Part shown: positions 1-64,000 of the stretch, piece after piece
How positions within the stretch are numbered: position 1 is the stretch's first letter
Layout: every line of letters starts with the position of its first letter
DNA from: Actinomycetes bacterium
GTDB lineage: Bacteria; Actinomycetota; Thermoleophilia; Gaiellales; Gaiellaceae
Length of the DNA stretch: 64,000 nt
NCBI GenBank assembly: GCA_026708005.1
Contig: JAPOVR010000125.1
Span: forward strand, 1 to 64,000
Direction: 5' to 3'
Made by a program: the position numbers and the translations under genes
The notes under the pieces: model-generated
The model's database searches: none
What the model was told of the DNA's origin: nothing
The model's input: the letters and a program-made list of their open reading frames with translations, nothing else

Positions 1-1
1 G

Positions 2-76
2 CCGGAATCTGAAGTCTCGGCCTGGCTCGCCTCGAGGCCGCGCGCGACCGGGGAAAGCTTCGGCCGTGAGCGATGA
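2..76 (+). CDS. C-terminal tail of a small excisionase-like protein (5' end outside the window)
   Basis: The second reading frame is open from the left edge and stops at TGA 74-76, giving a 24-residue tail containing PESEVSAWLASRP. Tails of this kind (a hydrophobic strand, then S/R-x-E-V-x-A-W-L) close the helix-turn-helix of excisionase/AlpA-type proteins. Its stop overlaps the start of the primase gene as ATGA, so the two are probably translationally coupled. The excisionase call is inference from a short tail; another small DNA-binding protein is possible. Confidence 0.4.
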   Translation, partial: PESEVSAWLASRPRATGESFGRER

Positions 77-2043
77 GCGCCCTGGAAGCGCTGCACAGGC
101 GGAGCGTACACTTCGTTCTCTGCCACAGCGACAAGCATCCGATCTCGAAGGGATGGCAGAAGACGCGGCCCAGCTTCGCGGCCGTTGAGGCGCACGCCGG
201 CCGCGGCGGGTTGATAGGAGTGATCCCCGGCTCGCTCGGCTGCGTGGTCGTGGACGTCGATGAGGGAGGCGCGGCTGCAGTCGAGGCGCTGCGCGTTCTC
301 CTGGGCGATCCGATTGCGACGATCGGGACGCGGAGCGGCGGCTTCCATCTCTGGTATCGGGCGCCGGCCGGTGAGCACGGCAACCGAAAGTGGGTACTTG
401 ATGCGCCTCCCTGCGGTGGCGACATCCGGGGCTCGAACGGGTTTGTGGTTCTGTGGGATCCGGTCGCGGTTGTTGACGGGCTTGCCGCGAACTTCGCTGC
501 TGCACGGTCGCCTTCCCTGCGCGTTCTCCCGAAGCCGACCACAAACGGCCGCGGTGTGGCGGCTGTGCGGGCCGCGCCTGTGGGCGCGCGCAACGACACC
601 CTCAATAGGGTGGCTTTCCTGGCCGCAAAGCACGGCGAGCTCGACGAGGTTGAGCTGACGGGAGCGGCCCTCGAGGCGGGGCTGACGGCGCGGGAGGTTG
701 CGGTCACGCTCAAGTCGGCTGCGCAGGCAGGGCGCGCGGCTGGCGGGCCGAAGCCGGGCGAGATCGAGGTCGCAGCCGCGCTCGCAGCTGCAGGGATCGG
801 GGATAGACATGCCCACACCCCGGGGTTGGGCTGGTTTCTCAGGGACGGGCTGTGGAGGCGAGACGAGGGCTCCAACGCGATCCGCGAGCTGGTTCATGAG
901 GTGTTGCTGGGGAACCGGACGACCGTGTCACTGCAGCAGGGGACGACAACGTTGAAGGTTGTCCGCGAGCTTGAGCCACTTGTGTGCATCCCGCTGGGTG
1001 AGTGGGACTCAGACCCCGAGACATGCGGGACTGCGGACGGCCGGGTGCTCGACCTGCGCACAGGCCAGATCAGAGACGCGGCCGGCGAGCGGATCACGAT
1101 GCGGCTGGGCGCAACCCCGAAAAGCGGCGAAGCCCCGCTCTGGAAGGGCGCCCTCGACCGGGCCTTCACCGAAGGAGAGCAGGAGTGGCTGCAAACCTGG
1201 GCCGGCTACTGCTTGACCGCTTACGTGCACGAGAAGCGGTTCGTCTTCGTCTCGGGAACCTCGAACAGCGGGAAGTCGGCGATCTTCGGGACGCTCGCCG
1301 CCGCGGCAGGCGGCTACGCCGCAACCGCGCCCGACGACGCGCTGTTCGGGAACGTCAGCGACCACCCCGCGTGGCTGGCCCTGCTTCGCGGCCGCCGGCT
1401 CTTGTGGATCGATGAAGCCCCGACCGTGCCGTGGCGGACTTCGAGGGTGAAAGCGATCACCGGCGGCCAGCCGGTCCAGGCCCGCTTCATGCGGCAGGAC
1501 CCGATCGAGTTCACGCCGACCGTCAAGCTGATCGCGGCAGCGAACGGGCTGCCGCCAATACCGGCGGCAGATAGCGGCTTCGCAAGCCGGCTCGTTCAGA
1601 TCCCGCTACAAAGCGTGATCCCAGAAAACGAGCGCGTACCCGGCTTCGAGCGGCAGCTCAGACAAGAGCTGCCGGTGATCCTCAATTGGCCCGTCGTGGG
1701 AGCCAACCGCTACCTCCAACATGGGTTGCCGGCGCCTCCGCAACCGTGGACAGCCGCCGGGGAGGACTACATTCAGGGAGAGGACACGGTCGCTTTGTGG
1801 GCAGGGCAGTGCTTGGACGTCCCCGACCCCGAAGGCTGGCTCCCGAGAGGCGCCGCGCTCGCGTCCTGGAACACCTGGAACAACAGCAACGACAAGCGAG
1901 CCACCAGGCTCATCAGTTGGATCGCCGACAAGATCAACACAGACCCCTCATGGCAAGAGGTGCGCGATACCACCCGAAGCGGTGTCCGCGGCTGGGCCGG
2001 GATCTCGCTGCCTAGCCCAGACGGTGCACAAGAAGCGCACTAG
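73..2043 (+). CDS. Prim-pol / superfamily 3 helicase replication protein of a mobile element
   Basis: A 656-residue replicase of phage/plasmid P4-like type. The N-terminal ~165 residues look like a bifunctional primase-polymerase domain: VVVDVDEGG has the metal-binding Asp pair at about 61 and 63, and GGFHLWYRAP has the family His at about 92. The C-terminal half is a D5/SF3-type helicase with Walker A GTSNSGKS (about 395-402), Walker B RRLLWIDEAP (about 440), and a downstream LIAAANGLPPIP segment followed by SRLVQIPL, like motif C and the arginine region. It would prime and unwind the element's own origin. The ATG is chosen because it overlaps the preceding stop. Such genes sit in integrative plasmids, prophages and phage satellites, in line with the next genes. 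No integrase lies inside the window. Confidence 0.85.
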   Translation: MSALEALHRRSVHFVLCHSDKHPISKGWQKTRPSFAAVEAHAGRGGLIGVIPGSLGCVVVDVDEGGAAAVEALRVLLGDPIATIGTRSGGFHLWYRAPAGEHGNRKWVLDAPPCGGDIRGSNGFVVLWDPVAVVDGLAANFAAARSPSLRVLPKPTTNGRGVAAVRAAPVGARNDTLNRVAFLAAKHGELDEVELTGAALEAGLTAREVAVTLKSAAQAGRAAGGPKPGEIEVAAALAAAGIGDRHAHTPGLGWFLRDGLWRRDEGSNAIRELVHEVLLGNRTTVSLQQGTTTLKVVRELEPLVCIPLGEWDSDPETCGTADGRVLDLRTGQIRDAAGERITMRLGATPKSGEAPLWKGALDRAFTEGEQEWLQTWAGYCLTAYVHEKRFVFVSGTSNSGKSAIFGTLAAAAGGYAATAPDDALFGNVSDHPAWLALLRGRRLLWIDEAPTVPWRTSRVKAITGGQPVQARFMRQDPIEFTPTVKLIAAANGLPPIPAADSGFASRLVQIPLQSVIPENERVPGFERQLRQELPVILNWPVVGANRYLQHGLPAPPQPWTAAGEDYIQGEDTVALWAGQCLDVPDPEGWLPRGAALASWNTWNNSNDKRATRLISWIADKINTDPSWQEVRDTTRSGVRGWAGISLPSPDGAQEAH

Positions 2044-2097
2044 CGAACATGATGCGCACGCTTCTAGGCCCGGCTTTGAGCGAAGAGCCGGTCGGAG

Positions 2098-2197
2098 GTG
2101 CAGAAAGTGCAGAAGGTGCAGATGGATCCCAATATCCCTGTTTGCGCGCGCACGTGCGTGCGTGGAGAGAAACGGCCGCCAGTGCACCATCTGCACC
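2098..2197. repeat. Tandem 9-mers plus an 11-bp inverted repeat behind the replicase
   Basis: Three consecutive 9-mers (GTGCAGAAA, GTGCAGAAG, GTGCAGATG) occupy 2098-2124. The sequence GGTGCAGATGG at 2115-2125 returns inverted as CCATCTGCACC at 2187-2197. The 2044-2444 gap otherwise holds no convincing gene. Iteron-like repeats next to a replicase suggest an origin or a replicase/regulator binding site, but this is inference. A repeat inside a decayed coding sequence is the alternative. Confidence 0.45.
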
Positions 2198-2444
2198 AAC
2201 GGGCTTCATCCACGTCCTGAGCTGCACAACCAAGCCCACAGCGAGACCAGCCCCACCACCCCGCAGCGGCACGCAAGGCCAGACATCCCTGGCAGCAGCT
2301 ACAGAGGCGGCCGTAGTTCAAGCGACGGCAGGGCCAGGGGCGATGCTGCGTTCATGGCTACGGCAGCTCTCGCTGCGGCTACCGTTTCAGCGGTGACCAA
2401 GGCTCTGGATATCAAAGGAAATCAAAGCTGGCTCGGGGTGGTTT

Positions 2445-2774
2445 GTGCCTAAAGGGGGTCGTAGGCCGGGGGCGGGCAGGCCTGCGGGTTCCCGGAACCG
2501 GGGGTCTGTGGTGCTGGCGGATGGGCGGACGCTGGGGGAGGTGTGCCGCGAGGCGACGGAGGAGGCCGTTGAAGCCCTGCGGTCTGTGATGGCCGATCCG
2601 GGTTCGCCGGGGAGCGCTCGTGTGGCTGCCGCGACGGCTTTGCTTGACCGGGGCTGGGGCAGGCCCCGGCAGCGGCTGGAGGTGGACGACAGCCCGCCGC
2701 CCGCGGAGGGGAGCCCGGGGCTGAGGCTTGTCCGGCCGGGCGACCCAGGGTTCGTCGAGCCGCCGGCTCCGTGA
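2445..2774 (+). CDS. Small phage-type protein, terminase small subunit-like
   Basis: A 109-residue protein starting at GTG 2445 with the basic Gly/Arg/Pro-rich head PKGGRRPGAGRPAGSRNRG that opens many phage terminase small subunits and phage DNA-binding proteins. A short helical region (LGEVCREATEEAVEALRSVM, about 35-54) and a helix with RVAAATALLDRGWGRP follow; this pattern is common in small-terminase-like proteins of actinobacterial prophages. The tail is Pro-rich. The stop overlaps the next start as GTGA. A terminase role is inferred from the head motif and the helical repeat; no large terminase is visible in the window. Confidence 0.5.
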   Translation: MPKGGRRPGAGRPAGSRNRGSVVLADGRTLGEVCREATEEAVEALRSVMADPGSPGSARVAAATALLDRGWGRPRQRLEVDDSPPPAEGSPGLRLVRPGDPGFVEPPAP

Positions 2775-3373
2775 CGCGCGCGCTGGCGTTGACGCCCCGT
2801 CCTGACGGAACTCTCGTAGAGCTGGGCGCAGACGACGACGCTCTCCCGGTTGCGGTTGCCCGTGACGCTGCCACGGACGTGGAGGGCTGCCCGGACGGGC
2901 TGCTCGCCGAGGCGCGTGCCTGCGCGCGCCGCCGGACAGCTCCTCGGTTGCCGTGGAGTTGCCGGGCCGCCCGTGACGTTGGGGCCGTGGTGGTCGGAGA
3001 GCTGCAACTGCCGGCCTGCACCCGTCGGATGCTGTACCGCCATGTGGCCAGCACCCCCTACCTGCGGGCCGGAGGCAAGGTCCTCTTTGAGTTTTTTGGT
3101 GTCCCCGAGCCTGGCGAGCCGGCCAAACCGGTGTTTGTGGGTCACAGAGCGGTCTGGGCTGCCCTATGTCTGCCGGGCTGGCAGACTGTGGAGAAAGGAA
3201 CCTTGGCAAAGTTCGGGGCGGCGGCCGCCGACGGGGACGGGCCGCTGGCGCTGCCGTTCGCCTCCCTGGAAGCGCGGGACTGGTGGGCTACCGCGACAGC
3301 AGAGGCCACCTGGCCGCTAGGGGAACGGGAGCACGCGGCGGCGAGGATCGCTGCCACCCCGTACCTAGGGTAG
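2771..3373 (+). CDS. Hypothetical protein of the mobile element, translationally coupled
   Basis: A 200-residue protein that I do not recognise. It starts at GTG 2771, overlapping the previous stop by 4 nt. It holds two TPYL motifs (ASTPYLRAGGK at mid-length and AATPYLG at the C-terminus) and a soluble alpha/beta-looking middle with LFEFFGVPEPG. The last ~44 codons (from PLALPFAS) recur as a second copy at 5038-5167 beyond the KAP gene, so a related gene or gene end once lay there. Codon use matches its neighbours. No signal peptide or membrane segment is visible. Confidence 0.5.
   Translation: MTRALALTPRPDGTLVELGADDDALPVAVARDAATDVEGCPDGLLAEARACARRRTAPRLPWSCRAARDVGAVVVGELQLPACTRRMLYRHVASTPYLRAGGKVLFEFFGVPEPGEPAKPVFVGHRAVWAALCLPGWQTVEKGTLAKFGAAAADGDGPLALPFASLEARDWWATATAEATWPLGEREHAAARIAATPYLG
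3239..3369 (+). repeat. Direct repeat copy 1 flanking the KAP NTPase gene
   Basis: About 131 nt encoding the C-terminal PLALPFAS...TPYL segment of the preceding protein. It matches 5038-5167 in the same orientation at roughly 80% by eye, with no length change, so both copies keep the same reading frame. Confidence 0.75.
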
Positions 3374-3532
3374 TAGCCGCAGGGCTGCCCTGGACGCCAT
3401 CCTGTGGCGCTATGCGAGGCGCTGCAGCCGGGGGAGACCCAAGCTGAAGCTCTGTTCTGGCCTCGCCAGCGGCAGCGCGGGCTGTCGGTCAGCGGGTGAG
3501 AGACTGGCCTCTCATCCGGCAGGAGCCCCGGT

Positions 3533-4915
3533 TCAGACAGAGAGCTCGACCAGATCAGACAGCCCCTCGAGCGTAACCCCACAGGACAAAATGTCCATAC
3601 CAAAATCGTGGAATACCTTCAGATTCTCCTCGCGGACAACAACGCCGAAGAGAGCGGATTCTCTGAGACGGCTTACGCGGTGTTCCAGGGTTCGTTCTGC
3701 TAGGGGTTCCAGGCTGAGATGGCACAAGATCATGACCATCCTTTGAGCGACCACACCCCGCCCAGAGGTGGTACGGACAGAGAGCTTTTTGTTCAAGCCT
3801 TCGGCGGCAGTGATTCCATCGCACGCGCCCATCAAGAACTGGTCGTAGACGTCCCGCGCCAACAGGCGGAGCGCGAACAGGCTCACAGCAGCTTGCTTCA
3901 CTAGCTGCTGGCCATGCGCGAAGCCTCTATCGGGCGCACGGGCAAGCACGAGCGAGACGTGGTGCACCAGCTGCTGGATGTCTCGGAGGCTCACACCTGG
4001 CTGCTCTGCCAGCAATTTGACCATGTGGCCTGAGTAGGCCGCGTCTTGCAAGTGCTCCTCGAGCCCGGCCCCGGAGAAGGAACCTTCCAAGAAGCCCGCG
4101 AGCTCAGAACCCGGGTCGGGCAGATCAATCGACAAATCAACGAACCGGCGCAGATAGACGCCTGCTTCGCAACCCTCGCCGAAGAGCTGCCTGACCCTCT
4201 GGCGCAGCTCGTGTTCGTTGATGCCCAGAACGGTCACCATGCCACCCGCGTCGAACAGGTGTCTCACTGTGTCCAGCAGCTCCAGCGCACGCTCGGGCAA
4301 GCACCTGTCGAGCTCGTCGATGAACACCACGAACCTGCCGTCGTGCTGCTCGACCAGCTTGGCCAGCGCCTCACGGAACTCGACTCTTTGCTGCTCGATC
4401 TGTTTCCACTCCTCGAACAGCGGGGCATCCTCCGCTGCCTGGAAATCCTTCCTGCTGACGACACCCTTTGTGGCCACTTGGGCCCACCGCCATGCGAGGT
4501 TGCCCATTGTCCCTAGCAGCCGTTGACCGGCTGTTGCTTCGGCGGCCAGGGCTGAGACAAGGTCGACTAACGGCTCGCGTGTGTGGCTCTGCTGCCACGC
4601 GTTGAACTCCACCGCAGCCACGCCCTTCCCGCGAAGATGAGCCGCACACATCTGCAGAAACACCGACTTGCCAGACCCGAAGCCGCCGTTCACAGCCACC
4701 ACAGCAGCCGACTCGGTTCGCGTGATCAGTCGGCAGAGAGCCTCCACCCGTCGCTGCCGGTCAAGCCTGTCACGCTCGATCGGCTTGGTGTCATCGACCT
4801 CGAACTCCTCAGGACGGAGACGCACCACCTCGATCCCCTCTTTCCCGACGCCCAACGTCAGCCTTTGACCGTACAGACCCCCCAAGACACCGGCAGCAGG
4901 CTGAAGGTTCAGCAC
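3533..4915 (-). CDS. KAP-family P-loop NTPase
   Basis: A ~460-residue KAP-type NTPase. Walker A is GGFGSGKS (about 77-84). The KAP-style Walker B is VVFIDELDRC (about 196-205), followed by LPERALELLDTVRHLF and the TVLGINEHEL strand usual for this family. After it comes the LRRFVDLSIDLPDP segment. The open frame extends to 5107, but its first ~22 codons are the antisense of the direct repeat at 5038-5167. I therefore place the start at GTG 4915, which has AGGGGA six bases upstream. No membrane segments are obvious, unlike many KAP proteins that carry them inside the P-loop domain. KAP NTPases occur in mobile elements and phage-defence loci; a defence role here is inference only. Confidence 0.75.
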   Translation of the reverse strand: MLNLQPAAGVLGGLYGQRLTLGVGKEGIEVVRLRPEEFEVDDTKPIERDRLDRQRRVEALCRLITRTESAAVVAVNGGFGSGKSVFLQMCAAHLRGKGVAAVEFNAWQQSHTREPLVDLVSALAAEATAGQRLLGTMGNLAWRWAQVATKGVVSRKDFQAAEDAPLFEEWKQIEQQRVEFREALAKLVEQHDGRFVVFIDELDRCLPERALELLDTVRHLFDAGGMVTVLGINEHELRQRVRQLFGEGCEAGVYLRRFVDLSIDLPDPGSELAGFLEGSFSGAGLEEHLQDAAYSGHMVKLLAEQPGVSLRDIQQLVHHVSLVLARAPDRGFAHGQQLVKQAAVSLFALRLLARDVYDQFLMGACDGITAAEGLNKKLSVRTTSGRGVVAQRMVMILCHLSLEPLAERTLEHRVSRLRESALFGVVVREENLKVFHDFGMDILSCGVTLEGLSDLVELSV

Positions 4916-5037
4916 CTCGCTTCCCCTGCCTGTTGTACCGGCTCGCTCGAGTACGGCCGTAGGCCAGCGTCTCGCGGAAAGGTAACGCCTCCGGGATGGG
5001 ACCAGAGCCCGTGCTGGTTTGGCTTGCAGCCAGACCA

Positions 5038-5167
5038 GGCCGCTGGCGCTTCCGTTCGCCTCCCGCCAGGCGCGGGACTGGTGGCCCACCGCAACAGCCG
5101 AGGACACCTGGCCGCCAGGAGAGCGGGCGGGAGCGCTCGAGAGGGTCGCCGCGACGCCCTACCTCGA
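5038..5167 (+). repeat. Direct repeat copy 2 flanking the KAP NTPase gene
   Basis: Second copy of the 3239-3369 segment, again reading PLALPFAS...ATPYL on the plus strand. The frame runs on to a stop near 5219 but has no plausible start, so this is a fragment of a related gene or the product of a duplication. Confidence 0.7.
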
Positions 5168-5602
5168 GACATCAGAGCCGCCTCGCGCTCAAAACGACCT
5201 CGCTCGAAGGGTGCCCTAGGAGGCTTTGGCGAAACGTCTGATCCGCGTAGCTGGGTGGGTTGCGGGACGGCCGCCGAGCCTTTTACCCCAAAGATGGGGC
5301 TGCTTTACCCCATGCCGACTCGGGGCTGGCTGGGCCGAGGACGCCCCAGGGTGCCACACTCCTAAAGGGGCCGAAAGGGATAGCTGACAGAGCCCTGGCC
5401 TCGACTTAGCCTGGTGGGCACAGGCCAGGCTAGAGGTGAAGGCGTTGTCGGGTTGTTCAGGGACGGAAGGGGCACCCTGGAGGCCCCTGCTGGGGCCAGA
5501 TGCCCCGCCGGGCGCTTGTGGCCGGTTGCCCAGCCCCCAGCTAGCCCCAAGACACTGACACGGCCGGTAGCCGTACCGCCCCAAGCCCGTTGACCATCTC
5601 GC
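5168..5602. other. Gene-free gap with a small C4/G4 hairpin
   Basis: No supported gene. The nonamer TTTACCCCA occurs at 5282-5290 and again at 5304-5312, and CCCC 5286-5289 can pair with GGGG 5296-5299. The mobile-element content ends about here, so an element boundary may lie in this gap, but no att-type duplication was identified. Confidence 0.35.
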
Positions 5603-7027
5603 TCAACCGGCACGCCCTTCGGCGCGAAGGCGCCAGTCCTCCGCGTAGCTGCGGAGCCCTTCGATCTCGACGCCCGGCACGGTGTCGAGTGCGATCAAAG
5701 ACGCGGAAGGATCGGCTCGGCGTCGCGTCCATCCCGCCAGCAGGCTCGCCCCGCTCGCCGTTCCCTCCTTGCTGAGGTTGCGCGAGACGCTCTGGCCTGG
5801 GCGCAAGGCGGCGAGCAGGCCACAGTAGAGCTCGCTGCCGGCGAAGCCTCCGTCCACGATCACGTCACCGCGAGACGCGAGCAACTCGAGCGCGACATCG
5901 GTCATCAGGGCGACATACAGCGTCGCCAGCGCGGCACGCTCTGCCGCCGACCGAGGTGCGGGACCGTCGAGGTGGCCGGCCCGACTCGGGAACGGCCCCC
6001 CAGGCGCGAAGGATGGAAGCGCGAGGGTTGAACGGGCAAGGAGCCGCTCGACCTCCTTTATGCCTGCGTCCGCGCCTACATCCCCTCCAGCGAGGCGCTC
6101 GAACTCACGCCCGCCCATGAACCGCGCGCTCGGTACCGGCTGCCCGTTGACGTCGACGTTGGCCAGGACGTCGCGAGTCCGATCGAGCCGCTCGAGCGAC
6201 TGGGCTGCGTCAAAGACGACGATCCAGGTGCCGCTCGAGACGAGCGAGAATGCGCGCTCGCGGCCCAGCAGGTAGCGCAGGTACGCCGCGTTGCTGTCGT
6301 GGATGCCGCAGAGGATTCGGCAATCGGCCGCAAGCCCCGTCTGGCGCGCGACCTCGTCCGCAACGTGCCCGACCTCGGCCCAGGCCGGGCGGATGGGCGG
6401 AAACAGCCGCCGCCAGCCCTGGCGCTCGACCAGCGAGGAGAAGCCGTTGCTGACCGGCGCCCACAGGTGGCTGTGCGCCCCGAGGTACGTGAGCTCACTC
6501 GAGGGCTCGCCACCGAGCCGCCAGGCCCAGTACTGCGGGTATCCCAGGAGATGCCTCGCGCGGCCGAACGACTCGGGAAACGCCTGCTCGAGCCAGAACA
6601 GGTGACGGCCCATGTTCTGGCCGGCCGGCAGCAGCGGGGCGAAGGTTTCCTCGTATCGCGGTGAGATGCTCGAGTAGGCCTGCGCGATGTCTGGCGGCAG
6701 CTCGACCTCATAGTCGGGGATCGGCAGGACCAGGCCGTCATCGTCGATCAGTGCTGGTGCGCAGCCATGGGTGGTCGCAACGATCGTGTCGATCGCCCAT
6801 CGCTCGCTCAAACCACTCAGCTGCTCGAGCAGCCAGCTCCACAAAGCCTCGGCATCGAGGTGCGTGTAGGGCGGCCCTGGGCGAGACTCGTTCCGAATCG
6901 AGACCTGCTCGAGCAGGCACGTATCGACATCGAAGACACACAGCACCACGTTCGTCTTGCCGATGTCGAGCACGCAAACCACCGGCGCGCCGGCACCAGA
7001 CCTCGTCGCCTGTGGGCGGCCGGTCAA
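5603..7027 (-). CDS. FGGY-family sugar kinase (ketose kinase, fuculokinase/rhamnulokinase-like)
   Basis: A ~474-residue FGGY carbohydrate kinase that would phosphorylate a ketose (L-fuculose, L-rhamnulose or similar) in the cytoplasm for the aldolase encoded just upstream. It opens with CVLDIGKTNVVL, the phosphate-1 loop, and later has GIHDSNAAYLRYLLG, SLVSSGTWIVV and the C-terminal IVDGGFAGSELYCGLL segment. The frame stays open to 7465, but those extra residues are antisense of the aldolase. The TTG at 7027 overlaps the aldolase stop as TTGA and is the better start. A GTG a few codons inside (VVCVLDIG) is the alternative. Substrate cannot be fixed from sequence. Confidence 0.8.
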   Translation of the reverse strand: MTGRPQATRSGAGAPVVCVLDIGKTNVVLCVFDVDTCLLEQVSIRNESRPGPPYTHLDAEALWSWLLEQLSGLSERWAIDTIVATTHGCAPALIDDDGLVLPIPDYEVELPPDIAQAYSSISPRYEETFAPLLPAGQNMGRHLFWLEQAFPESFGRARHLLGYPQYWAWRLGGEPSSELTYLGAHSHLWAPVSNGFSSLVERQGWRRLFPPIRPAWAEVGHVADEVARQTGLAADCRILCGIHDSNAAYLRYLLGRERAFSLVSSGTWIVVFDAAQSLERLDRTRDVLANVDVNGQPVPSARFMGGREFERLAGGDVGADAGIKEVERLLARSTLALPSFAPGGPFPSRAGHLDGPAPRSAAERAALATLYVALMTDVALELLASRGDVIVDGGFAGSELYCGLLAALRPGQSVSRNLSKEGTASGASLLAGWTRRRADPSASLIALDTVPGVEIEGLRSYAEDWRLRAEGRAG

Positions 7028-7683
7028 ACCTTGCGCAGCTCTGGATCCGCCTGACGGCCGTAGCCCTCGAGGATGTCCTGGACGGCGTTCATGTCTGTTT
7101 CGCTCAGAAGCGGCGGCTCGCCGAGCTGAAGCGCCCGCCAGTACTGCTCGGCCAAGTTCTCGATCTCGACAAGGAGGGCAAGCGCCGACGCCGCGCTGTC
7201 GTCGATGACGATCGCTCCGTGATGGGCGAGCAGGCAGGCGCGACGATCGGCGAGCGCCTCGATCGCAACATCTGAGAGCTCCTGCGTCGTGGGCGTCGCG
7301 TACGGAGCGCAGCGTATCTCCGAGCCGCCGGCCAGCCCAACCAGGTAGTGAATCGCCGGAATCGGCAGCCCGTGAATCGCGAGCGTCGTGCAGCACATTG
7401 GATGGGCATGGATGACGGCACATGCCTCCGACCGCCACGCGAGGACGTCGCGATGGATCCGCCATTCGGTCGACGGAAGCCGCTCGCTCTCGTACTCGCC
7501 GTCGAAGCCCATGCTGACGATGTCGTCGGCCTCCATCGACGCGTAGTCGAGCCCGGACGGCGTGAGCAGAAAGCCATCGCCGGCGCGGACGCTTACGTTG
7601 CCCGACGTGCCCTGGTTGAGGCCTAGCGCATTCATCGCGCGACAGGTTGCGACGATCTCGTTTCTCAGGGCCACATGGTTCAT
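7024..7683 (-). CDS. Class II aldolase (L-fuculose-phosphate aldolase-like)
   Basis: A 219-residue class II aldolase/adducin-fold enzyme that would split a ketose 1-phosphate into DHAP and an aldehyde. It shows the phosphate-binding LNQGTSGNVSVR near the N-terminus, TPSGLDY, the zinc-binding pair in VIHAHPMCC, and a third ligand region at LLAHHGAIV; all match the FucA/AraD pattern. Length is normal for FucA. It is first in a two-gene operon with the kinase (4-nt overlap) and diverges from the peptide-type ABC transporter, so one regulatory gap may serve both. Confidence 0.85.
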   Translation of the reverse strand: MNHVALRNEIVATCRAMNALGLNQGTSGNVSVRAGDGFLLTPSGLDYASMEADDIVSMGFDGEYESERLPSTEWRIHRDVLAWRSEACAVIHAHPMCCTTLAIHGLPIPAIHYLVGLAGGSEIRCAPYATPTTQELSDVAIEALADRRACLLAHHGAIVIDDSAASALALLVEIENLAEQYWRALQLGEPPLLSETDMNAVQDILEGYGRQADPELRKV

Positions 7684-7895
7684 CGCGCGCCAGAGGGTTC
7701 GAGGGCCGCTATCTGCGAGAGTCCATGCGGCCCGGCAGCGACTCTACCGGCTCGGCTCCCACGCTTGATTTCGAGCCTGGCGCGCACTTACGATGCAGGC
7801 TAGAGCGACGGAGTCGGCAGCAACCCTGCCGCAAACTTTGTCCCCGAGCGCCCGTCCAAAAACGTTATAGGCGTCTCTACGAGAAGGGAACGCGC
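7684..7895. promoter_or_regulatory. Divergent intergenic region between aldolase and ABC transporter operons
   Basis: This 212-nt gap must hold the promoters of both the minus-strand aldolase/kinase operon and the plus-strand transporter operon. A strong ribosome-binding site, GAGAAGGGA at 7881-7889, lies six bases before the ATG at 7896. No clear operator palindrome was identified. Confidence 0.5.
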
Positions 7896-9743
7896 ATGAC
7901 GGACCATGAAAAGAGCCAGCAAATATACCAGCTCGGCATGCATGCAATTCGCGGCACCATGTCGCGCAAGCAGCTGCTCAAGCGGGCCGCGGTGCTTGGC
8001 ATCGTGCCGTCGGTGGTGGCGCTGCTCGCAGCGTGCGGCGGCGACAGCGTGGCACCGCCACCAGCCGAGCCCGAGGCGCCGCCTGCCGACCCCCCGGCCG
8101 ATGCACCCGAGCCAGCACCCCCGGCTGCCGCAGACATCGGCGATTCGCTGGTCATCCTCGAGACGGAGATCGCGCCCGGTCTAGACGGCGAAGGTACGTC
8201 GTTCGGCCAGATCTCGACGCAGACTGCGCTGGCGCAGCTGTACGAGCACCTTGTTCAGCCTATGCGCACCGAGGACGCCAATGGCGTCCTCGTTCCCGAG
8301 TTCGGCACATACGAGGGACGGCTCGCAGAGTCCTGGGAGCAGAACGGGCTCGAGTGGACATGGAAGCTCCGCGAAGGCGTCATCAGCGCGGCCGGGAACG
8401 AGCTCACGACGAAGGACATCGAGTACTCGCTCGCGCGCATCAAGGCGTTCAGCCCGATCCCGATCGGGTGGTTCCTGATGACGGTGGCCTCGATCATGTC
8501 ACTCGACCTGCCGAACACAGATCCCAGCGAGCGTGGACTTGCCGACGAGTTCGAGATCGTCGACGACTACACCTTCATTCTTCGCCAGATGGAGCCGAGC
8601 CCGAACCTCCTGACCGTGCTTCCGGTCGTCTCGCTCGGAATCTACGACTCGGCGAAGATGCTCGAGAACGCAACCGACGAGGACCCATTCTCACGCGACT
8701 TTGCCGATCAGGTCGACTCGGCCGGCTTCGGCGCATACTCGATCACCAACTGGGATAAGGGCGAATCCATCTCAATGACCGTAAACCCGAACTACTTCCG
8801 CGGCGAGCCCGAGTTCAAGAACCTGACCTTCCGTCGAGTGCCGCAAGCGGGCGCGCGGGTGACCGCGATCCAGAGCGGTGATGCAAACGTCACCACCGGT
8901 CTCTCACCGAAGGAGTTCCACGAGCTCGACCAGAGCGACGCCGTCGACGTGCTCGGCTGGCTCGGCAACGTGTTCGTGGCGCTCGGGCCCAACTACAAGT
9001 CCGAGCCGTGGGCCGGAGGTGGCGACCCGGATACGTCGCGGCTGCTACGCCAAGCGCTCGCCTATGCGATTCCATACGACGACATCATCGAGCAGGACTT
9101 CTTCGGGCAGGCGATCAAGTGGAACGGCCTGATCAGCTCGAAGTTCTACGGCGCCGTTGATTTCGGCGACCGCTACAGCTACGACCCCGACCGGGCGCGA
9201 GAGCTCCTCGCAGAGGCCGGCTTCCCGGAGGGGACGGGTCTCGAAGGGCCGGGCCTCACGCTCAGCTATATCGCCGAACACGCCTCGTTCATCGAGCCCG
9301 TCGCGAACCGCATCCGAACGGCGCTCGCCGACGTCGGAATCAACATCGAGCTGGACCCGCTGCCGCAGACGCAGTTCGTCGACCGCGAGACGAACCTCGA
9401 CGACATCCCCTTCTCGCTGCTCGACCAGCAGGTTGCGATCGGGCCGGATGCCGGATATCAGTCACAGCTGAACCACGTCACTCCGGACAACGGCGGCCTC
9501 GACAACTCCGTGAACTACGCCAGTGCGGAGTTCGACGCCATCTATCTCGAGCAGAAGGTCAATCCCGACGTTGAATCGCGCCTCGCGCAAATGGAAGCGA
9601 TGCAGGCGATCTTGATCGAGGACCTTCCGCGCATACCAATCCTCGAGCGCGCATCACAGATCGCCGTGACGGCTGGCATACGAGGTTGGTCGCCGAAGCC
9701 GGACGGCTCGCGTGTTGGGGAGATCTGGACGATGCATACATGA
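7896..9743 (+). CDS. ABC transporter solute-binding lipoprotein, family 5 (DppA/OppA type)
   Basis: A 615-residue extracytoplasmic binding protein. A basic SRKQLLKR stretch leads into a hydrophobic segment and the lipobox LLAAC, so it is exported and lipid-anchored. A Pro/Ala/Asp-rich linker follows before the mature domain. Family 5 signs include LAESWEQNGLEWTWKLREGV, the DIEYSLARI segment, and DPDRARELLAEAGFPEGTG. The ATG at 7896 is preferred over an upstream in-frame ATG because of the adjacent ribosome-binding site and because the signal sequence then sits near the N-terminus. It starts a four-gene operon (binding protein, two permeases, fused ATPase). The substrate may be a peptide, sugar or small amide. 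Confidence 0.9.
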   Translation: MTDHEKSQQIYQLGMHAIRGTMSRKQLLKRAAVLGIVPSVVALLAACGGDSVAPPPAEPEAPPADPPADAPEPAPPAAADIGDSLVILETEIAPGLDGEGTSFGQISTQTALAQLYEHLVQPMRTEDANGVLVPEFGTYEGRLAESWEQNGLEWTWKLREGVISAAGNELTTKDIEYSLARIKAFSPIPIGWFLMTVASIMSLDLPNTDPSERGLADEFEIVDDYTFILRQMEPSPNLLTVLPVVSLGIYDSAKMLENATDEDPFSRDFADQVDSAGFGAYSITNWDKGESISMTVNPNYFRGEPEFKNLTFRRVPQAGARVTAIQSGDANVTTGLSPKEFHELDQSDAVDVLGWLGNVFVALGPNYKSEPWAGGGDPDTSRLLRQALAYAIPYDDIIEQDFFGQAIKWNGLISSKFYGAVDFGDRYSYDPDRARELLAEAGFPEGTGLEGPGLTLSYIAEHASFIEPVANRIRTALADVGINIELDPLPQTQFVDRETNLDDIPFSLLDQQVAIGPDAGYQSQLNHVTPDNGGLDNSVNYASAEFDAIYLEQKVNPDVESRLAQMEAMQAILIEDLPRIPILERASQIAVTAGIRGWSPKPDGSRVGEIWTMHT

Positions 9744-9811
9744 CGCTGGGCGGCGTCAACCACGACATGTAGCTCGACCGGCGCAGACGGGTCAAGGCGT
9801 AGCGACACAGC

Positions 9812-10825
9812 GTGTCCGGGTTCGTCCTTAGACGGCTCCTGCTGTTTCTGCCGCAACTGCTGGCGATCGCCATCGTTGGCTTCGCGTTGCTGCGCCTTCT
9901 CCCCGTCGACCCGGTCTCGCGCATCGTCGGTTCGTTTGGCACCGACGAAGCGCGGCAGTCCGCCAAGGAGACGATCGGGCTCGATCGATCGTTCGGCGAG
10001 CAACTCGGCAGCTTCCTCGAGGGTCTGCTGACGCTCGACTTCGGTGAGTCGTTCGTCTCGGGAGACTCGGTTCGGGCCGAGCTCGGCGACCGCATTCCAG
10101 TAACGCTTCAGCTGATCGGGATCGGCTTCGTCCTCGCGCTCGTGATCGCGATCCCGCTCGGCCGCTACATCGCGTCCAAGGTCGGCGGCAGAATCGAGAA
10201 GGTCACGACCGTCTATGCTCTCTTTGCAGGAGCGCAGCCCGATTTCTGGTGGGGCTTGATCTTCCTGTTCGTGTTCTTTTTCAAGCTCGGCTGGTTCCCG
10301 GCGCCGCTCGGCCAGCTCGACCCCACGCAGATCGCTCCAGACGGGCCGACCAGATTCATCTTCATCGACACGCTGGTCCATGGTCAGTTCGACCTGTTCG
10401 TGTCGGCGTTAAAGCACTACGCCTTACCCATCATCACGCTCACGTTCGTCCTGACCGGGCCCATTCTCAAGATCATGCGGCAATCGGCGCTGGACGTGAT
10501 CTCGTCCGACTACCTCCTGTACGCAAAAGCGTCAGGCTTCACGCCGAAACGGGTGCGACGGATGACCGCGCGCAACTCGTTCGCACCCGTGGTCACGATC
10601 ACGGGCGTCCTACTGGTCTTCGCGCTCGGCGGTGCAGTCTTGATCGAGACGGTCTTCGCTTTACCAGGCCTGGGGCGGTACGCCCTCTCGCGAACGCTCG
10701 ACACCGACTTCCCCGCCATCCAGGGCGCGATCGTGTTCATGGCCGCGTTCGGCCTCACCGTGTACCTGGTGATGGACATCCTCTATGCGCTGCTCGACCC
10801 GCGCGTGCGCCACTCCCGTGACTAG
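9812..10825 (+). CDS. ABC transporter permease (DppB type)
   Basis: A 337-residue inner-membrane permease starting at GTG 9812. The N-terminal helix (FVLRRLLLFLPQLLAIAIVG) is followed by a periplasmic loop with LGLDRSFGEQLGSFLEGLLTLDFGES, then the permease core. The conserved cytoplasmic coupling region is at YLLYAKASGFTPKRVRRMTARNS. About six transmembrane segments are visible. It pairs with the next permease to form the channel and is spaced 68 nt from the binding-protein gene. Confidence 0.9.
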   Translation: MSGFVLRRLLLFLPQLLAIAIVGFALLRLLPVDPVSRIVGSFGTDEARQSAKETIGLDRSFGEQLGSFLEGLLTLDFGESFVSGDSVRAELGDRIPVTLQLIGIGFVLALVIAIPLGRYIASKVGGRIEKVTTVYALFAGAQPDFWWGLIFLFVFFFKLGWFPAPLGQLDPTQIAPDGPTRFIFIDTLVHGQFDLFVSALKHYALPIITLTFVLTGPILKIMRQSALDVISSDYLLYAKASGFTPKRVRRMTARNSFAPVVTITGVLLVFALGGAVLIETVFALPGLGRYALSRTLDTDFPAIQGAIVFMAAFGLTVYLVMDILYALLDPRVRHSRD

Positions 10826-10828
10826 CCG

Positions 10829-11716
10829 ATGAGCGCGACTGACACCCAGCCCGAGCTTGAGTTCGAAGAGGTCCTGCGACCCGCCGGCTTCGGCGCGCGC
10901 GTAAAGGAGCTCCTGCGCACGAGCTGGCTGTTCAGGATTGGCCTTGTCATCGTCGTCATCGCGGTCATCCTGGCCATCATCGGTCCCTACATCGCGCGGT
11001 TCCCGCTCGAAACGGCGACCCTCGACACGAACGAGGGGCCCAGCTCGAAGCACTGGTTCGGCACCGACTCGAACGGCTTCGACATCTTCTCGCGTGTTCT
11101 CGCTGCGCCCCGGATCGACGTCAGCATCGCCCTCGCCGCCACCGCCATCTCCCTCGCGATCGGCTCGCTGCTCGGCCTGCTGACCGGCTACTTTCGCGGC
11201 TGGGCGGGCGAGTCGGTGATGCGCGTCGTCGACACAATCCAGGCGTTCCCGCTCTTCGTGCTCGCGATCATCGTCGTGGTCATGACCGGACGCAGCATCC
11301 AGAACGTCATCATCGTGATCGCTCTGCTAAACATTCCGATCTTCCTGAGGATGATGCGGAGCCAAGTGCTCTCGCTCCGCGAGCGAACGTTCGTCGAGGC
11401 GGCACGCTCGAGCGGAAGTCGTGAGCTCAACATCGCGTTCGGCCACGTGTTACCCAATGGCCTTTCGCCCGGGCTCGCGCAGGCGCCGATAACCATGGGC
11501 TTCGCCATTCTCGTAACAGCTGGCCTGTCGTTCATCGGCGCCGGCGTCCAGCCACCCACGCCCGAGTGGGGTGCGATGATCGCAAGCGGCGCTGACACGA
11601 TCGTGATCGGTGAGTGGTGGACGTCTGTATTCCCAGGGATCGCAATCTCTCTGACGGTGTTCGGCTTCGCGGTGGTCGGTGAAGGGCTCCGAGCGATGTA
11701 CCTGCGGCAGGGCTGA
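10829..11716 (+). CDS. ABC transporter permease (DppC type)
   Basis: A 295-residue permease with a hydrophilic N-terminus, an N-terminal membrane helix (about 32-52), the KHWFGTDSNGFDIFSRVLAAPRID segment typical of DppC/OppC, and five further helices. The coupling loop is RTFVEAARSSGSRELNIAFGHVLPN. Only 3 nt separate it from the preceding stop and 3 nt from the ATPase start, so it belongs firmly to the same operon. Confidence 0.9.
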   Translation: MSATDTQPELEFEEVLRPAGFGARVKELLRTSWLFRIGLVIVVIAVILAIIGPYIARFPLETATLDTNEGPSSKHWFGTDSNGFDIFSRVLAAPRIDVSIALAATAISLAIGSLLGLLTGYFRGWAGESVMRVVDTIQAFPLFVLAIIVVVMTGRSIQNVIIVIALLNIPIFLRMMRSQVLSLRERTFVEAARSSGSRELNIAFGHVLPNGLSPGLAQAPITMGFAILVTAGLSFIGAGVQPPTPEWGAMIASGADTIVIGEWWTSVFPGIAISLTVFGFAVVGEGLRAMYLRQG

Positions 11717-11719
11717 GCG

Positions 11720-13798
11720 GTGCTCTTCGTTCGAGATCTGTCGGTCGAGTACCCGGAAATCGGTAGAACGACCTACGCGGTCAACGATGTAAGCCTCGAC
11801 GTTCCTGCTGGTTCGGTGGTGGGCCTCGTCGGCGAGAGCGGGAGCGGCAAATCGACGCTGACGCTTGCCATCCTCGGCCTCACCCGCGGACGAGGCCGAA
11901 TCGCCGCCGGGAACATCGAGTTCGACGGCGAGAACCTGCTCGAGCTCTCGGAGGACGCCTGGCGCGAGATCAGAGGTGGACAGATCGGGCTCGTTCCCCA
12001 GAATCCCCGGGGTGCGCTCGACCCGGCGGAGCGGATCGGCATGCAGATCGAGGAGTACTACCTCGCGCATCGCGACGCCACGACTGCCGAGGCGAACGCA
12101 CGAGCGCTCGAGCTGCTGACGCTCGTGGGCATCAACGACCCCGAACGGCGGCTCCGCGCCTTCCCGCACGAGCTATCCGGCGGCATGGCTCAACGTGTGC
12201 TGATCGCGATGGCGCTCTCGTGCTCGCCGAAGCTGCTGATCGCGGATGAGCCGACCAGCGGCCTCGACGTCACCATCCAGGCCGAGGTGCTCGACGACAT
12301 GCGACGCTCCGTGGAGGCCGTCGGCTCGAGCCTGCTCGTGATCACGCAGGACCTCGGCATCGTGGCGAACTACTGCGACCGCGTCTACATCATGCACGCC
12401 GGCGAGATCGCCGAGGAGGCGCCGGTCGAGCGATTCTTCGAGAACGCCACGCACCCCGCCACGATCGCGCTGCTCGCCGCACAGGACCAGCACTACGAGC
12501 ACGAGCGTGTCCGGTTGCGAGGGCTGCCAGTCAATACGCGGAACCTGCCGAGCGGCTGCTACCTCCATCGACGCTGTCAGTTCGCCGATCATGCGGCCGG
12601 CTGTCATGACGTTAGGCCGCCGCTGACGGACGTGTTGCCCGATCATCGCGTTCGCTGCCATCGTTTCCGGGAGGTCCCCGAGCTCGCCGGGCGCCGAGCC
12701 GACGTTGGGACACCTGCCGAGAGCGCCGCTCCGCCTCATGCGCGGGGCGCAGCGCCTACCAACGGCGCACTCCTGAGCGTCGAGGGGCTCGTCAAGCACT
12801 TCCCCATTCCGGGCAGCGACGCGTACGTGCAGGCATGCCAGGACGTGTCGTTCGACGTTAAGCCGGGCGAGACCCTCGGAGTCGTGGGCGAGAGCGGCAG
12901 TGGCAAGACCACCCTCGGCCGCTGCGTCCTGCGCCTGCTCGAGCCAACAGGCGGCAGGGTCGTATTCGACGGCCGAGATCTCCACGAGCTCTCCAAGGGT
13001 GAGCTGCGCCAGCTCCGCAAGGACATGCAGATCGTCTACCAGGAGCCGTTCGATTCGCTGAACCCACTGCTCTCGGTAGGCCGCCAGATCCGCGAGCCGC
13101 TCAAGCTGCACTCCGATCTCTCGCGGAGCGAGCGAAGGGAGCGCGTGCACGAACTCCTGGGTCTCGTGGGCCTCCCGAAAGCCGTCGCCGACGCCGTGCC
13201 GCAGGGGCTTTCGCCAGGGACGCTCCAGCGCTGCTCGATCGCCCGAGCGATCGCGCCCAATCCGAAGCTCATCGTGCTCGACGAGCCGACGTCGGCCTTG
13301 CCGCCGGAGGCCGAGGCGGACATCATCAGGTTGCTCAACGACCTGCAGGAGCGGCTCGGACTCTCGTACATCTTCATCTCGCACGATCTCGCTCTCGTGC
13401 GGGAGTTCTGCAACCGCGTAGTCGTCATGTACCTGAGTCAGATCGTCGAGATCGGAACCCAGGAGGAGCTCTTCGCCCGGCCGCGCCACCCGTATTCGCG
13501 AGCGCTGCTTGCGTCGGTTCTGGAACCCAATCCCCGGGCGAAACGCGACGTCGGAGCGAGAGCGGAGCGACTCGAGGGCGAGATCCCCAGCCCGATCGAC
13601 CTCCCGAGCGGGTGCTACCTCGCCTCGCGCTGCCATTTCGTGCGTGACCGCTGCCGTTCAGAGCCCCAGGAGCTGTATCCGCTGGTGCCGGGGCACGATG
13701 TGCGCTGCTGGCGCGTGAGCGAGAACGATCTGACCGAGGCAGAGATCGAAGAGTCGCGGCGCAGGGTGGCGGCGAGCGCCAACCCGGACGCGGGGTAG
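11720..13798 (+). CDS. Fused two-domain ABC transporter ATPase (DppD-DppF fusion) with one degenerate site
   Basis: A 692-residue fusion of the two ATPases. NBD1: Walker A GESGSGKS (39-46), signature ELSGGMAQR (151-159), Walker B ending ADEPTSGLD (175-183). NBD2: Walker A GESGSGKT (390-397), Walker B ending [11 protein letters not shown]. The switch residue of NBD1 is Gln210 (ITQDLG) where His is expected, while NBD2 keeps His555 (FISHDLAL). NBD2 has the altered signature LSPGT (497-501) and a D-loop of SALPPE. In the head-to-tail dimer, NBD1's catalytic side faces NBD2's signature, so all defects fall on one composite site and the other looks intact. Cys-rich peptide-transporter C-terminal segments ([16 protein letters not shown]) follow each NBD. 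Confidence 0.9.
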
Positions 13799-13827
13799 CT
13801 CGCTCCCGCTGACGCTACTCCGGGAGC

Positions 13828-14523
13828 TCACTCGAGCCGGTGGAACGGCGAGTCCTTGTCGGAGGCCTCGAGCCGACGGGCGATCCCTTCTGGAGGCATC
13901 GTCGTGACCCTGATGTGCGGCTCGGCGATCAGGAGCTCATCCCTCAGGAACATCGCGCTCCGAAGCGCGGTGATCGCCTCGAGCGTGTCACCGATGCTCA
14001 GCAAGAGTGGCGTGCTCTTGTCGATCTGCTCCCGGCGGGCGACTACCTCGGCCTCGGTGCCGATCTGCACGAGACAGCCTGCGCGTACGTCGTAGGAGAT
14101 CGCCGTTGCTCGCAGGTCGCCCGGCCCTCCCTCGGCGAACACCGGCAGCGCGAGCTGCGCAGGGCGTGGAAAGACGCGTACGCCCCGCACGCGGGCACCG
14201 TCGAGCGCCCCCTGCAGCTCAGCGACGAGACCGGCATCCTCGAGCGCGGCCGCACCCAAGACGAGCCCGATCCTCCCCTCCGAGAGCTGGTCGAGAACGC
14301 ATAGGTCTTCCGCGTCGCGCAAGGGATCGAGCGCTCGGTCGAGCTCGACCAGGATGCGCAGATCGCGCGTGCGGGCGACCGCGACGCTGCCGGCAATGAT
14401 CGGCTCGGATTCGCTGCGCAGCCAGACGAAGTCGTACAGCTTCCCCTCGATGTCAGCGACCGTCTCGGCAAGCTCTGCCGGAGGGACTCCGTTGACGTCC
14501 AGCGGACCGCACCCCAGATTCAT
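13828..14523 (-). CDS. Small divergent luciferase-like (LLM) partner protein
   Basis: A 231-residue protein starting at ATG 14523, overlapping the preceding LLM gene's stop as ATGA. It resembles a shortened LLM flavin monooxygenase: ARTRDLRILVELDRALDPLR followed by LCVLDQLSEGRIGLVLGA, the counterpart of the LD-x-L-S-x-GR-x-x-L-G-x-G strand. It lacks the usual N-terminal barrel strands and the S-E-H-H active-site region of its neighbour. Like the beta chain of bacterial luciferase it may be a non-catalytic partner, but that is inference. It is the last gene of the operon. A longer open frame upstream is antisense noise inside the LLM gene. Confidence 0.6.
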   Translation of the reverse strand: MNLGCGPLDVNGVPPAELAETVADIEGKLYDFVWLRSESEPIIAGSVAVARTRDLRILVELDRALDPLRDAEDLCVLDQLSEGRIGLVLGAAALEDAGLVAELQGALDGARVRGVRVFPRPAQLALPVFAEGGPGDLRATAISYDVRAGCLVQIGTEAEVVARREQIDKSTPLLLSIGDTLEAITALRSAMFLRDELLIAEPHIRVTTMPPEGIARRLEASDKDSPFHRLE

Positions 14524-15485
14524 GCCGCCACCCCCTGCTCGGAGATCGCCGCCAGGTGGCCCATGACGCTGTGGTCGAGTGGAACGCCACTCCACGCGAT
14601 CCGGGCGACCATCCGATCGAAGCCTCGGGCATGGATTGCCGCGAGGAAATCGGCGAAGTCCTCCGGCGTCTGGCGAAACCACTTCTCCTCGGCACTGGTT
14701 GCCTGCTGGAGCCGCTCACTCTCGGGATCCAGTAGCGGGTCGATGTCGCCCTCTCCCTCCTTCTCCCAGGTCGGGGTGTATTCCCAGCCGATGTACTGCC
14801 AGAAGGCGAAGTCGTGCGGTGCGACAGCTTCGGGCGGCGCGGAGCCGTCGTCCGAGACCCAGCACTCGCGAATCAGCGTGAGCTCATGCGCGCTCTGGGC
14901 ACGAAACTCGTCACCCCACTCGAGTGCCCTGGTCATCGGCACCGCCGAGTCGATCAGCATTGGTACGTCGAAGCGGAGCGCTCGGTCGAGCCCCGGCTCG
15001 CTCGCGGTGCAGATGATCACCTGCTCTGGCTCGAGCACCTTCAGGAGCTCCTCGAGCATTGCGTCCATCAGCTTGCCGCGGCGCCGACGCTCGACGTTCA
15101 AGCCCATGAACTCCTCGCGCCTGTAGCCGAGCGCAATACCGAGGCGAAGCCGCTCGACAAGCGAGCCGAGCGAGCGGACCTGCCGCGCCAGCCGCTCGCC
15201 GTCGGCGAGCGGCAGAAGCAGCGCCGCGGTACCGATATTCAGCGTCTCGGTCGCAGCGAGCAATGAGCCGGCGAGCACCATGAGCGACGGGCAGTAGCCG
15301 TCGGCAACGAAATGGTGCTCAGAGAGGAACACCGACTCGAGACCGAGCGCCTCCGCCCTCCTGGTGTCCACGAACGCTCGGCGGTGGCTCGCGGTCCACG
15401 TGAAGTCGCACGGCGGAGAGGTATTGAGGCTCACCAGCCCCAGCCCGAGCTTCGGGATAGGGCGTTGACCCTTCGCGCTGCTCAC
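14520..15485 (-). CDS. LLM-class flavin-dependent monooxygenase
   Basis: A 321-residue luciferase-like TIM-barrel enzyme using reduced flavin and O2. Family signs are ALGLESVFLSEHHFVADGYCPS with the catalytic-type His, the IGTAALLLPLADGERLARQVRSL strand-helix, and the RLGIALGYRREEFMGLNV segment with a flavin-binding Gly/Arg. Start is GTG 15485, overlapping the upstream stop by 4 nt (GTGA). Placed between a hydantoinase B and a diverged LLM-like protein, it probably oxidises an intermediate in the same pathway, conceivably N-heterocycle ring opening by analogy to RutA. That analogy is not proven by sequence. Confidence 0.8.
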   Translation of the reverse strand: MSSAKGQRPIPKLGLGLVSLNTSPPCDFTWTASHRRAFVDTRRAEALGLESVFLSEHHFVADGYCPSLMVLAGSLLAATETLNIGTAALLLPLADGERLARQVRSLGSLVERLRLGIALGYRREEFMGLNVERRRRGKLMDAMLEELLKVLEPEQVIICTASEPGLDRALRFDVPMLIDSAVPMTRALEWGDEFRAQSAHELTLIRECWVSDDGSAPPEAVAPHDFAFWQYIGWEYTPTWEKEGEGDIDPLLDPESERLQQATSAEEKWFRQTPEDFADFLAAIHARGFDRMVARIAWSGVPLDHSVMGHLAAISEQGVAA

Positions 15486-17284
15486 ACCAGTTCTCCTTTC
15501 TTGTCGCGCTCGTCGCGCAGCCGGGCACGCGCTTCCTGTGTGGCTGGCACATCGACCGCGAGCGACTCGTCGAGCGCTTGGCCGGCGAACACGACGCCAT
15601 ATATATCGCGCGCTCGCTCCGGACTGATCCAGCAGCGCAGAACGTCACGGCGCGCGAGCTCCGGGTCGCGATCGAGCGGGTCACCGTAGCCCCCGCCACC
15701 GCTCTGGAGCCCGACGATTCCCTCACCCACCGCCAGCACGGGCGCGCCCTCGGCGGCCATGTTCTCCTCGGAGCCGTCGGCGTGCAGGCGGATCGCGCCC
15801 GCCGGAGCCGCCGAGCCGCCACCCCGCACGCCGGCCGGCGGGTGGAAGTGCCCGTCCCCCTGGTAGATCGCGGTCATCTCGGTGTCAACTGGCCGATACG
15901 CCATACGCAGACCCGAGGCGCCACGCTGTCTCCCTGCCCCCTCGGAGTCGATCCAGACCCGTACATCGTCGAAGCGGATCGGGTACTTCTCCTCGAGGAC
16001 CTCGATGCTCTCCCGGTAGACGAGCCCAGCAGCGACTGACTGAACGTAGGTAAGCCAACCGTCGCTACTCGCCCCGGCCGGGCCGCCCCCGCCTCCACCC
16101 ACGAGTTGGTTGATGAACGGCGCGTCGTCGCGCCTGGGGTCGGTCCCGGAGATCACCGCGTATCCGGGCGCCGAGCCCACGTTGCCTTCGGCGAGGCCGA
16201 ATCCCTCGCCGAGCTCTGCGAACGCAGCCTGAATGAGGTTGACCATCCGCTCGGCCACGTTGGTCGTCGCGACGGAGCACGAAGCCGGAAAGCGCGGCCC
16301 GCCCACGATGCAGTTCTCTCTGAGCTGTATCCGGATCCGCCGGAAGCTGCCGTCGTTGTGGGGAAGGGACGGATCGAGGCAGTTGAAGACGCCGAGGAGC
16401 ACGCTGGCGACAGCCGTTGCCCGTGACAGGTTGAGGCCTGCGGGAACGCAATCTGGATTGTCTGTCACGTCTACGTCGATGAAGCCTCCGTTTGGATCGA
16501 TGTCGATCACCGCCTGAAGAGGAATCCCCTCCGGCACGACATCGATCGGGTCATGTGTTCCGCGGCCGATGATGCGGCGCTTTGGCAACTCGGAGATAGC
16601 CGCGACGACCCGACGCTCCGAGTACGCAAACCACTCGTCAACGAACCAGCGAATCGTCTCGAGCCCATGAGTCGCGACAAGCTCCCGAACGCGACGCTCG
16701 CCGATCCGGGCGGCGCCGAGAATCGCGAGGAAGTCTCCGTACCACTGATCCGACACGCGTATCCGTCGGCGACACATGCGGACGATGTCGTCGATCTCCC
16801 GATATTCGCGTTGGACGCGCACGCACGGGAAGTTCAATGCCCCCTCTTCGTAGATATCCCGTGCAGTGATCGAGTAGGTCGTCGGCAGAGCGTTCCCGCA
16901 GTCAGCCTGATGGGCCTTCACCACTGCTGTGAAGACATGCTCGTCGTCGACGAAGATCGGAACGAGGATGGCGTGATCCGCCGAGTGGCTGTTGCCCAGG
17001 TACGGATCGTTGTGAAGGAACGCATCGCCAAGCGCCAAGTCGGGATGAAGCTCGCTCATCGACTGGGCGAGAAAGTCCATGCCCCCGACATGGATGGGGA
17101 GACCCTCGGCCCAGGCCAGCAGCCGACCGTCTCCCGTCACGAGACCACAAGAGAAGTCCCGGCCCATGTTCAAGACGGCCGAGCGGCCGGAGCGGAAGAC
17201 GGTGTTCTCCATCTCGCGCACGATCGTGTCGACGCGGTTGGCAAGCACCGCAAGCGTCGTCATGTCTCGGGTTACGGCGCTCAT
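15482..17284 (-). CDS. Hydantoinase/oxoprolinase B-type subunit (HyuB family)
   Basis: A 600-residue HyuB-family subunit, the partner of the A subunit upstream (4-nt overlap). The N-terminus TREMENTVFRS-like region (VREMENTVFRSGRS) is followed by FSCGLVTGDGRLLAWAEGLPIH and the family block GDAFLHNDPYLGNSHSADHAI. The C-terminal part is rich in Gly (QLVGGGGGGPAGASSDG), as in ATP-dependent N-methylhydantoinases. Together A and B open cyclic amides (hydantoins, 5-oxoproline, related lactams) with ATP. Length is normal. Confidence 0.88.
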   Translation of the reverse strand: MSAVTRDMTTLAVLANRVDTIVREMENTVFRSGRSAVLNMGRDFSCGLVTGDGRLLAWAEGLPIHVGGMDFLAQSMSELHPDLALGDAFLHNDPYLGNSHSADHAILVPIFVDDEHVFTAVVKAHQADCGNALPTTYSITARDIYEEGALNFPCVRVQREYREIDDIVRMCRRRIRVSDQWYGDFLAILGAARIGERRVRELVATHGLETIRWFVDEWFAYSERRVVAAISELPKRRIIGRGTHDPIDVVPEGIPLQAVIDIDPNGGFIDVDVTDNPDCVPAGLNLSRATAVASVLLGVFNCLDPSLPHNDGSFRRIRIQLRENCIVGGPRFPASCSVATTNVAERMVNLIQAAFAELGEGFGLAEGNVGSAPGYAVISGTDPRRDDAPFINQLVGGGGGGPAGASSDGWLTYVQSVAAGLVYRESIEVLEEKYPIRFDDVRVWIDSEGAGRQRGASGLRMAYRPVDTEMTAIYQGDGHFHPPAGVRGGGSAAPAGAIRLHADGSEENMAAEGAPVLAVGEGIVGLQSGGGGYGDPLDRDPELARRDVLRCWISPERARDIYGVVFAGQALDESLAVDVPATQEARARLRDERDKKGELV

Positions 17285-19428
17285 GCCGGCTCCACGGGCG
17301 CGGCAGCTGTCGCAAGGTCGAGAGTAAGCAGATAATTCCCGGCGCCCGTCACGGACAGCGTCGACCCGGGGGGCACGACGATCGTCGTGGTCGGCTCGTC
17401 GACGATCGTGGGGCCGGTGAGGGTCACGCCCGTCGAGAGCTCGCTCCCCGCAAAACGTGGCGTGCCGTGCTGCCCGCTCTGACCGAAGAACGCCTCCTGC
17501 ACCGCGGTCGGCTCAACGGCGACGCCCCTGGCCAGTCCTTCGGGGCGCCCGTACTCCTCCCGCTCGAGCGCAACCTCGAGCCGTCCGACCCACGCGAGGC
17601 ACTCGACCCGCTGCCCGAGCTCGCGTACGCCGAGAATCTGCTCGTGCTGGATGTGGAAGGCCTCCTCGAGTTGGGCGGCCGCGTCCGACGCCCTCAGATC
17701 GAGCTCTGGCAGCGGGACTTCGAGGTCCCAGATCTGGTACGGGTAGCGGCACTGTGCGTAGAACGTCTTGGCGATGCTGCTCGCCTGGACATCCACCAGC
17801 GATGACGCGACGCCGTCGAGCTCGGCCGCGAGCTCATTCACGAGCTCACCGACCACGGCCCCGTCGAAGTCCGACGTGTCCGTGAAGTGGGTCCGTGCCG
17901 CTTCGGCGACGAGGTTGGCGAACTGGCCGCCGCAGGCGCTCAGCGCACCGGCGGTCCTCGGGACGAGCACGCGCTGACAGCCAAGCTCACGCGCGATCGG
18001 GGCGATCATCAGGCCGGCAGCGCCTCCGCCTGCGACAACGAGGCTCGTCCGCGGGTCGAACCCTTGCTTGACGGTCAGGTCCTTGATCGCGGAGACCATC
18101 AGCTCGGCGGCGATGACGAGCACCGAGCTCGCGGCCTCCTGGAGAGAGCAGCCAAGAGGCTCGGCGAGCTGGGCTCCGACCACCTCGCGCGCGGCATCGA
18201 GCGACAACTCGAGTCGACCGCCGGCGAAGCTGTGAGGATCGAGATAGCCGAGGACGACGGCGGCGTCGGTGACGGTCGGTGACGTACCGCCCCGCCCGTA
18301 ACAGGCCGGGCCTGGCGTTGAGCCGGCGCTCTGCGGGCCTACGCGAAGCAGACCGCCGGCGTCGATCCAGGCGATGCTGCCGCCGCCGGCACCGATGCTG
18401 CGAATGTCGACCGACGACACGCCGGTGAGGTGGCCGATGAAGCGCCCACCGATCCACGTGTCGCGCGAGCGCTGGATCTCGCCGCCGGTGATCAACCCGA
18501 CATCGAAGCTCGTGCCACCCGTGTCACAGACGATCACGTTGGGTGTGGCCGATTCCGGAGCCCCGTTGCGCTCGGCTTCTGCATACGTCTGTGCGGCGAC
18601 GGGCGCGAGCGAAGGACCCGAGCCGACCGAGTAGATCGGGCGCTCGATCACGTCCTCCGCGCGTGAAACTCCCCCAACCGAGTTGGCAAGGAAGAGGACG
18701 CCCGTGAATCCCTCGGCAGCGAGGTCATCGCGAAGCTGGCGAACGTGATCCTGCATGAGCGGCTTGAGCGAAGCGTCGATGCAGGTGCCCGATGCGCGCC
18801 GGTACTCGTGAATCACCGGGTTGAGCCGGTGAGAAACGGTGACCGGCACCTCTGGCCACACGCCCTCAACGAGCTCGGCGACCCGAAGCTCGTGGGCCGG
18901 GTTGACCACGGACCAGAGCAGGCAGACGCCGATCGCCTCGACGTCGGCCGCCCGCGCGGCCGCGAGCGCGGCTTCGACGCTCTGCTCGTCGAGCGGCGTC
19001 AGAATCGACCCCTCAGAGTCGACCCGCTCGGTGATCTCGAACGTCAGGTGGCGAGGCACATAGGGCTCTGGGTACGGCATGCGAAGGTTGAAGGGCTCGC
19101 TCTTGCCCCCCTCACGCAGAAGCAGGATGTCGGGAAAGCCCGCCGTTACGAGGAAGGCGGTGCGCGCGGCCTTGCCCTCCACGATCGCGTTGGTCGCGCG
19201 CGTCGTCGAGTACAGGAAGTACCCGCAATTTTGAATGAGGTCGGCGACGCTGACGTCGAGCTGCGAGCCGACGACCGCAAGGGCTTCTCGAATACCCTGC
19301 CACGCTCGCTCGAGGTTCGTCAGTGCCTTGCCGAGAACGAGATCTCCGTCGGGAGAGTTGACGACGACGTCGGTGAAGGTCCCACCGATATCGGCAGCGA
19401 TTCGGATACCGGCCTCGCCGCCTGCCAT
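17281..19428 (-). CDS. Hydantoinase/oxoprolinase A-type subunit (HyuA family)
   Basis: A 715-residue A subunit with an actin-like ATPase fold. It begins with RIAADIGGTFTDVVV (phosphate-1 loop) and has CDTGGTSFDVGLI (phosphate-2) and the family block GPACYGRGGTSPTVTDA. It supplies the ATP-dependent activation of the cyclic amide that the B subunit helps open. Start ATG 19428 abuts the RidA stop with no gap and its end overlaps hyuB by 4 nt, giving strict co-expression. Acetone-carboxylase-like subunits share the fold, but the adjacent HyuB favours hydantoinase/oxoprolinase. Confidence 0.88.
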   Translation of the reverse strand: MAGGEAGIRIAADIGGTFTDVVVNSPDGDLVLGKALTNLERAWQGIREALAVVGSQLDVSVADLIQNCGYFLYSTTRATNAIVEGKAARTAFLVTAGFPDILLLREGGKSEPFNLRMPYPEPYVPRHLTFEITERVDSEGSILTPLDEQSVEAALAAARAADVEAIGVCLLWSVVNPAHELRVAELVEGVWPEVPVTVSHRLNPVIHEYRRASGTCIDASLKPLMQDHVRQLRDDLAAEGFTGVLFLANSVGGVSRAEDVIERPIYSVGSGPSLAPVAAQTYAEAERNGAPESATPNVIVCDTGGTSFDVGLITGGEIQRSRDTWIGGRFIGHLTGVSSVDIRSIGAGGGSIAWIDAGGLLRVGPQSAGSTPGPACYGRGGTSPTVTDAAVVLGYLDPHSFAGGRLELSLDAAREVVGAQLAEPLGCSLQEAASSVLVIAAELMVSAIKDLTVKQGFDPRTSLVVAGGGAAGLMIAPIARELGCQRVLVPRTAGALSACGGQFANLVAEAARTHFTDTSDFDGAVVGELVNELAAELDGVASSLVDVQASSIAKTFYAQCRYPYQIWDLEVPLPELDLRASDAAAQLEEAFHIQHEQILGVRELGQRVECLAWVGRLEVALEREEYGRPEGLARGVAVEPTAVQEAFFGQSGQHGTPRFAGSELSTGVTLTGPTIVDEPTTTIVVPPGSTLSVTGAGNYLLTLDLATAAAPVEPA

Positions 19429-19818
19429 CTAGAAGATGCAGGTTGCGTCGATCTCGACACGCAGCTCTGGGAATGCAAGAGCCGATACCTCGACCAGCGT
19501 GCTCGCCGGCCGGTGGTAGCCAAAGTACTCTTCGCGGGCGCGAGCCACGGCCGCACGGTCACAGATGTCGGTCAGGTAGACGGTGATGCGTGCGATGTCG
19601 CTCCTTGTGGCGCCGCCAGCCTGGACCAGGGCGTCGATGTTGCGCAGCGTCTGCCGCGTCTGCTCGACGACGTCGTCGCCGCCGACAAGGCGTCCGTCCT
19701 GGTCATGAGCGACCTGCCCGCTGATCGAGAGGATGCGAGAGCCTGTGGCCAGCGTGGCTGGCGCAAACGGGCCGTCGGGCTCGGGCTGACCAGCTGCGCT
19801 CACGACCTCTGACGGCAT
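19429..19818 (-). CDS. RidA/YjgF-family enamine/imine deaminase
   Basis: A 129-residue RidA-family protein, normally a trimer that hydrolyses reactive enamine/imine intermediates to ketone and ammonia. It shows LSISGQVAHDQDG, the QTRQTLRNIDALVQAGGA helix, the HRPAS segment carrying the family Arg, and a C-terminal RVEIDATCIF with the conserved Glu. In this operon it would clear an imine released by the flavin or hydantoinase steps, as RutC does in pyrimidine breakdown; the exact substrate is unknown. Confidence 0.88.
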   Translation of the reverse strand: MPSEVVSAAGQPEPDGPFAPATLATGSRILSISGQVAHDQDGRLVGGDDVVEQTRQTLRNIDALVQAGGATRSDIARITVYLTDICDRAAVARAREEYFGYHRPASTLVEVSALAFPELRVEIDATCIF

Positions 19819-19863
19819 GTCTCTCCTCCGTGCTCCTGGACTCGCGCGACAAGGGCGAGCCGG

Positions 19864-21624
19864 CTACTCTGCGATCTCTGCGTACTCGGCCGTCGCTGCC
19901 AGCGGCGACGTGACCTCTCGGTAGGTGGTCTCGCGCGACGTGTAGACATCGACGACGGTCGGGCGGCCGCTCTCGACTGCCTCGGACAGCGCGGTGCGCA
20001 GCTCATTCGGCTCGTCCACACGGACGCCGTCACAGCGCATCGCACGCGCGATCTCGGCATGGTCGAAGCGCTCGAACTCCGACGCGAACGGACGGTCGCC
20101 CTGACTGTTGATCACCCAGCCGAGCGCGTCATTGTTGAACACGACCACGGTGATTGGCAAGTCGTTCTCGACGGCGCTCATCAGACCGTTGAACCCCATG
20201 GCGAAACCGCCGTCGCCGCACACGGCCACCGCCTGGCGATCGGGGAAGACGAGCTTCGCGGCCAGCGCTCCCGGTATCGCGTAGCCCATGCCGCCGATTG
20301 CCGCCGGCTGGATGAATGTCCCGGATCCCTTCGTCTGAAAGAAGTGCGTCATGAAGATGCGGTTCTCGCCGGCGTCGCAGGTGATGATCGCGTCGTCGTC
20401 GATGGCATTGTGAATGTCCTTGATGATCCGCTGGGGTAGGAGCGGCGCCGCGTCAGATTCAGCCTCGGGGCCGTCGAAGCCGACGTGCTCGAGGCGTGCT
20501 TCGTTCAGCAGTGCTTGCCGCTCCGCGTGTGCGCTCTGGCTAACGCCACCCGCTGCAGCGAGCGCCTCGCTGAGCTGCGTGAGCACGGGCCCCGCGTCGC
20601 CGATCAGAGCATGGTCGACCGGGAAGGTCCAGGACGCATTTCGCGGCTCGATGTCGATCTGGACGAAGCTCTGGCGCCGAGGGTCGAGCAGCGCCGGATG
20701 CTCGTTCGCCGTGTCGGTCGCGCCGAGCTTCGTTCCAACCGCGATCACGACATCGGCCTGTCCGACCACGGCGTTGGCGATCGGCAGACCGAAGTTGCCG
20801 ATGACGCCGAGGGCGAGCCCATGGGTCTCGCGCATGACGCCCTTGCCGGTTGCCGTCGTCGCAACGGGCGCCCCTAGCTGCACGGCAAGCTGCTCGAGCT
20901 CGCCGTAGGCCTGGCTCATCCGCACGCCGTTCCCCGCGACGATGACCGGGCGCTCGGCCACTAGCATTGTTTGTGCGGCTGCCTCGACGGCTGCCTCGGG
21001 AGCCGGCCCGACCACCACCGGAAGGTAGGGCGCGCTCGGGTAGAGAGCGGGTCGCGTCTTGGGACCAACCGCGCCGTTCAGCGCGTTGCCGTGATAGATG
21101 ACGGCGACGGGGCCGGGCTCTCCCGTGAGCGCATGCTTGACTGCGAGCTGGGTGACCTGCACGGCCTGCGCGGGGTCGCTTGCAACCATCGTCTCCTTCG
21201 TCACGCCAGCAAAGCTCCGCCTAGCATCGAAGGCACCCCACTCTCCCGTGCCCGTCTGATACGGACCGTGGTGTGAGTAGGGAGCACCGTCGGTGAAGTC
21301 GGTCAGTAGAAGCATCGGTGTGCTGGCCAGATGCCCTTCGATCGTTCCCAGAAGCGCGTTCGAGAGCAGAAACGCTCCCTGGCCCATCACCACGGCGGGT
21401 TTCCCTGTGAGGCGCCCGTAGACCTCGGCCATAACACCGGCGAGGGATTCCTCGCGAACGAGCACGGTACGCACGCTCGACGTGTGGTCGTACAGGGCGT
21501 CGAAGAGCTTGACCGTGTACCCACCGGGTATGCCGAACACCATGTCGATGCCCGCCCCTTCGAGCACGCGAATCACTGCTTCGGTGACGTCAACGTCCTC
21601 GTCGAATAGACGGTCTGTCGTCAT
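19864..21624 (-). CDS. Thiamine-diphosphate-dependent enzyme (acetolactate synthase/decarboxylase family)
   Basis: A 586-residue ThDP enzyme with the three classic domains. The N-terminal PYR domain has FGIPGGYTV and the activating Glu in VREESLAGVMAEVYGR. The middle domain has VIVAGNGVRMS and VVIAVGTKLGA. The C-terminal PP domain has the Mg-ThDP motif CGDGGFAMGFN, ending about 27 residues later in VVFNNDALG. It would decarboxylate or ligate a 2-oxo acid. It is the first gene of the six-gene operon, with a 45-nt gap to ridA. Sequence alone does not separate acetolactate synthase from benzoylformate/sulfopyruvate-type decarboxylases; the catabolic context favours a specialised decarboxylase. 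Confidence 0.82.
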   Translation of the reverse strand: MTTDRLFDEDVDVTEAVIRVLEGAGIDMVFGIPGGYTVKLFDALYDHTSSVRTVLVREESLAGVMAEVYGRLTGKPAVVMGQGAFLLSNALLGTIEGHLASTPMLLLTDFTDGAPYSHHGPYQTGTGEWGAFDARRSFAGVTKETMVASDPAQAVQVTQLAVKHALTGEPGPVAVIYHGNALNGAVGPKTRPALYPSAPYLPVVVGPAPEAAVEAAAQTMLVAERPVIVAGNGVRMSQAYGELEQLAVQLGAPVATTATGKGVMRETHGLALGVIGNFGLPIANAVVGQADVVIAVGTKLGATDTANEHPALLDPRRQSFVQIDIEPRNASWTFPVDHALIGDAGPVLTQLSEALAAAGGVSQSAHAERQALLNEARLEHVGFDGPEAESDAAPLLPQRIIKDIHNAIDDDAIITCDAGENRIFMTHFFQTKGSGTFIQPAAIGGMGYAIPGALAAKLVFPDRQAVAVCGDGGFAMGFNGLMSAVENDLPITVVVFNNDALGWVINSQGDRPFASEFERFDHAEIARAMRCDGVRVDEPNELRTALSEAVESGRPTVVDVYTSRETTYREVTSPLAATAEYAEIAE

Positions 21625-21736
21625 GCGGATGCTCCTTCACTCAACGGCGGGCCAGCCTCTCGTGCGGTCACGTGGCGAGACCGACCGCCGACACTACAGC
21701 CTGACAGGTTCGGCTAGCGCATGCTGCGCGGCTGGG

Positions 21737-22645
21737 TCACGATCGGCCGTCGCGATGTGAGCCGAATTCGGGCGCGAGGCCAAAGCTGGCGAGATGAGCC
21801 TTCTGCAGGGTGATCGCCACCTCGTTCAGCTCGTGGACGCCTTCGGTGACGACGGAGCCGACGACGGTCCGTAGCGGTCGCTCCGCTGCGGGCGTCTCGA
21901 CCAGATCGAGGACGGCCTGCGCGACCTCGCGCGGATCCGGCCCATCTGAGGCTTGCACCAGCGCACCGGTGTGCTCGAACATGCCATCGCGGATCGGGTC
22001 GAGCTCGGTGTAAGCAGCCAGGCGCGACTCGTCGTCTGGCCCGATGATCTTGTCGAAGATCTCGGTCGCATACCCGCCCGGCTCGACGATCACCGAGTCG
22101 ATGCCCAGGGGCCGAAGCTCGTATCGATACACCTCGGCAAGCGCCTCGAGCGCATGCTTGGTTGCCGCGTAGGCACCCATGAACGGCACGGTGAAGCGGC
22201 CGAGGTTCGACGAGACGTGGATGAGCAGCCCGGAGCCCTGCTCCCGCATGTGGGGAAGCACGGCGCGGTTGACTCGCTGCACGCCGATCAGGTTGACCTC
22301 GAACAGACCCGCGAGCTTCTCGGCCGTGAACCCCTCGAGGTATCCGACGGCACCGACGCCGGCGTTGTTCACGACCACGTCGAGCCCTCCGGCGATGGCG
22401 ATCGCGTTGTCGACGGCGCCCTCGATCGAGGCAGGGTCTGCCAGCTCGAGCTCAAGCACCTCGAGCGCGGCTCCCTCGCCGTCGGCCCACTGCTGGAGCG
22501 TCGTGGCGGCGGCCTCGTTACGTCCGTGTGGCTCGCGCATCGTCGCGAACACGTGGCGGCCCGTGCCAGCGAGCAGACGCGCGGTCGCGAGGCCAAAGCC
22601 GCTGCTGGCTCCGGTTACGAGAACGGTCTGAGCTCTCTCACCCAT
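21737..22645 (-). CDS. Short-chain dehydrogenase/reductase
   Basis: A ~302-residue classical SDR. The N-terminal VLVTGASSGFGLATARL has the TGxxxGxG cofactor motif, VVNNAGVGAVG the NNAG motif, IHVSSNLGRF the catalytic Ser, and YAATKHALEAL the YxxxK pair. VEPGGYATEIF follows the active site. The Met at 22645 (MGERAQTVLV) is chosen because it sits just before the first strand; the open frame continues 18 codons upstream without family similarity. It is 112 nt upstream of the ThDP gene on the same strand and may be co-transcribed. Substrate unknown. Confidence 0.82.
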   Translation of the reverse strand: MGERAQTVLVTGASSGFGLATARLLAGTGRHVFATMREPHGRNEAAATTLQQWADGEGAALEVLELELADPASIEGAVDNAIAIAGGLDVVVNNAGVGAVGYLEGFTAEKLAGLFEVNLIGVQRVNRAVLPHMREQGSGLLIHVSSNLGRFTVPFMGAYAATKHALEALAEVYRYELRPLGIDSVIVEPGGYATEIFDKIIGPDDESRLAAYTELDPIRDGMFEHTGALVQASDGPDPREVAQAVLDLVETPAAERPLRTVVGSVVTEGVHELNEVAITLQKAHLASFGLAPEFGSHRDGRS

Positions 22646-22744
22646 CTGAAGGCGCGCCGGTCTCGATCCGAGTCCCGAGCACGCGGGAGCAGGATACAAA
22701 TCCCGCTCTCTCAGCTCTTGAGTTCTTGTAGAGTCACGCGGCAG

Positions 22745-23040
22745 GAAAAGCCGGTCTCTTCGTCCGTGGCTGGCCGCTCAGTGGTAAGCCTTATCACAAC
22801 CAGCTCGAGGGCCTCTCCGACGAGCGCCACGTGCTCACGATCGACCTCCCGGGCTTCGGCGCTTCGGCGGCGATCGAGGAGACCGTGACGATCAAGGGGT
22901 CTTGCCACCGCTGTGCGCGACATGCTCGATGCGCTCGACCTCTCCGACGTCTTCATGATCGGCTGGTCGATGGGCGGCGGCGTCACCTTCAGCTACTTCC
23001 AGAATTTTGGCTCACATCGCCTGCGCGCCGTTGACCTGCC
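22745..23040 (+). pseudogene. Alpha/beta hydrolase fragment, frameshifted and truncated
   Basis: One frame reads AGLFVRGWPLSGKPYHNQLE... then LTIDLPGFGAS, the oxyanion-hole and strand-4 region of an alpha/beta hydrolase. After a frameshift near 22900 the next frame reads VRDMLDALDLSDVFMIGWSMGGG, the helix and nucleophile elbow (G-W-S-M-G). Similarity ends around 23040, just before an IS3-type remnant, so the catalytic Asp/His half is missing. No usable start was found. Confidence 0.75.
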
Positions 23041-23096
23041 CCCTTGGAGCTGGTCCATCCCCAATGTGAGGGTGTGGATCGTGAAAGGGGGACGCT

Positions 23097-23525
23097 GTGG
23101 CGCGTCGACGGCACACGCCGGAGCAAGTGATCACCAGGCTGCGGGAGGCCGCAGTGGCCTTGGCGCAGGGACGGTCGGTGGCGCAGGTTTGCAGGGCGCT
23201 GGGGGTGACGGAGCAGAGGTACTGCCGCTGGCGTAAGGAGATGGGGCGGCATGCGGGTCGCCTAGGCCAAGCGGCTGAAGCAGTTGGAGGGTGAGAACGC
23301 TCGGTTGCGGCGGGCGGTGGCCGACCTGACGGTCGCCAACCAGGCCTCTGCGGGAAGCGGCCGAGGGAAACTTTTGAGCCCGGCGCGTCGGCCGGGGGCT
23401 GTCACGCAGACAGCGGCGGGTGTTGGCGGTCCCGTAGCGTCGGGCCTGCCGGGTGTTGGGCCAGCTTCGATCCACCCAGCGCTACCGTGCCCGTGCGCCG
23501 GAGAATCGAGACGGCGCCTTGGAGC
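23097..23525 (+). mobile_element. Decayed IS3-family insertion sequence (orfA plus start of orfB)
   Basis: From GTG 23097 the frame reads RRRHTPEQVITRLREA, then QGRSVAQVCRALGVTEQRY, then CRWRKEMG: the helix-turn-helix of an IS3-type OrfA. It then shifts frame, meets a TAG at 23264-23266, and continues as AKRLKQLEGENARLRRAVADL, the leucine-zipper part of OrfA. Further on, another frame gives RRACRVLGQLRSTQRYR, the start of an IS3-type OrfB. The catalytic DDE domain is gone. It lies at the break point of the alpha/beta hydrolase fragment, so the original insertion probably caused that truncation. Confidence 0.8.
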
Positions 23526-23584
23526 CGCGGTCGTGCGGCTGGCTTGCCGGCGCAAGGCCGAGTCTCCCTGTGGGATGCTGTTCC

Positions 23585-23613
23585 CTGCTGTTCCCAGCCG
23601 CTGGGAACAGCAG
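23585..23613. repeat. Perfect 13-bp inverted repeat (hairpin)
   Basis: CTGCTGTTCCCAG at 23585-23597 is followed by CCG and its exact reverse complement CTGGGAACAGCAG at 23601-23613. GGGAACAGCAG recurs once more at about 23662. No T-run follows, so it is not a classical terminator. The surrounding 23526-24210 holds no supported gene. Confidence 0.6.
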
Positions 23614-24210
23614 CAGCCAGCCAGGTAAGGCCGAGAGTGTACCCCGACACCTCGGAAGGGCCGGGAACAGCAGCTGCGGCCCCGGGGCCGCCCTGAGGTT
23701 GTTTGCCGGGGCGTCTGTACCGCGTGGCTGGGTGGCTTGCGACCCCACCAGGTGTGTTGCTTGCTTCCCCTGGGGTTGTGCCGGTCTAACCGATCGCGGA
23801 GGCGGCAGGTATCGCACGCGCTTGTCCCGGCCGTCTCTTGGTTTGGCCTGCGGTCCCGCTTTGGGCGAGCAGAGCAGCAGGCTCCCGGGGTGCAAGAATA
23901 TTCCGCTTGACCCTGCCAGGAGGGCCTGCCTAGGAGGGTCTAGCAAAACTCGATAACCGTCTATCCATGCGGCTTCGTGCGCCTTGCCTCTGGTGGTTTA
24001 CTCCAATTTCTGCCGCGTTTTGCCCCAATCGAGGATCGGGGCCGCTGGTTGTCGCTGTGCCAGGCCGCTTCGGCCTGCGTCTGCGTGGTGATGGCCGTTT
24101 TCTGTGTGTGGCTGTCGGGGCGCTGTACGTTCCTTTCACGCAACCCACGCCTCCATGGCAGAGGTAAGCCGGCTGGGGGGAAAGGCGCGGTCTTGGTTTT
24201 GGTGGTGTGG

Positions 24211-24480
24211 TTAGTGCCAGTTGTGGGTGGGGGGCATGGGGGTGTTGGTGTGGATGGGTTGGATGTTGGTGACGATGGTGTTGGTGGTTCCGTCCCATCG
24301 GGAGACCGTGCCCTGAGCGAGGATGATCCGGCTTTCGAGCGTCCTTCTGTGTCGGGTGTAGACGCGGGGCCAGAGGATGAGTTGGGTGTCTCCTGTTTCG
24401 TCTTCGATGGTCACGAACACTGTGCCGTCTTGTCCTTTGGGGTGTTGTCTGGCTATGGGCCATCCCGCCACGCGGCCGCT
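24211..24480 (-). pseudogene. C-terminal OB-fold fragment of a DnaE2-type error-prone polymerase
   Basis: About 90 codons ending at TAA 24211-24213 read GRVAGWPIARQHPKG, then GTVFVTIEDETGDTQLILWP, then RIILAQGTVSRWDG. This is the OB-fold near the C-terminus of DnaE2 (normally A-G-x-x-x-x-R-Q-x-P, then V-F-x-T-x-E-D-E-T-G, then a V-W-P-like strand). A full DnaE2 is over 1000 residues; the polymerase body is absent upstream. The sequence before position ~24480 does not match. It is therefore an isolated fragment, probably left by deletion or transfer. Confidence 0.72.
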
Positions 24481-24899
24481 GCCCAGTTTCGGGCGCCAGC
24501 GGGATGGCCACATGGCGCGGTGCGTGCCGCTAGATGCGCTGGGATGGGGCACGAGCTGGACGCCACAGTGGTGTCCAGCTCGGTGAACGCTCTGCAAGAA
24601 TGTGGGAGCGTCAGCACGCTGGCCCTCCGTAGCTGCTACAAGAGTGCTCGGAAGGCTCTCCGCCGCGTCTTCCTTCTCCTGCCGGGGCGGCTAGCGCGGG
24701 ACGGTACGAACTCGAAACCACCGCTGGCCGCTCCACCTCTATGCGTGCTTGCGGGCTCGTGAGGCCCAGCGGGCTTGCGCACAGGGTTCGGAGCCACCGC
24801 CTCGCGGCCACCGCAGGATCTGCACGCACATACTGGAGACGTGCTCGTCTTGCTCCAAGGCGGCTACCTGAGCGATACCGCACCGTCACCCACCTTCTG

Positions 24900-24925
24900 T
24901 ATGAGCGTCGCTACTGTCGCTCATA
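24900..24925. promoter_or_regulatory. 8-bp inverted repeat just upstream of a broken gene
   Basis: TATGAGCG (24900-24907) and CGCTCATA (24918-24925) are exact reverse complements with a 10-nt spacer. They lie about 22 nt before the ATG at 24947. It could be an operator or a leader hairpin of that gene. The upstream stretch 24481-24899 shows nothing else that I can support. Confidence 0.35.
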
Positions 24926-24946
24926 GCTGGCGATTCAGGGAGACCG

Positions 24947-25385
24947 ATGTACGAGTCGATTGTGAGTCGATTGTGAAGGTGTGGCAAGACGAGCACGAGC
25001 GGGAGTTGCGTGCGCTGCAGGCGGCTCGCCCTCTCGTTGATCGGCCGGATCACCGGCGTAGCGAGCCAAGACGGCGGCGCTTCTTAAGCTCGCTCCTGAG
25101 CACGCGGCCAGCTCGGCTTGCGTGCAGCGAGCAGCCGCTGACGGTCACCATCCGACCAGCCCGGATTGACGACACCAGCGCCTTGCACGCCCGGCCCAGC
25201 TCGATGAACGGCGAGCGCCGGAAGGCGATGTGCTCGTAGCTAAGATCGAGGCCGAGATCGTTGCGGCCTCTCCGCTCGATCACGGGCCGCTGATCGCAGA
25301 TCCGTTTCGGGACGGCGGCGACGTCATCGAGCTGCTCGAGCTACGCCGGCGGCGGATTCAGTCGGCTCGCAGTCAGGCTGCCTAG
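24947..25385 (+). pseudogene. Broken small actinobacterial protein(s): 11-bp tandem duplication plus second frameshift
   Basis: ATG 24947 has a good ribosome-binding site (AGGGAG) and begins MYESIV, but an exact 11-bp tandem duplication (GAGTCGATTGT at 24953-24963 and 24964-24974) throws the frame to a TGA. Without one copy it continues KVWQDEHERELRALQAAR into a basic stretch, then LTVTIRPARIDDTSAL. A further frameshift near 25185 leads to EGDVLVAKIEAEIVAASPLD and LIADPFRDGGDVIELLELRR, ending at TAG 25383-25385. The second half resembles a GNAT-derived small protein that I associate with Thermoleophilia, from memory. Whether this was one gene or two is unclear. Confidence 0.65.
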
Positions 25386-25546
25386 TGTCAGACCAGCGTT
25401 GACGCCTGAGCACGCGGGCGCTCAGCGCAGATCAAGCTGCCCGTGGGGGTGCTCCGGTCGGTCGTGAGACGACGCGAGGCCTGGTCCCAGCCAGGCCTCC
25501 GGCTTTCGATGGAGACGGGCTCGGGGCGGAGCCGTAGGCTCTCTCC

Positions 25547-25924
25547 ATGTCGATTGAGAGCGCGAGCGAGGCTCTCTACCCCAAGAGGTGGGTGCGAAGC
25601 GTTGTCGCAGGCTTGCTCCTTCACCTCCTGCTCGGGTACGTCTACCTCAGCGGAGCAAGCATCTTGGGTTTCCTCGAGAGCACCCTGGGCCGGGTGCTCG
25701 TGGCATGCGCGGGAGCTCTCTGGCTCGCGGCCACGGGGCTCATCGTCGCGCGGTGGCTTGCCTATAACGAGCCCTTCGGCCAGCTGCTCAAGACGTCCCT
25801 GGCGTGGTTTCTGATCTCGGCGGCCTGGTTTGTCCTCGTTCCGTTGCTGTTGCTGGCGATACCGGTGTTTCGCAGCTGGGCGGGTCTCACGCGCGACCCG
25901 CGCAAGGCGCGCCCTCTGCGCTAG
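25547..25924 (+). CDS. Small integral membrane protein
   Basis: A 125-residue protein with three strongly hydrophobic segments (about 18-38, 48-68 and 86-107) and charged ends (KRWVR; TRDPRKARPLR). No family recognised. It stands among pseudogenes, with its own ATG but no strong ribosome-binding site, so expression is uncertain. The hydrophobic pattern and the normal length of the open frame make it a plausible gene. Confidence 0.5.
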   Translation: MSIESASEALYPKRWVRSVVAGLLLHLLLGYVYLSGASILGFLESTLGRVLVACAGALWLAATGLIVARWLAYNEPFGQLLKTSLAWFLISAAWFVLVPLLLLAIPVFRSWAGLTRDPRKARPLR

Positions 25925-26071
25925 CTGTCGATCCCGGCATGCTGGTGATTCGGTTCTCTTCGGAGGCTTGGTCGTGCCGGGACTCAGCTCCATGGCCCTG
26001 CCGAGGCGACCTGGTAGGGCGGGAGAAGGAGGATGGAGTTGGGCTCTGCGGGGGGACGGCTGAGCCCGAGG

Positions 26072-27310
26072 TCAGGCGAGTTGTACGGCCTCGTGGCCAG
26101 CATGCCTGATCTGCTCGGCGTGCTCCTGATCGAAGGTGAAGTAGGCCTCGGTCACGCTGTCGACGAGACCTGCGTAGCGGCTGAACGGCTTGCTCTCGTC
26201 CATTCGCAGACCGGGCAGCCGCCGCAGCGCTTCCTCGATCAGAATCCGGGTCTCGAGCCGCGCGAGCTCGGCGCCGAGGCAGTGGTGCTTCGCCCAGCCG
26301 AGCGCGATGTGCTTGTTCGGCCAGCGCTTTGGATCGAACACGTTCGGGTCGGCTCCCGGCTCCCCGCCGTTGACGGCTTCATCGCGATTCGCTGCCGAAA
26401 ACCAGATCGTGAGGACGCTGCCTGCTGGGACGTCCAGCTCTCCGAACCGGCTGTCTTTGCGCACGTAGAGCGGCTTCATCGGGAATGGGGTGCCGAACCG
26501 CAGGATCTCCTCGACCAGCCTGCGCATTGCTTCGTCGTCATCGAGCACGCCGCGCGTGTAGTCGAGGAGGTCGAATTCGGCGAGAAGCGCGAAGGCGTTC
26601 ACGAGGCTCGCCCCGGTTGTGTCAGTGCCGGCTGCCATGAAGCCGTAGATGTAGCCGAGCAGCTCGTCGTCGTCGATGGCGCCGGTTTTCCAGGCCTCGA
26701 CGATCACATCGAGGAGCTCATCTTGCGGGCGTGCAGTGCGCTTGGCGACCATCTGCCAGAAGTACGCCTGGACCTCCCACTGAGGCGGGAGGTCCGACCA
26801 GGTCGCCTGGTTGAATTCATCGAGCTTCTTGCGCATCCAATGCTCACGCTCGAGCTCGATGCCCGTCAGCCGGCAGATGACGCGCATCGAGAGCCGCGAG
26901 GAGAGCTCGGTCGCGAGGTTCAGCTCTCCGGTTCCCTTTGAGACGACCTCATTGATCATCTCGAACGTGAGCTCGCGAATGATCGGCTGCATGGTGCGGA
27001 CGGCTCGGTTCTTGAACCAGGGCTCGACGACGCGACGAAGCGGGTCGTGGCGGCCCTCCGCACCGTCGAGCGTGAAGGGCTCGATCATCCACATGAAATT
27101 GAGGGCCATATGGAGAGGCCCCTCATCGGGGAGCCACGGAGACGGGTCACGGGTGAACGCGGCCTCCCGGTTCACGAGGACCTGCATGACGTCGGCCATG
27201 CTGAAGACGTGGTACACGCCGTTCTCATCGCAGAACGGCGGCGTCATGGGATCGCGGAACTTCTTGTCTCGCGGAAAGTCCGACGGCTTGGATACGGATA
27301 CCTGCTGCAT
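26072..27310 (-). CDS. Cytochrome P450
   Basis: A 412-residue soluble bacterial P450. The I-helix oxygen-binding motif is AAGTDTTGAS, the K-helix ExxR is EEILR, and the heme-thiolate loop is LGWAKHHCLGAELAR with Cys344 as ligand. The loop deviates slightly from F-G-x-G-x-H-x-C (L-G-W-A-K-H-H-C). ATG 27310 gives a normal length. A ferredoxin and a reductase are not adjacent. It lies downstream, on the same strand, of a decayed set of aromatic/heterocycle catabolic genes, so it may be the last intact member of that unit. Substrate unknown. Confidence 0.9.
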   Translation of the reverse strand: MQQVSVSKPSDFPRDKKFRDPMTPPFCDENGVYHVFSMADVMQVLVNREAAFTRDPSPWLPDEGPLHMALNFMWMIEPFTLDGAEGRHDPLRRVVEPWFKNRAVRTMQPIIRELTFEMINEVVSKGTGELNLATELSSRLSMRVICRLTGIELEREHWMRKKLDEFNQATWSDLPPQWEVQAYFWQMVAKRTARPQDELLDVIVEAWKTGAIDDDELLGYIYGFMAAGTDTTGASLVNAFALLAEFDLLDYTRGVLDDDEAMRRLVEEILRFGTPFPMKPLYVRKDSRFGELDVPAGSVLTIWFSAANRDEAVNGGEPGADPNVFDPKRWPNKHIALGWAKHHCLGAELARLETRILIEEALRRLPGLRMDESKPFSRYAGLVDSVTEAYFTFDQEHAEQIRHAGHEAVQLA

Positions 27311-27540
27311 CCGGGCGTCTCCCTCCTTCGCGGCCTCGCCGCGATCGGGCTCGCACAGCGACCGGCCGATCTTATCGCGCGGGGGCTGCTCTTACCGAGC
27401 TGCGACAGCCCCGGGGATGTCGCAGCTCGCGTCCTGGCTGGGAGTGGGAGGCATCGTCCAGGCCGGTCGAGGGTGCGGCAGCCGCCGGGTTGTCTCTGCG
27501 CGCCCCCGCTGGGTGTGGCGGCCGTGCCGGCCGTGCGAAA

Positions 27541-27628
27541 GTTGGCACAGTTTCGTGGCACTTCTGTCACTGATCGTGCGCAAGCTATACGCATATCTCG
27601 GCTATCCCCCCCGGGTGGGGGGTGGGTC
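27541..27628 (+). repeat. Dispersed intergenic repeat, copy A
   Basis: Member of a seven-copy family in this window. Shared landmarks in order: TTGGCACAGTTTCGTG, a second GTGAC/GTCAC box, GTGCGCAAGC, GCATATCTCGGCTA, and a C-run/GGGTGGGGGGTGGG block. Here the final block can form a C6-GGGT-G6 hairpin. The copy lies 230 nt upstream of the P450 start. The reverse-strand frame that is open in some other copies contains stops here, so it is not coding. Confidence 0.8.
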
Positions 27629-28078
27629 GAAGAGAAGCGGTAGCCGCTCGCGAGCGCGGCCGGCCCGCAGCCTCGGCAGCGGCCACGGTGGCCTCACAGC
27701 CTCACAGCCTCACGGCCGCACGCCCTACGGCCCAGCAGCCGAGCGGCGCGGCGGCTCCACGGCCGCACGCCCCACAACCCCACTGCACACCCCACAGCGC
27801 CGCCGAACGCGCCCCGCTCGGCCTACGCTCAGCCGCCGGGCGCCGCGTCGGGTTCGTCCAGGCTGGCGGCTCGTGGCGGCAGGGCAGTGGGATCTCGCCG
27901 GCCAGGTTTCTCCGGCCGTCCTCGGAAGCTCCGAGGAGCACCGCCGAGGAAGCGCCAGCGGCCTCGATCGCCACACTGAACAGCAGTCCACGGCCCGCAC
28001 GGCAGCTCACAGCCCGCCGGCTCCGGCTAGCAAAGCGCGGCCAGCCCGCCCAGGCCCGAACTGCTCGGCCCGGCCTTC
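27629..28078. other. GC-rich low-complexity gap
   Basis: No gene seen. A short tandem run of CCTCACAG units lies at about 27692-27715, and long Ala/Arg/Pro-coding frames occur on both strands, as expected from very high GC rather than from selection. Confidence 0.5.
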
Positions 28079-28500
28079 CTAGGCCGGCGGGAGCGAGCCG
28101 AGCTGTTGCAGCACGCTCGACCAGTCCTCGTTCAGCCACTGCTAGGCAATCTTGCCGTTCTCGATACGGTAGACTTATATCGCCGTCCACTCGGCGGTCT
28201 TGCCAGTCGGTGCCACCCCGAACCACCTGCCGCGGTTGGCGCCCCGCGCCCGCGAGCCCTGGATGACAAGGTCGCCCTCGCTCACCATCCACTCGCTCTC
28301 GACCTGCAGATCGGGGAAGGCGGCGAGCGCGTGTCTCTCCATGCGCTCCGCCTCCTCCCAGCCGCGCCCTTCACCGAGCCCGCCCCAGTGCACGGTGTAG
28401 TCGCGCGCGCAGATCTCGCGCAACGCGCCGGCGTCGCGGTTGTTGAGCCGCTCGCTCACGAAGCGGCGGGCGAGCGCCTTGTTTCCCCTCCGACACAGCC
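28079..28500 (-). pseudogene. SnoaL-like (NTF2-fold) protein with two in-frame stops
   Basis: The frame reads NKALARRFVSERLNNRDAG, then LREICARDYTVHW and EGDLVIQGSRARGANRG, ending EWTAI. This is the pattern of SnoaL-like cyclases/hydratases. It then hits TAA (28175-28177), continues VYRIENGKIA, hits TAG (28142-28144), continues QWLNEDWSSVLQQLG and finally stops at 28079-28081. The usual family ending (x-Y-R-I-x-x-G-K-I-x-E-x-W) is thus split by two nonsense codons in one frame. No good start codon is present either. Confidence 0.75.
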
Positions 28501-28602
28501 TCTTGCTCGTTGGTCTGCTGGGTGGATGAGCGGCTCAGCGTGCCCCGTTCGGCTCCCGTCCTCGCCCGCGTTGGCTGCGGGCGGCGCGAGCTTCTTCGCC
28601 CG

Positions 28603-30141
28603 CTAGTACTCGCCGCGCTCCTTGCGCTCAGCCCACGTCTGCTTGATTTCGTTTATGTAGTCCTTCTGACCGTTCGCCTCAAGTCCGATCATGTGACGGC
28701 ACGCCTCGATGGTGCTCGAGCGCTCGTACTCGTTGTAGACGCGCTCCAGAAGCAGGGGCACATGAGGGCGTTTGACTCCTCGAACAGCTCGACCCGAAGC
28801 GCGTGGGAGCTCGCGACCGCATCCCACACGAGGTTCATGACGAAGTTCTTGTTGCGCGCACCGACGCTGCGCGTATCGAGGAACCAGGAGAGATTCTTGC
28901 CGAAGGCCGCCGGCGACTCGAGATCGCGGTCGTGGAAGCGGAAGATGAGGCCCTGCCCGCAGATGTCGCGGATCGTGTGCGCGATCTGCGGATACAGGTC
29001 GAGCGCGTAGGCGCGTCCGGCCGAGATCATTGCTGTGTCGGGTGTCATCACACCGCCCTCGGAGAGCTGCGCCCGTTCCTCGGAGGCGAGGACGAGAGCC
29101 CGGCAGGCGGCTGCCCAGCGAAAGATCTGAGCGACCCGCTGGCGAACCGTGGGGATCTCGCCCAGCCCAAGCGTGTCGACCACAAGCTGCGCGAGGCCAG
29201 CGAGCAGCTCCGCGCGGGCCGTCGTGCGGATGAACGTGTACCAGTGCTCGTGGACCGCCATGACGTTGTAGAAGTTGACGCCGTGCAGCACCTTGTTCTT
29301 CATGCTGATGATGCGCCCGCGGGGGACGAGCACCTCATCGAAGGTCACGATCGCCTCAATCTCTTCGCCACGGGCATCCATGGGGTGGTCTTGGGCAGCT
29401 GCGTCCGGGTCGTGCACCATCTCGCGGCAGTACATGCGGAGGCCTTCTGCATTCGCCGGGATGACGACCTAGAAACTCTCCTCGTCCCGCGGCGGATAGA
29501 AGCCACCGACGATCAGCTCGTTCGCCTGAGGCACGGCCGTTCCGACGCCCTTGACGCTCGAGATCCAGATTACCGTGGAGTCTTCCTTGACGATCGTCGC
29601 GGTTGCCCGCTCGGGAGGCCTCTCCGTGTCGGCGGTACTCGATCCCCGCGCCCGGTACCCTGCGGATCGACGATCGTCGCTCCCAGGTGGATGTTGTTCT
29701 CCTCCGCGAAGGTCCGGTAGGCGGGGATGTTCTCGGCGAACTCCGGACACTCCTGCTCGAAGGTCGAGTAGACCGCCGCGTACCCGGCGACCGAATTCGA
29801 GATCACGTCGATGCCACGTCCGAACATGCCAAACGTCCTGCGGGCGACGTGCTCGATGCCCTGACGGCGCCAGGCTAGATCCTCCTTGGGCGCGGCAGGA
29901 AGTACGAGGCCGTGACGCGCGCGCCATCATCGCGCTGATAGGTGAGAATGTCCTGCGTCTCGGGCCGAAGCTGGTCTTCGTAGAGATCAGCGATCGTCGA
30001 GACGCCACGTCCGGTGGCAGGGTGGGATGTGACATCGTCGACGGGCTCGCCCCGGTAGAAGACCTGACGGCCATCGCGCAGGCTGGCCTTGTAGTCGTCG
30101 GACCCCTTCAGGAACGCGGTCTAGCTTGCGGTCTGGGTCAC
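28603..30141 (-). pseudogene. 4-hydroxyphenylacetate 3-hydroxylase (HpaB)-family monooxygenase, decayed
   Basis: The original start is GTG 30141 behind AGGAGG. Codon 7 is a TAG (30121-30123). The frame then reads DDYKASLRDGRQVFYRGEPV, DILTYQRDDGARV and YFLPRP, the N-terminal pattern of FADH2-dependent HpaB enzymes. Frameshifts near 29895, 29680 and 28790 and another TAG at about 29470 break it further. Intervening pieces include MFGRGIDVISNSVAGYAAVY, FDEVLVPRGRI and TIRDICGQGLIFRFHD. The stop at 28603 gives about 512 codons, the normal family size, so nothing large is missing. It lies 49 nt downstream of the NicX-like pseudogene. Confidence 0.82.
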
Positions 30142-30190
30142 AGCTCCTCCTTCTGCCCGCTGTGCTTTCCCGCGCACTGCAGCTGCAGCC

Positions 30191-31232
30191 TCACGACGCG
30201 CCTGCCAACGATGGCGGGGCGAACTCGGTGCGCCGTGCCCTGAGGTCGTCCAGCACGAACTCACCGCTGAGCAGGACGGGCTCATCGTCAAGGAACACGC
30301 TGCAGTTGCGCATCGGAACGTCGACGTGGCATGGGTGTCATTCGACCCGCCCAGCTCGGAGTTCGGCCCGGTCGAGAACAGTACGTTTCCGTAGAACGCA
30401 CGGCTCTCCATGCCAATTGAGCGGCGGTCGTTCTGTAGGCCCGACCACCGTGCGTTCTCGTTGCAGCCCCAGCCGATGTGCGAGATGCCGTAGGCTTTCT
30501 CGTCGTCGAATCCGCCGCGGACATTCTGCACGAGCCCCTGCTCAATGGTCAGCTCGGTCGGGTCGCTGACGTACTTCTTGAACGGCGTCACGATGATGTC
30601 GCGGCGGTCGATCACAACCTTCCCGTCGACGCCGTCGTCCTCCCCGCTCGTGAACAAGAATCCCGACGGCCAGTGATCCCACCGGCTGGGAGTGTCGGTT
30701 TAGCCGTACTCGGTCATGACGCCGTAGGAACCCCGTCGGTAGGTTACGTCGGTCCCCGCCGGGTTCGCGAAGCGCAGGTCGGACGCGTTCGCGAGCAGCT
30801 CCTCGCTGGTCTTGACGCGCCGCCGCTGATCCTCCGTTGGAAAGAGGCGAGCGAGGTTGTCGACCGGCTCCACGCAGAGGAGCATGCGCGCGCCTGCCTC
30901 CTGGATCTCGATCTGCTCCTTGGAGAACAGCAGGAAGATGAGGTCGATCACGAGATCGGCCTGCTTCAGTGCTTCGACCGCTGGCCTGTTGGCCGCAAGC
31001 GGCGTCGCTCCGACCGTCCAGGCGCCGCCATCCCCAAGGACGGAGCTCATCGCCTCGGGCAACCTGACGTGGAAGGGCGTGGCCCCGAGTGCCCGTGCGG
31101 CCGCCATGAAGGCGTCGCGTACTCCATCCGCTCGTCCATCTGCGACAGCACGGCAGCCGTCTCGCCCTACCGCAAACCGCAGAGCTTGAGCTCCCTCGTA
31201 CAGAGCGCGGTGAACGAGATTGCATCCAACAC
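30191..31232 (-). pseudogene. 2,5-dihydroxypyridine dioxygenase (NicX)/aminopeptidase-T-like protein, decayed
   Basis: The start is GTG 31232 behind GGGAG, reading LDAISFTALCTRELKLCGLR before a TAG (31167-31169). After a frameshift near 31115 comes FMAAARALGATPFHVRLPEA, then ATPLAANRPAVEALKQADLV and LCVEPVDNLARLFPTEDQRR. TEYG is followed by TAA (30700-30702), then TDTPSRWDHWPSGF, VTPFKKYV, ISHIGWGCNENARW and GNVLFSTGPNSELGG. A last frameshift near 30340 leads to CHVDVPMRNCSVFLDDEPVL and TGA 30191-30193. This is the motif order of NicX-like non-heme iron enzymes related to aminopeptidase T. About 347 codons, as expected for the family. Confidence 0.8.
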
Positions 31233-31760
31233 AGGGGCTCCCTTCGTCGCGCCGCCGCGAGGCCCGCACCGCAGCGGCTCGCAGCTGCGGGGGCAGTCTA
31301 GCTCGCTCTGGGAGCGTGCTCGTGCCGGGGCCATGGTTCGGTTGTGGGTAGTCACGGAGGCCACCGCCAGCGACGAGCTCGGAGCGGGAATGGGGCTGAA
31401 GCCGCCGAGCGAGACCGCTGGTGCGCGGGCTGGGTGGAGCACCGTGAAGCTCTGCTGTTGGGTGAAGGCCGAAAGCGGGTCGGAGACGTCCTTGGGCGCA
31501 GCACGGTGTCTGCAACTGTGACCTCGCTCGTCGCCCTCGATGGAGGGCGTAGCCGGATTGGTCTGTCTGAATGCTTCTCGGGGCCGGGGCGGCGGGGGTT
31601 TGTGGCCGCGGACAGAGCAGGGGATGTGACTATCGCGGGTTGTGAGAGTCGGGCGGGCCGGCGGAAGCTCGGGCGCGCTGCCTGGCTGGGTCTGCTCTCC
31701 GTTCGCGTGTGAGCTCCGGGCTGGATGAGCCCGCTCGCCTGCCCCGCTCAGCTGTCCGAA

Positions 31761-31850
31761 AGGGGCGACCCACCCCCCGACCCTGGGGGGAGGGTAGCCG
31801 AGAACCGCGTACAGCTTTCGCAATATCTGTCACAGAGGCGTCACGAACCG
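31761..31850 (-). repeat. Dispersed intergenic repeat, copy B
   Basis: Reverse-oriented copy; on the minus strand it shows TTCGTGACGCC, TGTGACAG, AAGCTGTACGCG, TTCTCGGCTACCCTCC and the final G-rich block with a C6/G6 hairpin. It sits in the roughly 1-kb gap 31233-32232, which contains no other feature that I can support. Confidence 0.8.
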
Positions 31851-32232
31851 ATGCCGACTCTGCGCCCGTTCCGTCCCGCCAGGCCGTAGGCCGCGGATGG
31901 AGACCGCTCGCTGTTGTTGCTCTTGGTGAACGTCCCGGCTCCTGAGTACCGGCGGCTCGGCGCCGGCTGGCTCCTCGGGCCTCTGCGGATCTGTGGCGCT
32001 CCGCGCACAGGCGGCACATTGCACGCTCACCGCCCTTGGCCGTTGCCCAGCCATGCCCCTTTCGCCCGACCGGCGCATGCCAACCACGCGGCCTGGCTCC
32101 CCCGCTGTGGGCTGCGTTCCCTTCGCCATGCGGTCTCATCGGGGTCTGTCGCACACCGGGTCGCATCGGCTCTCACCTCCCTCGGAGACACGAACGAACA
32201 ACGCGCTTCGCACTTGCACCTAGGGTTTGCAC

Positions 32233-33540
32233 GTGCTCGGCCGTCGGTCTGACTTGGGCCTACCCGCTTCAGCGGTCGCGTGGGCCTTCTACGACCTCGC
32301 CTACTCCCTCTTCACGTTCATCCTGGTGGTGCGGTTCCTGCCGGCATGGATCATCGACGACCTGGGCAGGCCCGACTGGATGGTGAGCATGACGCAGGTC
32401 GTTGTCGTCGCCTTCCTGCTGGTCACGATGCCACTCGCCGGCGCGATCGCCGACCAGCTTGGCCGGCGCAAGCCCCTCCTCGCCGGGTTCACGATCCTCG
32501 CGGCCGGTGCCGGTGCCCTGCTCAGCGTCGTGCCGTCGGGAGGCAGCATCCTGCCGGTTCTCGTCGTGGGCGGAACGGCCGTGGCGTTCGCCCAGCTCGC
32601 CTTCGCCCAGTACGACCCGCTGCTCGCTGACGTCGCGCCGTCGCAGAAGCACGGACGCGTGTCGGGGATGGCGGTCGCCCTCGGCTTCGTCGGCATCATC
32701 CTCGGCCTCGCCGTCGTCGCTGAGCTGATCGTCGGCGAGGGAGACAAGCAGCGAGCCTTCGCCCCGGCGGGTCTTCTCTTCGTGGTGCTTGCGCTTCCCG
32801 CGTTCGCGCTGGTGCGCGAGCACGTTCGGCCCCGTGCGGCCTCGGGGCATGCGACCCGCCTGGCATTTCGCCAGCTTGCCCAGACGGCCCAGCAGGCGCG
32901 GCGCTTTCCGCGGGTGGTGCGCTTCCTCGCGGGCCGGCTGCTCTACTTCGAGGCAATTGCCACCCTGAGCGCTTTCTTCGCCGTCTACATGACTCGCCTA
33001 GGCGGCTTCTCAGAACGCGAGAAGAATCTCGTGATCGGCGTGTCGGTCGTCGCCGCCGGGGCTGGCGCGGTCATCGGTGGCAAGGCGGTCGAGCGGTTCG
33101 GGCCAAAGCGACCGATTCTCATTGTCATTCCGACCTTCGCCGGCGCGGTGCTCCTGTCTGCGGCCGTTGGTCAGCCCTGGACGGTGTGGGCTGCAAGCCC
33201 GGCGGCTGGGCTTGCCCTCGGGGTCGTGTGGACGGCAGATCGCGTGTTCATGCTGCGCATCTCGCCCCGCGAGCTGCGGGGTCAGTTCTTCGGCTTCTTC
33301 AACCTCGCGAACCGTGTCGCCTCGGCGCTCGGGCCTCTCATCGTTTGGAGCGGGACGGTCTGGGTTCTGCACCAGCAGACGAACTGGCTGAGCGCGCTGG
33401 GGGCAAGTCGGGTTGCGCTGGGTGGGCTCTCGGTGGCCGCCTTCCTGGGCTGGCTGCTGATTCGCCAGGTATCGGAGGAGTCCGCGGACGTCGAGGAGCT
33501 GCCTGCCAGAGATAGCTCCCGCGCAGTCGACCCCGCCTAG
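32233..33540 (+). CDS. Major facilitator superfamily transporter (UMF1/Atg22-like)
   Basis: A ~435-residue 12-helix transporter. The N-terminus has WAFYDLAYSLFTFILVVRF, like the W-A-x-Y-D-x-A-x-S start of UMF1/Atg22-type MFS proteins. The MFS loop motif appears as ADQLGRRKPLL. A central charged loop separates two six-helix halves. GTG 32233 is preferred to TTG 32227 because the AGGG at 32222-32225 is then seven bases upstream. Substrate unknown; amino acids or other small solutes are typical. It precedes the hydantoinase gene by 224 nt and may serve its pathway. Confidence 0.82.
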   Translation: MLGRRSDLGLPASAVAWAFYDLAYSLFTFILVVRFLPAWIIDDLGRPDWMVSMTQVVVVAFLLVTMPLAGAIADQLGRRKPLLAGFTILAAGAGALLSVVPSGGSILPVLVVGGTAVAFAQLAFAQYDPLLADVAPSQKHGRVSGMAVALGFVGIILGLAVVAELIVGEGDKQRAFAPAGLLFVVLALPAFALVREHVRPRAASGHATRLAFRQLAQTAQQARRFPRVVRFLAGRLLYFEAIATLSAFFAVYMTRLGGFSEREKNLVIGVSVVAAGAGAVIGGKAVERFGPKRPILIVIPTFAGAVLLSAAVGQPWTVWAASPAAGLALGVVWTADRVFMLRISPRELRGQFFGFFNLANRVASALGPLIVWSGTVWVLHQQTNWLSALGASRVALGGLSVAAFLGWLLIRQVSEESADVEELPARDSSRAVDPA

Positions 33541-33764
33541 TCAGCTCCATCCGCTATCCAGCGCCACGCCGGCCTCTGACCTCGCCGTTCGGCCAGCGCG
33601 TCCTGGCGGCCGATCAGCTGCGTCCCGGCGGTCGATTCTTGCCGCTATCGCCTTGCTCTTGTCTGACTCTGCGCTGTGATGGATCTCATGGGGACATCGG
33701 CAAGTCGCGCAGCCCGGCTGGTCCTGCGAGGATGCCATCGCAAGCTCACGCAGAGGAGGGATGG

Positions 33765-35192
33765 ATGTACGACCTGCTCGTCCGCGGCGGCACTGTTGTG
33801 ACCGCGGCCAACACCGAGGAGCTCGACGTTGCGGTGAGCGGCGAGAAGATCGTCGCCATCGCGGAGCCTGGGGGTCTTGAACCTCGCGCCAAGAAGGTTG
33901 TCGAAGCGGCTGGAAAGGTCGTGATCCCGGGCGGCGTCGATCCGCACGTCCACTACGGGCTCAACTTCGAGCGCATCGTGTTCGCAGAGCCACAGGAGTA
34001 CTCGTGGGCCGCCGCCTGGGGCGGGACCACGACGATCATCGACTTCGCGCTGCAATCAGCCGAGCAGCCGCTGCACGAGGCGGTCGCTGAGAAGAAGGAC
34101 GAGGCAAGCGGCCGTATGGCGGTGGACTACGGGCTCCACGCGATGCTCACGGGAACGCCGACGTTCGAGGTCATCGAGGAGATCGGCGACGTCATCCGGG
34201 GAGGCATCCCAACCGTCAAGACGCTCACGACGTACCTGTGGATGATGGACGACGGACACCGGTTGGGCGTGATGTCGGAGGTTGCCGAGCACGGCGGTCT
34301 CTCGATCGTCCATGCCGAGGACGACGCAATCGCGAACTGGCTCACGGCGAAGTACGTCCGCGACGGAAAGACGCATGGCGCATACGTCTGCGAGACGCGG
34401 GGACCGCTCGTCGAGGAGGCGGCGATCCGACGGTGTCTGCTGCTTGCCGAGCGGAGCGGCTCGCCGCTGTACGTCTTCCACATGGCTGCGGGCAGCGGCA
34501 TCCGAGCGCTGGCGGAAGCTCGGGCTCGAGACCTCCCGATGTACGGCGAGACCCTGATCATCTACCTCACGTTCACCTCGGACATCCTCTGGGACGATGA
34601 GCGGCAGGGGCTTCTCTGGAACAACATTCCGTCGCTGAAGTCTCAAGACGACGTCGACGCATGCTGGGAGGCCGTGCAGAACGACCACTGCCAGGTGGTG
34701 AGCTCCGACCACTTCGCCATCGAGTCGGCGGTGCGCTACGAGAAGATGGGAACGACCATCGAGCAGAGCCAGGGCGGCCAGTCCGCGGTCGAGATGCGCC
34801 TGCCTGTGCTGTGGTCGGAGGGCGTCGAGCGCGGCAGGCTCAGCCCGAGCCGCTTCGTCGAGCTCGTCTCGACCAACCCGGCCAAGATCATGGGCCTCTA
34901 CCCGCGCAAGGGCGAGATTGCCGTTGGTGCCGACGCGGACCTCGCAGTGCTCGATCCGAAGAGGACGTGGGTCCCGCGGTGGCAGGACCACCACATGATC
35001 GTCGACTACAACAACTGGGAAGGTGTCGAGCTGACCGGCAAGGTCGTCACGGCGATCCTGCGCGGCAACGTGCTACTGGAAGACGAGAACTGGGTTGGCT
35101 CGAAGACGGGCGGGCGCTTCCAGGAGCGCACGCTGCTGCCCGAGATCACGCAGAACCCGAGGGGTGTTAAGGCGACCTCGCTGAGCGAGTAA
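33765..35192 (+). CDS. Cyclic amidohydrolase: D-hydantoinase/dihydropyrimidinase
   Basis: A 475-residue TIM-barrel amidohydrolase. Metal ligands include the HxH at 61/63 (GVDPHVHYG), the carboxylated-Lys candidate Lys152 (IPTVKTLTTY), and downstream His in IVHAEDD and YVFHMAAGSG. SSDHFAIE carries the catalytic Asp. ISP/TNPAKIMGLYPRKGEIAVGADAD closes the barrel as in this family. It opens dihydropyrimidines or hydantoins without ATP. ATG 33765 follows GAGGAGGGA. An in-frame ATG upstream at 33639 adds a stretch with no similarity. It is the non-ATP counterpart of the HyuAB pair at 15-19 kb. Confidence 0.9.
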   Translation: MYDLLVRGGTVVTAANTEELDVAVSGEKIVAIAEPGGLEPRAKKVVEAAGKVVIPGGVDPHVHYGLNFERIVFAEPQEYSWAAAWGGTTTIIDFALQSAEQPLHEAVAEKKDEASGRMAVDYGLHAMLTGTPTFEVIEEIGDVIRGGIPTVKTLTTYLWMMDDGHRLGVMSEVAEHGGLSIVHAEDDAIANWLTAKYVRDGKTHGAYVCETRGPLVEEAAIRRCLLLAERSGSPLYVFHMAAGSGIRALAEARARDLPMYGETLIIYLTFTSDILWDDERQGLLWNNIPSLKSQDDVDACWEAVQNDHCQVVSSDHFAIESAVRYEKMGTTIEQSQGGQSAVEMRLPVLWSEGVERGRLSPSRFVELVSTNPAKIMGLYPRKGEIAVGADADLAVLDPKRTWVPRWQDHHMIVDYNNWEGVELTGKVVTAILRGNVLLEDENWVGSKTGGRFQERTLLPEITQNPRGVKATSLSE

Positions 35193-35549
35193 CACCTCCG
35201 CGGAGCTTGTCGCAGCCCGGGCCGGAGCCTGGGGGACCTCCGCAGAGCTTGGAGGAACCTCGAGGCGGAGCCCGCGGTCGGCCGGGAATCCAACCGGAGC
35301 TTGCAGCCGGCCAGGGATCCAATCAGAGCGTGAGGCCAGCCAGGAATCCGGCCTGAGCCTGCGGGCGGTCGGGCATCCAGCCGGAAGTGTCGCTGTCGCG
35401 CGACGTTGCCGAGGGATGATCTGAGGCCCGCGGGCATCCAGCCGGAAGCCTGCGGGCGGTCGCGTATCCAGCCGATCCTGTTGCCAGCCGGGCAGCTCAG
35501 CCCGCGGAATTCGCGCAGTTTCCGCAGTTTCGGATCTGCGCAGTTTCGT

Positions 35550-35645
35550 CACAGTTTCGTGACGCTCTTGTGGCAGATTGCGCGCAAGCTGTGCGCATAT
35601 CTCGGCTACCCTCCCCGGGTGGTGGGTGGGCGGTTGGTTGCCCTC
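35550..35645 (+). repeat. Dispersed intergenic repeat, copy C
   Basis: Copy in the convergent gap 35193-35932, about 358 nt after the hydantoinase stop: ACAGTTTCGTGACGC, TGTGGCAGATTGCGCGC, GCATATCTCGGCTACCC, then GGGTGGTGGGTGGG and a closing TTGCCCT. The upstream 35204-35480 contains degenerate short repeats around GCCAGGAATCC/AGCCGGAAG. Otherwise no gene is seen in the gap. Confidence 0.85.
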
Positions 35646-35932
35646 TGTGAAAGCCTCGGCCACCCGGGCCACAGCCCGCCTCGTGCGGGGCCACCGACCG
35701 ACCCCGCGTCGTCTACGGGCACCCGCACGGAGCTACCTGGCGGGGGTTCTCTCTCGCGTGCTCACGGTCGTGTCCGCTCCGGGCCCACTCGGGCACGCCG
35801 CGCCTTGTCGCGGCTCTGGCGGGCGCACTACGAGGTCTGCGCCCCGTCTCCTCAGCAGTAGCCTCGCCAGGCCGTTGCGCCGGACATCGTGCTCCCGGCA
35901 CACGGCGACGAAGCTCCCCTCAGGCCGTTGCG

Positions 35933-36838
35933 TCAGCCAGCCGAGCCAGCGAGGAGATCGTCGACCTTCGTCCCGTGCCAGCCACGGGCGCGGCGGTCCC
36001 AGTACTCCTCCTGGAGCTTCACGGTGAGAGAACCCGGCTTGCCGTCACCGACGGGTTTTCCGCTGAGCGCGATCACCGGCATCACCCCGCCGGCGGTTGT
36101 GGTTGCGATCACCTCATCCGCGTCTGCGAGCTCGTGCTCCTCCACTCGGCGCAGCTCGTAGGGGATTCCGAGGTCGCTGCAGAGCTCGAGGACCGCCTGG
36201 CGCGTGACACCCTCGAGAACGTTCGAGTCGGCGGTTGCTACCGTTCCGTCCTTGACGACGAGGACGTTGTAGCCGGATCCCTCCGTCACCTCGCCGCTCG
36301 TGCCGATCATGATCACGTCGTCGCAGCCGTGGTCGTAGGCCTCGAACTTCCCCTTCGTGAAGTCACCGCGATTGTAGTTCTTGTACCGCGCGTCGATGGA
36401 TGTGTCAGGGACGCGCCTCACCGTCTGGGCGACGTGGAGGTTGGCGCCGTTTCGGCACGTCTCCTCACCCCAGATCCAGATGTACGGGAGGGCGTAGCCC
36501 ATGAACGTGTTCTCGGCTTCCCGGAGATCGCGGCTGCGGTTCGGGATGACTCCGCGCGTGCACTCGACCTTGATGTAGGCATCGTCCCAGTTACCGGCCT
36601 TCACGCAGCGGGCGAGGATGCGCTTCATCGCGTCCTGGTCGTAGGGGTTCGAGAGGCGGAAGCCCTTGCACGAGACCTCGAATCGGTCGAGATGCTCGTC
36701 GAGCTTGAAGAACCAGCCCTTCCAGACCGAGGTGACGTCGTAGACGACGTCGCTGTAGATGAAGCCGGCGTCGAACACCGACACCTGCGCCTCCTTGGGC
36801 GAGATGTACCTCCCCTCGATGAAGACCGAAAGGGCCAT
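35933..36838 (-). CDS. Class IV (PLP) aminotransferase
   Basis: A 301-residue fold-type IV transaminase, like branched-chain or D-amino-acid aminotransferases. The N-terminus SVFDAGFIYSDVVYDVTSVW is the family's D-x-G-F-x-x-x-D pattern. The PLP Lys is probably in DARYKNYNRG. GEVTEGSGYNVLVVKDG holds the conserved Glu, and NVLEGVTRQAVLEL follows. It diverges from the MaoC operon with a 176-nt gap (36839-37014). An amine-acceptor role in breakdown of the amino acid released by the hydantoinase is plausible but unproven. Confidence 0.88.
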   Translation of the reverse strand: MALSVFIEGRYISPKEAQVSVFDAGFIYSDVVYDVTSVWKGWFFKLDEHLDRFEVSCKGFRLSNPYDQDAMKRILARCVKAGNWDDAYIKVECTRGVIPNRSRDLREAENTFMGYALPYIWIWGEETCRNGANLHVAQTVRRVPDTSIDARYKNYNRGDFTKGKFEAYDHGCDDVIMIGTSGEVTEGSGYNVLVVKDGTVATADSNVLEGVTRQAVLELCSDLGIPYELRRVEEHELADADEVIATTTAGGVMPVIALSGKPVGDGKPGSLTVKLQEEYWDRRARGWHGTKVDDLLAGSAG

Positions 36839-37014
36839 CGGCTTCTCTCCCCTCGTCGATCGCGCTTCGCCCGGCTGGACAGTGGGCTTGCACGGAGTCT
36901 ACGCGGTTGCTGCCCCACCCGTCAGCGCAGCGACAGGTCGGGAGCGCACTGGCCGCACGGGTGAGAGCAGCTCGAGCGCCGCGCACAGGCCGCGTACGCC
37001 AGAATGCGAGCGTC

Positions 37015-37542
37015 GTGGATGCCGTGGCGCCGAAGACATGGGGTGGCCGAGTCTTCGAGGACTTCGCTGTCGGCGATGTCTACTGGAGTCGCGCCGGCCG
37101 CACGGTGACGGAGACCGACAACGTCTGGATCACCTGCATGACGCAGGCCTACAACCAGGTGCACTTCAACGCTCTCCTGGCGGAACGAACCCGGTTTGGC
37201 GAGACGATCGTCTACTCGGCCCTGACGCTTGCGATCGTGGGCGGACTGAGCGTGCCTGATACGAGCGAGAATGCGGCGGCGAATCTCGGCTTCGAGGAGG
37301 TCCGTCTGCCGAGGCCCGTGTACGCAGGTGACACCTTGTGGGCAGAGAGCGAGATTCTCGAGACCCGACCGTCGGCATCGAGGCCGAACGTCGGCATTGT
37401 TCGGATGCGCACGAGAGGCATCAACCAGCGCAAGGAGGTCGCGATCGAGTTTCTGAAGGCGTTCATGGTCTACCGCCGCGGGGCGCTGGAGCTATCAGGG
37501 CTTGTCCTGGAGCCGGCTGAACCGTGGGGGAGCGACGCGTGA
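37015..37542 (+). CDS. MaoC-like (hot-dog) dehydratase with altered active site
   Basis: A ~175-residue MaoC-family protein: VFEDFAVGDVYWSRAGRTVTE, then the core TQAYNQVHFNALLAERTRFG and LPRPVYAGDTLWAESEI. The hydratase motif usually reads G-D-x-N-P-x-H; here it is Q-A-Y-N-Q-V-H, so the His is kept but the catalytic Asp is Ala. It may act on a different CoA ester, or as a non-hydratase. Start is uncertain: GTG 37015 or 37024, neither with a strong ribosome-binding site. Its stop overlaps the isochorismatase start (GTGA). Confidence 0.75.
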   Translation: MDAVAPKTWGGRVFEDFAVGDVYWSRAGRTVTETDNVWITCMTQAYNQVHFNALLAERTRFGETIVYSALTLAIVGGLSVPDTSENAAANLGFEEVRLPRPVYAGDTLWAESEILETRPSASRPNVGIVRMRTRGINQRKEVAIEFLKAFMVYRRGALELSGLVLEPAEPWGSDA

Positions 37543-38219
37543 GCAGCGGCGACGCAGTCGGTGAGCACACGCTCAGACAGCGGCTTGACCCGGCCTCGAC
37601 AGCGCTCGTCATCATCGACATGCAGTACGCGAGCGCGTGCAGGACGACCGGCTTTGGGCGCTGGCTCGCTGAGCAGGGGCGTACGGCAGAGGCCTCGTAT
37701 CGTTTCGACCGGATCGAGCAGCTGCTCGTCCCCAATATCGCGCGGCTGCTCTCGCACTTCCGCGAGGCTGGGCTGCCGGTGGTGTTCGTGCGGCTCGGGG
37801 CGCAGATGAGAGGCTGCCGCGACCTGATCCCACACCTTCGCGATCTCGAGCTTGCCTTCGGCAACATCGAGGGTGAGCGCGAGTACGAGATCCTCGATGA
37901 GCTGGCCCCGCTCCCAGGCGAGGCCGTCGTCACGAAGCTCTCAGCAAGCGCGTTCACCTCATCGGGAATCGAGGCGCTCCTACGCAACCTCGGAACGAGG
38001 TCGCTTGTGTTGACGGGGGTGTCAACCAGCCAGTGCGTCGATCTGACAGCCCGCGATGCGGCCGACCGAGGGTTCCACTGCCTCGTGGTCGAGGACGCGG
38101 TGGCCGAGGACCGCGAGGAGTGGCACGACTCGACACTCGAGCAGTTCCAGCGGCTGTTCGGGCGGGTTGCGAAGACGGACGGCGTGCTCGCTGAGCTTGC
38201 AGGGATTCCGTCTCCGTAG
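37539..38219 (+). CDS. Isochorismatase-family cysteine hydrolase
   Basis: A 226-residue cysteine hydrolase using GTG 37539, which overlaps the MaoC stop by 4 nt. The catalytic triad is visible: Asp in VIIDMQ (~27), Lys in VVTKLSASAF (~133) and Cys in VSTSQCVDLT (~166). The family covers N-carbamoyl amidohydrolases, nicotinamidases, maleamate amidases and RutB-type ureidoacrylate hydrolases. Following a hydantoinase, an N-carbamoyl-amino-acid or ureido-acid hydrolase is an attractive guess. Confidence 0.85.
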   Translation: MSSGDAVGEHTLRQRLDPASTALVIIDMQYASACRTTGFGRWLAEQGRTAEASYRFDRIEQLLVPNIARLLSHFREAGLPVVFVRLGAQMRGCRDLIPHLRDLELAFGNIEGEREYEILDELAPLPGEAVVTKLSASAFTSSGIEALLRNLGTRSLVLTGVSTSQCVDLTARDAADRGFHCLVVEDAVAEDREEWHDSTLEQFQRLFGRVAKTDGVLAELAGIPSP

Positions 38220-38416
38220 GGTCTCGACCCGTAGCGTCCCGACCCCATAGCGTCGCCACGCGCTACCAGGCAGGCTCGGCACGCACGGCGGGCGTAGGTG
38301 GTGCGGCGAGCAGGCGTAGACCGAGGGAGCTGCGGGAGCGGCGAGCTGTGCGGAGGGGCAGCAGTCGCAGAGGACGACTCCAAGGGAAGAGCGCATAGAA
38401 TAACCGTGCGAGGTCC

Positions 38417-39175
38417 ATGGACGAGCGCAAGGCAATCATCGTGACGGGCGCGGCCGGCGGACTCGGGAGCCGCACGATCGCCGCGCTTGCCGCAGCCCGG
38501 CATCGCGTGCTCGCCGTTGACCTCGATAGCGAGGGGCTCGGACGTGTGGTCGACGGCATCGACGGGGACGTCGTGGCTCATGCGGCCGATCTGACGGGCT
38601 CGCAGGAGGTTGCTGGGACCGTTGCACGGGCCGTCGAGGCGTTCGGCCGGCTCGATGGGATCTTCAACAACGCGGCGATCGAGGGTCCGCTCCAACCCAT
38701 TGGCGACTACGCGGACGACGAGTTCGACTGGGTTATGCGGGTGAACTGCCGGACGGTGTGGCTTGGGATGAAGTACGCGCTTCCCGCGCTGCTTGACTCC
38801 GGCGGAGGCGTGATTCTCAACACGGCCTCGACCGGTGGCATGATGGGCTGGCCGGGCCTCTCGGGCTACGTTGCCTCGAAGCACGCCGTCATCGGCATGA
38901 CCCGTGCGGTGGCTCTCGAGAACACCGGAAACGGCATCCGCTGCAACGCGCTGTGCCCGGGGCCCATGGATACGAGGATGCTCTGGGCACTGGGCGAGGC
39001 CATCGCGCCAGGAGATCGATCCGAGCAGCAGCAGCAGTTTGAAGCAACGGTGCCGCTGGGACGCCTCGCGCAGCCCGAGGAGGTTGCCGCGTTCGCAAGC
39101 TGGCTGCTGACGGAGTGTCCTGGCTACCTGACGGGCGCGGTACTTCCCATCGACGGCGCCCAGACGGCTGGCTAG
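38417..39175 (+). CDS. Short-chain dehydrogenase/reductase
   Basis: A 252-residue classical SDR: VTGAAGGLGSRTIAAL (TGxxxGxG), FNNAAIEGPLQ, catalytic Ser in NTASTGGMMG, YVASKHAVIGM (YxxxK), and the C-terminal FASWLLTECPGYLTGAVLPIDG typical of FabG-like enzymes. It lies 197 nt after the isochorismatase gene in the same direction. Substrate unknown. Confidence 0.88.
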   Translation: MDERKAIIVTGAAGGLGSRTIAALAAARHRVLAVDLDSEGLGRVVDGIDGDVVAHAADLTGSQEVAGTVARAVEAFGRLDGIFNNAAIEGPLQPIGDYADDEFDWVMRVNCRTVWLGMKYALPALLDSGGGVILNTASTGGMMGWPGLSGYVASKHAVIGMTRAVALENTGNGIRCNALCPGPMDTRMLWALGEAIAPGDRSEQQQQFEATVPLGRLAQPEEVAAFASWLLTECPGYLTGAVLPIDGAQTAG

Positions 39176-39231
39176 CGGGCGGCCGACCAGCGGGCCAAGG
39201 GTAGTCAGCGAGGGGCGGCGGCACTGTTCGT

Positions 39232-39274
39232 TGACGGCGCCCAAGCGGCAGGCTGGCGGGCAGCTGACTGGCGT
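39232..39274 (+). repeat. Second, degenerate copy of the SDR gene's 3' end
   Basis: GACGGCGCCCAAGCGGCAGG at 39233 closely matches GACGGCGCCCAGACGGCTGG at 39152, an offset of 81 nt (27 codons). The match extends to CTGGCGGGC. The SDR's TAG stop is TGG in the second copy. It looks like a short tandem duplication, or the remnant of a second SDR gene end. Confidence 0.6.
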
Positions 39275-39305
39275 GGTGGCGCGTTGGCCTTCTCGGGTTT
39301 GAGCG

Positions 39306-39764
39306 CTAGTCGGTTTGGGACCGCCGGTAGCCGTCGCGAGCCGGGTTGGGATGGTGCCGTCCGTAGAAGCTGATCGTCGTTGTGAGCAGCCCGATCAGGG
39401 CGACGCCCGGGCCGACCGAGAAGCCCAGGACCTCGGCTCGAGCAAGGTCGAGCTCGAGGATTAGCGCACCCACCGTGATCCAGACCGCTGCGCCGATTGC
39501 GGGGAGCAGCGTTACGATCACGCTCCAGTCATGCCAGGGCTTGCCATGGCTGAGCCAGAGGCGCCAGCTGCCGAGCGCAACTGCGAACGCGGCGCCGGCC
39601 GGGATCGCGCCCATGCCCAGGCGGGCCGAGGTGGAGACGTCGGCGAACGCGAACGGCGCGGCCGCCGTCCAGATGCAGGTGAGCAGGATCGGGCCGAGGA
39701 GCCAGGAGGGGAGCACGCCGTTCGGCTCCGCCCGGATCCGCTCCGTGTCAGGCTCGGTCGTCAT
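39306..39764 (-). CDS. Four-helix membrane protein of unknown function
   Basis: A 152-residue protein with four hydrophobic segments (about 22-43, 51-68, 81-103 and 111-131) and a basic C-terminus (YGRHHPNPARDGYRRS). ATG 39764. It is convergent with the SDR gene and divergent from the VanW-like gene. Family not recognised. Confidence 0.6.
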   Translation of the reverse strand: MTTEPDTERIRAEPNGVLPSWLLGPILLTCIWTAAAPFAFADVSTSARLGMGAIPAGAAFAVALGSWRLWLSHGKPWHDWSVIVTLLPAIGAAVWITVGALILELDLARAEVLGFSVGPGVALIGLLTTTISFYGRHHPNPARDGYRRSQTD

Positions 39765-39960
39765 GAATCTCGGTGCAGTTCTGTTCGTTTATCGGCATGG
39801 TCTGACCTTACCCCGGGCGCAATCTTGCGCTACCGTCGAACGTGGGTGGTGGTTCGGGGTGGCCCCAAGAGTGTTGAAACTGGCCATGTCTGCTTTGGGG
39901 AGGTCATAGAGGCGGGTTCGCTGAGCTGCGTTCGTCGTACAATCGTCGCAGGAGGGGATC

Positions 39961-41898
39961 GTGTCCGTGGAGGTTGGTAAAGGGCAGCGCGACCGGTCTG
40001 GCCGCACGGCCGTGAAGGTGGCTGCTGGTGTCATCGCCGCCGTTGTGGTCGGGATGATCGTGGCTGCGCTGTACCTCGCTCGGTCGGTGGACGGCCACAT
40101 CCCTCCAGCCGTCACGATCGCCGGAATCGATGTTGGCGGCAACTCGATCGATGAGGCTCGCGGCAAGCTCGAAGTGCTTGCGGCTGCGAGGCTCGACCAG
40201 CCGATTACGCTCGTCCATACGCGCGGGCAGCTGAGGACGACGGTTGCCGAACTTGGGGTCGAGGCTCAGCTCGAGCGCGTGCTCGCACAGGCGCAGCAGA
40301 GCCGCGACGGCTGGAGTCGTCTCCGCGCGAGGCTTGGCTTTGCGCCCACGATCGACATCCCCCTCGGCTTCACGGCCCGACCGAAGCAGGTTCGGACGGC
40401 CGTCAGCGACATCGCGGCCGAGCTTGGGCGAGAGGTGGTCCCGCCCACCGTTGAGATCGACGAAGAGGAGATCGTCCCCGTCAAGGGCTCTTCGGGGAGT
40501 GAGATCGATCAAGACATGCTGTTCGAGCGCTTGGCGGGGTTGCCCGCAGTGGTCGAGATACCCCTACGCGAGGTCGAGCCGTCGATCACCTACGCTGAGG
40601 CGGTCCGCGCGGCCAGCTATGCGAGGCGGATCCTCGAGGAAATGCCCGCTGTCGTCAGCGGCGACGAGCGCGTGAAGTTCTCAAAGAAGCTACTGAGGAA
40701 GGCCCTTCGCTTTCGTGAGCGCGACGGAAGGCTCATCGTGTCCCTCGATCGGGCACCGCTGCGCTCTCGACTAGAGCGTACGTTCACGCAGCTCAAGCGG
40801 GAGCCGGCAGACGCGGAGTTTCGCGTTGCCGACGACATCGTGCGGATCGTCCAGTCGAGACCGGGACGAGAATTCGACTCTGGTGCAACCCTCGATGCGC
40901 TGTTGCCGAACCTCGGGGAGCCACAGGTTCCTGCTGAGTTCCACGAGATTGAGCCTGAGTTCAGCACGCGAGACGCCAAGAACATGAAGATCCGTAAAGA
41001 GATCAGCGCGTTCACGACGCGGTACGCCTGCTGCCAGGCGCGCGTTCAGAACATCCAGCTTGCCGCCAGCATCCTCGACGGCACCATCGTGGAGGCTGGG
41101 GCGACCTTCTCCCTCAACGAGGTGCTGGGGAAGCGAACCAAGGAGCGCGGCTTCGTGAAGGCGCCGCAGATCCTCAACGATCGGCTTGTTCCCGCAGTCG
41201 GCGGTGGTGTAAGCCAGGTCGCGACCACGATCTTCAACGCTGCATTCTTCGCAGGTCTTGAGCTCGTCGAGCATCGGCCGCACTCGTTCTACATCTCGCG
41301 GTATCCAATGGGCCGCGAGGCGACGGTCTCGTGGGGAGGGCCCGAGCTTGTGTTCCGAAACAACTGGCCTGCGGCGATCCTGATCAAGGCGTCGGCCGAC
41401 GACACGTCGGTCACGTTCAGGTTCTATTCGGCGAAGCTCAACCGGCGGGTGACGACCGCGACGGGTGCTCCGCGCAACGTCGAGGAGGCAAAGGTCAAGC
41501 GCGAGCGGAATCCGGAGCTGCGGCCTGGCAAGCGGAAAGTCATTCAGGATGGGGGTATCGACGGGTTTACTGTCGACTACGCCCGCGCGGTATACCGCGG
41601 CGGCGAGCTGCTCAAGGAGGAGCGCTGGACGGTCAAGTATGAGCCCCACCACAAGATCGTCGAGCTTGGGCCCAGGCCGCCCAAGGAGGATGAACCCGAC
41701 GAGGATCCCACGGATGAGCCAGGCGAGCCGCCGGAGGTGGAGGAGGAGCCTGCACCCATCGACGGAGAGGTCGACGGAGAGCAAGAGAGTGGAGAGGATC
41801 CGGAATCGGAGAACGGCGGTAACGAGCTTTCGCCGACGGAGGAGTCGCCTTCGGAGGAGTCGCCTGCGGTCGAGGAGCAGCCGGACGAGGGGCAGTAG
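39961..41898 (+). CDS. VanW-family peptidoglycan-associated surface protein
   Basis: A 645-residue membrane-anchored protein. An N-terminal helix (about 18-42) anchors it. Repeated regions of PG_binding_4/YoaR type follow (AGIDVGGNSIDEARGKLEVL and similar). The VanW domain is at about 345-500: FTTRYACCQARVQNIQLAAS, then GATFSLNEVLGKRTKERGF and AVGGGVSQVATTIFNAAFFA. The C-terminus is a long Glu/Pro/Asp-rich tail. GTG 39961 follows AGGAGGGG, and TACAAT at 39938-39943 is a possible -10 element. VanW proteins are linked to cell-wall/glycopeptide responses but the biochemical role is not established. Confidence 0.85.
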   Translation: MSVEVGKGQRDRSGRTAVKVAAGVIAAVVVGMIVAALYLARSVDGHIPPAVTIAGIDVGGNSIDEARGKLEVLAAARLDQPITLVHTRGQLRTTVAELGVEAQLERVLAQAQQSRDGWSRLRARLGFAPTIDIPLGFTARPKQVRTAVSDIAAELGREVVPPTVEIDEEEIVPVKGSSGSEIDQDMLFERLAGLPAVVEIPLREVEPSITYAEAVRAASYARRILEEMPAVVSGDERVKFSKKLLRKALRFRERDGRLIVSLDRAPLRSRLERTFTQLKREPADAEFRVADDIVRIVQSRPGREFDSGATLDALLPNLGEPQVPAEFHEIEPEFSTRDAKNMKIRKEISAFTTRYACCQARVQNIQLAASILDGTIVEAGATFSLNEVLGKRTKERGFVKAPQILNDRLVPAVGGGVSQVATTIFNAAFFAGLELVEHRPHSFYISRYPMGREATVSWGGPELVFRNNWPAAILIKASADDTSVTFRFYSAKLNRRVTTATGAPRNVEEAKVKRERNPELRPGKRKVIQDGGIDGFTVDYARAVYRGGELLKEERWTVKYEPHHKIVELGPRPPKEDEPDEDPTDEPGEPPEVEEEPAPIDGEVDGEQESGEDPESENGGNELSPTEESPSEESPAVEEQPDEGQ

Positions 41899-42244
41899 GG
41901 CCGGCCGGGGTGTTTCGGCCCGCTGTTCATCCTGATCTTCTTGGGGCTGGCGCGCCACCAGGATGCGGTGTGAGGCAGGAGCGGGGTGAAGCCGCGCCGT
42001 TCGGCGGGGGCGGCCGAGTCGAAGGGCTCAGGCCCAGCGAGCTCGCCACGGCCTGCTCGCGCGGGGATGGCGATCGTGTCCATGCGGCCGCCGCGCCTGC
42101 TCGTTGAGCGTGTGGGGCATCTTTGGTGAGGAAAGCCACGAGGTAGCTCTCCATCTGCGCCTCGGATCTGGGCCGTAGCTCTGAGGATCGAGGTTCTGTG
42201 TCCCGTCCGTCTGGCGGCTGTGCGCGCGGCGGCGGGGCGCAGAG

Positions 42245-42350
42245 TTGGCACAGTTTCATGACGCTTTCGTGACACACCGTACGGAAGCTGTGCGCTTTTC
42301 TCGGCTATCCTCCCCCGGGTGTTGGCGGGGGGAGGTGGGTTGCCTTTGTG
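42245..42350 (+). repeat. Dispersed intergenic repeat, copy D
   Basis: Copy in the convergent gap 41899-42695, 347 nt after the VanW-like stop: TTGGCACAGTTTCATGACGC, TTTCGTGACACA, GAAGCTGTGCGC, TTCTCGGCTATCCTCC, a G-rich block and GGGTTGCC. The rest of the gap holds no supported gene. Confidence 0.85.
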
Positions 42351-42695
42351 CCCTCACGGAGGCCACTCGGCCGGCGCGAGGCCTCCCCGGCCAGGCTGAG
42401 ATCAGGTGTCACTGCGCGCCGGCAGGCTCGGGTGGTCTAATCGGGAGGCTCGTCACGCCGCCCCGGGCTGGAGGTCGGTGGCTCGGTGGCACAGCGGCTC
42501 GACAGGGCGACTCGGCCACTTCGCCCGACTCGGCGCGTACGCAGGGATCGAAAGGTACCTAGCGTGCCGGCCTAGCCCCTCAGTCAGCCACACGGACAGG
42601 GCCCGCCGCCACCAATCACCGCCAAAGCACGTCCAGAAGCACCCAGGCACAACCACGCTGACCGAACAACCCGCTCGGATTTCCACCTCGCGGGG

Positions 42696-43490
42696 TCAGG
42701 CGGGGAGGACGACTGTGGCCTGACGCGACTCCACCGCGGCCACGATGCTGAACGCGGTGACGGCAGACGTCTTGGGGTTCGTCTCGCTCGGCTCGCCCCA
42801 GGTCTCAACCGTTAGCCCGCCGAGTAATCCTTCCGCTTCGATCCTGCCCGTGCTACCCGATGCCGCGGGGTTCGCGACGAGCGCGATCTCGGTCTTGTCA
42901 AGGCCGATGCCAGCAAGCGCGATCGTCGCCGCGAGGTTGGCGTTCTTCGGAAAGGTCTGGGCCGCCTCGCGGGCTGGTCCCTCGTAGAACACCGTTGGCT
43001 CAGTCAGAGCGCCGAGCTCAACGAGCTGCTCGGCCTCCGTGCCCTTCCAGGCGCCCGGGGGCTTGGTGGACGTATACCTGACCCGGGTTAGGCCGCCGGC
43101 CCGCAGCGCCGAGAGTCCATCCATTCCGGCGGTGGCGCCGGCGGGCAGCAACATCCGAGAGCCTCCGGCTCGCGCGGCCGCTTGCAGGCGCTCGTACGTT
43201 GCTTCATCCGCCAACGCGCCGGTGGAGATGATCATGAGGTCGACGCCCGCGGCGAGGATCTGCCCGCCGTACTGGCGAACTACGCCCTGACCGGCACATT
43301 CCGCCACCAGCGAGGGCTCTGAGGCCAGCAGCTCGTCCACGGACGTGGCGAGTACGGTGCCCTCGGGGACCTCGGGGCGCGCTGTCGGGTGGACGAGGAT
43401 GCTCGAAACCCGGCAGGCCGCGCTGGCGGCGAGCTCGCGTGCCACAACCTGACCGATGGCACCGAAGCCGACGATCCCAACGTCAAGCAC
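42696..43490 (-). CDS. L-aspartate dehydrogenase-like NAD(P) oxidoreductase, catalytic His apparently lost
   Basis: A 264-residue protein of the AspDH/NadX type starting at GTG 43490. The Rossmann motif is VGIVGFGAIGQVVAREL. SLVAECAGQGVVRQYG and LLPAGATAGMDGLSALR follow, then TFPKNANLAATIALAGIGLD, all as in aspartate dehydrogenases. The later segment reads NPAASGSTGRIEAEG, where known enzymes usually carry N-T-H-x-I with the catalytic His; here Gly stands in that place. Either the substrate differs or activity is lost. It diverges from the aminotransferase gene with a 48-nt gap. Confidence 0.78.
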   Translation of the reverse strand: MLDVGIVGFGAIGQVVARELAASAACRVSSILVHPTARPEVPEGTVLATSVDELLASEPSLVAECAGQGVVRQYGGQILAAGVDLMIISTGALADEATYERLQAAARAGGSRMLLPAGATAGMDGLSALRAGGLTRVRYTSTKPPGAWKGTEAEQLVELGALTEPTVFYEGPAREAAQTFPKNANLAATIALAGIGLDKTEIALVANPAASGSTGRIEAEGLLGGLTVETWGEPSETNPKTSAVTAFSIVAAVESRQATVVLPA

Positions 43491-43538
43491 CCGGGCACCG
43501 TAGCGGCCCCGGCTCCTGTACGCACGGCTTCGGCGAGA
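43491..43538. promoter_or_regulatory. 48-nt divergent promoter gap
   Basis: The only space between the two divergent starts (GTG 43490 on minus, ATG 43539 on plus), so promoters must overlap neighbouring coding sequence. GGCGAGA at 43532-43538 could act as the ribosome-binding site of the plus-strand gene, although it is very close. Confidence 0.4.
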
Positions 43539-44681
43539 ATGCCGGCCGTGGCGAGCCATCCTCCCGACCACCTCGTTCGTCCCCTCGTCCGAGCGCTCGA
43601 TGCGTATGTGCCTGGTGAGCAGCCGCAGCGCGGACGCCTCATCAAGCTGAACACGAACGAGAATCCTTATCCGCCGTCACTAAAGGTGATCGCGGCAACG
43701 CGTGACGCTGTCGACGGCCGACTGCGCCTCTACCCCGATCCGAGCGCGGCGAGACTGCGCATGCGGCTGGCCAAGCACCACGGGTGCGATCCAGCGAACA
43801 TCATCGTGGGCAACGGCTCGGACGAGCTGCTCGCCGTGGCGGTACGCGCCTTCGCCGAGCCGGCTTCCTCGGTCTCGGCGAGCCGGCAGTCGGCAGCCAC
43901 GGTCCAGTACCTCACGCCGAGCTATTCGCTCTATCCAACGCTGGCCGAGAGCCACGGGGCGCGGCGGAACGAGGTGCCGCTCGAGGCCGACTTCACCCTT
44001 CCTTTGCCTGCGGCGCTCCGACGCGGTAGGAAGTGGGATTTCGGGGCAGCGCTGACGTTCGTGACCACCCCGAACGCACCGAGCGGGCGGGGCTACTCGC
44101 AGGAGGAGCTGGAGTATCTCTGTTCCGCGATGGAGGGAGTGGTGGTGCTCGACGAGGCGTACGTTGACTTCGCCTCAGGCAACGCGCTGGCGCTCGCTCT
44201 CAGCCAGCCGCACGTGCTGGTTGCGCGCACCTTCTCGAAGGGCTACTCGCTCTGCTTCCAACGCGTGGGCTACGTCGTTGGCCACCGCGAGCTGATTGCC
44301 GCGCTCGCGAAGCTCAGAGACAGCTACAGCGTGAATGGCCTCGGTCAGGTCGCAGCGCTCGCCACGCTGGACGACCTGCCCTACTACCGGGCGAACGTCA
44401 AGCGCATCATCAAGACGCGCACGAGGCTCACGGGCGAGCTCGGCGCGCTTGGCTTCGAGGTGCTCCCGAGCGAGACGAACTTCCTCCTTGTTCGGCCGCC
44501 TGCACCGGAGGCGGCAACGTGGTTCACAGAGCTGCGGGCGCGGAAGATCCTCGTGCGCTACTTCGAGGGCTCGAGCCTGTCAGACCGGCTGCGAATCACC
44601 GTCGGCACCGACGAGGAGGTCGATACGCTGCTGCGCGCTGTGCGAGCAATCCTCCGGTCAGGGCCGTCTCGCAGCAGGTGA
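43539..44681 (+). CDS. Histidinol-phosphate aminotransferase-like fold-type I transaminase
   Basis: A 380-residue PLP aminotransferase of the HisC type: IKLNTNENPYPPS near the N-terminus, NIIVGNGSDELLAVAVRAFA, VTTPNAPSGRGY, VVLDEAYVDFAS, the PLP Lys in ARTFSKGYSLCFQRVGY and a C-terminal RITVGTDEEVDTLL. The substrate may be histidinol phosphate or an aromatic/other amino acid; no his genes are adjacent. Upstream codons to 43389 are open but would overlap the divergent gene, so ATG 43539 is chosen. Confidence 0.85.
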   Translation: MPAVASHPPDHLVRPLVRALDAYVPGEQPQRGRLIKLNTNENPYPPSLKVIAATRDAVDGRLRLYPDPSAARLRMRLAKHHGCDPANIIVGNGSDELLAVAVRAFAEPASSVSASRQSAATVQYLTPSYSLYPTLAESHGARRNEVPLEADFTLPLPAALRRGRKWDFGAALTFVTTPNAPSGRGYSQEELEYLCSAMEGVVVLDEAYVDFASGNALALALSQPHVLVARTFSKGYSLCFQRVGYVVGHRELIAALAKLRDSYSVNGLGQVAALATLDDLPYYRANVKRIIKTRTRLTGELGALGFEVLPSETNFLLVRPPAPEAATWFTELRARKILVRYFEGSSLSDRLRITVGTDEEVDTLLRAVRAILRSGPSRSR

Positions 44682-45020
44682 TCTCTGCCGTCCGTGAGGC
44701 GCGTCGATGCGATCGGGGCCTTCGCCAGCGGTCGTGGCGAAGGGGTAACCATGAGGTTTCCTCGGCTGCGTTCGCGAGGGTCCCCTGGAGTCTAGCGGTG
44801 AAGAGGATGGGCGAGTGGCGCTGGTCTGGATTGGGGCGGGCCGGCGCGGCCGGGCGCAGGGTGGAGTTGCCGGGTGCTGGCTGGAGCGGCTGGTCTGGAG
44901 CGGTGGAGCGCTGGGTGGAGCCCGTGGAGCGGCGCAACGGAGTTGGCTGGAGGGGCAGCTGAGCGCTCGGTGGGGAAGCTGAACGGGCAGTCGAGCGGCA
45001 GAGCGCAGTTGCGCACAGTC

Positions 45021-45123
45021 TTGGCGCAGTTTCGTGACGCTTTTGTGACAGGTTGCGCGCGAGCTGTGCGCGTTTCTCGGCTACCCTCCTTAGGTGGCGG
45101 GTGGGAGGCGGGCTGCCCCTTTG
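45021..45123 (+). repeat. Dispersed intergenic repeat, copy E
   Basis: Copy in the convergent gap 44682-45446, 340 nt after the HisC-like stop: TTGGCGCAGTTTCGTGACGC, TTTTGTGACAGGTTGCGCGC, GAGCTGTGCGCG, TTCTCGGCTACCCTCC, and GGCGGGTGGGAGG. No gene is seen elsewhere in the gap. Confidence 0.85.
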
Positions 45124-45446
45124 CAGCGGATGCGCGGCCCGGCTGGCCTCGACGCCTCTGCACAGCGACGGGCTGCCTGGCCTCGATGTCCCCATACGGC
45201 GGCTGGTGGGCTGCCCTTCACCGAGGCGGGCTTCGGCTATCTGACGACCCCAGCGCGGGCGCGCTGCCGGCGGCCCAGAGGCTGCGCATCTGGCGGAGCT
45301 CAGCGAGGCGCGTCTGGCGGCAGCCACCGGGGCGAGCCCCAGCAGCCCAGGCAGCGCAGCCGAGCGGGTTGCGCCGGGCAGCCGCGTCTCCCGCCCAGCC
45401 TCTCGCCTTGGAAAACGCGCTGCTACGTCTAGCGGCAGCTCGGAGC

Positions 45447-46127
45447 TCAGAGCGCGCGGCCGTCGGGGTGCGAGGCGTCTGTGAACTCGCGGAACTCGCC
45501 CGTCACGACGTAGGCGGTCTGCTCGCCGATATCGACGGCGTTGTCGCCGATGCGCTCTAGGCAGCGTGACACGACGATCATCCGCATACCCCACTCCTGC
45601 AGTCCCGGCTCGCTCGCGAGCGCGAGCACCTGCTTCGTGACGTTCCGGTTGCCGCGGTCGATCAGCTCGTCGAGGGCGACTAGCGCCTTGGCGCCCTCCA
45701 CGTCGCGCCGGCCGAACGTGTCCATGGCGATCCGGATCATCTCCTCCGCACGGGAGCCCATCTCCTCGAAGCCATCGATGAGCGAGCGCTTCATGTCGAG
45801 GTGGCTCGTGAGCTTTGTGAGCTTCGCGATCGTCACGCACTGGTCGCCGATGCGCTCCAAGCGGATGTTGTTGTGGAGAACGGCGAGCACGAGGCGGAGG
45901 TCTGTCGCGACCGGCGTCTGCCGGGCGAGCAGGAGCTCGATCTTCTTCTCGAGGTTGTGGTAGTGATCGTCAACCTCGTCGTCGAAGGCAATGATCTCGT
46001 CGGCCAGCTCGACATCCTGGGTCTCGAGTGCGTTAAGGGTGCCCCGAAGCGCTCGCAGGACGATGGCTCCCTCTTCCTGGAGGTTGGCCTCGAGCTCGCC
46101 CAGCTCCTGCTGGAATCCCGTGCGCAT
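45447..46127 (-). CDS. phoU: Phosphate transport regulator PhoU
   Basis: A 226-residue all-helical protein with the two PhoU repeats: [20 protein letters not shown], then [20 protein letters not shown] in the first, and [20 protein letters not shown], then [20 protein letters not shown] in the second, carrying the metal-binding E/D-x-x-x-D signatures. PhoU restrains PstB and the sensor kinase when phosphate is plentiful. Start ATG 46127 is 2 nt after the pstB stop. It is the last gene of the pst operon. Confidence 0.93.
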
Positions 46128-46129
46128 GG

Positions 46130-47011
46130 CTAGCCGAACCTCCCGGTGACGTAGTGCTCGGTGCGCTCGTCGGATGGGTTCGTGAAGATCTTCGCCGTCT
46201 CGTCGTGCTCGACGAGGATGCCGATGCGCTGGCCCTTCCCGTCGAGCTCGACGCTGAAGAACGCGGTCGAGTCGGCGACGCGGGCCGCCTGCTGCATGTT
46301 GTGCGTGACGATGATGATCGTGTAGTCTTTCTTGAGTTCGAGCATCAGGTCCTCGATCGCCGAGGTGGAGATCGGGTCGAGCGCCGAGCACGGCTCGTCC
46401 ATGAGGATGACCTCAGGATGCGTTGCGAGGCAGCGGGCGATGCAGAGGCGCTGCTGCTGGCCCCCTGAGAGGCTGTAGGCGTCTTCCTTCAGCCGGTCTT
46501 TGACCTCGTCCCACAGCGCGGCTCTCGTCAACGCCTCCTCTACGCGGTCGCCGAGGCCGTTCTTCATGCCGAGCACTCGCGGCCCAAAGGCGATGTTGTC
46601 GTAGATCGACTTCGGGAACGGGTTTGGCTTCTGGAACACCATGCCGATGAGCTTGCGGACCTCGACGGGGTCGACTTCCTCGCCGTAGAGGTCCTGCCCG
46701 TGGTAGAGCACCGTGCCCTCCATGCGGGCGGACTCGATCAGGTCGTTCATCCGGTCGAACACCCTGATGAACGTGCTCTTGCCACAGCCGGACGGGCCGA
46801 TGAACGCCGTCACCTCGCGGGAGAAGATCTCGATCGAGACGTTCTTCAGCGCGATCGCGTTCCCGTAGTACACCGAGAGGCCGTCCACCTTGAAGACGAC
46901 CGAGCGCTGGGTGGCTGGTCTTCCGGCGCTCCGCATGGAGACGCCGCCCGGATCGATGCTTCGGATCGTTGTGGGCTCGGGCGGAGCCTCGGCTGCAGTC
47001 GTCTTGCTCAT
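46130..47011 (-). CDS. pstB: Phosphate ABC transporter ATPase PstB
   Basis: A ~293-residue ATPase: Walker [30 protein letters not shown] (PstB-specific Q-loop), signature [14 protein letters not shown], Walker [13 protein letters not shown], switch His in [11 protein letters not shown]. The Met at 47011 has GAGGG seven bases upstream, so it is preferred to in-frame ATGs at 47041 and 47101; the core begins with [13 protein letters not shown] some 35 residues in. Confidence 0.95.
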
Positions 47012-47060
47012 CTCATCGCCCTCGGTCGCGTTTTCGCTCATGGATCTGATCGTAGTTGCC

Positions 47061-47942
47061 TCAGTACTCTCGCGTGTGTCGGTTGCGAAGCCAGACGGCA
47101 AAGGAGTTCATCGCGAGCAGGATGATCAGGAGCACGATGATCGCGCCGGCCGCGAGCAGCTTGAACTCGGCCTGTGGCCTTGAGACCCACTGGAAGATTT
47201 GGATCGGGATCGCGGTAAAGGGCCCCAGCAGCGTCGGGTTGAACGAGACGAACGTCAGCGCGCCCACGAGCAGGAGGGGAGCGGTCTCACCGATTGCTCG
47301 GGCCAGCGCGAGGATCGAGCCCGTGGCGATGCCAGGAATGGCTGCGGGCAGCACCTGGCGCCAGATTGTCTGCCACTGGGTGGCCCCGAGCGCCAGCGAA
47401 CCCTGGCGGATGCCGTCGGGGACCGCCCTGATCGCTTCCCTGCTGGCGACGATCACCGTGGGTAGCACGAGGAGCGTCAGGATCAGCGCGCCCGCCAAGA
47501 GCACGCGGCCCATCTCCAAGCCGCGAACCAGAAACGCCAGCCCGAGGATGCCGTAGACGATCGAGGGCACCGCGGCAAGGTTCTGGATGTTGACCTCGAG
47601 CGCCTTGTTGTACCAGCGCTCTCTGTTGGCGTACTCCTCGAGGTAGATCGCGGTTGCCACCCCAATCGGCACGGTGAAGGCGATCAGCAACAGGCCGAGG
47701 AAGATGCTACCGAGAATCGCGACGCGCAGCCCCGCCCGCTCGGGCAGCGTCGAGGGCGCGCTCGTCAGGAAGTGCCACGTGAGCTGGGGGATCCCGTCGA
47801 TCGCGACGTCCACGAGCAGCGTGATCAAGAGGACGAAGCCGATCGCGACCGAGAAGAGCAGGAACGCGTGGAAGGCTCGGCCGCGCCGAATGCGGGTGCG
47901 GTCGACGCCAGCTGCGGTCAGCGGAGCGGTCGCGTCGCTCAC
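47061..47942 (-). CDS. pstA: Phosphate ABC transporter permease PstA
   Basis: A 293-residue six-helix permease. The PstA blocks [35 protein letters not shown] and [21 protein letters not shown] are visible. It overlaps pstC by 4 nt and precedes pstB by about 50 nt. Confidence 0.95.
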
Positions 47943-48883
47943 TCGTAGACCTCGCGGTACTTGCGCACGAGGCGGATCGAGATGATGTTGATCGCGAGCG
48001 TGATCACAAACAGCGTGAGCCCCACCGAGAAGATGGTCTTGTACTCGATCGAGCCGGTCGGCACATCGCCCTGACCGGTAGAGGCGATGAACGCGGTCAT
48101 GGTCTGAATGGCCTTGGTGGGATCGAATGTGATCCGCGCGAGGTTACCTGCGGCAATCAACACAATTACCGTCTCGCCGATCGCGCGCGAGATCCCGAGG
48201 ACGAACCCCGCGATGATGCCCGAGATCGCTGCCGGCACGACGATGCGCGTGGCGACCTGGAGCCTCGAAGCGCCGAGCCCGTAGGCGCCGGCGCGCAGAT
48301 CCTGCGGCACCGCGTGCATCGCGTCTTCCGAGACGGAGGCGACGGTGGGGATGATCATGATTCCCATCACGATGCCGGCGCTGAGCGGGTTGAACACCTG
48401 GAGGGGAACGCCGATGCCCTGTAGGAGTGGTGTGAAGAAGAGGAGCGCGAAGAAGCCGTAGACGACGGTCGGGATGCCCTCTAGCACCTCGAGGGCGGGC
48501 TTGAGCACCTTCCGTACGCGGGGGCGCGCGTACTCGCTCAGGTAGATCGCCGAGCCGAGGCCGAACGGGAGGGCGATAACCATTGCCCACATGGTCACGA
48601 CGAACGTGCCCGTCAGGAGCGGCAGCACACCGAAGCCTGCGGGCTCGAACAGCGGCGCCCAGCGCGTGCCGGTCAGGAAGTCGATGATGCTGATCTCACG
48701 GAAGAAGTCGATCGCGGGTGTTAGTAACGCGACGACGATGCCAATCGTCGTCGCGACCGAGATGAGCGCGGCCGCCGCCATAACGCCCTTGACAAGCATC
48801 TCGCCCCAGCGCGTACCGCGGCGGAGCAGCCGAGGTGCCGGCTGCGCCGCCGCGAAGGTTCCCTCAGTTGTCGCCTGTGCCAT
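47939..48883 (-). CDS. pstC: Phosphate ABC transporter permease PstC
   Basis: A 314-residue permease with six helices and PstC blocks: GSAIYLSEYARPRVRKVLKP, LEGIPTVVYGFFALLFF, ALGASRLQVATRIVV-type coupling loop (GLGASRLQVATRIVVPAAIS) and GISRAIGETVIVLIAAG. It lies 35 nt downstream of pstS. Confidence 0.95.
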   Translation of the reverse strand: MAQATTEGTFAAAQPAPRLLRRGTRWGEMLVKGVMAAAALISVATTIGIVVALLTPAIDFFREISIIDFLTGTRWAPLFEPAGFGVLPLLTGTFVVTMWAMVIALPFGLGSAIYLSEYARPRVRKVLKPALEVLEGIPTVVYGFFALLFFTPLLQGIGVPLQVFNPLSAGIVMGIMIIPTVASVSEDAMHAVPQDLRAGAYGLGASRLQVATRIVVPAAISGIIAGFVLGISRAIGETVIVLIAAGNLARITFDPTKAIQTMTAFIASTGQGDVPTGSIEYKTIFSVGLTLFVITLAINIISIRLVRKYREVYE

Positions 48884-48918
48884 TGCGGCGCGTGATTCTA
48901 GAAGCCCCTAGTGCCAAC

Positions 48919-49950
48919 CTAGCCGGGCGTCGCCAGCGCTGCTTCGAAGGAGGCGATCGCGTCTGCTTGTTGTTCTGCGGAGAGCGGCACGTAGAGGGCC
49001 GTCTCTGCGAGCGTCTGGGTGTTATTGAGGTAGAAGCGGATGAACTCCCGCACCTCGGGCCGCGTGAACGACTCGACCTTAGCGTACACAAACAGGGGCC
49101 GCGAGAGCGGGCTGTAGTCGCCGGCGAGCGCGGCTTCGACGCTCGGCGCGACGCAGCCGCTGCCGCCGTCGATCTCGAGAGCCTTGACCGCGGTCGGGTT
49201 CTCGGCGAAGTAGCTGAACCCGAAGTAGCCGGTGCCGCCCCGGTCGCCCTGCACTGCCTGGACGATCACGTTGTCGTCCTCGGAGGCCTGGTAGTCGGCG
49301 CGGCTGGCGCCTTCGTCGCCGTTGACCTCGTCGGTGAAGTAGTCGAACGTGCCCGAGTCGGTGCCTGGCCCCGCCAGCGAGAGCTCAAGGTCGGGGAAGC
49401 TCGGGTCGACCTGGTTCCAGTTAGTGATCATGCCCTCGGACTCGGGCGCCCAGATCGTGTTCAGCTGCGCGAGCGTCAGACAGTCGACGAAGTCGTTCTC
49501 GGGGTTGACCACAACGGTGAGCGCGTCGGTCACGACCCGGAACTCGACGAAGTCGATGCCGTTGGCCTGGCATTCCTCGACCTCCGAGTCCTTGATCGGC
49601 CGCGACGCGTTCGACAGGTCGGTCTCGCCTCGGCAGAACCGCTCGAAACCGCCGCCCGAACCGGAGATACCGACCGTGATCTGCACATCCGAGTGCAGCG
49701 CCTGGAACTCCTCGGCCGCCAACGTCGTCAACGGCCCCACCGTCGAGGAACCATCCGCCTCAATCCGACCCGACAGATCCGCCGGCGCGGGTGCTGATGG
49801 TGGCGGCGATGCGCCTGGGTCTGCCGGCGCGGGTGCCGGTGCGGGTGTGCCTTCCTCACCATCGCCCCCGCCGCACCCAGCGGCGAGCACAGCGATGCCG
49901 ATCGCCGCGAGTACGAACAGGAGAAGCTTTCTGCTCAAACGGTGTCTCAT
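48919..49950 (-). CDS. pstS: Phosphate-binding lipoprotein PstS
   Basis: A 343-residue binding protein. The signal peptide (SRKLLLFVLAAIGIAVLAAGC) ends in a lipobox with Cys as lipid anchor, followed by a Pro/Ala linker. Phosphate-binding blocks are IEADGSSTVGPLT, VGISGSGGGFERFC, GETDLSNASRPI and LSLAGPGTDSGTFDYFTDEV. ATG 49950 is chosen because it places the signal peptide at the N-terminus; AGGAGG lies somewhat far upstream (about 12 nt). A PHO-box-like element is found 100 nt upstream. Confidence 0.95.
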   Translation of the reverse strand: MRHRLSRKLLLFVLAAIGIAVLAAGCGGGDGEEGTPAPAPAPADPGASPPPSAPAPADLSGRIEADGSSTVGPLTTLAAEEFQALHSDVQITVGISGSGGGFERFCRGETDLSNASRPIKDSEVEECQANGIDFVEFRVVTDALTVVVNPENDFVDCLTLAQLNTIWAPESEGMITNWNQVDPSFPDLELSLAGPGTDSGTFDYFTDEVNGDEGASRADYQASEDDNVIVQAVQGDRGGTGYFGFSYFAENPTAVKALEIDGGSGCVAPSVEAALAGDYSPLSRPLFVYAKVESFTRPEVREFIRFYLNNTQTLAETALYVPLSAEQQADAIASFEAALATPG

Positions 49951-50049
49951 AGGGTGTCGTGTCCTCCTCGGGATCTTCAACGGGTGGCTCTGCGGCTCTC
50001 GTCGCACGCGCTGCCATTCTCTGAGCCGCTGCTCCGAGCGTGGGTCTCA

Positions 50050-50082
50050 ACCCCGTGAAGAAGTTGTGATGAACTGGTGAAC
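50050..50082 (-). promoter_or_regulatory. PHO-box-like operator upstream of pstS
   Basis: On the minus strand the units GTTCACCAGTT, CATCACAACTT and CTTCACGGGGT follow one another with an exact 11-nt period, each with TCAC at positions 3-6. This is the architecture of actinobacterial PhoP-binding boxes. Its near edge is 99 nt from the pstS start and reads in the direction of transcription. The remaining 50083-50466 gap shows no gene. Confidence 0.7.
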
Positions 50083-50466
50083 GAGAGCAGCGATCCTGCG
50101 CTCGCACTCAGCGAGCTCTCCAGCGCTCCCGCGCTTCCGGCTGTCAGTGGCCGCGTGGGTTTCCTGCGGCACGTTCAAGGCCGCGGGGACGGCGTACCCG
50201 CGGCCTTGGTGAGCACCAGAAGCTCGCGGAGAAGAGCGACGCGCGGTGCCCCAGATCCCTGCCCCAGCAGCGGCTGCGCGCGCTGCGGCGGCGAGTTCCG
50301 GCTTGCAGGGAGCATGACCGCCGAGCGCACCGCGTGGGTAGCCAGGGTGGTGGCAATGTGGAAACCACCTCGGGGCTATGTGGGTTGATGGTACTTGCCT
50401 CCCAGCCTCGAACTACCAGTCGTGTAGGCGAAAGACCGGGAGTGGGAGCGCAGAGCGCGGCGGCTG

Positions 50467-51411
50467 CTACGCCTGCGCGAAGCGGCAGCGAATCGTCAGG
50501 CCCGCATCGATGCCGCCGCTCGCCTCGATCGAGCCGCCGGCGGAGGTGATGATGTGTTTCACGATTGCCAACCCAAGCCCCGTGCCGCGGGATGACCGAG
50601 CGCGGTCGGCTCGGTAGAAGCGCTCGAAGAGGCGCGGCAGGTCGTGCTCTGCAACGCCGGCCCCGTTGTCGCTGGCCGCCATGACCAGGTCGTGACCGTC
50701 ACGGTTCACGGTCAGCCTGACCGTGGCTCCAGGGCCCGTGTAGCGGAGTGCGTTCTGGATCAGGTTTTCGACGACCACGCGGAGCATGCGAGGTCGCAGC
50801 GGCAGCTCGAGCCCCTGCGCGCCCTCGATCTCGACGCGGATGTCAGCCCGATCCGCGCTCTCGGCCAGCTCGTCGGCAACCTCGAGCATGACCGGCAGGG
50901 CCTCGGTCGAGCCGAGCGTGACGACCTGCTTGCCGGTCTCGAGCTCGCTCAGGAACAACACGTCGTCGATGAGCTCCCGGATCTGCTCGACCTCTTGGCG
51001 AGCCTGGCCGACGAGGTCGTCGATGTCGACGCCCGGGAGGTCAGCGCTCTCAAGCAGCGCGAGCACGCGCGCGAGCGGGGTTCGGAGCTCGTGCGAGACC
51101 GACGCCGTGAAGCCCGCCCGGAGCTCCTCGTAAGCCGCGAGCTCCCCCGGGGCAGTCAGGTAGAGGAGCGTCTCGCGATGTCCACCCAGGTCGTATTCGA
51201 CTGCCGTGGCAACACGCCCGGTCTCAGGGCGCAGCGTGTCTTCCGGGAGGAGCTGCCCCTCCTCCAGGCCCGGCAACGACTCCCGGGCGCGCCGGCTTGC
51301 CGCGAGCACCCGACGGCCGGCGTCGAGGACGACCACGACCTCGCGGCTTTCCTCGATCAGACGGCGACCGCGCTCGGCGTCGAGAAGCTGGTGCGGGTCA
51401 GCCTGGATCAT
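50467..51411 (-). CDS. Soluble PhoR-like sensor histidine kinase
   Basis: A ~314-residue kinase. A short PAS-like region (EESREVVVVLDAGRRVLAAS...) is followed by the dimerisation helix with phospho-accepting His in ASVSHELRTPLARVL, then the catalytic ATPase: N-box VVENLIQNALRYT, G1 DNGAGVAEHD, F-box LFERFYRAD and G2 GTGLGLAIVKHI. No membrane segment is visible, so it would sense indirectly, for example through Pst/PhoU. It lies upstream of the pst operon on the same strand, with 516 nt between. ATG 51411 is chosen over 51480 as the latter adds no domain. Confidence 0.8.
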   Translation of the reverse strand: MIQADPHQLLDAERGRRLIEESREVVVVLDAGRRVLAASRRARESLPGLEEGQLLPEDTLRPETGRVATAVEYDLGGHRETLLYLTAPGELAAYEELRAGFTASVSHELRTPLARVLALLESADLPGVDIDDLVGQARQEVEQIRELIDDVLFLSELETGKQVVTLGSTEALPVMLEVADELAESADRADIRVEIEGAQGLELPLRPRMLRVVVENLIQNALRYTGPGATVRLTVNRDGHDLVMAASDNGAGVAEHDLPRLFERFYRADRARSSRGTGLGLAIVKHIITSAGGSIEASGGIDAGLTIRCRFAQA

Positions 51412-51437
51412 CGTCTTCGACGCCTTCCTGGGCACGT

Positions 51438-51516
51438 ACTCCTCCGGTGGGTGCAGTATCGGGCACGCGCTTGCATGCACGAGGCGCTCCCACCGGAGGA
51501 GTTACCAGATGGTAAC
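51438..51516. promoter_or_regulatory. 14-bp inverted repeat plus 7-bp palindrome between kinase and permease genes
   Basis: ACTCCTCCGGTGGG (51438-51451) is the exact reverse complement of CCCACCGGAGGAGT (51489-51502), with a 37-nt spacer. Immediately after, GTTACCA-GA-TGGTAAC (51501-51516) forms a perfect palindrome. The array lies between the divergent starts at 51411 and 51595, so it may control one or both genes. Confidence 0.65.
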
Positions 51517-51594
51517 GAGATGGATACAAGGCAGACGACCACGGGCCGGGTGTCTCCCCGAGAATTCTCCTGCGCGCTCGCTTGCTGAGGCCGC

Positions 51595-52683
51595 ATGCAG
51601 AGCGTGACGCCTTCGCGGCTGGCGCGCCGCCTCAGCACGCTCGATGCGGTCGCGCTCGGAGTTGCCTCGATGGTGGGCGCCGGTGTGTTCGTGGCTGTCG
51701 GGCCCGCCGGCGAGGCAGCCGGCGCCGGCCTGCTGATCGGCCTCGCGCTCGCGGGTGCGGTTGCCTACTGCAACGCGACCTCCTCGGGCCGGCTGGCCGC
51801 CGTGTACCCGGACTCAGGGGGGACCTACGTCTACGGGCGACAGCGTCTTGGGAACCTGCTCGGCTTCATTGCAGGCTGGGCCTTCGTAATCGGGAAGCTC
51901 GCGAGCTGTGCCGCGATCGCGCTGGCGTTCGGAACAGCGGTGGCCCCGCCGGTAGCCCGCGCTGTGGCCGTTGCGGCGGTCGTCTCGCTCACCGCGCCCA
52001 ACTACCTCGGGGTGCACCACACGGCGCTCGCGACGCGGCTGCTCGTGCTGCTCGTTCTGATCGCGATCGCTGCGGCGCTGACCGGCGGCAAGGTCGAGGT
52101 CGACAACCTCTCGCCGTTTCCTGGTGCTGGCGCCCGTGACATCCTCCAAGTGGGTGGCATCCTGTTCTTCGCCTTCGCTGGCTACGCACGGATCGCGACG
52201 CTCGGCGAGGAGGTCAGCGAGCCGGCGAAGACGATTCCCCGGGCCCTCTCGGTTTCCCTGGACGTGGTACTCTTCCTCTACGTGGAGGTGTGCGTCGCCG
52301 CGCTGCTCGTGCTGGGCCCTTCGCGGCTGGCGGCGTCGGCAATTCCTCTGCTCGACGTCGTTCCCGCGGGCGGCTCGGCTGATCTCGCAATCGCGGTGAA
52401 GGTTGGCGCTGCAATCGCGACCCTCAGCGTGCTGCTCGCGCTCATCGCCGGGGTGAGCCGCACGGTGTTCGCGATGGCCGCAGGCGGTGATCTGCCGGCT
52501 CAGTTCAGCGCGGTTCACCCTCGCTTCCGCGCGCCGCACCGCGCCCAGCTCGCAGTCGGGGCGGTCGGATGCGTCGTGCTCGCGACCAGCCTGCCGACTC
52601 TTGAGCTGGCTGTGGGTGCGGGCATCGTGCTCGCCGGGGTCGTGGTTTGGCTCATCGCGCGAGGCGCAGCGAGGGCGCGCTGA
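51595..52683 (+). CDS. APC-family amino-acid permease, short form
   Basis: A 362-residue membrane protein with about ten helices. The APC core signature VALGVASMVGAGVFVAVGP lies in helix 1, and FFAFAGYARIATLGEEV is the helix-6 region (normally F-x-A-F-x-G-x-E). The family usually has 420-500 residues and 12 helices, so this form may lack the last helices; the gene ends at a normal TGA. The usual Glu of the helix-6 G-x-E motif reads R here (GYARI). Confidence 0.82.
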   Translation: MQSVTPSRLARRLSTLDAVALGVASMVGAGVFVAVGPAGEAAGAGLLIGLALAGAVAYCNATSSGRLAAVYPDSGGTYVYGRQRLGNLLGFIAGWAFVIGKLASCAAIALAFGTAVAPPVARAVAVAAVVSLTAPNYLGVHHTALATRLLVLLVLIAIAAALTGGKVEVDNLSPFPGAGARDILQVGGILFFAFAGYARIATLGEEVSEPAKTIPRALSVSLDVVLFLYVEVCVAALLVLGPSRLAASAIPLLDVVPAGGSADLAIAVKVGAAIATLSVLLALIAGVSRTVFAMAAGGDLPAQFSAVHPRFRAPHRAQLAVGAVGCVVLATSLPTLELAVGAGIVLAGVVVWLIARGAARAR

Positions 52684-54060
52684 CCGTTTACCCGCTCGGT
52701 ACCAGCTCGTCGCTCGATCGGTTCCAGGTCCTCACCAGCCTGCTACCCACGCCTTGTCTACTGGTCTGGATCGTTGCATCATGCTCTCACTGCACCGTCG
52801 GGCAGCCAGGGCGCGGGATGCACGGCGCGGCTGGCGCTCATTCCTCGTGGCGGTGGGCTTGGCCCTTGCGGCGGCGGTGCGGCTGCTACGCGCCGACGGT
52901 ACGGCTAGCGGCGGCGGTGCGGCTAGCGGCGGTACGGCGGCGCCGCGACCGGCCCCGCCGCCGGTGCGACCGGCCTCGTCGTTCTCGGCGCTTGCGGCAG
53001 AAAGCTGCGGCTGGGCGAGCTCCCGGAGCGGGAGGCGTTCTCGTCGGCTACCGGGAGGAGGTTGGGTTGGCAAGGAGTCGACAGCAGGCACGGAGGCGCG
53101 CCGACTGGACTCGTCACGAACGCCGCCGCCGGCGAATGACCGTTCAGCTGTGGCAAGAGCGCGCCTGCCCAGACCGCACTGCGCCCGTGAGCCCGGCCAC
53201 CGTGGCGCCCGTTGTGGGGTGGCCTGCCCCAAGCCTCAGGTAGGTCTGCTCCGAGCCGCAATAGGTGGTCGTGTGGGGTTCCGGGAGTGCGCGCGCTGCG
53301 ACTCAGACGCGGCCTGGCGATTCACCGCGAAGGGCAGCCGCCGCCGGCGGATTCGCCACGAAGGGCAACCCGCCCCCCATCCACCACCCGGGGGATGGTA
53401 GCCGAGATATGCGCGCAGCTTACGCACGAACTGTCATAAGAGCGTTACGAAACTGCGCCGACTCTGAGCTCTCGCTGAAGCTGCGCCAGTCGTGCGTTAA
53501 AGGCGCGCGAACTCGACGCTGAACCTGGGCCACTTCTGGCCGAGGTGCGCCAACTCCGCGCCGATGACGCACGAGTCTAGCGCTGAAGGTGCTTCGGTTC
53601 CGGGCCGAAGGCTCCCCGGTCAGGACACAGATGGGGCGGGGACAGACCGGGCAGCGCCTCCCGAGACTGATCTCGGCTAGCTTGCAGTCGGGGGCTATCG
53701 GCCGTGAGCAGCTTGACCGAGCAGTAACCCTCGTGGCTCGTGCCCGCAAGCTCAGCCGCACGCGAAGAGGCGCGCTGCACACGGCGCGGGCGGCTGTGCG
53801 TGAAGGAGCGGCTGCGCACGGCAACCGGGCTCACCGGGGAGAAGCAATCAGGCTTGCCCGCAGCATGGTCCTCTTGAAAAGCATCGCGGGGACAAGGTGT
53901 CTGCTGGAGGGAGAACTGCCCTCGCCGAAGTCGATGTGCTTCGCGCGGCCACGACCGACCGCCGAGCTGCGCTCTTTGCCAGATCGACACCAGTTGGTTA
54001 CCTCCGGTTGACGTGCGACGCTGAGAGCATCGGCCGAAAGAACCGCGAACAGGGGGCGCG
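52684..54060. other. Long gene-poor gap with GC-rich tandem tract
   Basis: No gene that I can support in about 1.4 kb. A tract of GCGGCGGTGCGGCTAGCGG-type units lies at about 52866-52945. One dispersed repeat (copy F) lies inside. A 140-codon plus-strand frame from 53589 has no recognisable domain and overlaps an equally long minus-strand frame. Confidence 0.5.
53357..53459 (-). repeat. Dispersed intergenic repeat, copy F
   Basis: Reverse-oriented copy; on the minus strand: GCAGTTTCGTAACGC, CTTATGACAGTTCGTGCG, AAGCTGCGCGC, ATATCTCGGCTACC, CCCCCGGGTGGTGG, then GGGTTGCCCTTCGTGG. One of the two most complete 3' ends in the family. Confidence 0.85.
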
Positions 54061-54732
54061 ATGAACGAGAAGAAGGACGTGAGCGTCGTTGCGGCGCCCG
54101 ATCCGAACACGCAGAACCAGCTGCGCCGACAGCTCGATGACCTCACCGTTGAGTTCGCAGGCATCTTCTCTCGCGAGACCATCGAGCGGTTTGTCGACGA
54201 ATCGCCCGAGGCGCTGGCCGGTGCGAGGTTTCATGACTACGTGCCAGTGCTCGTCTACCGCTTCGCTCGGGAACGCCTGCGAGCGCTCGGGCAGGCTGAG
54301 GGGGTTATCGCCAAAGAGGTTCCCGAGGTCCTCTTCGTGTGCGTCCACAACGCCGGACGCAGCCAGATGGCCGCGGCGCTTCTCAACCACCTTGCGGCTG
54401 GGTGCGTGCACGTTTGCTCGTGCGGCAGCGACCCGACGAGTGAGCTCAACCCGATGCTTGCGCCGGCGTTGAGCGAGCTCGGCATCGACGTCTCCCAAGA
54501 GTTCCCAAAGCCCATCACCGACGAGGTCGTGCGTGCCGCCGATGCTGTCATCACCATGGGCTGCGGGGATGCGTGTTCCATCTACCCCGGCAAGATCTAT
54601 GAGGACTGGGAGGCCGAGGACCCGGCGGGCGAGGACCTCGAGCGGGTGCGGGAAATCCGCGAGGATATCGACAGACGTGTGCGGGAGCTGCTGGCATGGC
54701 TTGTCGAAGGCAGGGCCCGCTCCGGCACGTAG
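54061..54732 (+). CDS. Arsenate reductase (ArsC, low-molecular-weight phosphatase fold) with N-terminal helical domain
   Basis: A 223-residue protein. Residues ~1-85 form a helical domain (ERFVDESPEALAGARFHDYV...VLVYRFARERLRAL) often fused to actinobacterial ArsC. The catalytic domain starts with the CX5R loop VCVHNAGRSQMAAAL (Cys94, Arg100). MGCGDACSIYPGK carries Cys168/Cys172, and YEDWEAEDP carries the general acid Asp. It would reduce arsenate to arsenite via thioredoxin or mycothiol. No arsenite pump or ArsR gene is adjacent, which is unusual for an ars operon. Confidence 0.88.
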   Translation: MNEKKDVSVVAAPDPNTQNQLRRQLDDLTVEFAGIFSRETIERFVDESPEALAGARFHDYVPVLVYRFARERLRALGQAEGVIAKEVPEVLFVCVHNAGRSQMAAALLNHLAAGCVHVCSCGSDPTSELNPMLAPALSELGIDVSQEFPKPITDEVVRAADAVITMGCGDACSIYPGKIYEDWEAEDPAGEDLERVREIREDIDRRVRELLAWLVEGRARSGT

Positions 54733-54888
54733 CCTCCTCGCTCGGATCGCGCCCCGTGCAGATCGATGGGGCTGAGCAGCGGATCGATCTGGCCAGCCGG
54801 ACGGGGTAGAGCAGCCGGGGCTGCCTGCAACGTCGGGTTGAGGTCGATCTGATCACGAGCCTGGCGTTCGGCCCTACGATCGGGGGTC

Positions 54889-56754
54889 GTGCCCCTTCTA
54901 ACCGCATCAGGGCTGTGCAAAGAGATCGCTGGCGAGCCGCTCTTCGACGGCGTGAGCTTCGCCATCGATCGGGGTGACCGGATTGCCCTTTCGGGGCCCA
55001 ACGGTGCCGGCAAGACCACGCTGCTGCGAGTCTTGGCTGGCGAGTCGCACGCGAGCAGGGGTGAGTTGTCGGTCGCGAAGGGGTCGCGCCTTGTGCTCCA
55101 CGGCCAGCGGCCGCCAGCCGCGAGCGCCGAGAGCCTCGACGACTACGTCCTTGGCACCGCTTTCGATCTGATCGAGATCGAGCGCCGGCTCGCCTCGCTC
55201 GAGCGGTCGATGAGCACAGGCGACACGCGGCCCTCGACGCTGTCTGAGTACTCGCGGCTTCAGTCGACGCTCGAGTACCGCGGCGGCTACGCCTGGCGGG
55301 AGCGGCCGCGCGCGACGCTGCGCGGGCTGGGCTTCGCCACTGAGGACCTCCCGCGGTCGCTCTCCACGTTCTCCGGCGCTGAGCTCACCCGCGCTTCCCT
55401 CGCGAGGGCGCTGTCCGTGCGGGCAGATGTGCTCCTGCTCGACGAGCCCACGAACCACCTTGATCTCGAGAGCCTCGAATGGCTCGAGCTTGAGCTGCGC
55501 AGCCTCGACGCTGGGATCGTGATCGTCGCGCACGATCGGTGGCTCCTGGAGGCCTCGACGACGGCGGTCTTGGAGCTCGAGAGGGGCCGCGGTACGTACT
55601 TCCCAGGCCCGTGGCATGCCTGGCGCAAGGAGAAGGCGGCGCGCGAGAGCGCCTCTTCGCGGGCCGCCGAGCAGCGTGCCGAGCAGCTGGAGCGGCTCGA
55701 GCGCTTCGTTGCCCGCTTTCGGTATGGCACCCGAGCGCGCCAGGCGCAGGCGAAGCTCAAGCAGATCGAGCGTCTCAAGCGCGCCGGCCCCACCTCGGTC
55801 TCGCGCAGCCGCCGGACGCTCGACTTCGACTTCCCAACCCCGGCGCGCTCAGCGCGGGTTGTGCTCCAGGCGGACGCCATCTCGCTGCGCGTCGGCAACC
55901 GTCCGCTCATGACCGATGCCTCGCTCGTGCTGGAGCGGGGCGAGCACGTCGCGCTCGTGGGGCCGAACGGCTCGGGCAAGACGACGCTGCTTGAGACGCT
56001 GGTGGGGCGCCGCACGGCCGATGGCGGCGAGCTGCGGCGTGGTTATGGCGTCGAGATCGGGTACTTCTCGCAACACGACGTCGAGCTCGGTGAGGTTGGC
56101 ACGGCTCTTGACGCCGCGTCGCAAGCGACGGGTCTCAGCCGTGGCCAGGCGCACGGGTTGCTCGGCCACTTCCTGTTCTCCGGCGAGGAGCAGGAGAAGA
56201 GCATGGCTACGCTGTCCGGCGGGGAGCGTCGGCGGCTCGCGCTCGCGTGCGTGGTCGCCTCGGGGGCAAACGTGCTGGTGCTCGACGAGCCGACGAACCA
56301 CCTCGATCTCGAGAGCCGGGAGGCGCTCGAAGCGGCGCTCGAGCGGTTTCCGGGCGCGGTCTTGATCGCTTCCCACGACCGTGCACTGCTCGATGCGCTC
56401 GCCGACCGCATCGTCGCGATCGAGGGCGGCTCCCTGCGCTCCTTCCAGGGCGGCTGGGCCGAGCTCGCCCGACGCTGGCAGGCAGAGCGAGAGCTGCCCG
56501 TGCCTCCGAAGCCGAAGGCGCCTCCGAGGCCTGCGCAGCGGCCCAGGTGCCAGCCGCCCGACCGGGCTGAAGAGCTCCGCCAGCTCGAGGAGCAGATCGC
56601 CGCGGCCGAGAGCGCCCTCGTCGAGGTGGAGGTACGCCTGGCCGAGGAGTGGTCGAGCGTTGCGCTTCAGGCTGAGCACACGGACGCACGGGAGAAGCTC
56701 GCGTCGCTCATGGCCACCTGGGAGAAGCTCGCCGAGCAGGACGATACGGCGTAG
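54889..56754 (+). CDS. ABC-F family ATPase (ribosome-associated type)
   Basis: A 621-residue soluble protein with two ABC domains and no membrane segments. NBD1: Walker A GPNGAGKT, signature TFSGAELTRASLARA, Walker B LLLDEPTNHLDLES. NBD2: GPNGSGKT, TLSGGERRRLALA, LVLDEPTNHLDLES. The Arg/Glu-rich inter-domain linker (about 240-310) and the coiled-coil C-terminal tail (ELRQLEEQIAAAESALVEVE) are typical. ABC-F proteins bind the ribosomal E site in antibiotic protection or translation rescue. GTG 54889 is preferred; family-specific function is not assignable. Confidence 0.9.
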   Translation: MPLLTASGLCKEIAGEPLFDGVSFAIDRGDRIALSGPNGAGKTTLLRVLAGESHASRGELSVAKGSRLVLHGQRPPAASAESLDDYVLGTAFDLIEIERRLASLERSMSTGDTRPSTLSEYSRLQSTLEYRGGYAWRERPRATLRGLGFATEDLPRSLSTFSGAELTRASLARALSVRADVLLLDEPTNHLDLESLEWLELELRSLDAGIVIVAHDRWLLEASTTAVLELERGRGTYFPGPWHAWRKEKAARESASSRAAEQRAEQLERLERFVARFRYGTRARQAQAKLKQIERLKRAGPTSVSRSRRTLDFDFPTPARSARVVLQADAISLRVGNRPLMTDASLVLERGEHVALVGPNGSGKTTLLETLVGRRTADGGELRRGYGVEIGYFSQHDVELGEVGTALDAASQATGLSRGQAHGLLGHFLFSGEEQEKSMATLSGGERRRLALACVVASGANVLVLDEPTNHLDLESREALEAALERFPGAVLIASHDRALLDALADRIVAIEGGSLRSFQGGWAELARRWQAERELPVPPKPKAPPRPAQRPRCQPPDRAEELRQLEEQIAAAESALVEVEVRLAEEWSSVALQAEHTDAREKLASLMATWEKLAEQDDTA

Positions 56755-56948
56755 GCTCACCGGAAGTGGCGTCCGAGGCAGGACGGCATGGTCTTGGGCC
56801 AGGCCGCTCGCGGTGCTCTCATTCGCGTCACACGCTTCTCTCTGCGCAGGCGCCCCTCGTCGCGGCAGCCGCGACGAGGCGCTTGTCTACCTCCGAGCCG
56901 GCTCCGAGCCGAGCGCCACAGCTTGCGCAGTCTCCGTGCTGTTGCAAA

Positions 56949-57053
56949 GTTGGCACAGTCTCGTGAAGTCTTGGCTACATATCGCGCGGAATCGGTGCGT
57001 TTCTCTGGGCTACCCTCCTCCGGGTGGTGGGTGGGGGCGGGCTGCCCTTCGTG
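56949..57053 (+). repeat. Dispersed intergenic repeat, copy G
   Basis: Copy in the convergent gap 56755-57232, 194 nt after the ABC-F stop: GTTGGCACAGTCTCGTG, a weaker middle, CTGGGCTACCCTCC, CGGGTGGTGGGTGGGGGCGG and GCTGCCCTTCGTG. It is the most diverged copy in the middle third. Confidence 0.8.
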
Positions 57054-57232
57054 CTGGCCGCGCGGGCTTGGCCGGCCCCGGGTGGCCTCCGCGGCGGCTA
57101 GCGAGCGGGCTTTCAGAGCCAGCTACCGCCCGAGGCTCGGGCCACCGCCGGTGCGCGTTGCGGGGCGTGCGCTGCCTCGAGTCGGTGCTGCCGAGCCTGC
57201 GACGTTTCGCGTGTGTGTTTCGCGTGCGGCGC

Positions 57233-58129
57233 CTAGAAGCGGACCCGGCGCATGCCAGTGATGCTCTGATCGAGCTCGTCGAGCCGGCGGATGCGCTCGT
57301 CGATCGGCGGGTGCGTCGAGAACAGCGACGTGTAGCCGCGGCCTCGGAGCGCCGCCGTCGGGTTGGCGATGTAGAGCGATGCGGTGGCCGGATTGACGTC
57401 CATCGGGATCGCTTCGGTCCCCTGCTTGAGGGTGAGCAGTGCGCTCGAGAGCGATCGGCCTTCGCCGAGCATTCGCGCGGCGGCCGCATCGGCCAGATAC
57501 TCGCGCTGGCGCGAGACAGCCATCTGCAGCATCATGGCGGCGATCGGCGTGATCATCATCGTGGCCATCATTCCGACCAAGCCCAGCGGATTGTCGTTGT
57601 CATCGCCGAAGAGCAGCGAGAACTGGAGCATGTAGGCGATCCAGGCAATGGCGGCGGAGATCATCGCCGCGATGCTGGCAACGAGGATGTCCCGATTCTT
57701 GATGTGCGCGAACTCGTGGGCGAGAACGCCGCGCACTTGGCCCTTCGGCATGTATCGCAGCAGCCCGGTCGTCACGGCCACCGCTGCGTGCCGCGGGTTG
57801 CGGCCTGTCGCAAAGGCGTTCGGCTGCTCGGAGGGGATCAGGTACAGGCGGGGCTCGGGGACCTCCGCGAGCCCCGCGAGCTCGCGCACCATTGCTCGGA
57901 CCTCCTGCAGCTCTCCTTCGGGGACCGGTTTGGCCCGGCTGGCCTTGATCGCGATCTTGTCGGAGAACCAGTACCCGACGACGTTCATGACGACCGCGAT
58001 CGCGATGAAGACGTAGAGGCTGCCGCCACCGATCATCGCGCCGATACCGACGAGGAGCGCCGTGAGGCCCGCGATCAGGACCCAGGTCCTGAGGCGCGTG
58101 GTGATGTTCGTGCGGGTGACGGTGGTCAC
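57233..58129 (-). CDS. htpX: HtpX-type membrane zinc metalloprotease (M48)
   Basis: A 298-residue inner-membrane protease for membrane-protein quality control. Two N-terminal helices (about 16-34 and 38-54) are followed by PNAFATGRNPRHAAVAVTTG, the zinc motif HEFAH (138-142), two more helices, and SRQREYLADAAAAR with the third ligand Glu. STHPPIDERIRRL closes the domain as usual. Confidence 0.92.
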   Translation of the reverse strand: MTTVTRTNITTRLRTWVLIAGLTALLVGIGAMIGGGSLYVFIAIAVVMNVVGYWFSDKIAIKASRAKPVPEGELQEVRAMVRELAGLAEVPEPRLYLIPSEQPNAFATGRNPRHAAVAVTTGLLRYMPKGQVRGVLAHEFAHIKNRDILVASIAAMISAAIAWIAYMLQFSLLFGDDNDNPLGLVGMMATMMITPIAAMMLQMAVSRQREYLADAAAARMLGEGRSLSSALLTLKQGTEAIPMDVNPATASLYIANPTAALRGRGYTSLFSTHPPIDERIRRLDELDQSITGMRRVRF

Positions 58130-58374
58130 GGCATGTGCTCCTTCTCGTCGAGCGATATGGGACTTCAGTAGAAGGCAGTAGAAGGCCTCTTCTGCCTGCT
58201 GACGTGCCCGGCGCTACCCGGCCTGCGGTCGTCCTGACGGGGAGCGCCCGTTTGAGGGGCTGTCCTTTGCTGCTCTTCAACGTAGCAAAACCACGGTATG
58301 GAACCGCCGTCCTCGGGGGCGATACCGTCCTCAGACGTTCCAGGCTTTGCTGTCGGCGCCGCCTCGATGGGTAC

Positions 58375-58407
58375 GTTCACCATATCGTCACCACCTCATC
58401 ACCTATC
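58375..58407 (+). promoter_or_regulatory. PHO-box-like operator upstream of the response regulator and ppk
   Basis: GTTCACCATAT, CGTCACCACCT and CATCACCTATC follow at an exact 11-nt period, each with TCACC at positions 3-7. The first unit shares GTTCACCA with the first unit of the pstS site. The element lies 87 nt before GTG 58495 in the gene's own direction, and an AT-rich stretch with TATTAG near 58436 could be the -10. The rest of 58130-58494 has no gene. Confidence 0.75.
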
Positions 58408-58494
58408 GAGTACTCGGGCGGCCTCTTATTCCCCAATTATTAGGGCGTGGCGCGAGGGCGCGAGGGGCATCGTGATTTTTGTTCTTATTGAGCC

Positions 58495-59190
58495 GTGGCC
58501 AAGATCCTGATCATCGAGGACGACGAGGTGATCGCCGACGGGATGGCCCGCCACCTTCAGGCGGCCGGTTTCGATCCCGTCAGCGTCGGCAAGGGCGAGG
58601 CTGGGCTGGCCCGCCTCCGCTTCGAGAAACCCGATGTCTGCGTGCTCGACCTGATGCTGCCCGGCCTCGACGGGTGGAAGCTAATCGAGACGGCGCGTGA
58701 GGAGGGGATCGGCACGCCGATCCTCGTCGTGTCGGCGCGGGGCACGGAACATGACCGCGTGCATGCCCTCGAGATCGGCGCGGATGACTACCTGGTCAAG
58801 CCCTTCTCGATGCAGGAGCTGGTCGCGAGGGTCAAGGCGGCTGCCCGCCGAGGTGCGAGGCCCGAGGAGCGGCACCGTGGCGAGGCCATTGAGATCGGGG
58901 ATCTGCGTATCGATCCGGACCACTTCCAGGCCTACCTCAACGGCGAGTCGTGCGAGCTAACGCCCACCGAGTTCCGGCTCTTGTACGCGCTCGCCCTCGA
59001 GACCGGACGGGTGCTTAGCCGCGATGAGCTTCTCCAGCGGATCTGGGGCAGACGGCAGACCCACCGCGATCGGACGGTCGATGTGTTCGTGCGCAAGCTG
59101 CGCGACAAGATTGACCGGCGAGCCGACGGCTATACGTACATCCAGACACGCTACGGGGTCGGCTACAAGCTCGAAGCGGTCCCCCGCTAG
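58495..59190 (+). CDS. OmpR/PhoB-family response regulator
   Basis: A 231-residue two-domain regulator. The receiver has IIEDDEV, phospho-Asp52 in CVLDLMLPGLDGW, and the switch Lys in DDYLVKPFS. The winged-helix domain has CELTPTEFRLLYALAL, LLQRIWG and RTVDVFVRKLRDKID. The PHO-box-like element in front and ppk behind (141 nt) point to a PhoP/PhoB-type phosphate regulator, probably phosphorylated by the kinase at 50.5-51.4 kb. GTG start. Confidence 0.9.
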   Translation: MAKILIIEDDEVIADGMARHLQAAGFDPVSVGKGEAGLARLRFEKPDVCVLDLMLPGLDGWKLIETAREEGIGTPILVVSARGTEHDRVHALEIGADDYLVKPFSMQELVARVKAAARRGARPEERHRGEAIEIGDLRIDPDHFQAYLNGESCELTPTEFRLLYALALETGRVLSRDELLQRIWGRRQTHRDRTVDVFVRKLRDKIDRRADGYTYIQTRYGVGYKLEAVPR

Positions 59191-59331
59191 CGGGTTGCGC
59201 TGAAGCCGTGGGGCTCGCGGCGCCTCGGCCGCCGACCGGTGGCGCCGCCTGAAGCCCGTGGGCGGCGCGCATCAGAGGGGCGAAGAAGAACAGTCGTGGG
59301 CACCGATCGGGTTGGTGGGGCTCCTTCTATC

Positions 59332-61485
59332 ATGTCCTCTGGGATGAGCGAGAAGACAGCCACCGGCGCCCAGGCCTCACCTGCCGACACCCCGAGCATC
59401 GACCTGCAAGCCCCTGTGGAGGAAGGTGAGCGGTTCATCAACCGCGAGCTCTCGTGGCTCGACTTCAACGCGCGCGTGCTCGACCTGGCGGATGATCCCG
59501 ACGTCCCGCTGCTCGAGCGCGTGAAGTTCTGCTCGATCTTCGCATCGAACCTCGACGAGTTCTTCATGGTCCGTGTGGCCGGGCTCCTGCGTCAGGTGGC
59601 TGCCGGCCTCGCGGTGCTCTCCGCGGACGGCCGTACGGCGCAGGAGACCTTGCAGGATGTCAGGGAGCAGGTCGGCGGGCTGATCAGGCGGCACGCGCTC
59701 CTCTGGGCCGACCTCCGCGACGGGCTCGCGGCGGCCGACATCGTGGTGGCGGGGGTCGACGACTGCACCGAGGTCGAGATCGCGGAGCTCCGCGAGCGGT
59801 TCGCACTTGAGGTCTACCCCGTCCTGACGCCGCTTGCCGTGAGCCCTGGGCAGCCGTTTCCCTACATCAGCGCACTGTCGCTCTCGCTCGCGCTCTTCGT
59901 TCGTGACCCTGACTCGGGTGAGGAGCGCTTCGCCCGTGTGAAGGTTCCCGAGGGCCTGTCCCGCTTCCTTGAGGTCGGGTCCCGCGGCGTGTTCGTGCCG
60001 CTCGAGGATGTGATCTCCAACTCCCTTGACCTGCTGTTCCCGGGCATGGAGATCCTCGAGACCAGTCCATTCCGTTTGACGCGGGACGCAGACTTCGAGG
60101 TCTCCGATGAGGCGGATGACCTGCTGGAGGCCGTCGAGCTGGAGGTGCGCCGCCGGCGCTTCGGGGGCGTGGTTCGTCTCGAGGTTGCCGACACGATGTC
60201 AGAGCACATGCTCGACCGGCTCCGGGACGGTGTCGACGCGACCGAGGACCGCATCTATCGCATTCCGGGAATGCTCGATCTCGCCGATCTGTCGCAGATC
60301 GCGTCTGTCGACCGGCCCGACCTCAAGGATGAGCCGTGGATGCCCGTGACCCAGCCGCGGCTCGAGGGACGCCGTGCCGGAGATTTCTTTGGCGAGATCC
60401 GCCGCGGCGACCTGCTCGTGCACCATCCGTACGACTCGTTCGCAACGAGCGTCGAGGGCTTCGTTCGTGCGGTCACGCAGGACGATGGCGTCACGGGCAT
60501 CAAGACGACCGTGTATCGCACGAGCGAGGAGTCCGCGATCCTCCCGGCGTTGATCGAGGCGGCCGAGGAGGGCAAGCAGAGCCTCTGCCTCGTCGAGCTG
60601 AAGGCCCGCTTCGACGAGCGCCGCAACATCGAGTGGTCGCGGTCGTTGGAACGAGCCGGCGTTCACGTCGTCTATGGCTTCCCGAACCTCAAGATCCATT
60701 CGAAGACAACGCTCGTTGTGCGCAGCGAGGGAGACATGCTCCGCCGGTACGTCCACATCGGAACGGGGAACTACCACGCGGTCACGGCGAGGACCTATGA
60801 GGACTTCGGGCTGTTCACCGCTGACGAGGAGATCGCGGCCGACATCGCCGACCTGTTCAACTACCTCACCGGCTTCGGGCGGCCGCAGGAGTTCCGGAAG
60901 ATCCTCGTTGCGCCCTTCACGCTGCGCAGCCGTCTCGTCGAAGAGATCCGAGCGGTTGCAGCGGCGGCCGCGGGAGGCGCGAAGGCGCGGATCCGGTTCA
61001 AGGTGAACGCGCTGACCGATCGCGCGGTCATCGAGGAGCTGTACGCGGCATCGCAGCGCGGCGCGCAGGTCGACATCGTGGCGCGCGGCATCTGCTCGCT
61101 GCGTCCGGGTGTTCCCGACCTGAGCGAGCACATTCGTGTGCGCAGTGTCGTCGGGCGCTTCCTCGAGCACAGCCGTGTCTTCTTCTTCGAGGCGGGCGAC
61201 ACGACTTCGACCTTCATGGGGTCTGCCGACCTGATGCCGCGCAACCTCGACCATCGCATCGAAGTTGTGGTCCCGGTCGAGGACGCGCGCGTCGAGGCAG
61301 AGATGCGAACTGTGATGGACACGCTGCTGGCGGACAACGCGAGCGCCTGGGAGCTCGGGGCCGACGGGGTGTGGACACGCGAGAGACCGCAGGAAGGCGA
61401 GCGCAACCGAGCGAGCCAGCTCGCGCTCATGCGCCGCGCCCGCTCGCGGGGGCGCCACAGGGCCGTTCGACGGCCGCGCGGCTAG
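59332..61485 (+). CDS. ppk: Polyphosphate kinase 1
   Basis: A ~717-residue Ppk1 that makes polyphosphate from ATP. It opens with FINRELSWLDFNARVLDLA and SNLDEFFMVRVAGL. The two phospholipase-D-like catalytic domains show GIKTTVYRTSEESAI, FDERRNIEWSRSLERAGVHV, the His region GFPNLKIHSKTTLVV with the autophosphorylated His, and YVHIGTGNYHAVTARTYEDF. The C-terminus has FMGSADLMPRNLDHRIEV. Start is uncertain between ATG 59332 and ATG 59344; the open frame upstream has no similarity. Confidence 0.93.
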   Translation: MSSGMSEKTATGAQASPADTPSIDLQAPVEEGERFINRELSWLDFNARVLDLADDPDVPLLERVKFCSIFASNLDEFFMVRVAGLLRQVAAGLAVLSADGRTAQETLQDVREQVGGLIRRHALLWADLRDGLAAADIVVAGVDDCTEVEIAELRERFALEVYPVLTPLAVSPGQPFPYISALSLSLALFVRDPDSGEERFARVKVPEGLSRFLEVGSRGVFVPLEDVISNSLDLLFPGMEILETSPFRLTRDADFEVSDEADDLLEAVELEVRRRRFGGVVRLEVADTMSEHMLDRLRDGVDATEDRIYRIPGMLDLADLSQIASVDRPDLKDEPWMPVTQPRLEGRRAGDFFGEIRRGDLLVHHPYDSFATSVEGFVRAVTQDDGVTGIKTTVYRTSEESAILPALIEAAEEGKQSLCLVELKARFDERRNIEWSRSLERAGVHVVYGFPNLKIHSKTTLVVRSEGDMLRRYVHIGTGNYHAVTARTYEDFGLFTADEEIAADIADLFNYLTGFGRPQEFRKILVAPFTLRSRLVEEIRAVAAAAAGGAKARIRFKVNALTDRAVIEELYAASQRGAQVDIVARGICSLRPGVPDLSEHIRVRSVVGRFLEHSRVFFFEAGDTTSTFMGSADLMPRNLDHRIEVVVPVEDARVEAEMRTVMDTLLADNASAWELGADGVWTRERPQEGERNRASQLALMRRARSRGRHRAVRRPRG

Positions 61486-61560
61486 TCGAGCTCGACTGTG
61501 CGAACAGCCTGCGCGGCGTCGACGCGGCTCCAACCGATCGCCCGGCGACAATCTTTGTCG

Positions 61561-62442
61561 GTGCGTGTCGGCGTGATCGACGTGGGTTCCAATACCGCCC
61601 GCCTGCTTGTGGCACGGGTTTCCCGCAGCACCTTCGTTCCGGTTGGGCGCGAGCGGGCGGTGCTCAGCCTGGGAGAGGAGGTCGAGCGCACCGGCCGTAT
61701 CAGTGACATCAAGCTCGCTCGCCTCGCGGCGCAGTGCGAGGAGTTTGTGCGGACGGCCGGCGCTCTTGGTGCCTCCCAGGTGCGCGTTGTCGTCACCGCG
61801 CCTGGTCGGCAGGCTGAGAACCGGGAGGCACTGATCTCGACGCTGCGGCACGCGACAGGTCTGGGCGTGCGGGTGCTCTCGCCAGAGGAGGAGGGCATGC
61901 TCGCGTTCACGGGTGCAGTTACGTGTGCGGAGCGGGTGCAAGATCCTGTGGCCGTCTGTGACGTCGGCGGAGGCTCGACGGAGGTTGTCGTGGGCACCAC
62001 GGACGGGGGTGCCGCCTACGTGCGCGCCGTCGGTATCGGCTCTCTGCGGCTCGCGTGCCGCACGCTCTCCTACGAGCGGCCGAGCAAGCGCGAGCTCGCG
62101 CGCGCAAGGGGGGAGGTCGAAGCTGCCTTCGACCGCTTCCTCGTGCCGCTGCCGAAATCAGCGCTGGCCACCGGCGGCACCGCCCGAGCGCTTCGGCGGA
62201 TGGTCGGGCGCACGCTCGAGCCCGATGCGCTCGATGCGGCGCTGCGCCTTCTGCGCCGCTGCGACGCCGACCAGATCGTGCAGGTCTTCGGTGTACCGCC
62301 GCATCGCGTCAGGTTCCTCGCGGCTGGGACGCTTATCCTCAACGAGGTCTACCGGCGTCTCGGCGTTCCCCTCAACGTCGCTCGGGGGGGCCTGCGTGAG
62401 GGTGCTGCGCTCGAGCTGCTCGGTCAGCTTGAGGCCGCGTAG
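61561..62442 (+). CDS. Ppx/GppA-family phosphatase
   Basis: A ~293-residue exopolyphosphatase/pppGpp phosphohydrolase-like protein: VGVIDVGSNTARLLVARV (phosphate-1), VLSLGEEVERTGRIS, VLSPEEEGMLAFTGAV, VCDVGGGSTEVVVG (phosphate-2) and KSALATGGTARALRRM. It is the short form that lacks the HD-type C-terminal domain. GTG 61561 places the first strand correctly; 75 nt from ppk, likely the same transcript. Its likely job is degrading the polyphosphate that Ppk makes. Confidence 0.88.
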   Translation: MRVGVIDVGSNTARLLVARVSRSTFVPVGRERAVLSLGEEVERTGRISDIKLARLAAQCEEFVRTAGALGASQVRVVVTAPGRQAENREALISTLRHATGLGVRVLSPEEEGMLAFTGAVTCAERVQDPVAVCDVGGGSTEVVVGTTDGGAAYVRAVGIGSLRLACRTLSYERPSKRELARARGEVEAAFDRFLVPLPKSALATGGTARALRRMVGRTLEPDALDAALRLLRRCDADQIVQVFGVPPHRVRFLAAGTLILNEVYRRLGVPLNVARGGLREGAALELLGQLEAA

Positions 62443-62554
62443 GGAGGCGGCAACGTGGCGGCGCGCGCGTCCACCGGGATCGCTCCTACGTCATCGGCGG
62501 GTCGAGTCGGTTGTGTGGCATGGAGGGGCCGGGCTCGTCCCGCCCTGATACGCG

Positions 62555-62953
62555 TTATCGGCCGCGGTCGTCCTTGAGCAGGTCAAGCAGGGCGCGGTCG
62601 TGCTCGTAGCTCAAGAGCGTTCGCGCCTCTTCGATCGATAGCCACCGGGTCTCGTCGACTTCTTCGCCGGCGACGAACTCGCCTGAAAGCGGCGTCATCG
62701 AGAAATACCGCACGACCTTCGCTCGCCCCTTGCGGTCCCGGTAGCGGACGTCGCCCACGTGTGCGACGAGCTTGCAGAGAAATCCGGTCTCCTCCTCGAC
62801 CTCGCGTAGCGCGCACGTCTCGTCGGTCTCGCCTGCGTAGGGCTTCCCCTTCGGGAAGCTCCAGTCGTCGTACTTCGGTCGGTGGATGACCAGAACCTCG
62901 AGCTGCCCCCCGCCGCGGCGTGTCAGCAGCCCGCCGGCTGCTCTTATCTCCAC
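62555..62953 (-). CDS. Nudix hydrolase
   Basis: A 132-residue Nudix protein with the full Nudix box (residues 36-58): GKPYAGETDETCALREVEEE followed by TGF. The preceding strand VIHRPKYDDWSFPKGK resembles diadenosine/diphosphoinositol polyphosphate or MutT-type members. Its start overlaps the CYTH-CHAD gene end by 10 nt, and such Nudix-CHAD neighbours with ppk suggest a role in polyphosphate or nucleotide-polyphosphate turnover. Confidence 0.88.
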   Translation of the reverse strand: MEIRAAGGLLTRRGGGQLEVLVIHRPKYDDWSFPKGKPYAGETDETCALREVEEETGFLCKLVAHVGDVRYRDRKGRAKVVRYFSMTPLSGEFVAGEEVDETRWLSIEEARTLLSYEHDRALLDLLKDDRGR

Positions 62954-64000
62954 GTCTCCTTGCCGCGCCCGAGCAGGTCCTCGATAGAGTCGGGATAGCG
63001 GACGCGAGCGCCCCTCTGGCGGGCGCGCTCATGCTTGAGCAGGCTGTCGACAGCCGCAGTGCCGTCAGGCGTCTGAGCGTCAGCTCGGAGCTGCAGGAGG
63101 CGCTCCTCGCAGACGCGAGCGTCCTGATTGACCCCGAGGATGTCCTGGAGGCGCTTCGCGCTGCGGATGAAATGGCTTGCCGGCTGGTGTATGTCATGTG
63201 CGGCGAACTCGGTAGCGTAGCGGGCTCGCTTGGCCAGGATCCTGAGCGCGTGGAGCTCGTCGTCGGTCGCCTCCGGCGGCAGACGCCGCACGGCCTTCCG
63301 GAAGCGGCGGAACTCGTGGCGCGCGATGCTGCTCAGCGTGCCGGAGGCGCCCGGCACGAGCCGAGGCCGCTCGGCGGCGGCGTCCAAGGCGTCAAGCAGC
63401 TCCAGGTAGCGGGGCTCGCGCAGCGCTCGTAGCATCGCGTCGCGAGCGTCGGCGCGTTCGCGCTCGAGCTTCGCCAAGAGCGGCTCGAACGCCTCGGCAG
63501 GGCCGGGCTCAAGACCGGCTGCTCGGGCTCGAAGGTGCTCTAGCAAGACGTCGAGGTCGCGGCCGGGGCCGAGCGCGCGCCCGAGCCAGGCCAGCTCGGC
63601 GCGCAGGGCCTCCGACCAGCTGCGATCGGCCACCGGGCGAACCGCGCGCAGCAGAGCGCGCAGCCGCCGCGTTGCAACCCGCATCTGATGGAGCTCCTCC
63701 GGGTCTGAGCCAAGGCGCGTTCCCGGGTCGTGGGCCGTGATCTCCCCAGCCTGCTCTGCGATGAGCCAGCCGAGCCGTTGTCGGAGCGAGGCGCCCCGAG
63801 GAGCCGGCTCTGGCGGCTGCGGGATGTCGAGATCGAGCGCCTGGAAGAGCTTCGGCCGCCCGTCGCTCTCTCGTGCTCCGGCTGACTTGAGCTGTGCGGC
63901 GAGCACCTCGAGGATGGATTCGTCGCCGCCGGTGAGCTCGACTTCGATCTCGGTGAACCGGTCGGTCACGTCGTCTCCATCGATCGTCGCGACCTCGTCG
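62944..64000 (-). CDS. CYTH-CHAD protein, 5' end beyond the window
   Basis: The CHAD domain (from about residue 60 of the visible part) has the repeated HQMRVATRRLRALLRAVRP and LHALRILAKRARYATEFAA helices with conserved His/Arg/Lys that bind polyphosphate. Ahead of it stands FTEIEVELTGGDESILEVL, the last strand and helix of a CYTH domain. The frame remains open past GTG 63969 to the window edge, reading DEVATIDGDDVTDRF, the expected preceding CYTH strand. The protein therefore starts outside and is a CYTH-CHAD fusion, cut here by the window. Linked to ppk, ppx and Nudix genes. Confidence 0.85.
   Translation of the reverse strand, partial: DEVATIDGDDVTDRFTEIEVELTGGDESILEVLAAQLKSAGARESDGRPKLFQALDLDIPQPPEPAPRGASLRQRLGWLIAEQAGEITAHDPGTRLGSDPEELHQMRVATRRLRALLRAVRPVADRSWSEALRAELAWLGRALGPGRDLDVLLEHLRARAAGLEPGPAEAFEPLLAKLERERADARDAMLRALREPRYLELLDALDAAAERPRLVPGASGTLSSIARHEFRRFRKAVRRLPPEATDDELHALRILAKRARYATEFAAHDIHQPASHFIRSAKRLQDILGVNQDARVCEERLLQLRADAQTPDGTAAVDSLLKHERARQRGARVRYPDSIEDLLGRGKETWR

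Follow-up and report, generated by a model that had tools for sequence, protein, structure and literature searches.

The question raised by this locus is whether six adjoining genes for enzymes of different families form a single catabolic route. The window, by which is meant the whole 64,000-nucleotide stretch of contig JAPOVR010000125.1 that was analysed, comes from a member of the Gaiellaceae (Actinomycetota) known solely from environmental DNA. All six genes were confirmed on the minus strand in the order ThDP enzyme, Rid, HyuA, HyuB, luciferase-like (LLM) protein and small LLM-like protein (Table 1). The first-pass annotation had described them as a tight transcription unit, and its 0-nt junction and three 4-nt overlaps proved exact. 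The Rid and HyuA genes abut with 0 nt between them (TAG followed directly by ATG), and overlaps of 4 nt join HyuA to HyuB (ATGA), HyuB to LLM (GTGA) and LLM to the small LLM gene (ATGA), while a 45-nt gap holding the ribosome-binding-like GGAGGAGAG separates the ThDP and Rid genes. The reading frames of all six genes are intact, and many other hyuB copies of the same genome are broken. A simple scan of the operon yielded no promoter or terminator signals, and neither an aminotransferase nor a flavin reductase was seen next to it.

Table 1. Features of the operon and its flanks in the window (G644 is a genome from another family of the same phylum).
Feature	Position	Strand	Length	Basis and remarks
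SBP_bac_5 lipoprotein binding protein, oligopeptide/nickel-type	7647-9743	+		PF00496 177 bits
Oligopeptide-type ABC permease B	9812-10825	+		36% to Opp-type permease of G644 cluster; Opp-family assignment from homology and gene order
Oligopeptide-type ABC permease C	10829-11716	+		39% to Opp-type permease of G644 cluster
Fused oligopeptide-type ABC ATPase, two ATPase halves	11720-13798	+		ABC_tran x2 and oligo_HPY x2; 42% to G644 Opp ATPases
Small LLM-like protein	14523-13828	-	231 aa	Pfam Bac_luciferase 29.5 bits, cut-off 27.9
Luciferase-like (LLM) flavin oxidoreductase	15485-14520	-	321 aa	Bac_luciferase
HyuB, metal-site subunit	17284-15482	-	600 aa	PF02538 408 bits
HyuA, ATP-binding subunit of HyuAB/oxoprolinase-type enzyme	19428-17281	-	715 aa	Hydant_A_N, Hydantoinase_A and Hydant_A_C
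Rid-family (YjgF/UK114) protein	19818-19429	-	129 aa	PF01042 90 bits
ThDP enzyme	21624-19864	-	586 aa	Pfam TPP_enzyme_N/M/C
SDR oxidoreductase	21737-22699	-		adh_short; ends 112 nt upstream of ThDP start

The flanking SDR gene may be the first member of the operon, and its true start is probably an internal ATG near 22645. On the other side lies an oligopeptide-type ABC importer (7647-13798, plus strand), which converges on the operon with about 30 nt between them and, being on the opposite strand, is therefore a neighbour of the operon and not co-transcribed with it. The binding protein of this importer, which probably also starts at an internal ATG, matches TIGR04028 weakly (53 bits against a cut-off of 468).

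In an alignment to 6yra_A, HyuA keeps the CapA-type phosphate/adenosine motifs DIGGTFTD, DTGGTSFD and GSTPGP, and HyuB, aligned to CapB (6yra_B), keeps the Asp-His-Asp-His metal tetrad and the equivalent of Tyr136. The operon pair thus carries both marks of the ATP-dependent HyuAB/oxoprolinase/lactamase superfamily, and all of the metal- and ATP-site residues that are essential in the caprolactamase CapAB (PMC8453981) are retained. From these residues HyuAB is predicted to be competent for ATP-dependent ring opening, in line with the lactam opening that the first-pass annotation had proposed. In the HyuB tree the operon protein falls in a separate 23-row clade (support 100/100), with 46-60% identity to the other members; no characterised member was found. 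CapB pairs not with the operon HyuB but with a HyuB paralogue of the source genome (support 100/100), and the operon proteins score 506 and 263 bits against the NCBIfam CapA (NF050156) and CapB (NF050157) models, whose cut-off is 1000 each. Members of the clade adjoin ABC importers and class III aminotransferases at eight loci (L059, L060, L066, L118, L121, L159, L161 and L166), and this context of importers, often with omega-aminotransferases, fits lactam opening. The HyuAB orthologues in other genomes have different neighbours and lack the LLM pair, and in the one further HyuAB-LLM neighbourhood (L062) the LLM belongs to a different subfamily. A general link of HyuAB to LLM or Rid proteins within the source genome was considered and rejected, LLM and Rid matches being generally distant from the other hyuB copies.

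Of the two LLM proteins, the larger carries the luciferase-type EHHF motif and is nearest to bacterial luciferase in both sequence and fold; the closest solved structures to its model (pLDDT 57.5) are bacterial luciferases and luciferase-like monooxygenases, and its score against the NCBIfam luciferase subunit alpha model is 42 bits, below the cut-off of 600. The small protein lacks the EHHF motif and matches Pfam over 79 of its 231 residues; its predicted structure has beta/alpha barrel elements in the first half, the second half being unresolved by the model (pLDDT 49). It is likely to be a non-catalytic partner subunit. Orthologues of both genes occur in the same order in four genomes of two other families of the phylum (G644, G764, G457 and G421), the 4-nt overlap is present in all five loci, and the operon LLM groups with the LLM2 proteins of these four genomes (support 99/97). 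The LLM pair noted in the first-pass annotation is real, and it is an ancient, conserved two-gene module. Matches to LLM proteins at seven other loci (L011-L016 and L124) and on haloarchaeal plasmids (33-48% over the N-terminal 100-150 residues) were rejected as orthologues because the tree places them in other LLM groups; their contexts, which include CoA ligase, EthD, M24 and ThDP genes, are leads and not evidence on the operon. In GC-rich loci the genes were taken from a codon-usage caller; the first caller had taken antisense frames there, masking the LLM pair in L137.

The surroundings of the four orthologous pairs recall those of the operon. Amino-acid or Opp importers and SDR genes lie close to the pair in all four clusters, a Rid gene follows it directly in G457 and G421, and genes for 2-oxoacid dehydrogenase E1, E2 and E3 are found nearby in G457 and G764, with at least E2 and E3 in G421. 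Partner types of the kind found around the operon (a ThDP-dependent 2-oxoacid enzyme, Rid, SDRs, and an importer for oligopeptides or amino acids) thus occur again near the pair in other families, in varying subsets. Unlike the operon, these clusters lack HyuAB and the acetolactate-synthase-like ThDP gene, in whose place stands a class I/II aminotransferase (G644, G457 and G421) or an M24 hydrolase (G644 and G764), and those of G644 and G764 hold further LLM genes. Orthology between the clusters extends to the LLM pair only, the importer, SDR and ThDP matches being at the level of family.

In the Rid protein the position of the catalytic Arg105 is taken by serine (-PAS- for -PAR- in alignments), so that the protein lacks the arginine essential for imine hydrolysis in RidA-type deaminases; serine occurs at this position in about 10% of RidA proteins (PMC4433059). 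The ThDP enzyme has the GDGGF...N ThDP motif and the glutamate of an REES motif, and belongs to the acetolactate synthase/2-oxoacid decarboxylase fold family. Its best NCBIfam score is 298 bits against a cut-off of 866, and it falls below every equivalog cut-off, including that for the acetolactate synthase large subunit. Relatives are found in G291 (59-60%) and G384 (53-54%) and on plasmids of Rhodobacterales (47-48%) and haloarchaea (37-40%). The neighbours of ThDP relatives include CoA ligases, ABC importers and lactonases, as well as CoA and sugar genes.

Taken together, these genes may make up a so far undescribed operon for the catabolism of a cyclic amide, resembling a lactam or an imide, that is imported into the cell; this is the likeliest of the readings, with a probability of roughly 45%. 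The importer next door would bring the compound in, HyuA would activate the amide oxygen using ATP, and the metal site of HyuB would hydrolyse the activated amide, so that the ring opens to give an amino acid. Oxidation of the substrate or the ring-opened product could fall to the LLM protein in complex with its shortened partner, the reduced flavin or F420 coming from another source. Without recourse to the usual arginine, the Rid-like protein might act on a reactive nitrogen intermediate or shield it; the 2-oxo acid formed would be decarboxylated or cleaved by the ThDP enzyme, and the SDR could adjust the redox state. The gene junctions, the kept CapAB residues, the context of the HyuB clade and the recurrence of the LLM pair with its partners count for this reading; the other contexts of HyuAB and ThDP relatives, the serine of the Rid protein, the lack of an adjoining aminotransferase or flavin reductase, the existence of HyuA-type carboxylases and the restriction of cross-cluster orthology to the LLM pair count against it.

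So does the singularity of the gene set. The same gene order was sought through the LLM, small LLM, HyuB and ThDP proteins in 101 relatives, in 399 genomes of the class (ThDP and small LLM), in 396 genomes of the phylum (ThDP and LLM), in GTDB contigs (by an LLM pattern scan) and in plasmids, and no second copy of the six-gene order appeared in the genomes sampled. The exact order thus appears unique to the source genome among those searched, which is an outcome that the first-pass annotation had itself named as counting against its proposal. No orthologous LLM pair was present in the searched genomes of the same family, which suggests acquisition by the source lineage. It is accordingly possible, if rather unlikely, that an LLM-pair module and a HyuAB module with separate jobs were joined here by chance, with no single six-step pathway; elsewhere HyuAB keeps company with importers and aminotransferases, the ThDP gene has CoA and sugar genes around it, and the LLM pair lies near M24 genes or those for 2-oxoacid dehydrogenase. 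However, the run of five genes from Rid to the small LLM gene has no gap at any junction and is intact throughout, whereas many hyuB copies of the genome are broken, and importer, SDR, ThDP-dependent and Rid types recur around the LLM pair in other genomes.

Other alternatives concern the reaction itself. Carboxylases are also among the HyuA-type enzymes, and HyuA scores 271 and 170 bits against subunits of acetophenone and acetone carboxylase, respectively; were HyuAB an ATP-dependent carboxylase of this kind, a ThDP enzyme acting on the resulting keto acid would fit. This is improbable given the two-subunit layout, the lack of a gene for a third subunit and the higher scores to caprolactamase and N-methylhydantoinase, the best NCBIfam match being CapA (506 bits, against 279 for ApcC). 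HyuAB genes are common in the source genome, which has 55 PF02538 matches, so that the pair could be one more paralogue, a 5-oxoprolinase or a hydantoinase that serves general nitrogen salvage, beside incidental genes; the separate clade of the operon HyuB, outside the sampled copies of its own genome and only about 27-31% identical to them, makes this a poor prospect. The least credible reading is the Rut-like one, in which the LLM protein would open a pyrimidine or other N-heterocycle via a flavin-oxide and the Rid protein would deaminate aminoacrylate. LLM and Rid proteins do occur together here and in G457 and G421, but the resemblance to Rut drawn in the first-pass annotation does not hold up: the RutA model (TIGR03612) is absent among the NCBIfam matches of the luciferase-like LLM protein, the Rid protein, at 64 bits, falls short of the RutC cut-off of 169 and lacks the arginine without which RutC is inactive (PMC8113886), and no gene of the operon resembles RutB, D, E, F or G.

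If the catabolic-operon reading is true, it would add a new route for stable cyclic amides, relevant to polyamide and pesticide breakdown, and give a testable context to a widespread, uncharacterised clade of ATP-dependent ring-opening enzymes. The LLM protein and its shortened partner would form a heterodimer of luciferase type with a role other than bioluminescence, for which the prediction is a small subunit required for activity yet without an active site, and the retention of a serine-type Rid protein in a tight catabolic operon bears on the role of non-canonical Rid proteins. A bolder and more doubtful proposal is that the pair represents a novel class of flavin- or F420-dependent oxidoreductases built from two subunits, conserved across families of the phylum and serving an undescribed import-and-degrade pathway for nitrogen-containing compounds, whose hydrolytic step was here taken over by the uncharacterised HyuAB clade to give a six-enzyme cyclic-amide route. 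No paper on this gene combination was found in the open-access literature.

Among known systems, the caprolactam degradation cluster of Pseudomonas jessenii comprises CapAB and an omega-aminotransferase (PMC6061476, PMC8453981). CapAB is likewise a two-subunit ATP-dependent enzyme with the same essential residues and stands alongside importers and aminotransferases as the relatives of the operon HyuB do (PMC6061476); no LLM, Rid or ThDP gene is mentioned in the passages on the CapAB cluster that were consulted. The operon differs in the clade of its HyuB, which lacks the vicinal Cys pair of CapB, in scores far below the CapA and CapB cut-offs and in having no adjoining aminotransferase. With Rut (rutABCDEFG) it shares the pairing of a PF00296 member with a Rid protein within an operon, and it differs in the nature of both, in the absence of the other Rut components and in the addition of ATP-dependent HyuAB and a ThDP enzyme. 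Compared with LuxAB and LuxF, the neighbourhood is catabolic and free of lux genes, the identity to LuxA is local only and the heterodimer is putative. In LuxF the luciferase domain is atrophied (PMC4432964), and by analogy the LLM pair, in which a luciferase-like protein that keeps the EHHF motif is followed by a shortened paralogue without it, resembles a luciferase with a shortened second subunit.

The six genes of the operon lie on the minus strand at the positions, and with the junctions, that the first-pass annotation had claimed, according to gene calls and junction coordinates, and all retain intact reading frames. The ridA gene abuts hyuA (0 nt), 4-nt overlaps occur at hyuA/hyuB, hyuB/LLM and LLM/small LLM, and 45 nt lie between the ThDP gene and ridA; on the same strand, an SDR gene stops 112 nt short of the ThDP start. 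The neighbouring ABC importer, of the oligopeptide type (a binding protein, two permeases and one fused double ATPase), runs on the opposite strand toward the operon, ending about 30 nt from it, and can therefore only be a neighbour of it. Because sugar kinase and aldolase genes stand beside it, the substrate of this importer may be sugar-like and not amide-like. The assembly of the host genome (3.72 Mb, 177 contigs) contains 55 matches to the HyuB family PF02538, of which many are fragmentary or interrupted by internal stops, together with about 40 luciferase-like and 18 Rid matches. Such numbers of HyuB and LLM matches (loci L082-L114) represent an unusual expansion with decay ongoing.

Coordinates of the operon, other features of the window and related loci
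Feature	Location	Content
Operon	21624-13828	ThDP enzyme, ridA, hyuA, hyuB, LLM, small LLM
Sugar genes	5603-7683	FGGY-type kinase and class II aldolase (judged by eye), divergent from importer
Broken-looking frames	28689-31515	4-hydroxyphenylacetate monooxygenase (HpaB)-like and M29/2,5-dihydroxypyridine dioxygenase-like (by eye); probable decaying aromatic-degradation genes
Putative amidohydrolase	33639-35192	dihydropyrimidinase/D-hydantoinase-like (judged from sequence), 12-15 kb from operon
Putative aminotransferase	35933-36838	class IV (branched-chain/D-amino acid type; judged from sequence), 12-15 kb from operon
L108, host genome	G000:C118:128000-147000, 988-10109	HyuAB; class III aminotransferase genes or fragments, one Rid gene, 409-aa frame with several Rid domains
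L062, same family	G033:C254, 448-6264	fused HyuA-HyuB (49% to window pair), LLM gene, serine/threonine dehydratase-like gene
L157, second G421 contig	G421:C76:8000-26000	oligopeptide importer, amidohydrolase-like genes, two more LLM genes

We place at slightly below even odds (about 0.45) the reading in which the six genes act jointly to degrade an imported cyclic amide: HyuAB would open the ring in an ATP-dependent step, the luciferase-like pair would carry out an oxidation and the ThDP enzyme would cleave a 2-oxo acid. Its chief rival, a patchwork of two modules, appears rather unlikely. The search for the same gene order that the first-pass annotation had proposed found no second genome with it in the sampled collections, where the order appears unique, its absence elsewhere not being proven. 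The nearest HyuAB orthologues (57-60%), in three genomes of the same family (G031, G033 and G045), are flanked by neither ridA nor an LLM pair nor a ThDP gene at the loci whose contigs extend far enough to tell. L062 is a second HyuAB-LLM neighbourhood, with an LLM from another subfamily.

The LLM pair recurs elsewhere. Initial searches with LLM gave short N-terminal matches only; a phylum-wide search found a weak relative in G644 whose neighbourhood has the same two-gene arrangement, and further search and extraction yielded four loci in two other families (L137 in G644, L155 in G764, L156 in G457 and L139 in G421). The LLM/small LLM overlap is exactly 4 nt in the window and in all four. In a 45-row tree the window LLM groups with their LLMs (99/97), and the five small LLMs fall together, with support of 99/97 in the group table and 85/93 on the branch as drawn; the window copy sits on a long branch, which makes its placement less sure. 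The luciferase EHHF motif is kept in LLM and absent from the small proteins. By our inference, the LLM and small LLM of the window associate in a complex.

In G457 one run comprises 2-oxoacid dehydrogenase E1a, E1b, E2 and E3, a class I/II aminotransferase, LLM, small LLM, Rid (directly after small LLM, again with a 4-nt overlap), a polar amino-acid ABC importer and two SDRs. The part seen in G421, of the same genus and thus not independent, has E2, E3, aminotransferase, LLM pair, Rid, importers and SDRs in the same order. In G644 a comparable aminotransferase is followed by an importer for amino acids, two SDRs, an importer of the oligopeptide type, an M24 hydrolase and a further importer, and the run closes with four LLM-family genes, of which the pair makes up two; G764 has an M24 hydrolase, an importer, LLM genes, an oligopeptide-binding protein and E1/E2/E3 genes. 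One LLM of L157 is 58% identical to LLM1 of G644, and the G644-type cluster seems to be split in two in G421. Between the window and these loci the pair is orthologous; the importer, SDR, Rid and ThDP-dependent 2-oxoacid enzyme correspond at the level of family only. Because these shared types are common genes, the overlap is suggestive, not decisive.

The ThDP enzyme falls below every NCBIfam equivalog cut-off. Its best relatives (59-60% in G291, 53-54% in G384) neighbour CoA ligase, CoA transferase, sugar-importer and hydrolase genes, and relatives on Rhodobacterales plasmids adjoin a second ThDP gene, an importer and a lactonase. The protein gives the impression of a catabolic enzyme for 2-oxoacids, employed in several pathways. 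Three haloarchaeal plasmid loci (L122, L123, L076) show a recurrent set of LLM, M24 metallopeptidase, EthD, cupin, HD and a ThDP enzyme (37-40% to that of the window), with an importer in two and HyuAB close by in Haloferax gibbonsii; this looks like a catabolic cluster of haloarchaea that is so far undescribed.

In the alignment with caprolactamase CapAB (6yra), the metal ligands of HyuB (Asp-His-Asp-His) and its active-site Tyr are conserved, as are the adenosine motif and the two phosphate motifs of HyuA. Replacing the metal ligands by alanine abolishes CapAB activity, and replacing the two phosphate-site Asp nearly does so (PMC8453981); since the residues needed in CapAB are all kept, the pair is predicted to be catalytically competent. 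The family test places the pair outside caprolactamase (506 and 263 bits against a cut-off of 1000). In a tree of 36 HyuB proteins, including CapB and eight host-genome copies, the window HyuB belongs to a 23-row clade (100/100) apart from all nine; PDB and NCBIfam searches found no characterised member of it. The L108 HyuAB groups with CapB (100/100). Members of the window clade in other genomes and plasmids adjoin class III aminotransferases (eight loci), branched-chain or oligopeptide ABC importers, CoA-transferases and SDRs, and caprolactamase genes likewise sit with an omega-aminotransferase (PMC6061476). These neighbours support, without proving, a lactam-like ring opened to an amino acid.

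The likeness to the Rut pyrimidine pathway drawn by the first-pass annotation is rejected. The window Rid protein has Ser at the position of the Arg needed for deaminase activity in RidA and RutC (PMC4433059, PMC8113886), as do about 10% of RidA proteins (PMC4433059), so the usual imine hydrolysis cannot be assumed; the Rid of G457 and G421 keeps Arg. By sequence, and by the fold of a modest-quality model, LLM is closest among solved structures to bacterial luciferases and monooxygenases related to them. The new and transferable elements are the conserved module of LLM and shortened LLM, and a HyuAB clade without assigned function. For the shortened copy a parallel is known: LuxF is built on the luciferase domain, with about one third of the fold lost (PMC4432964).
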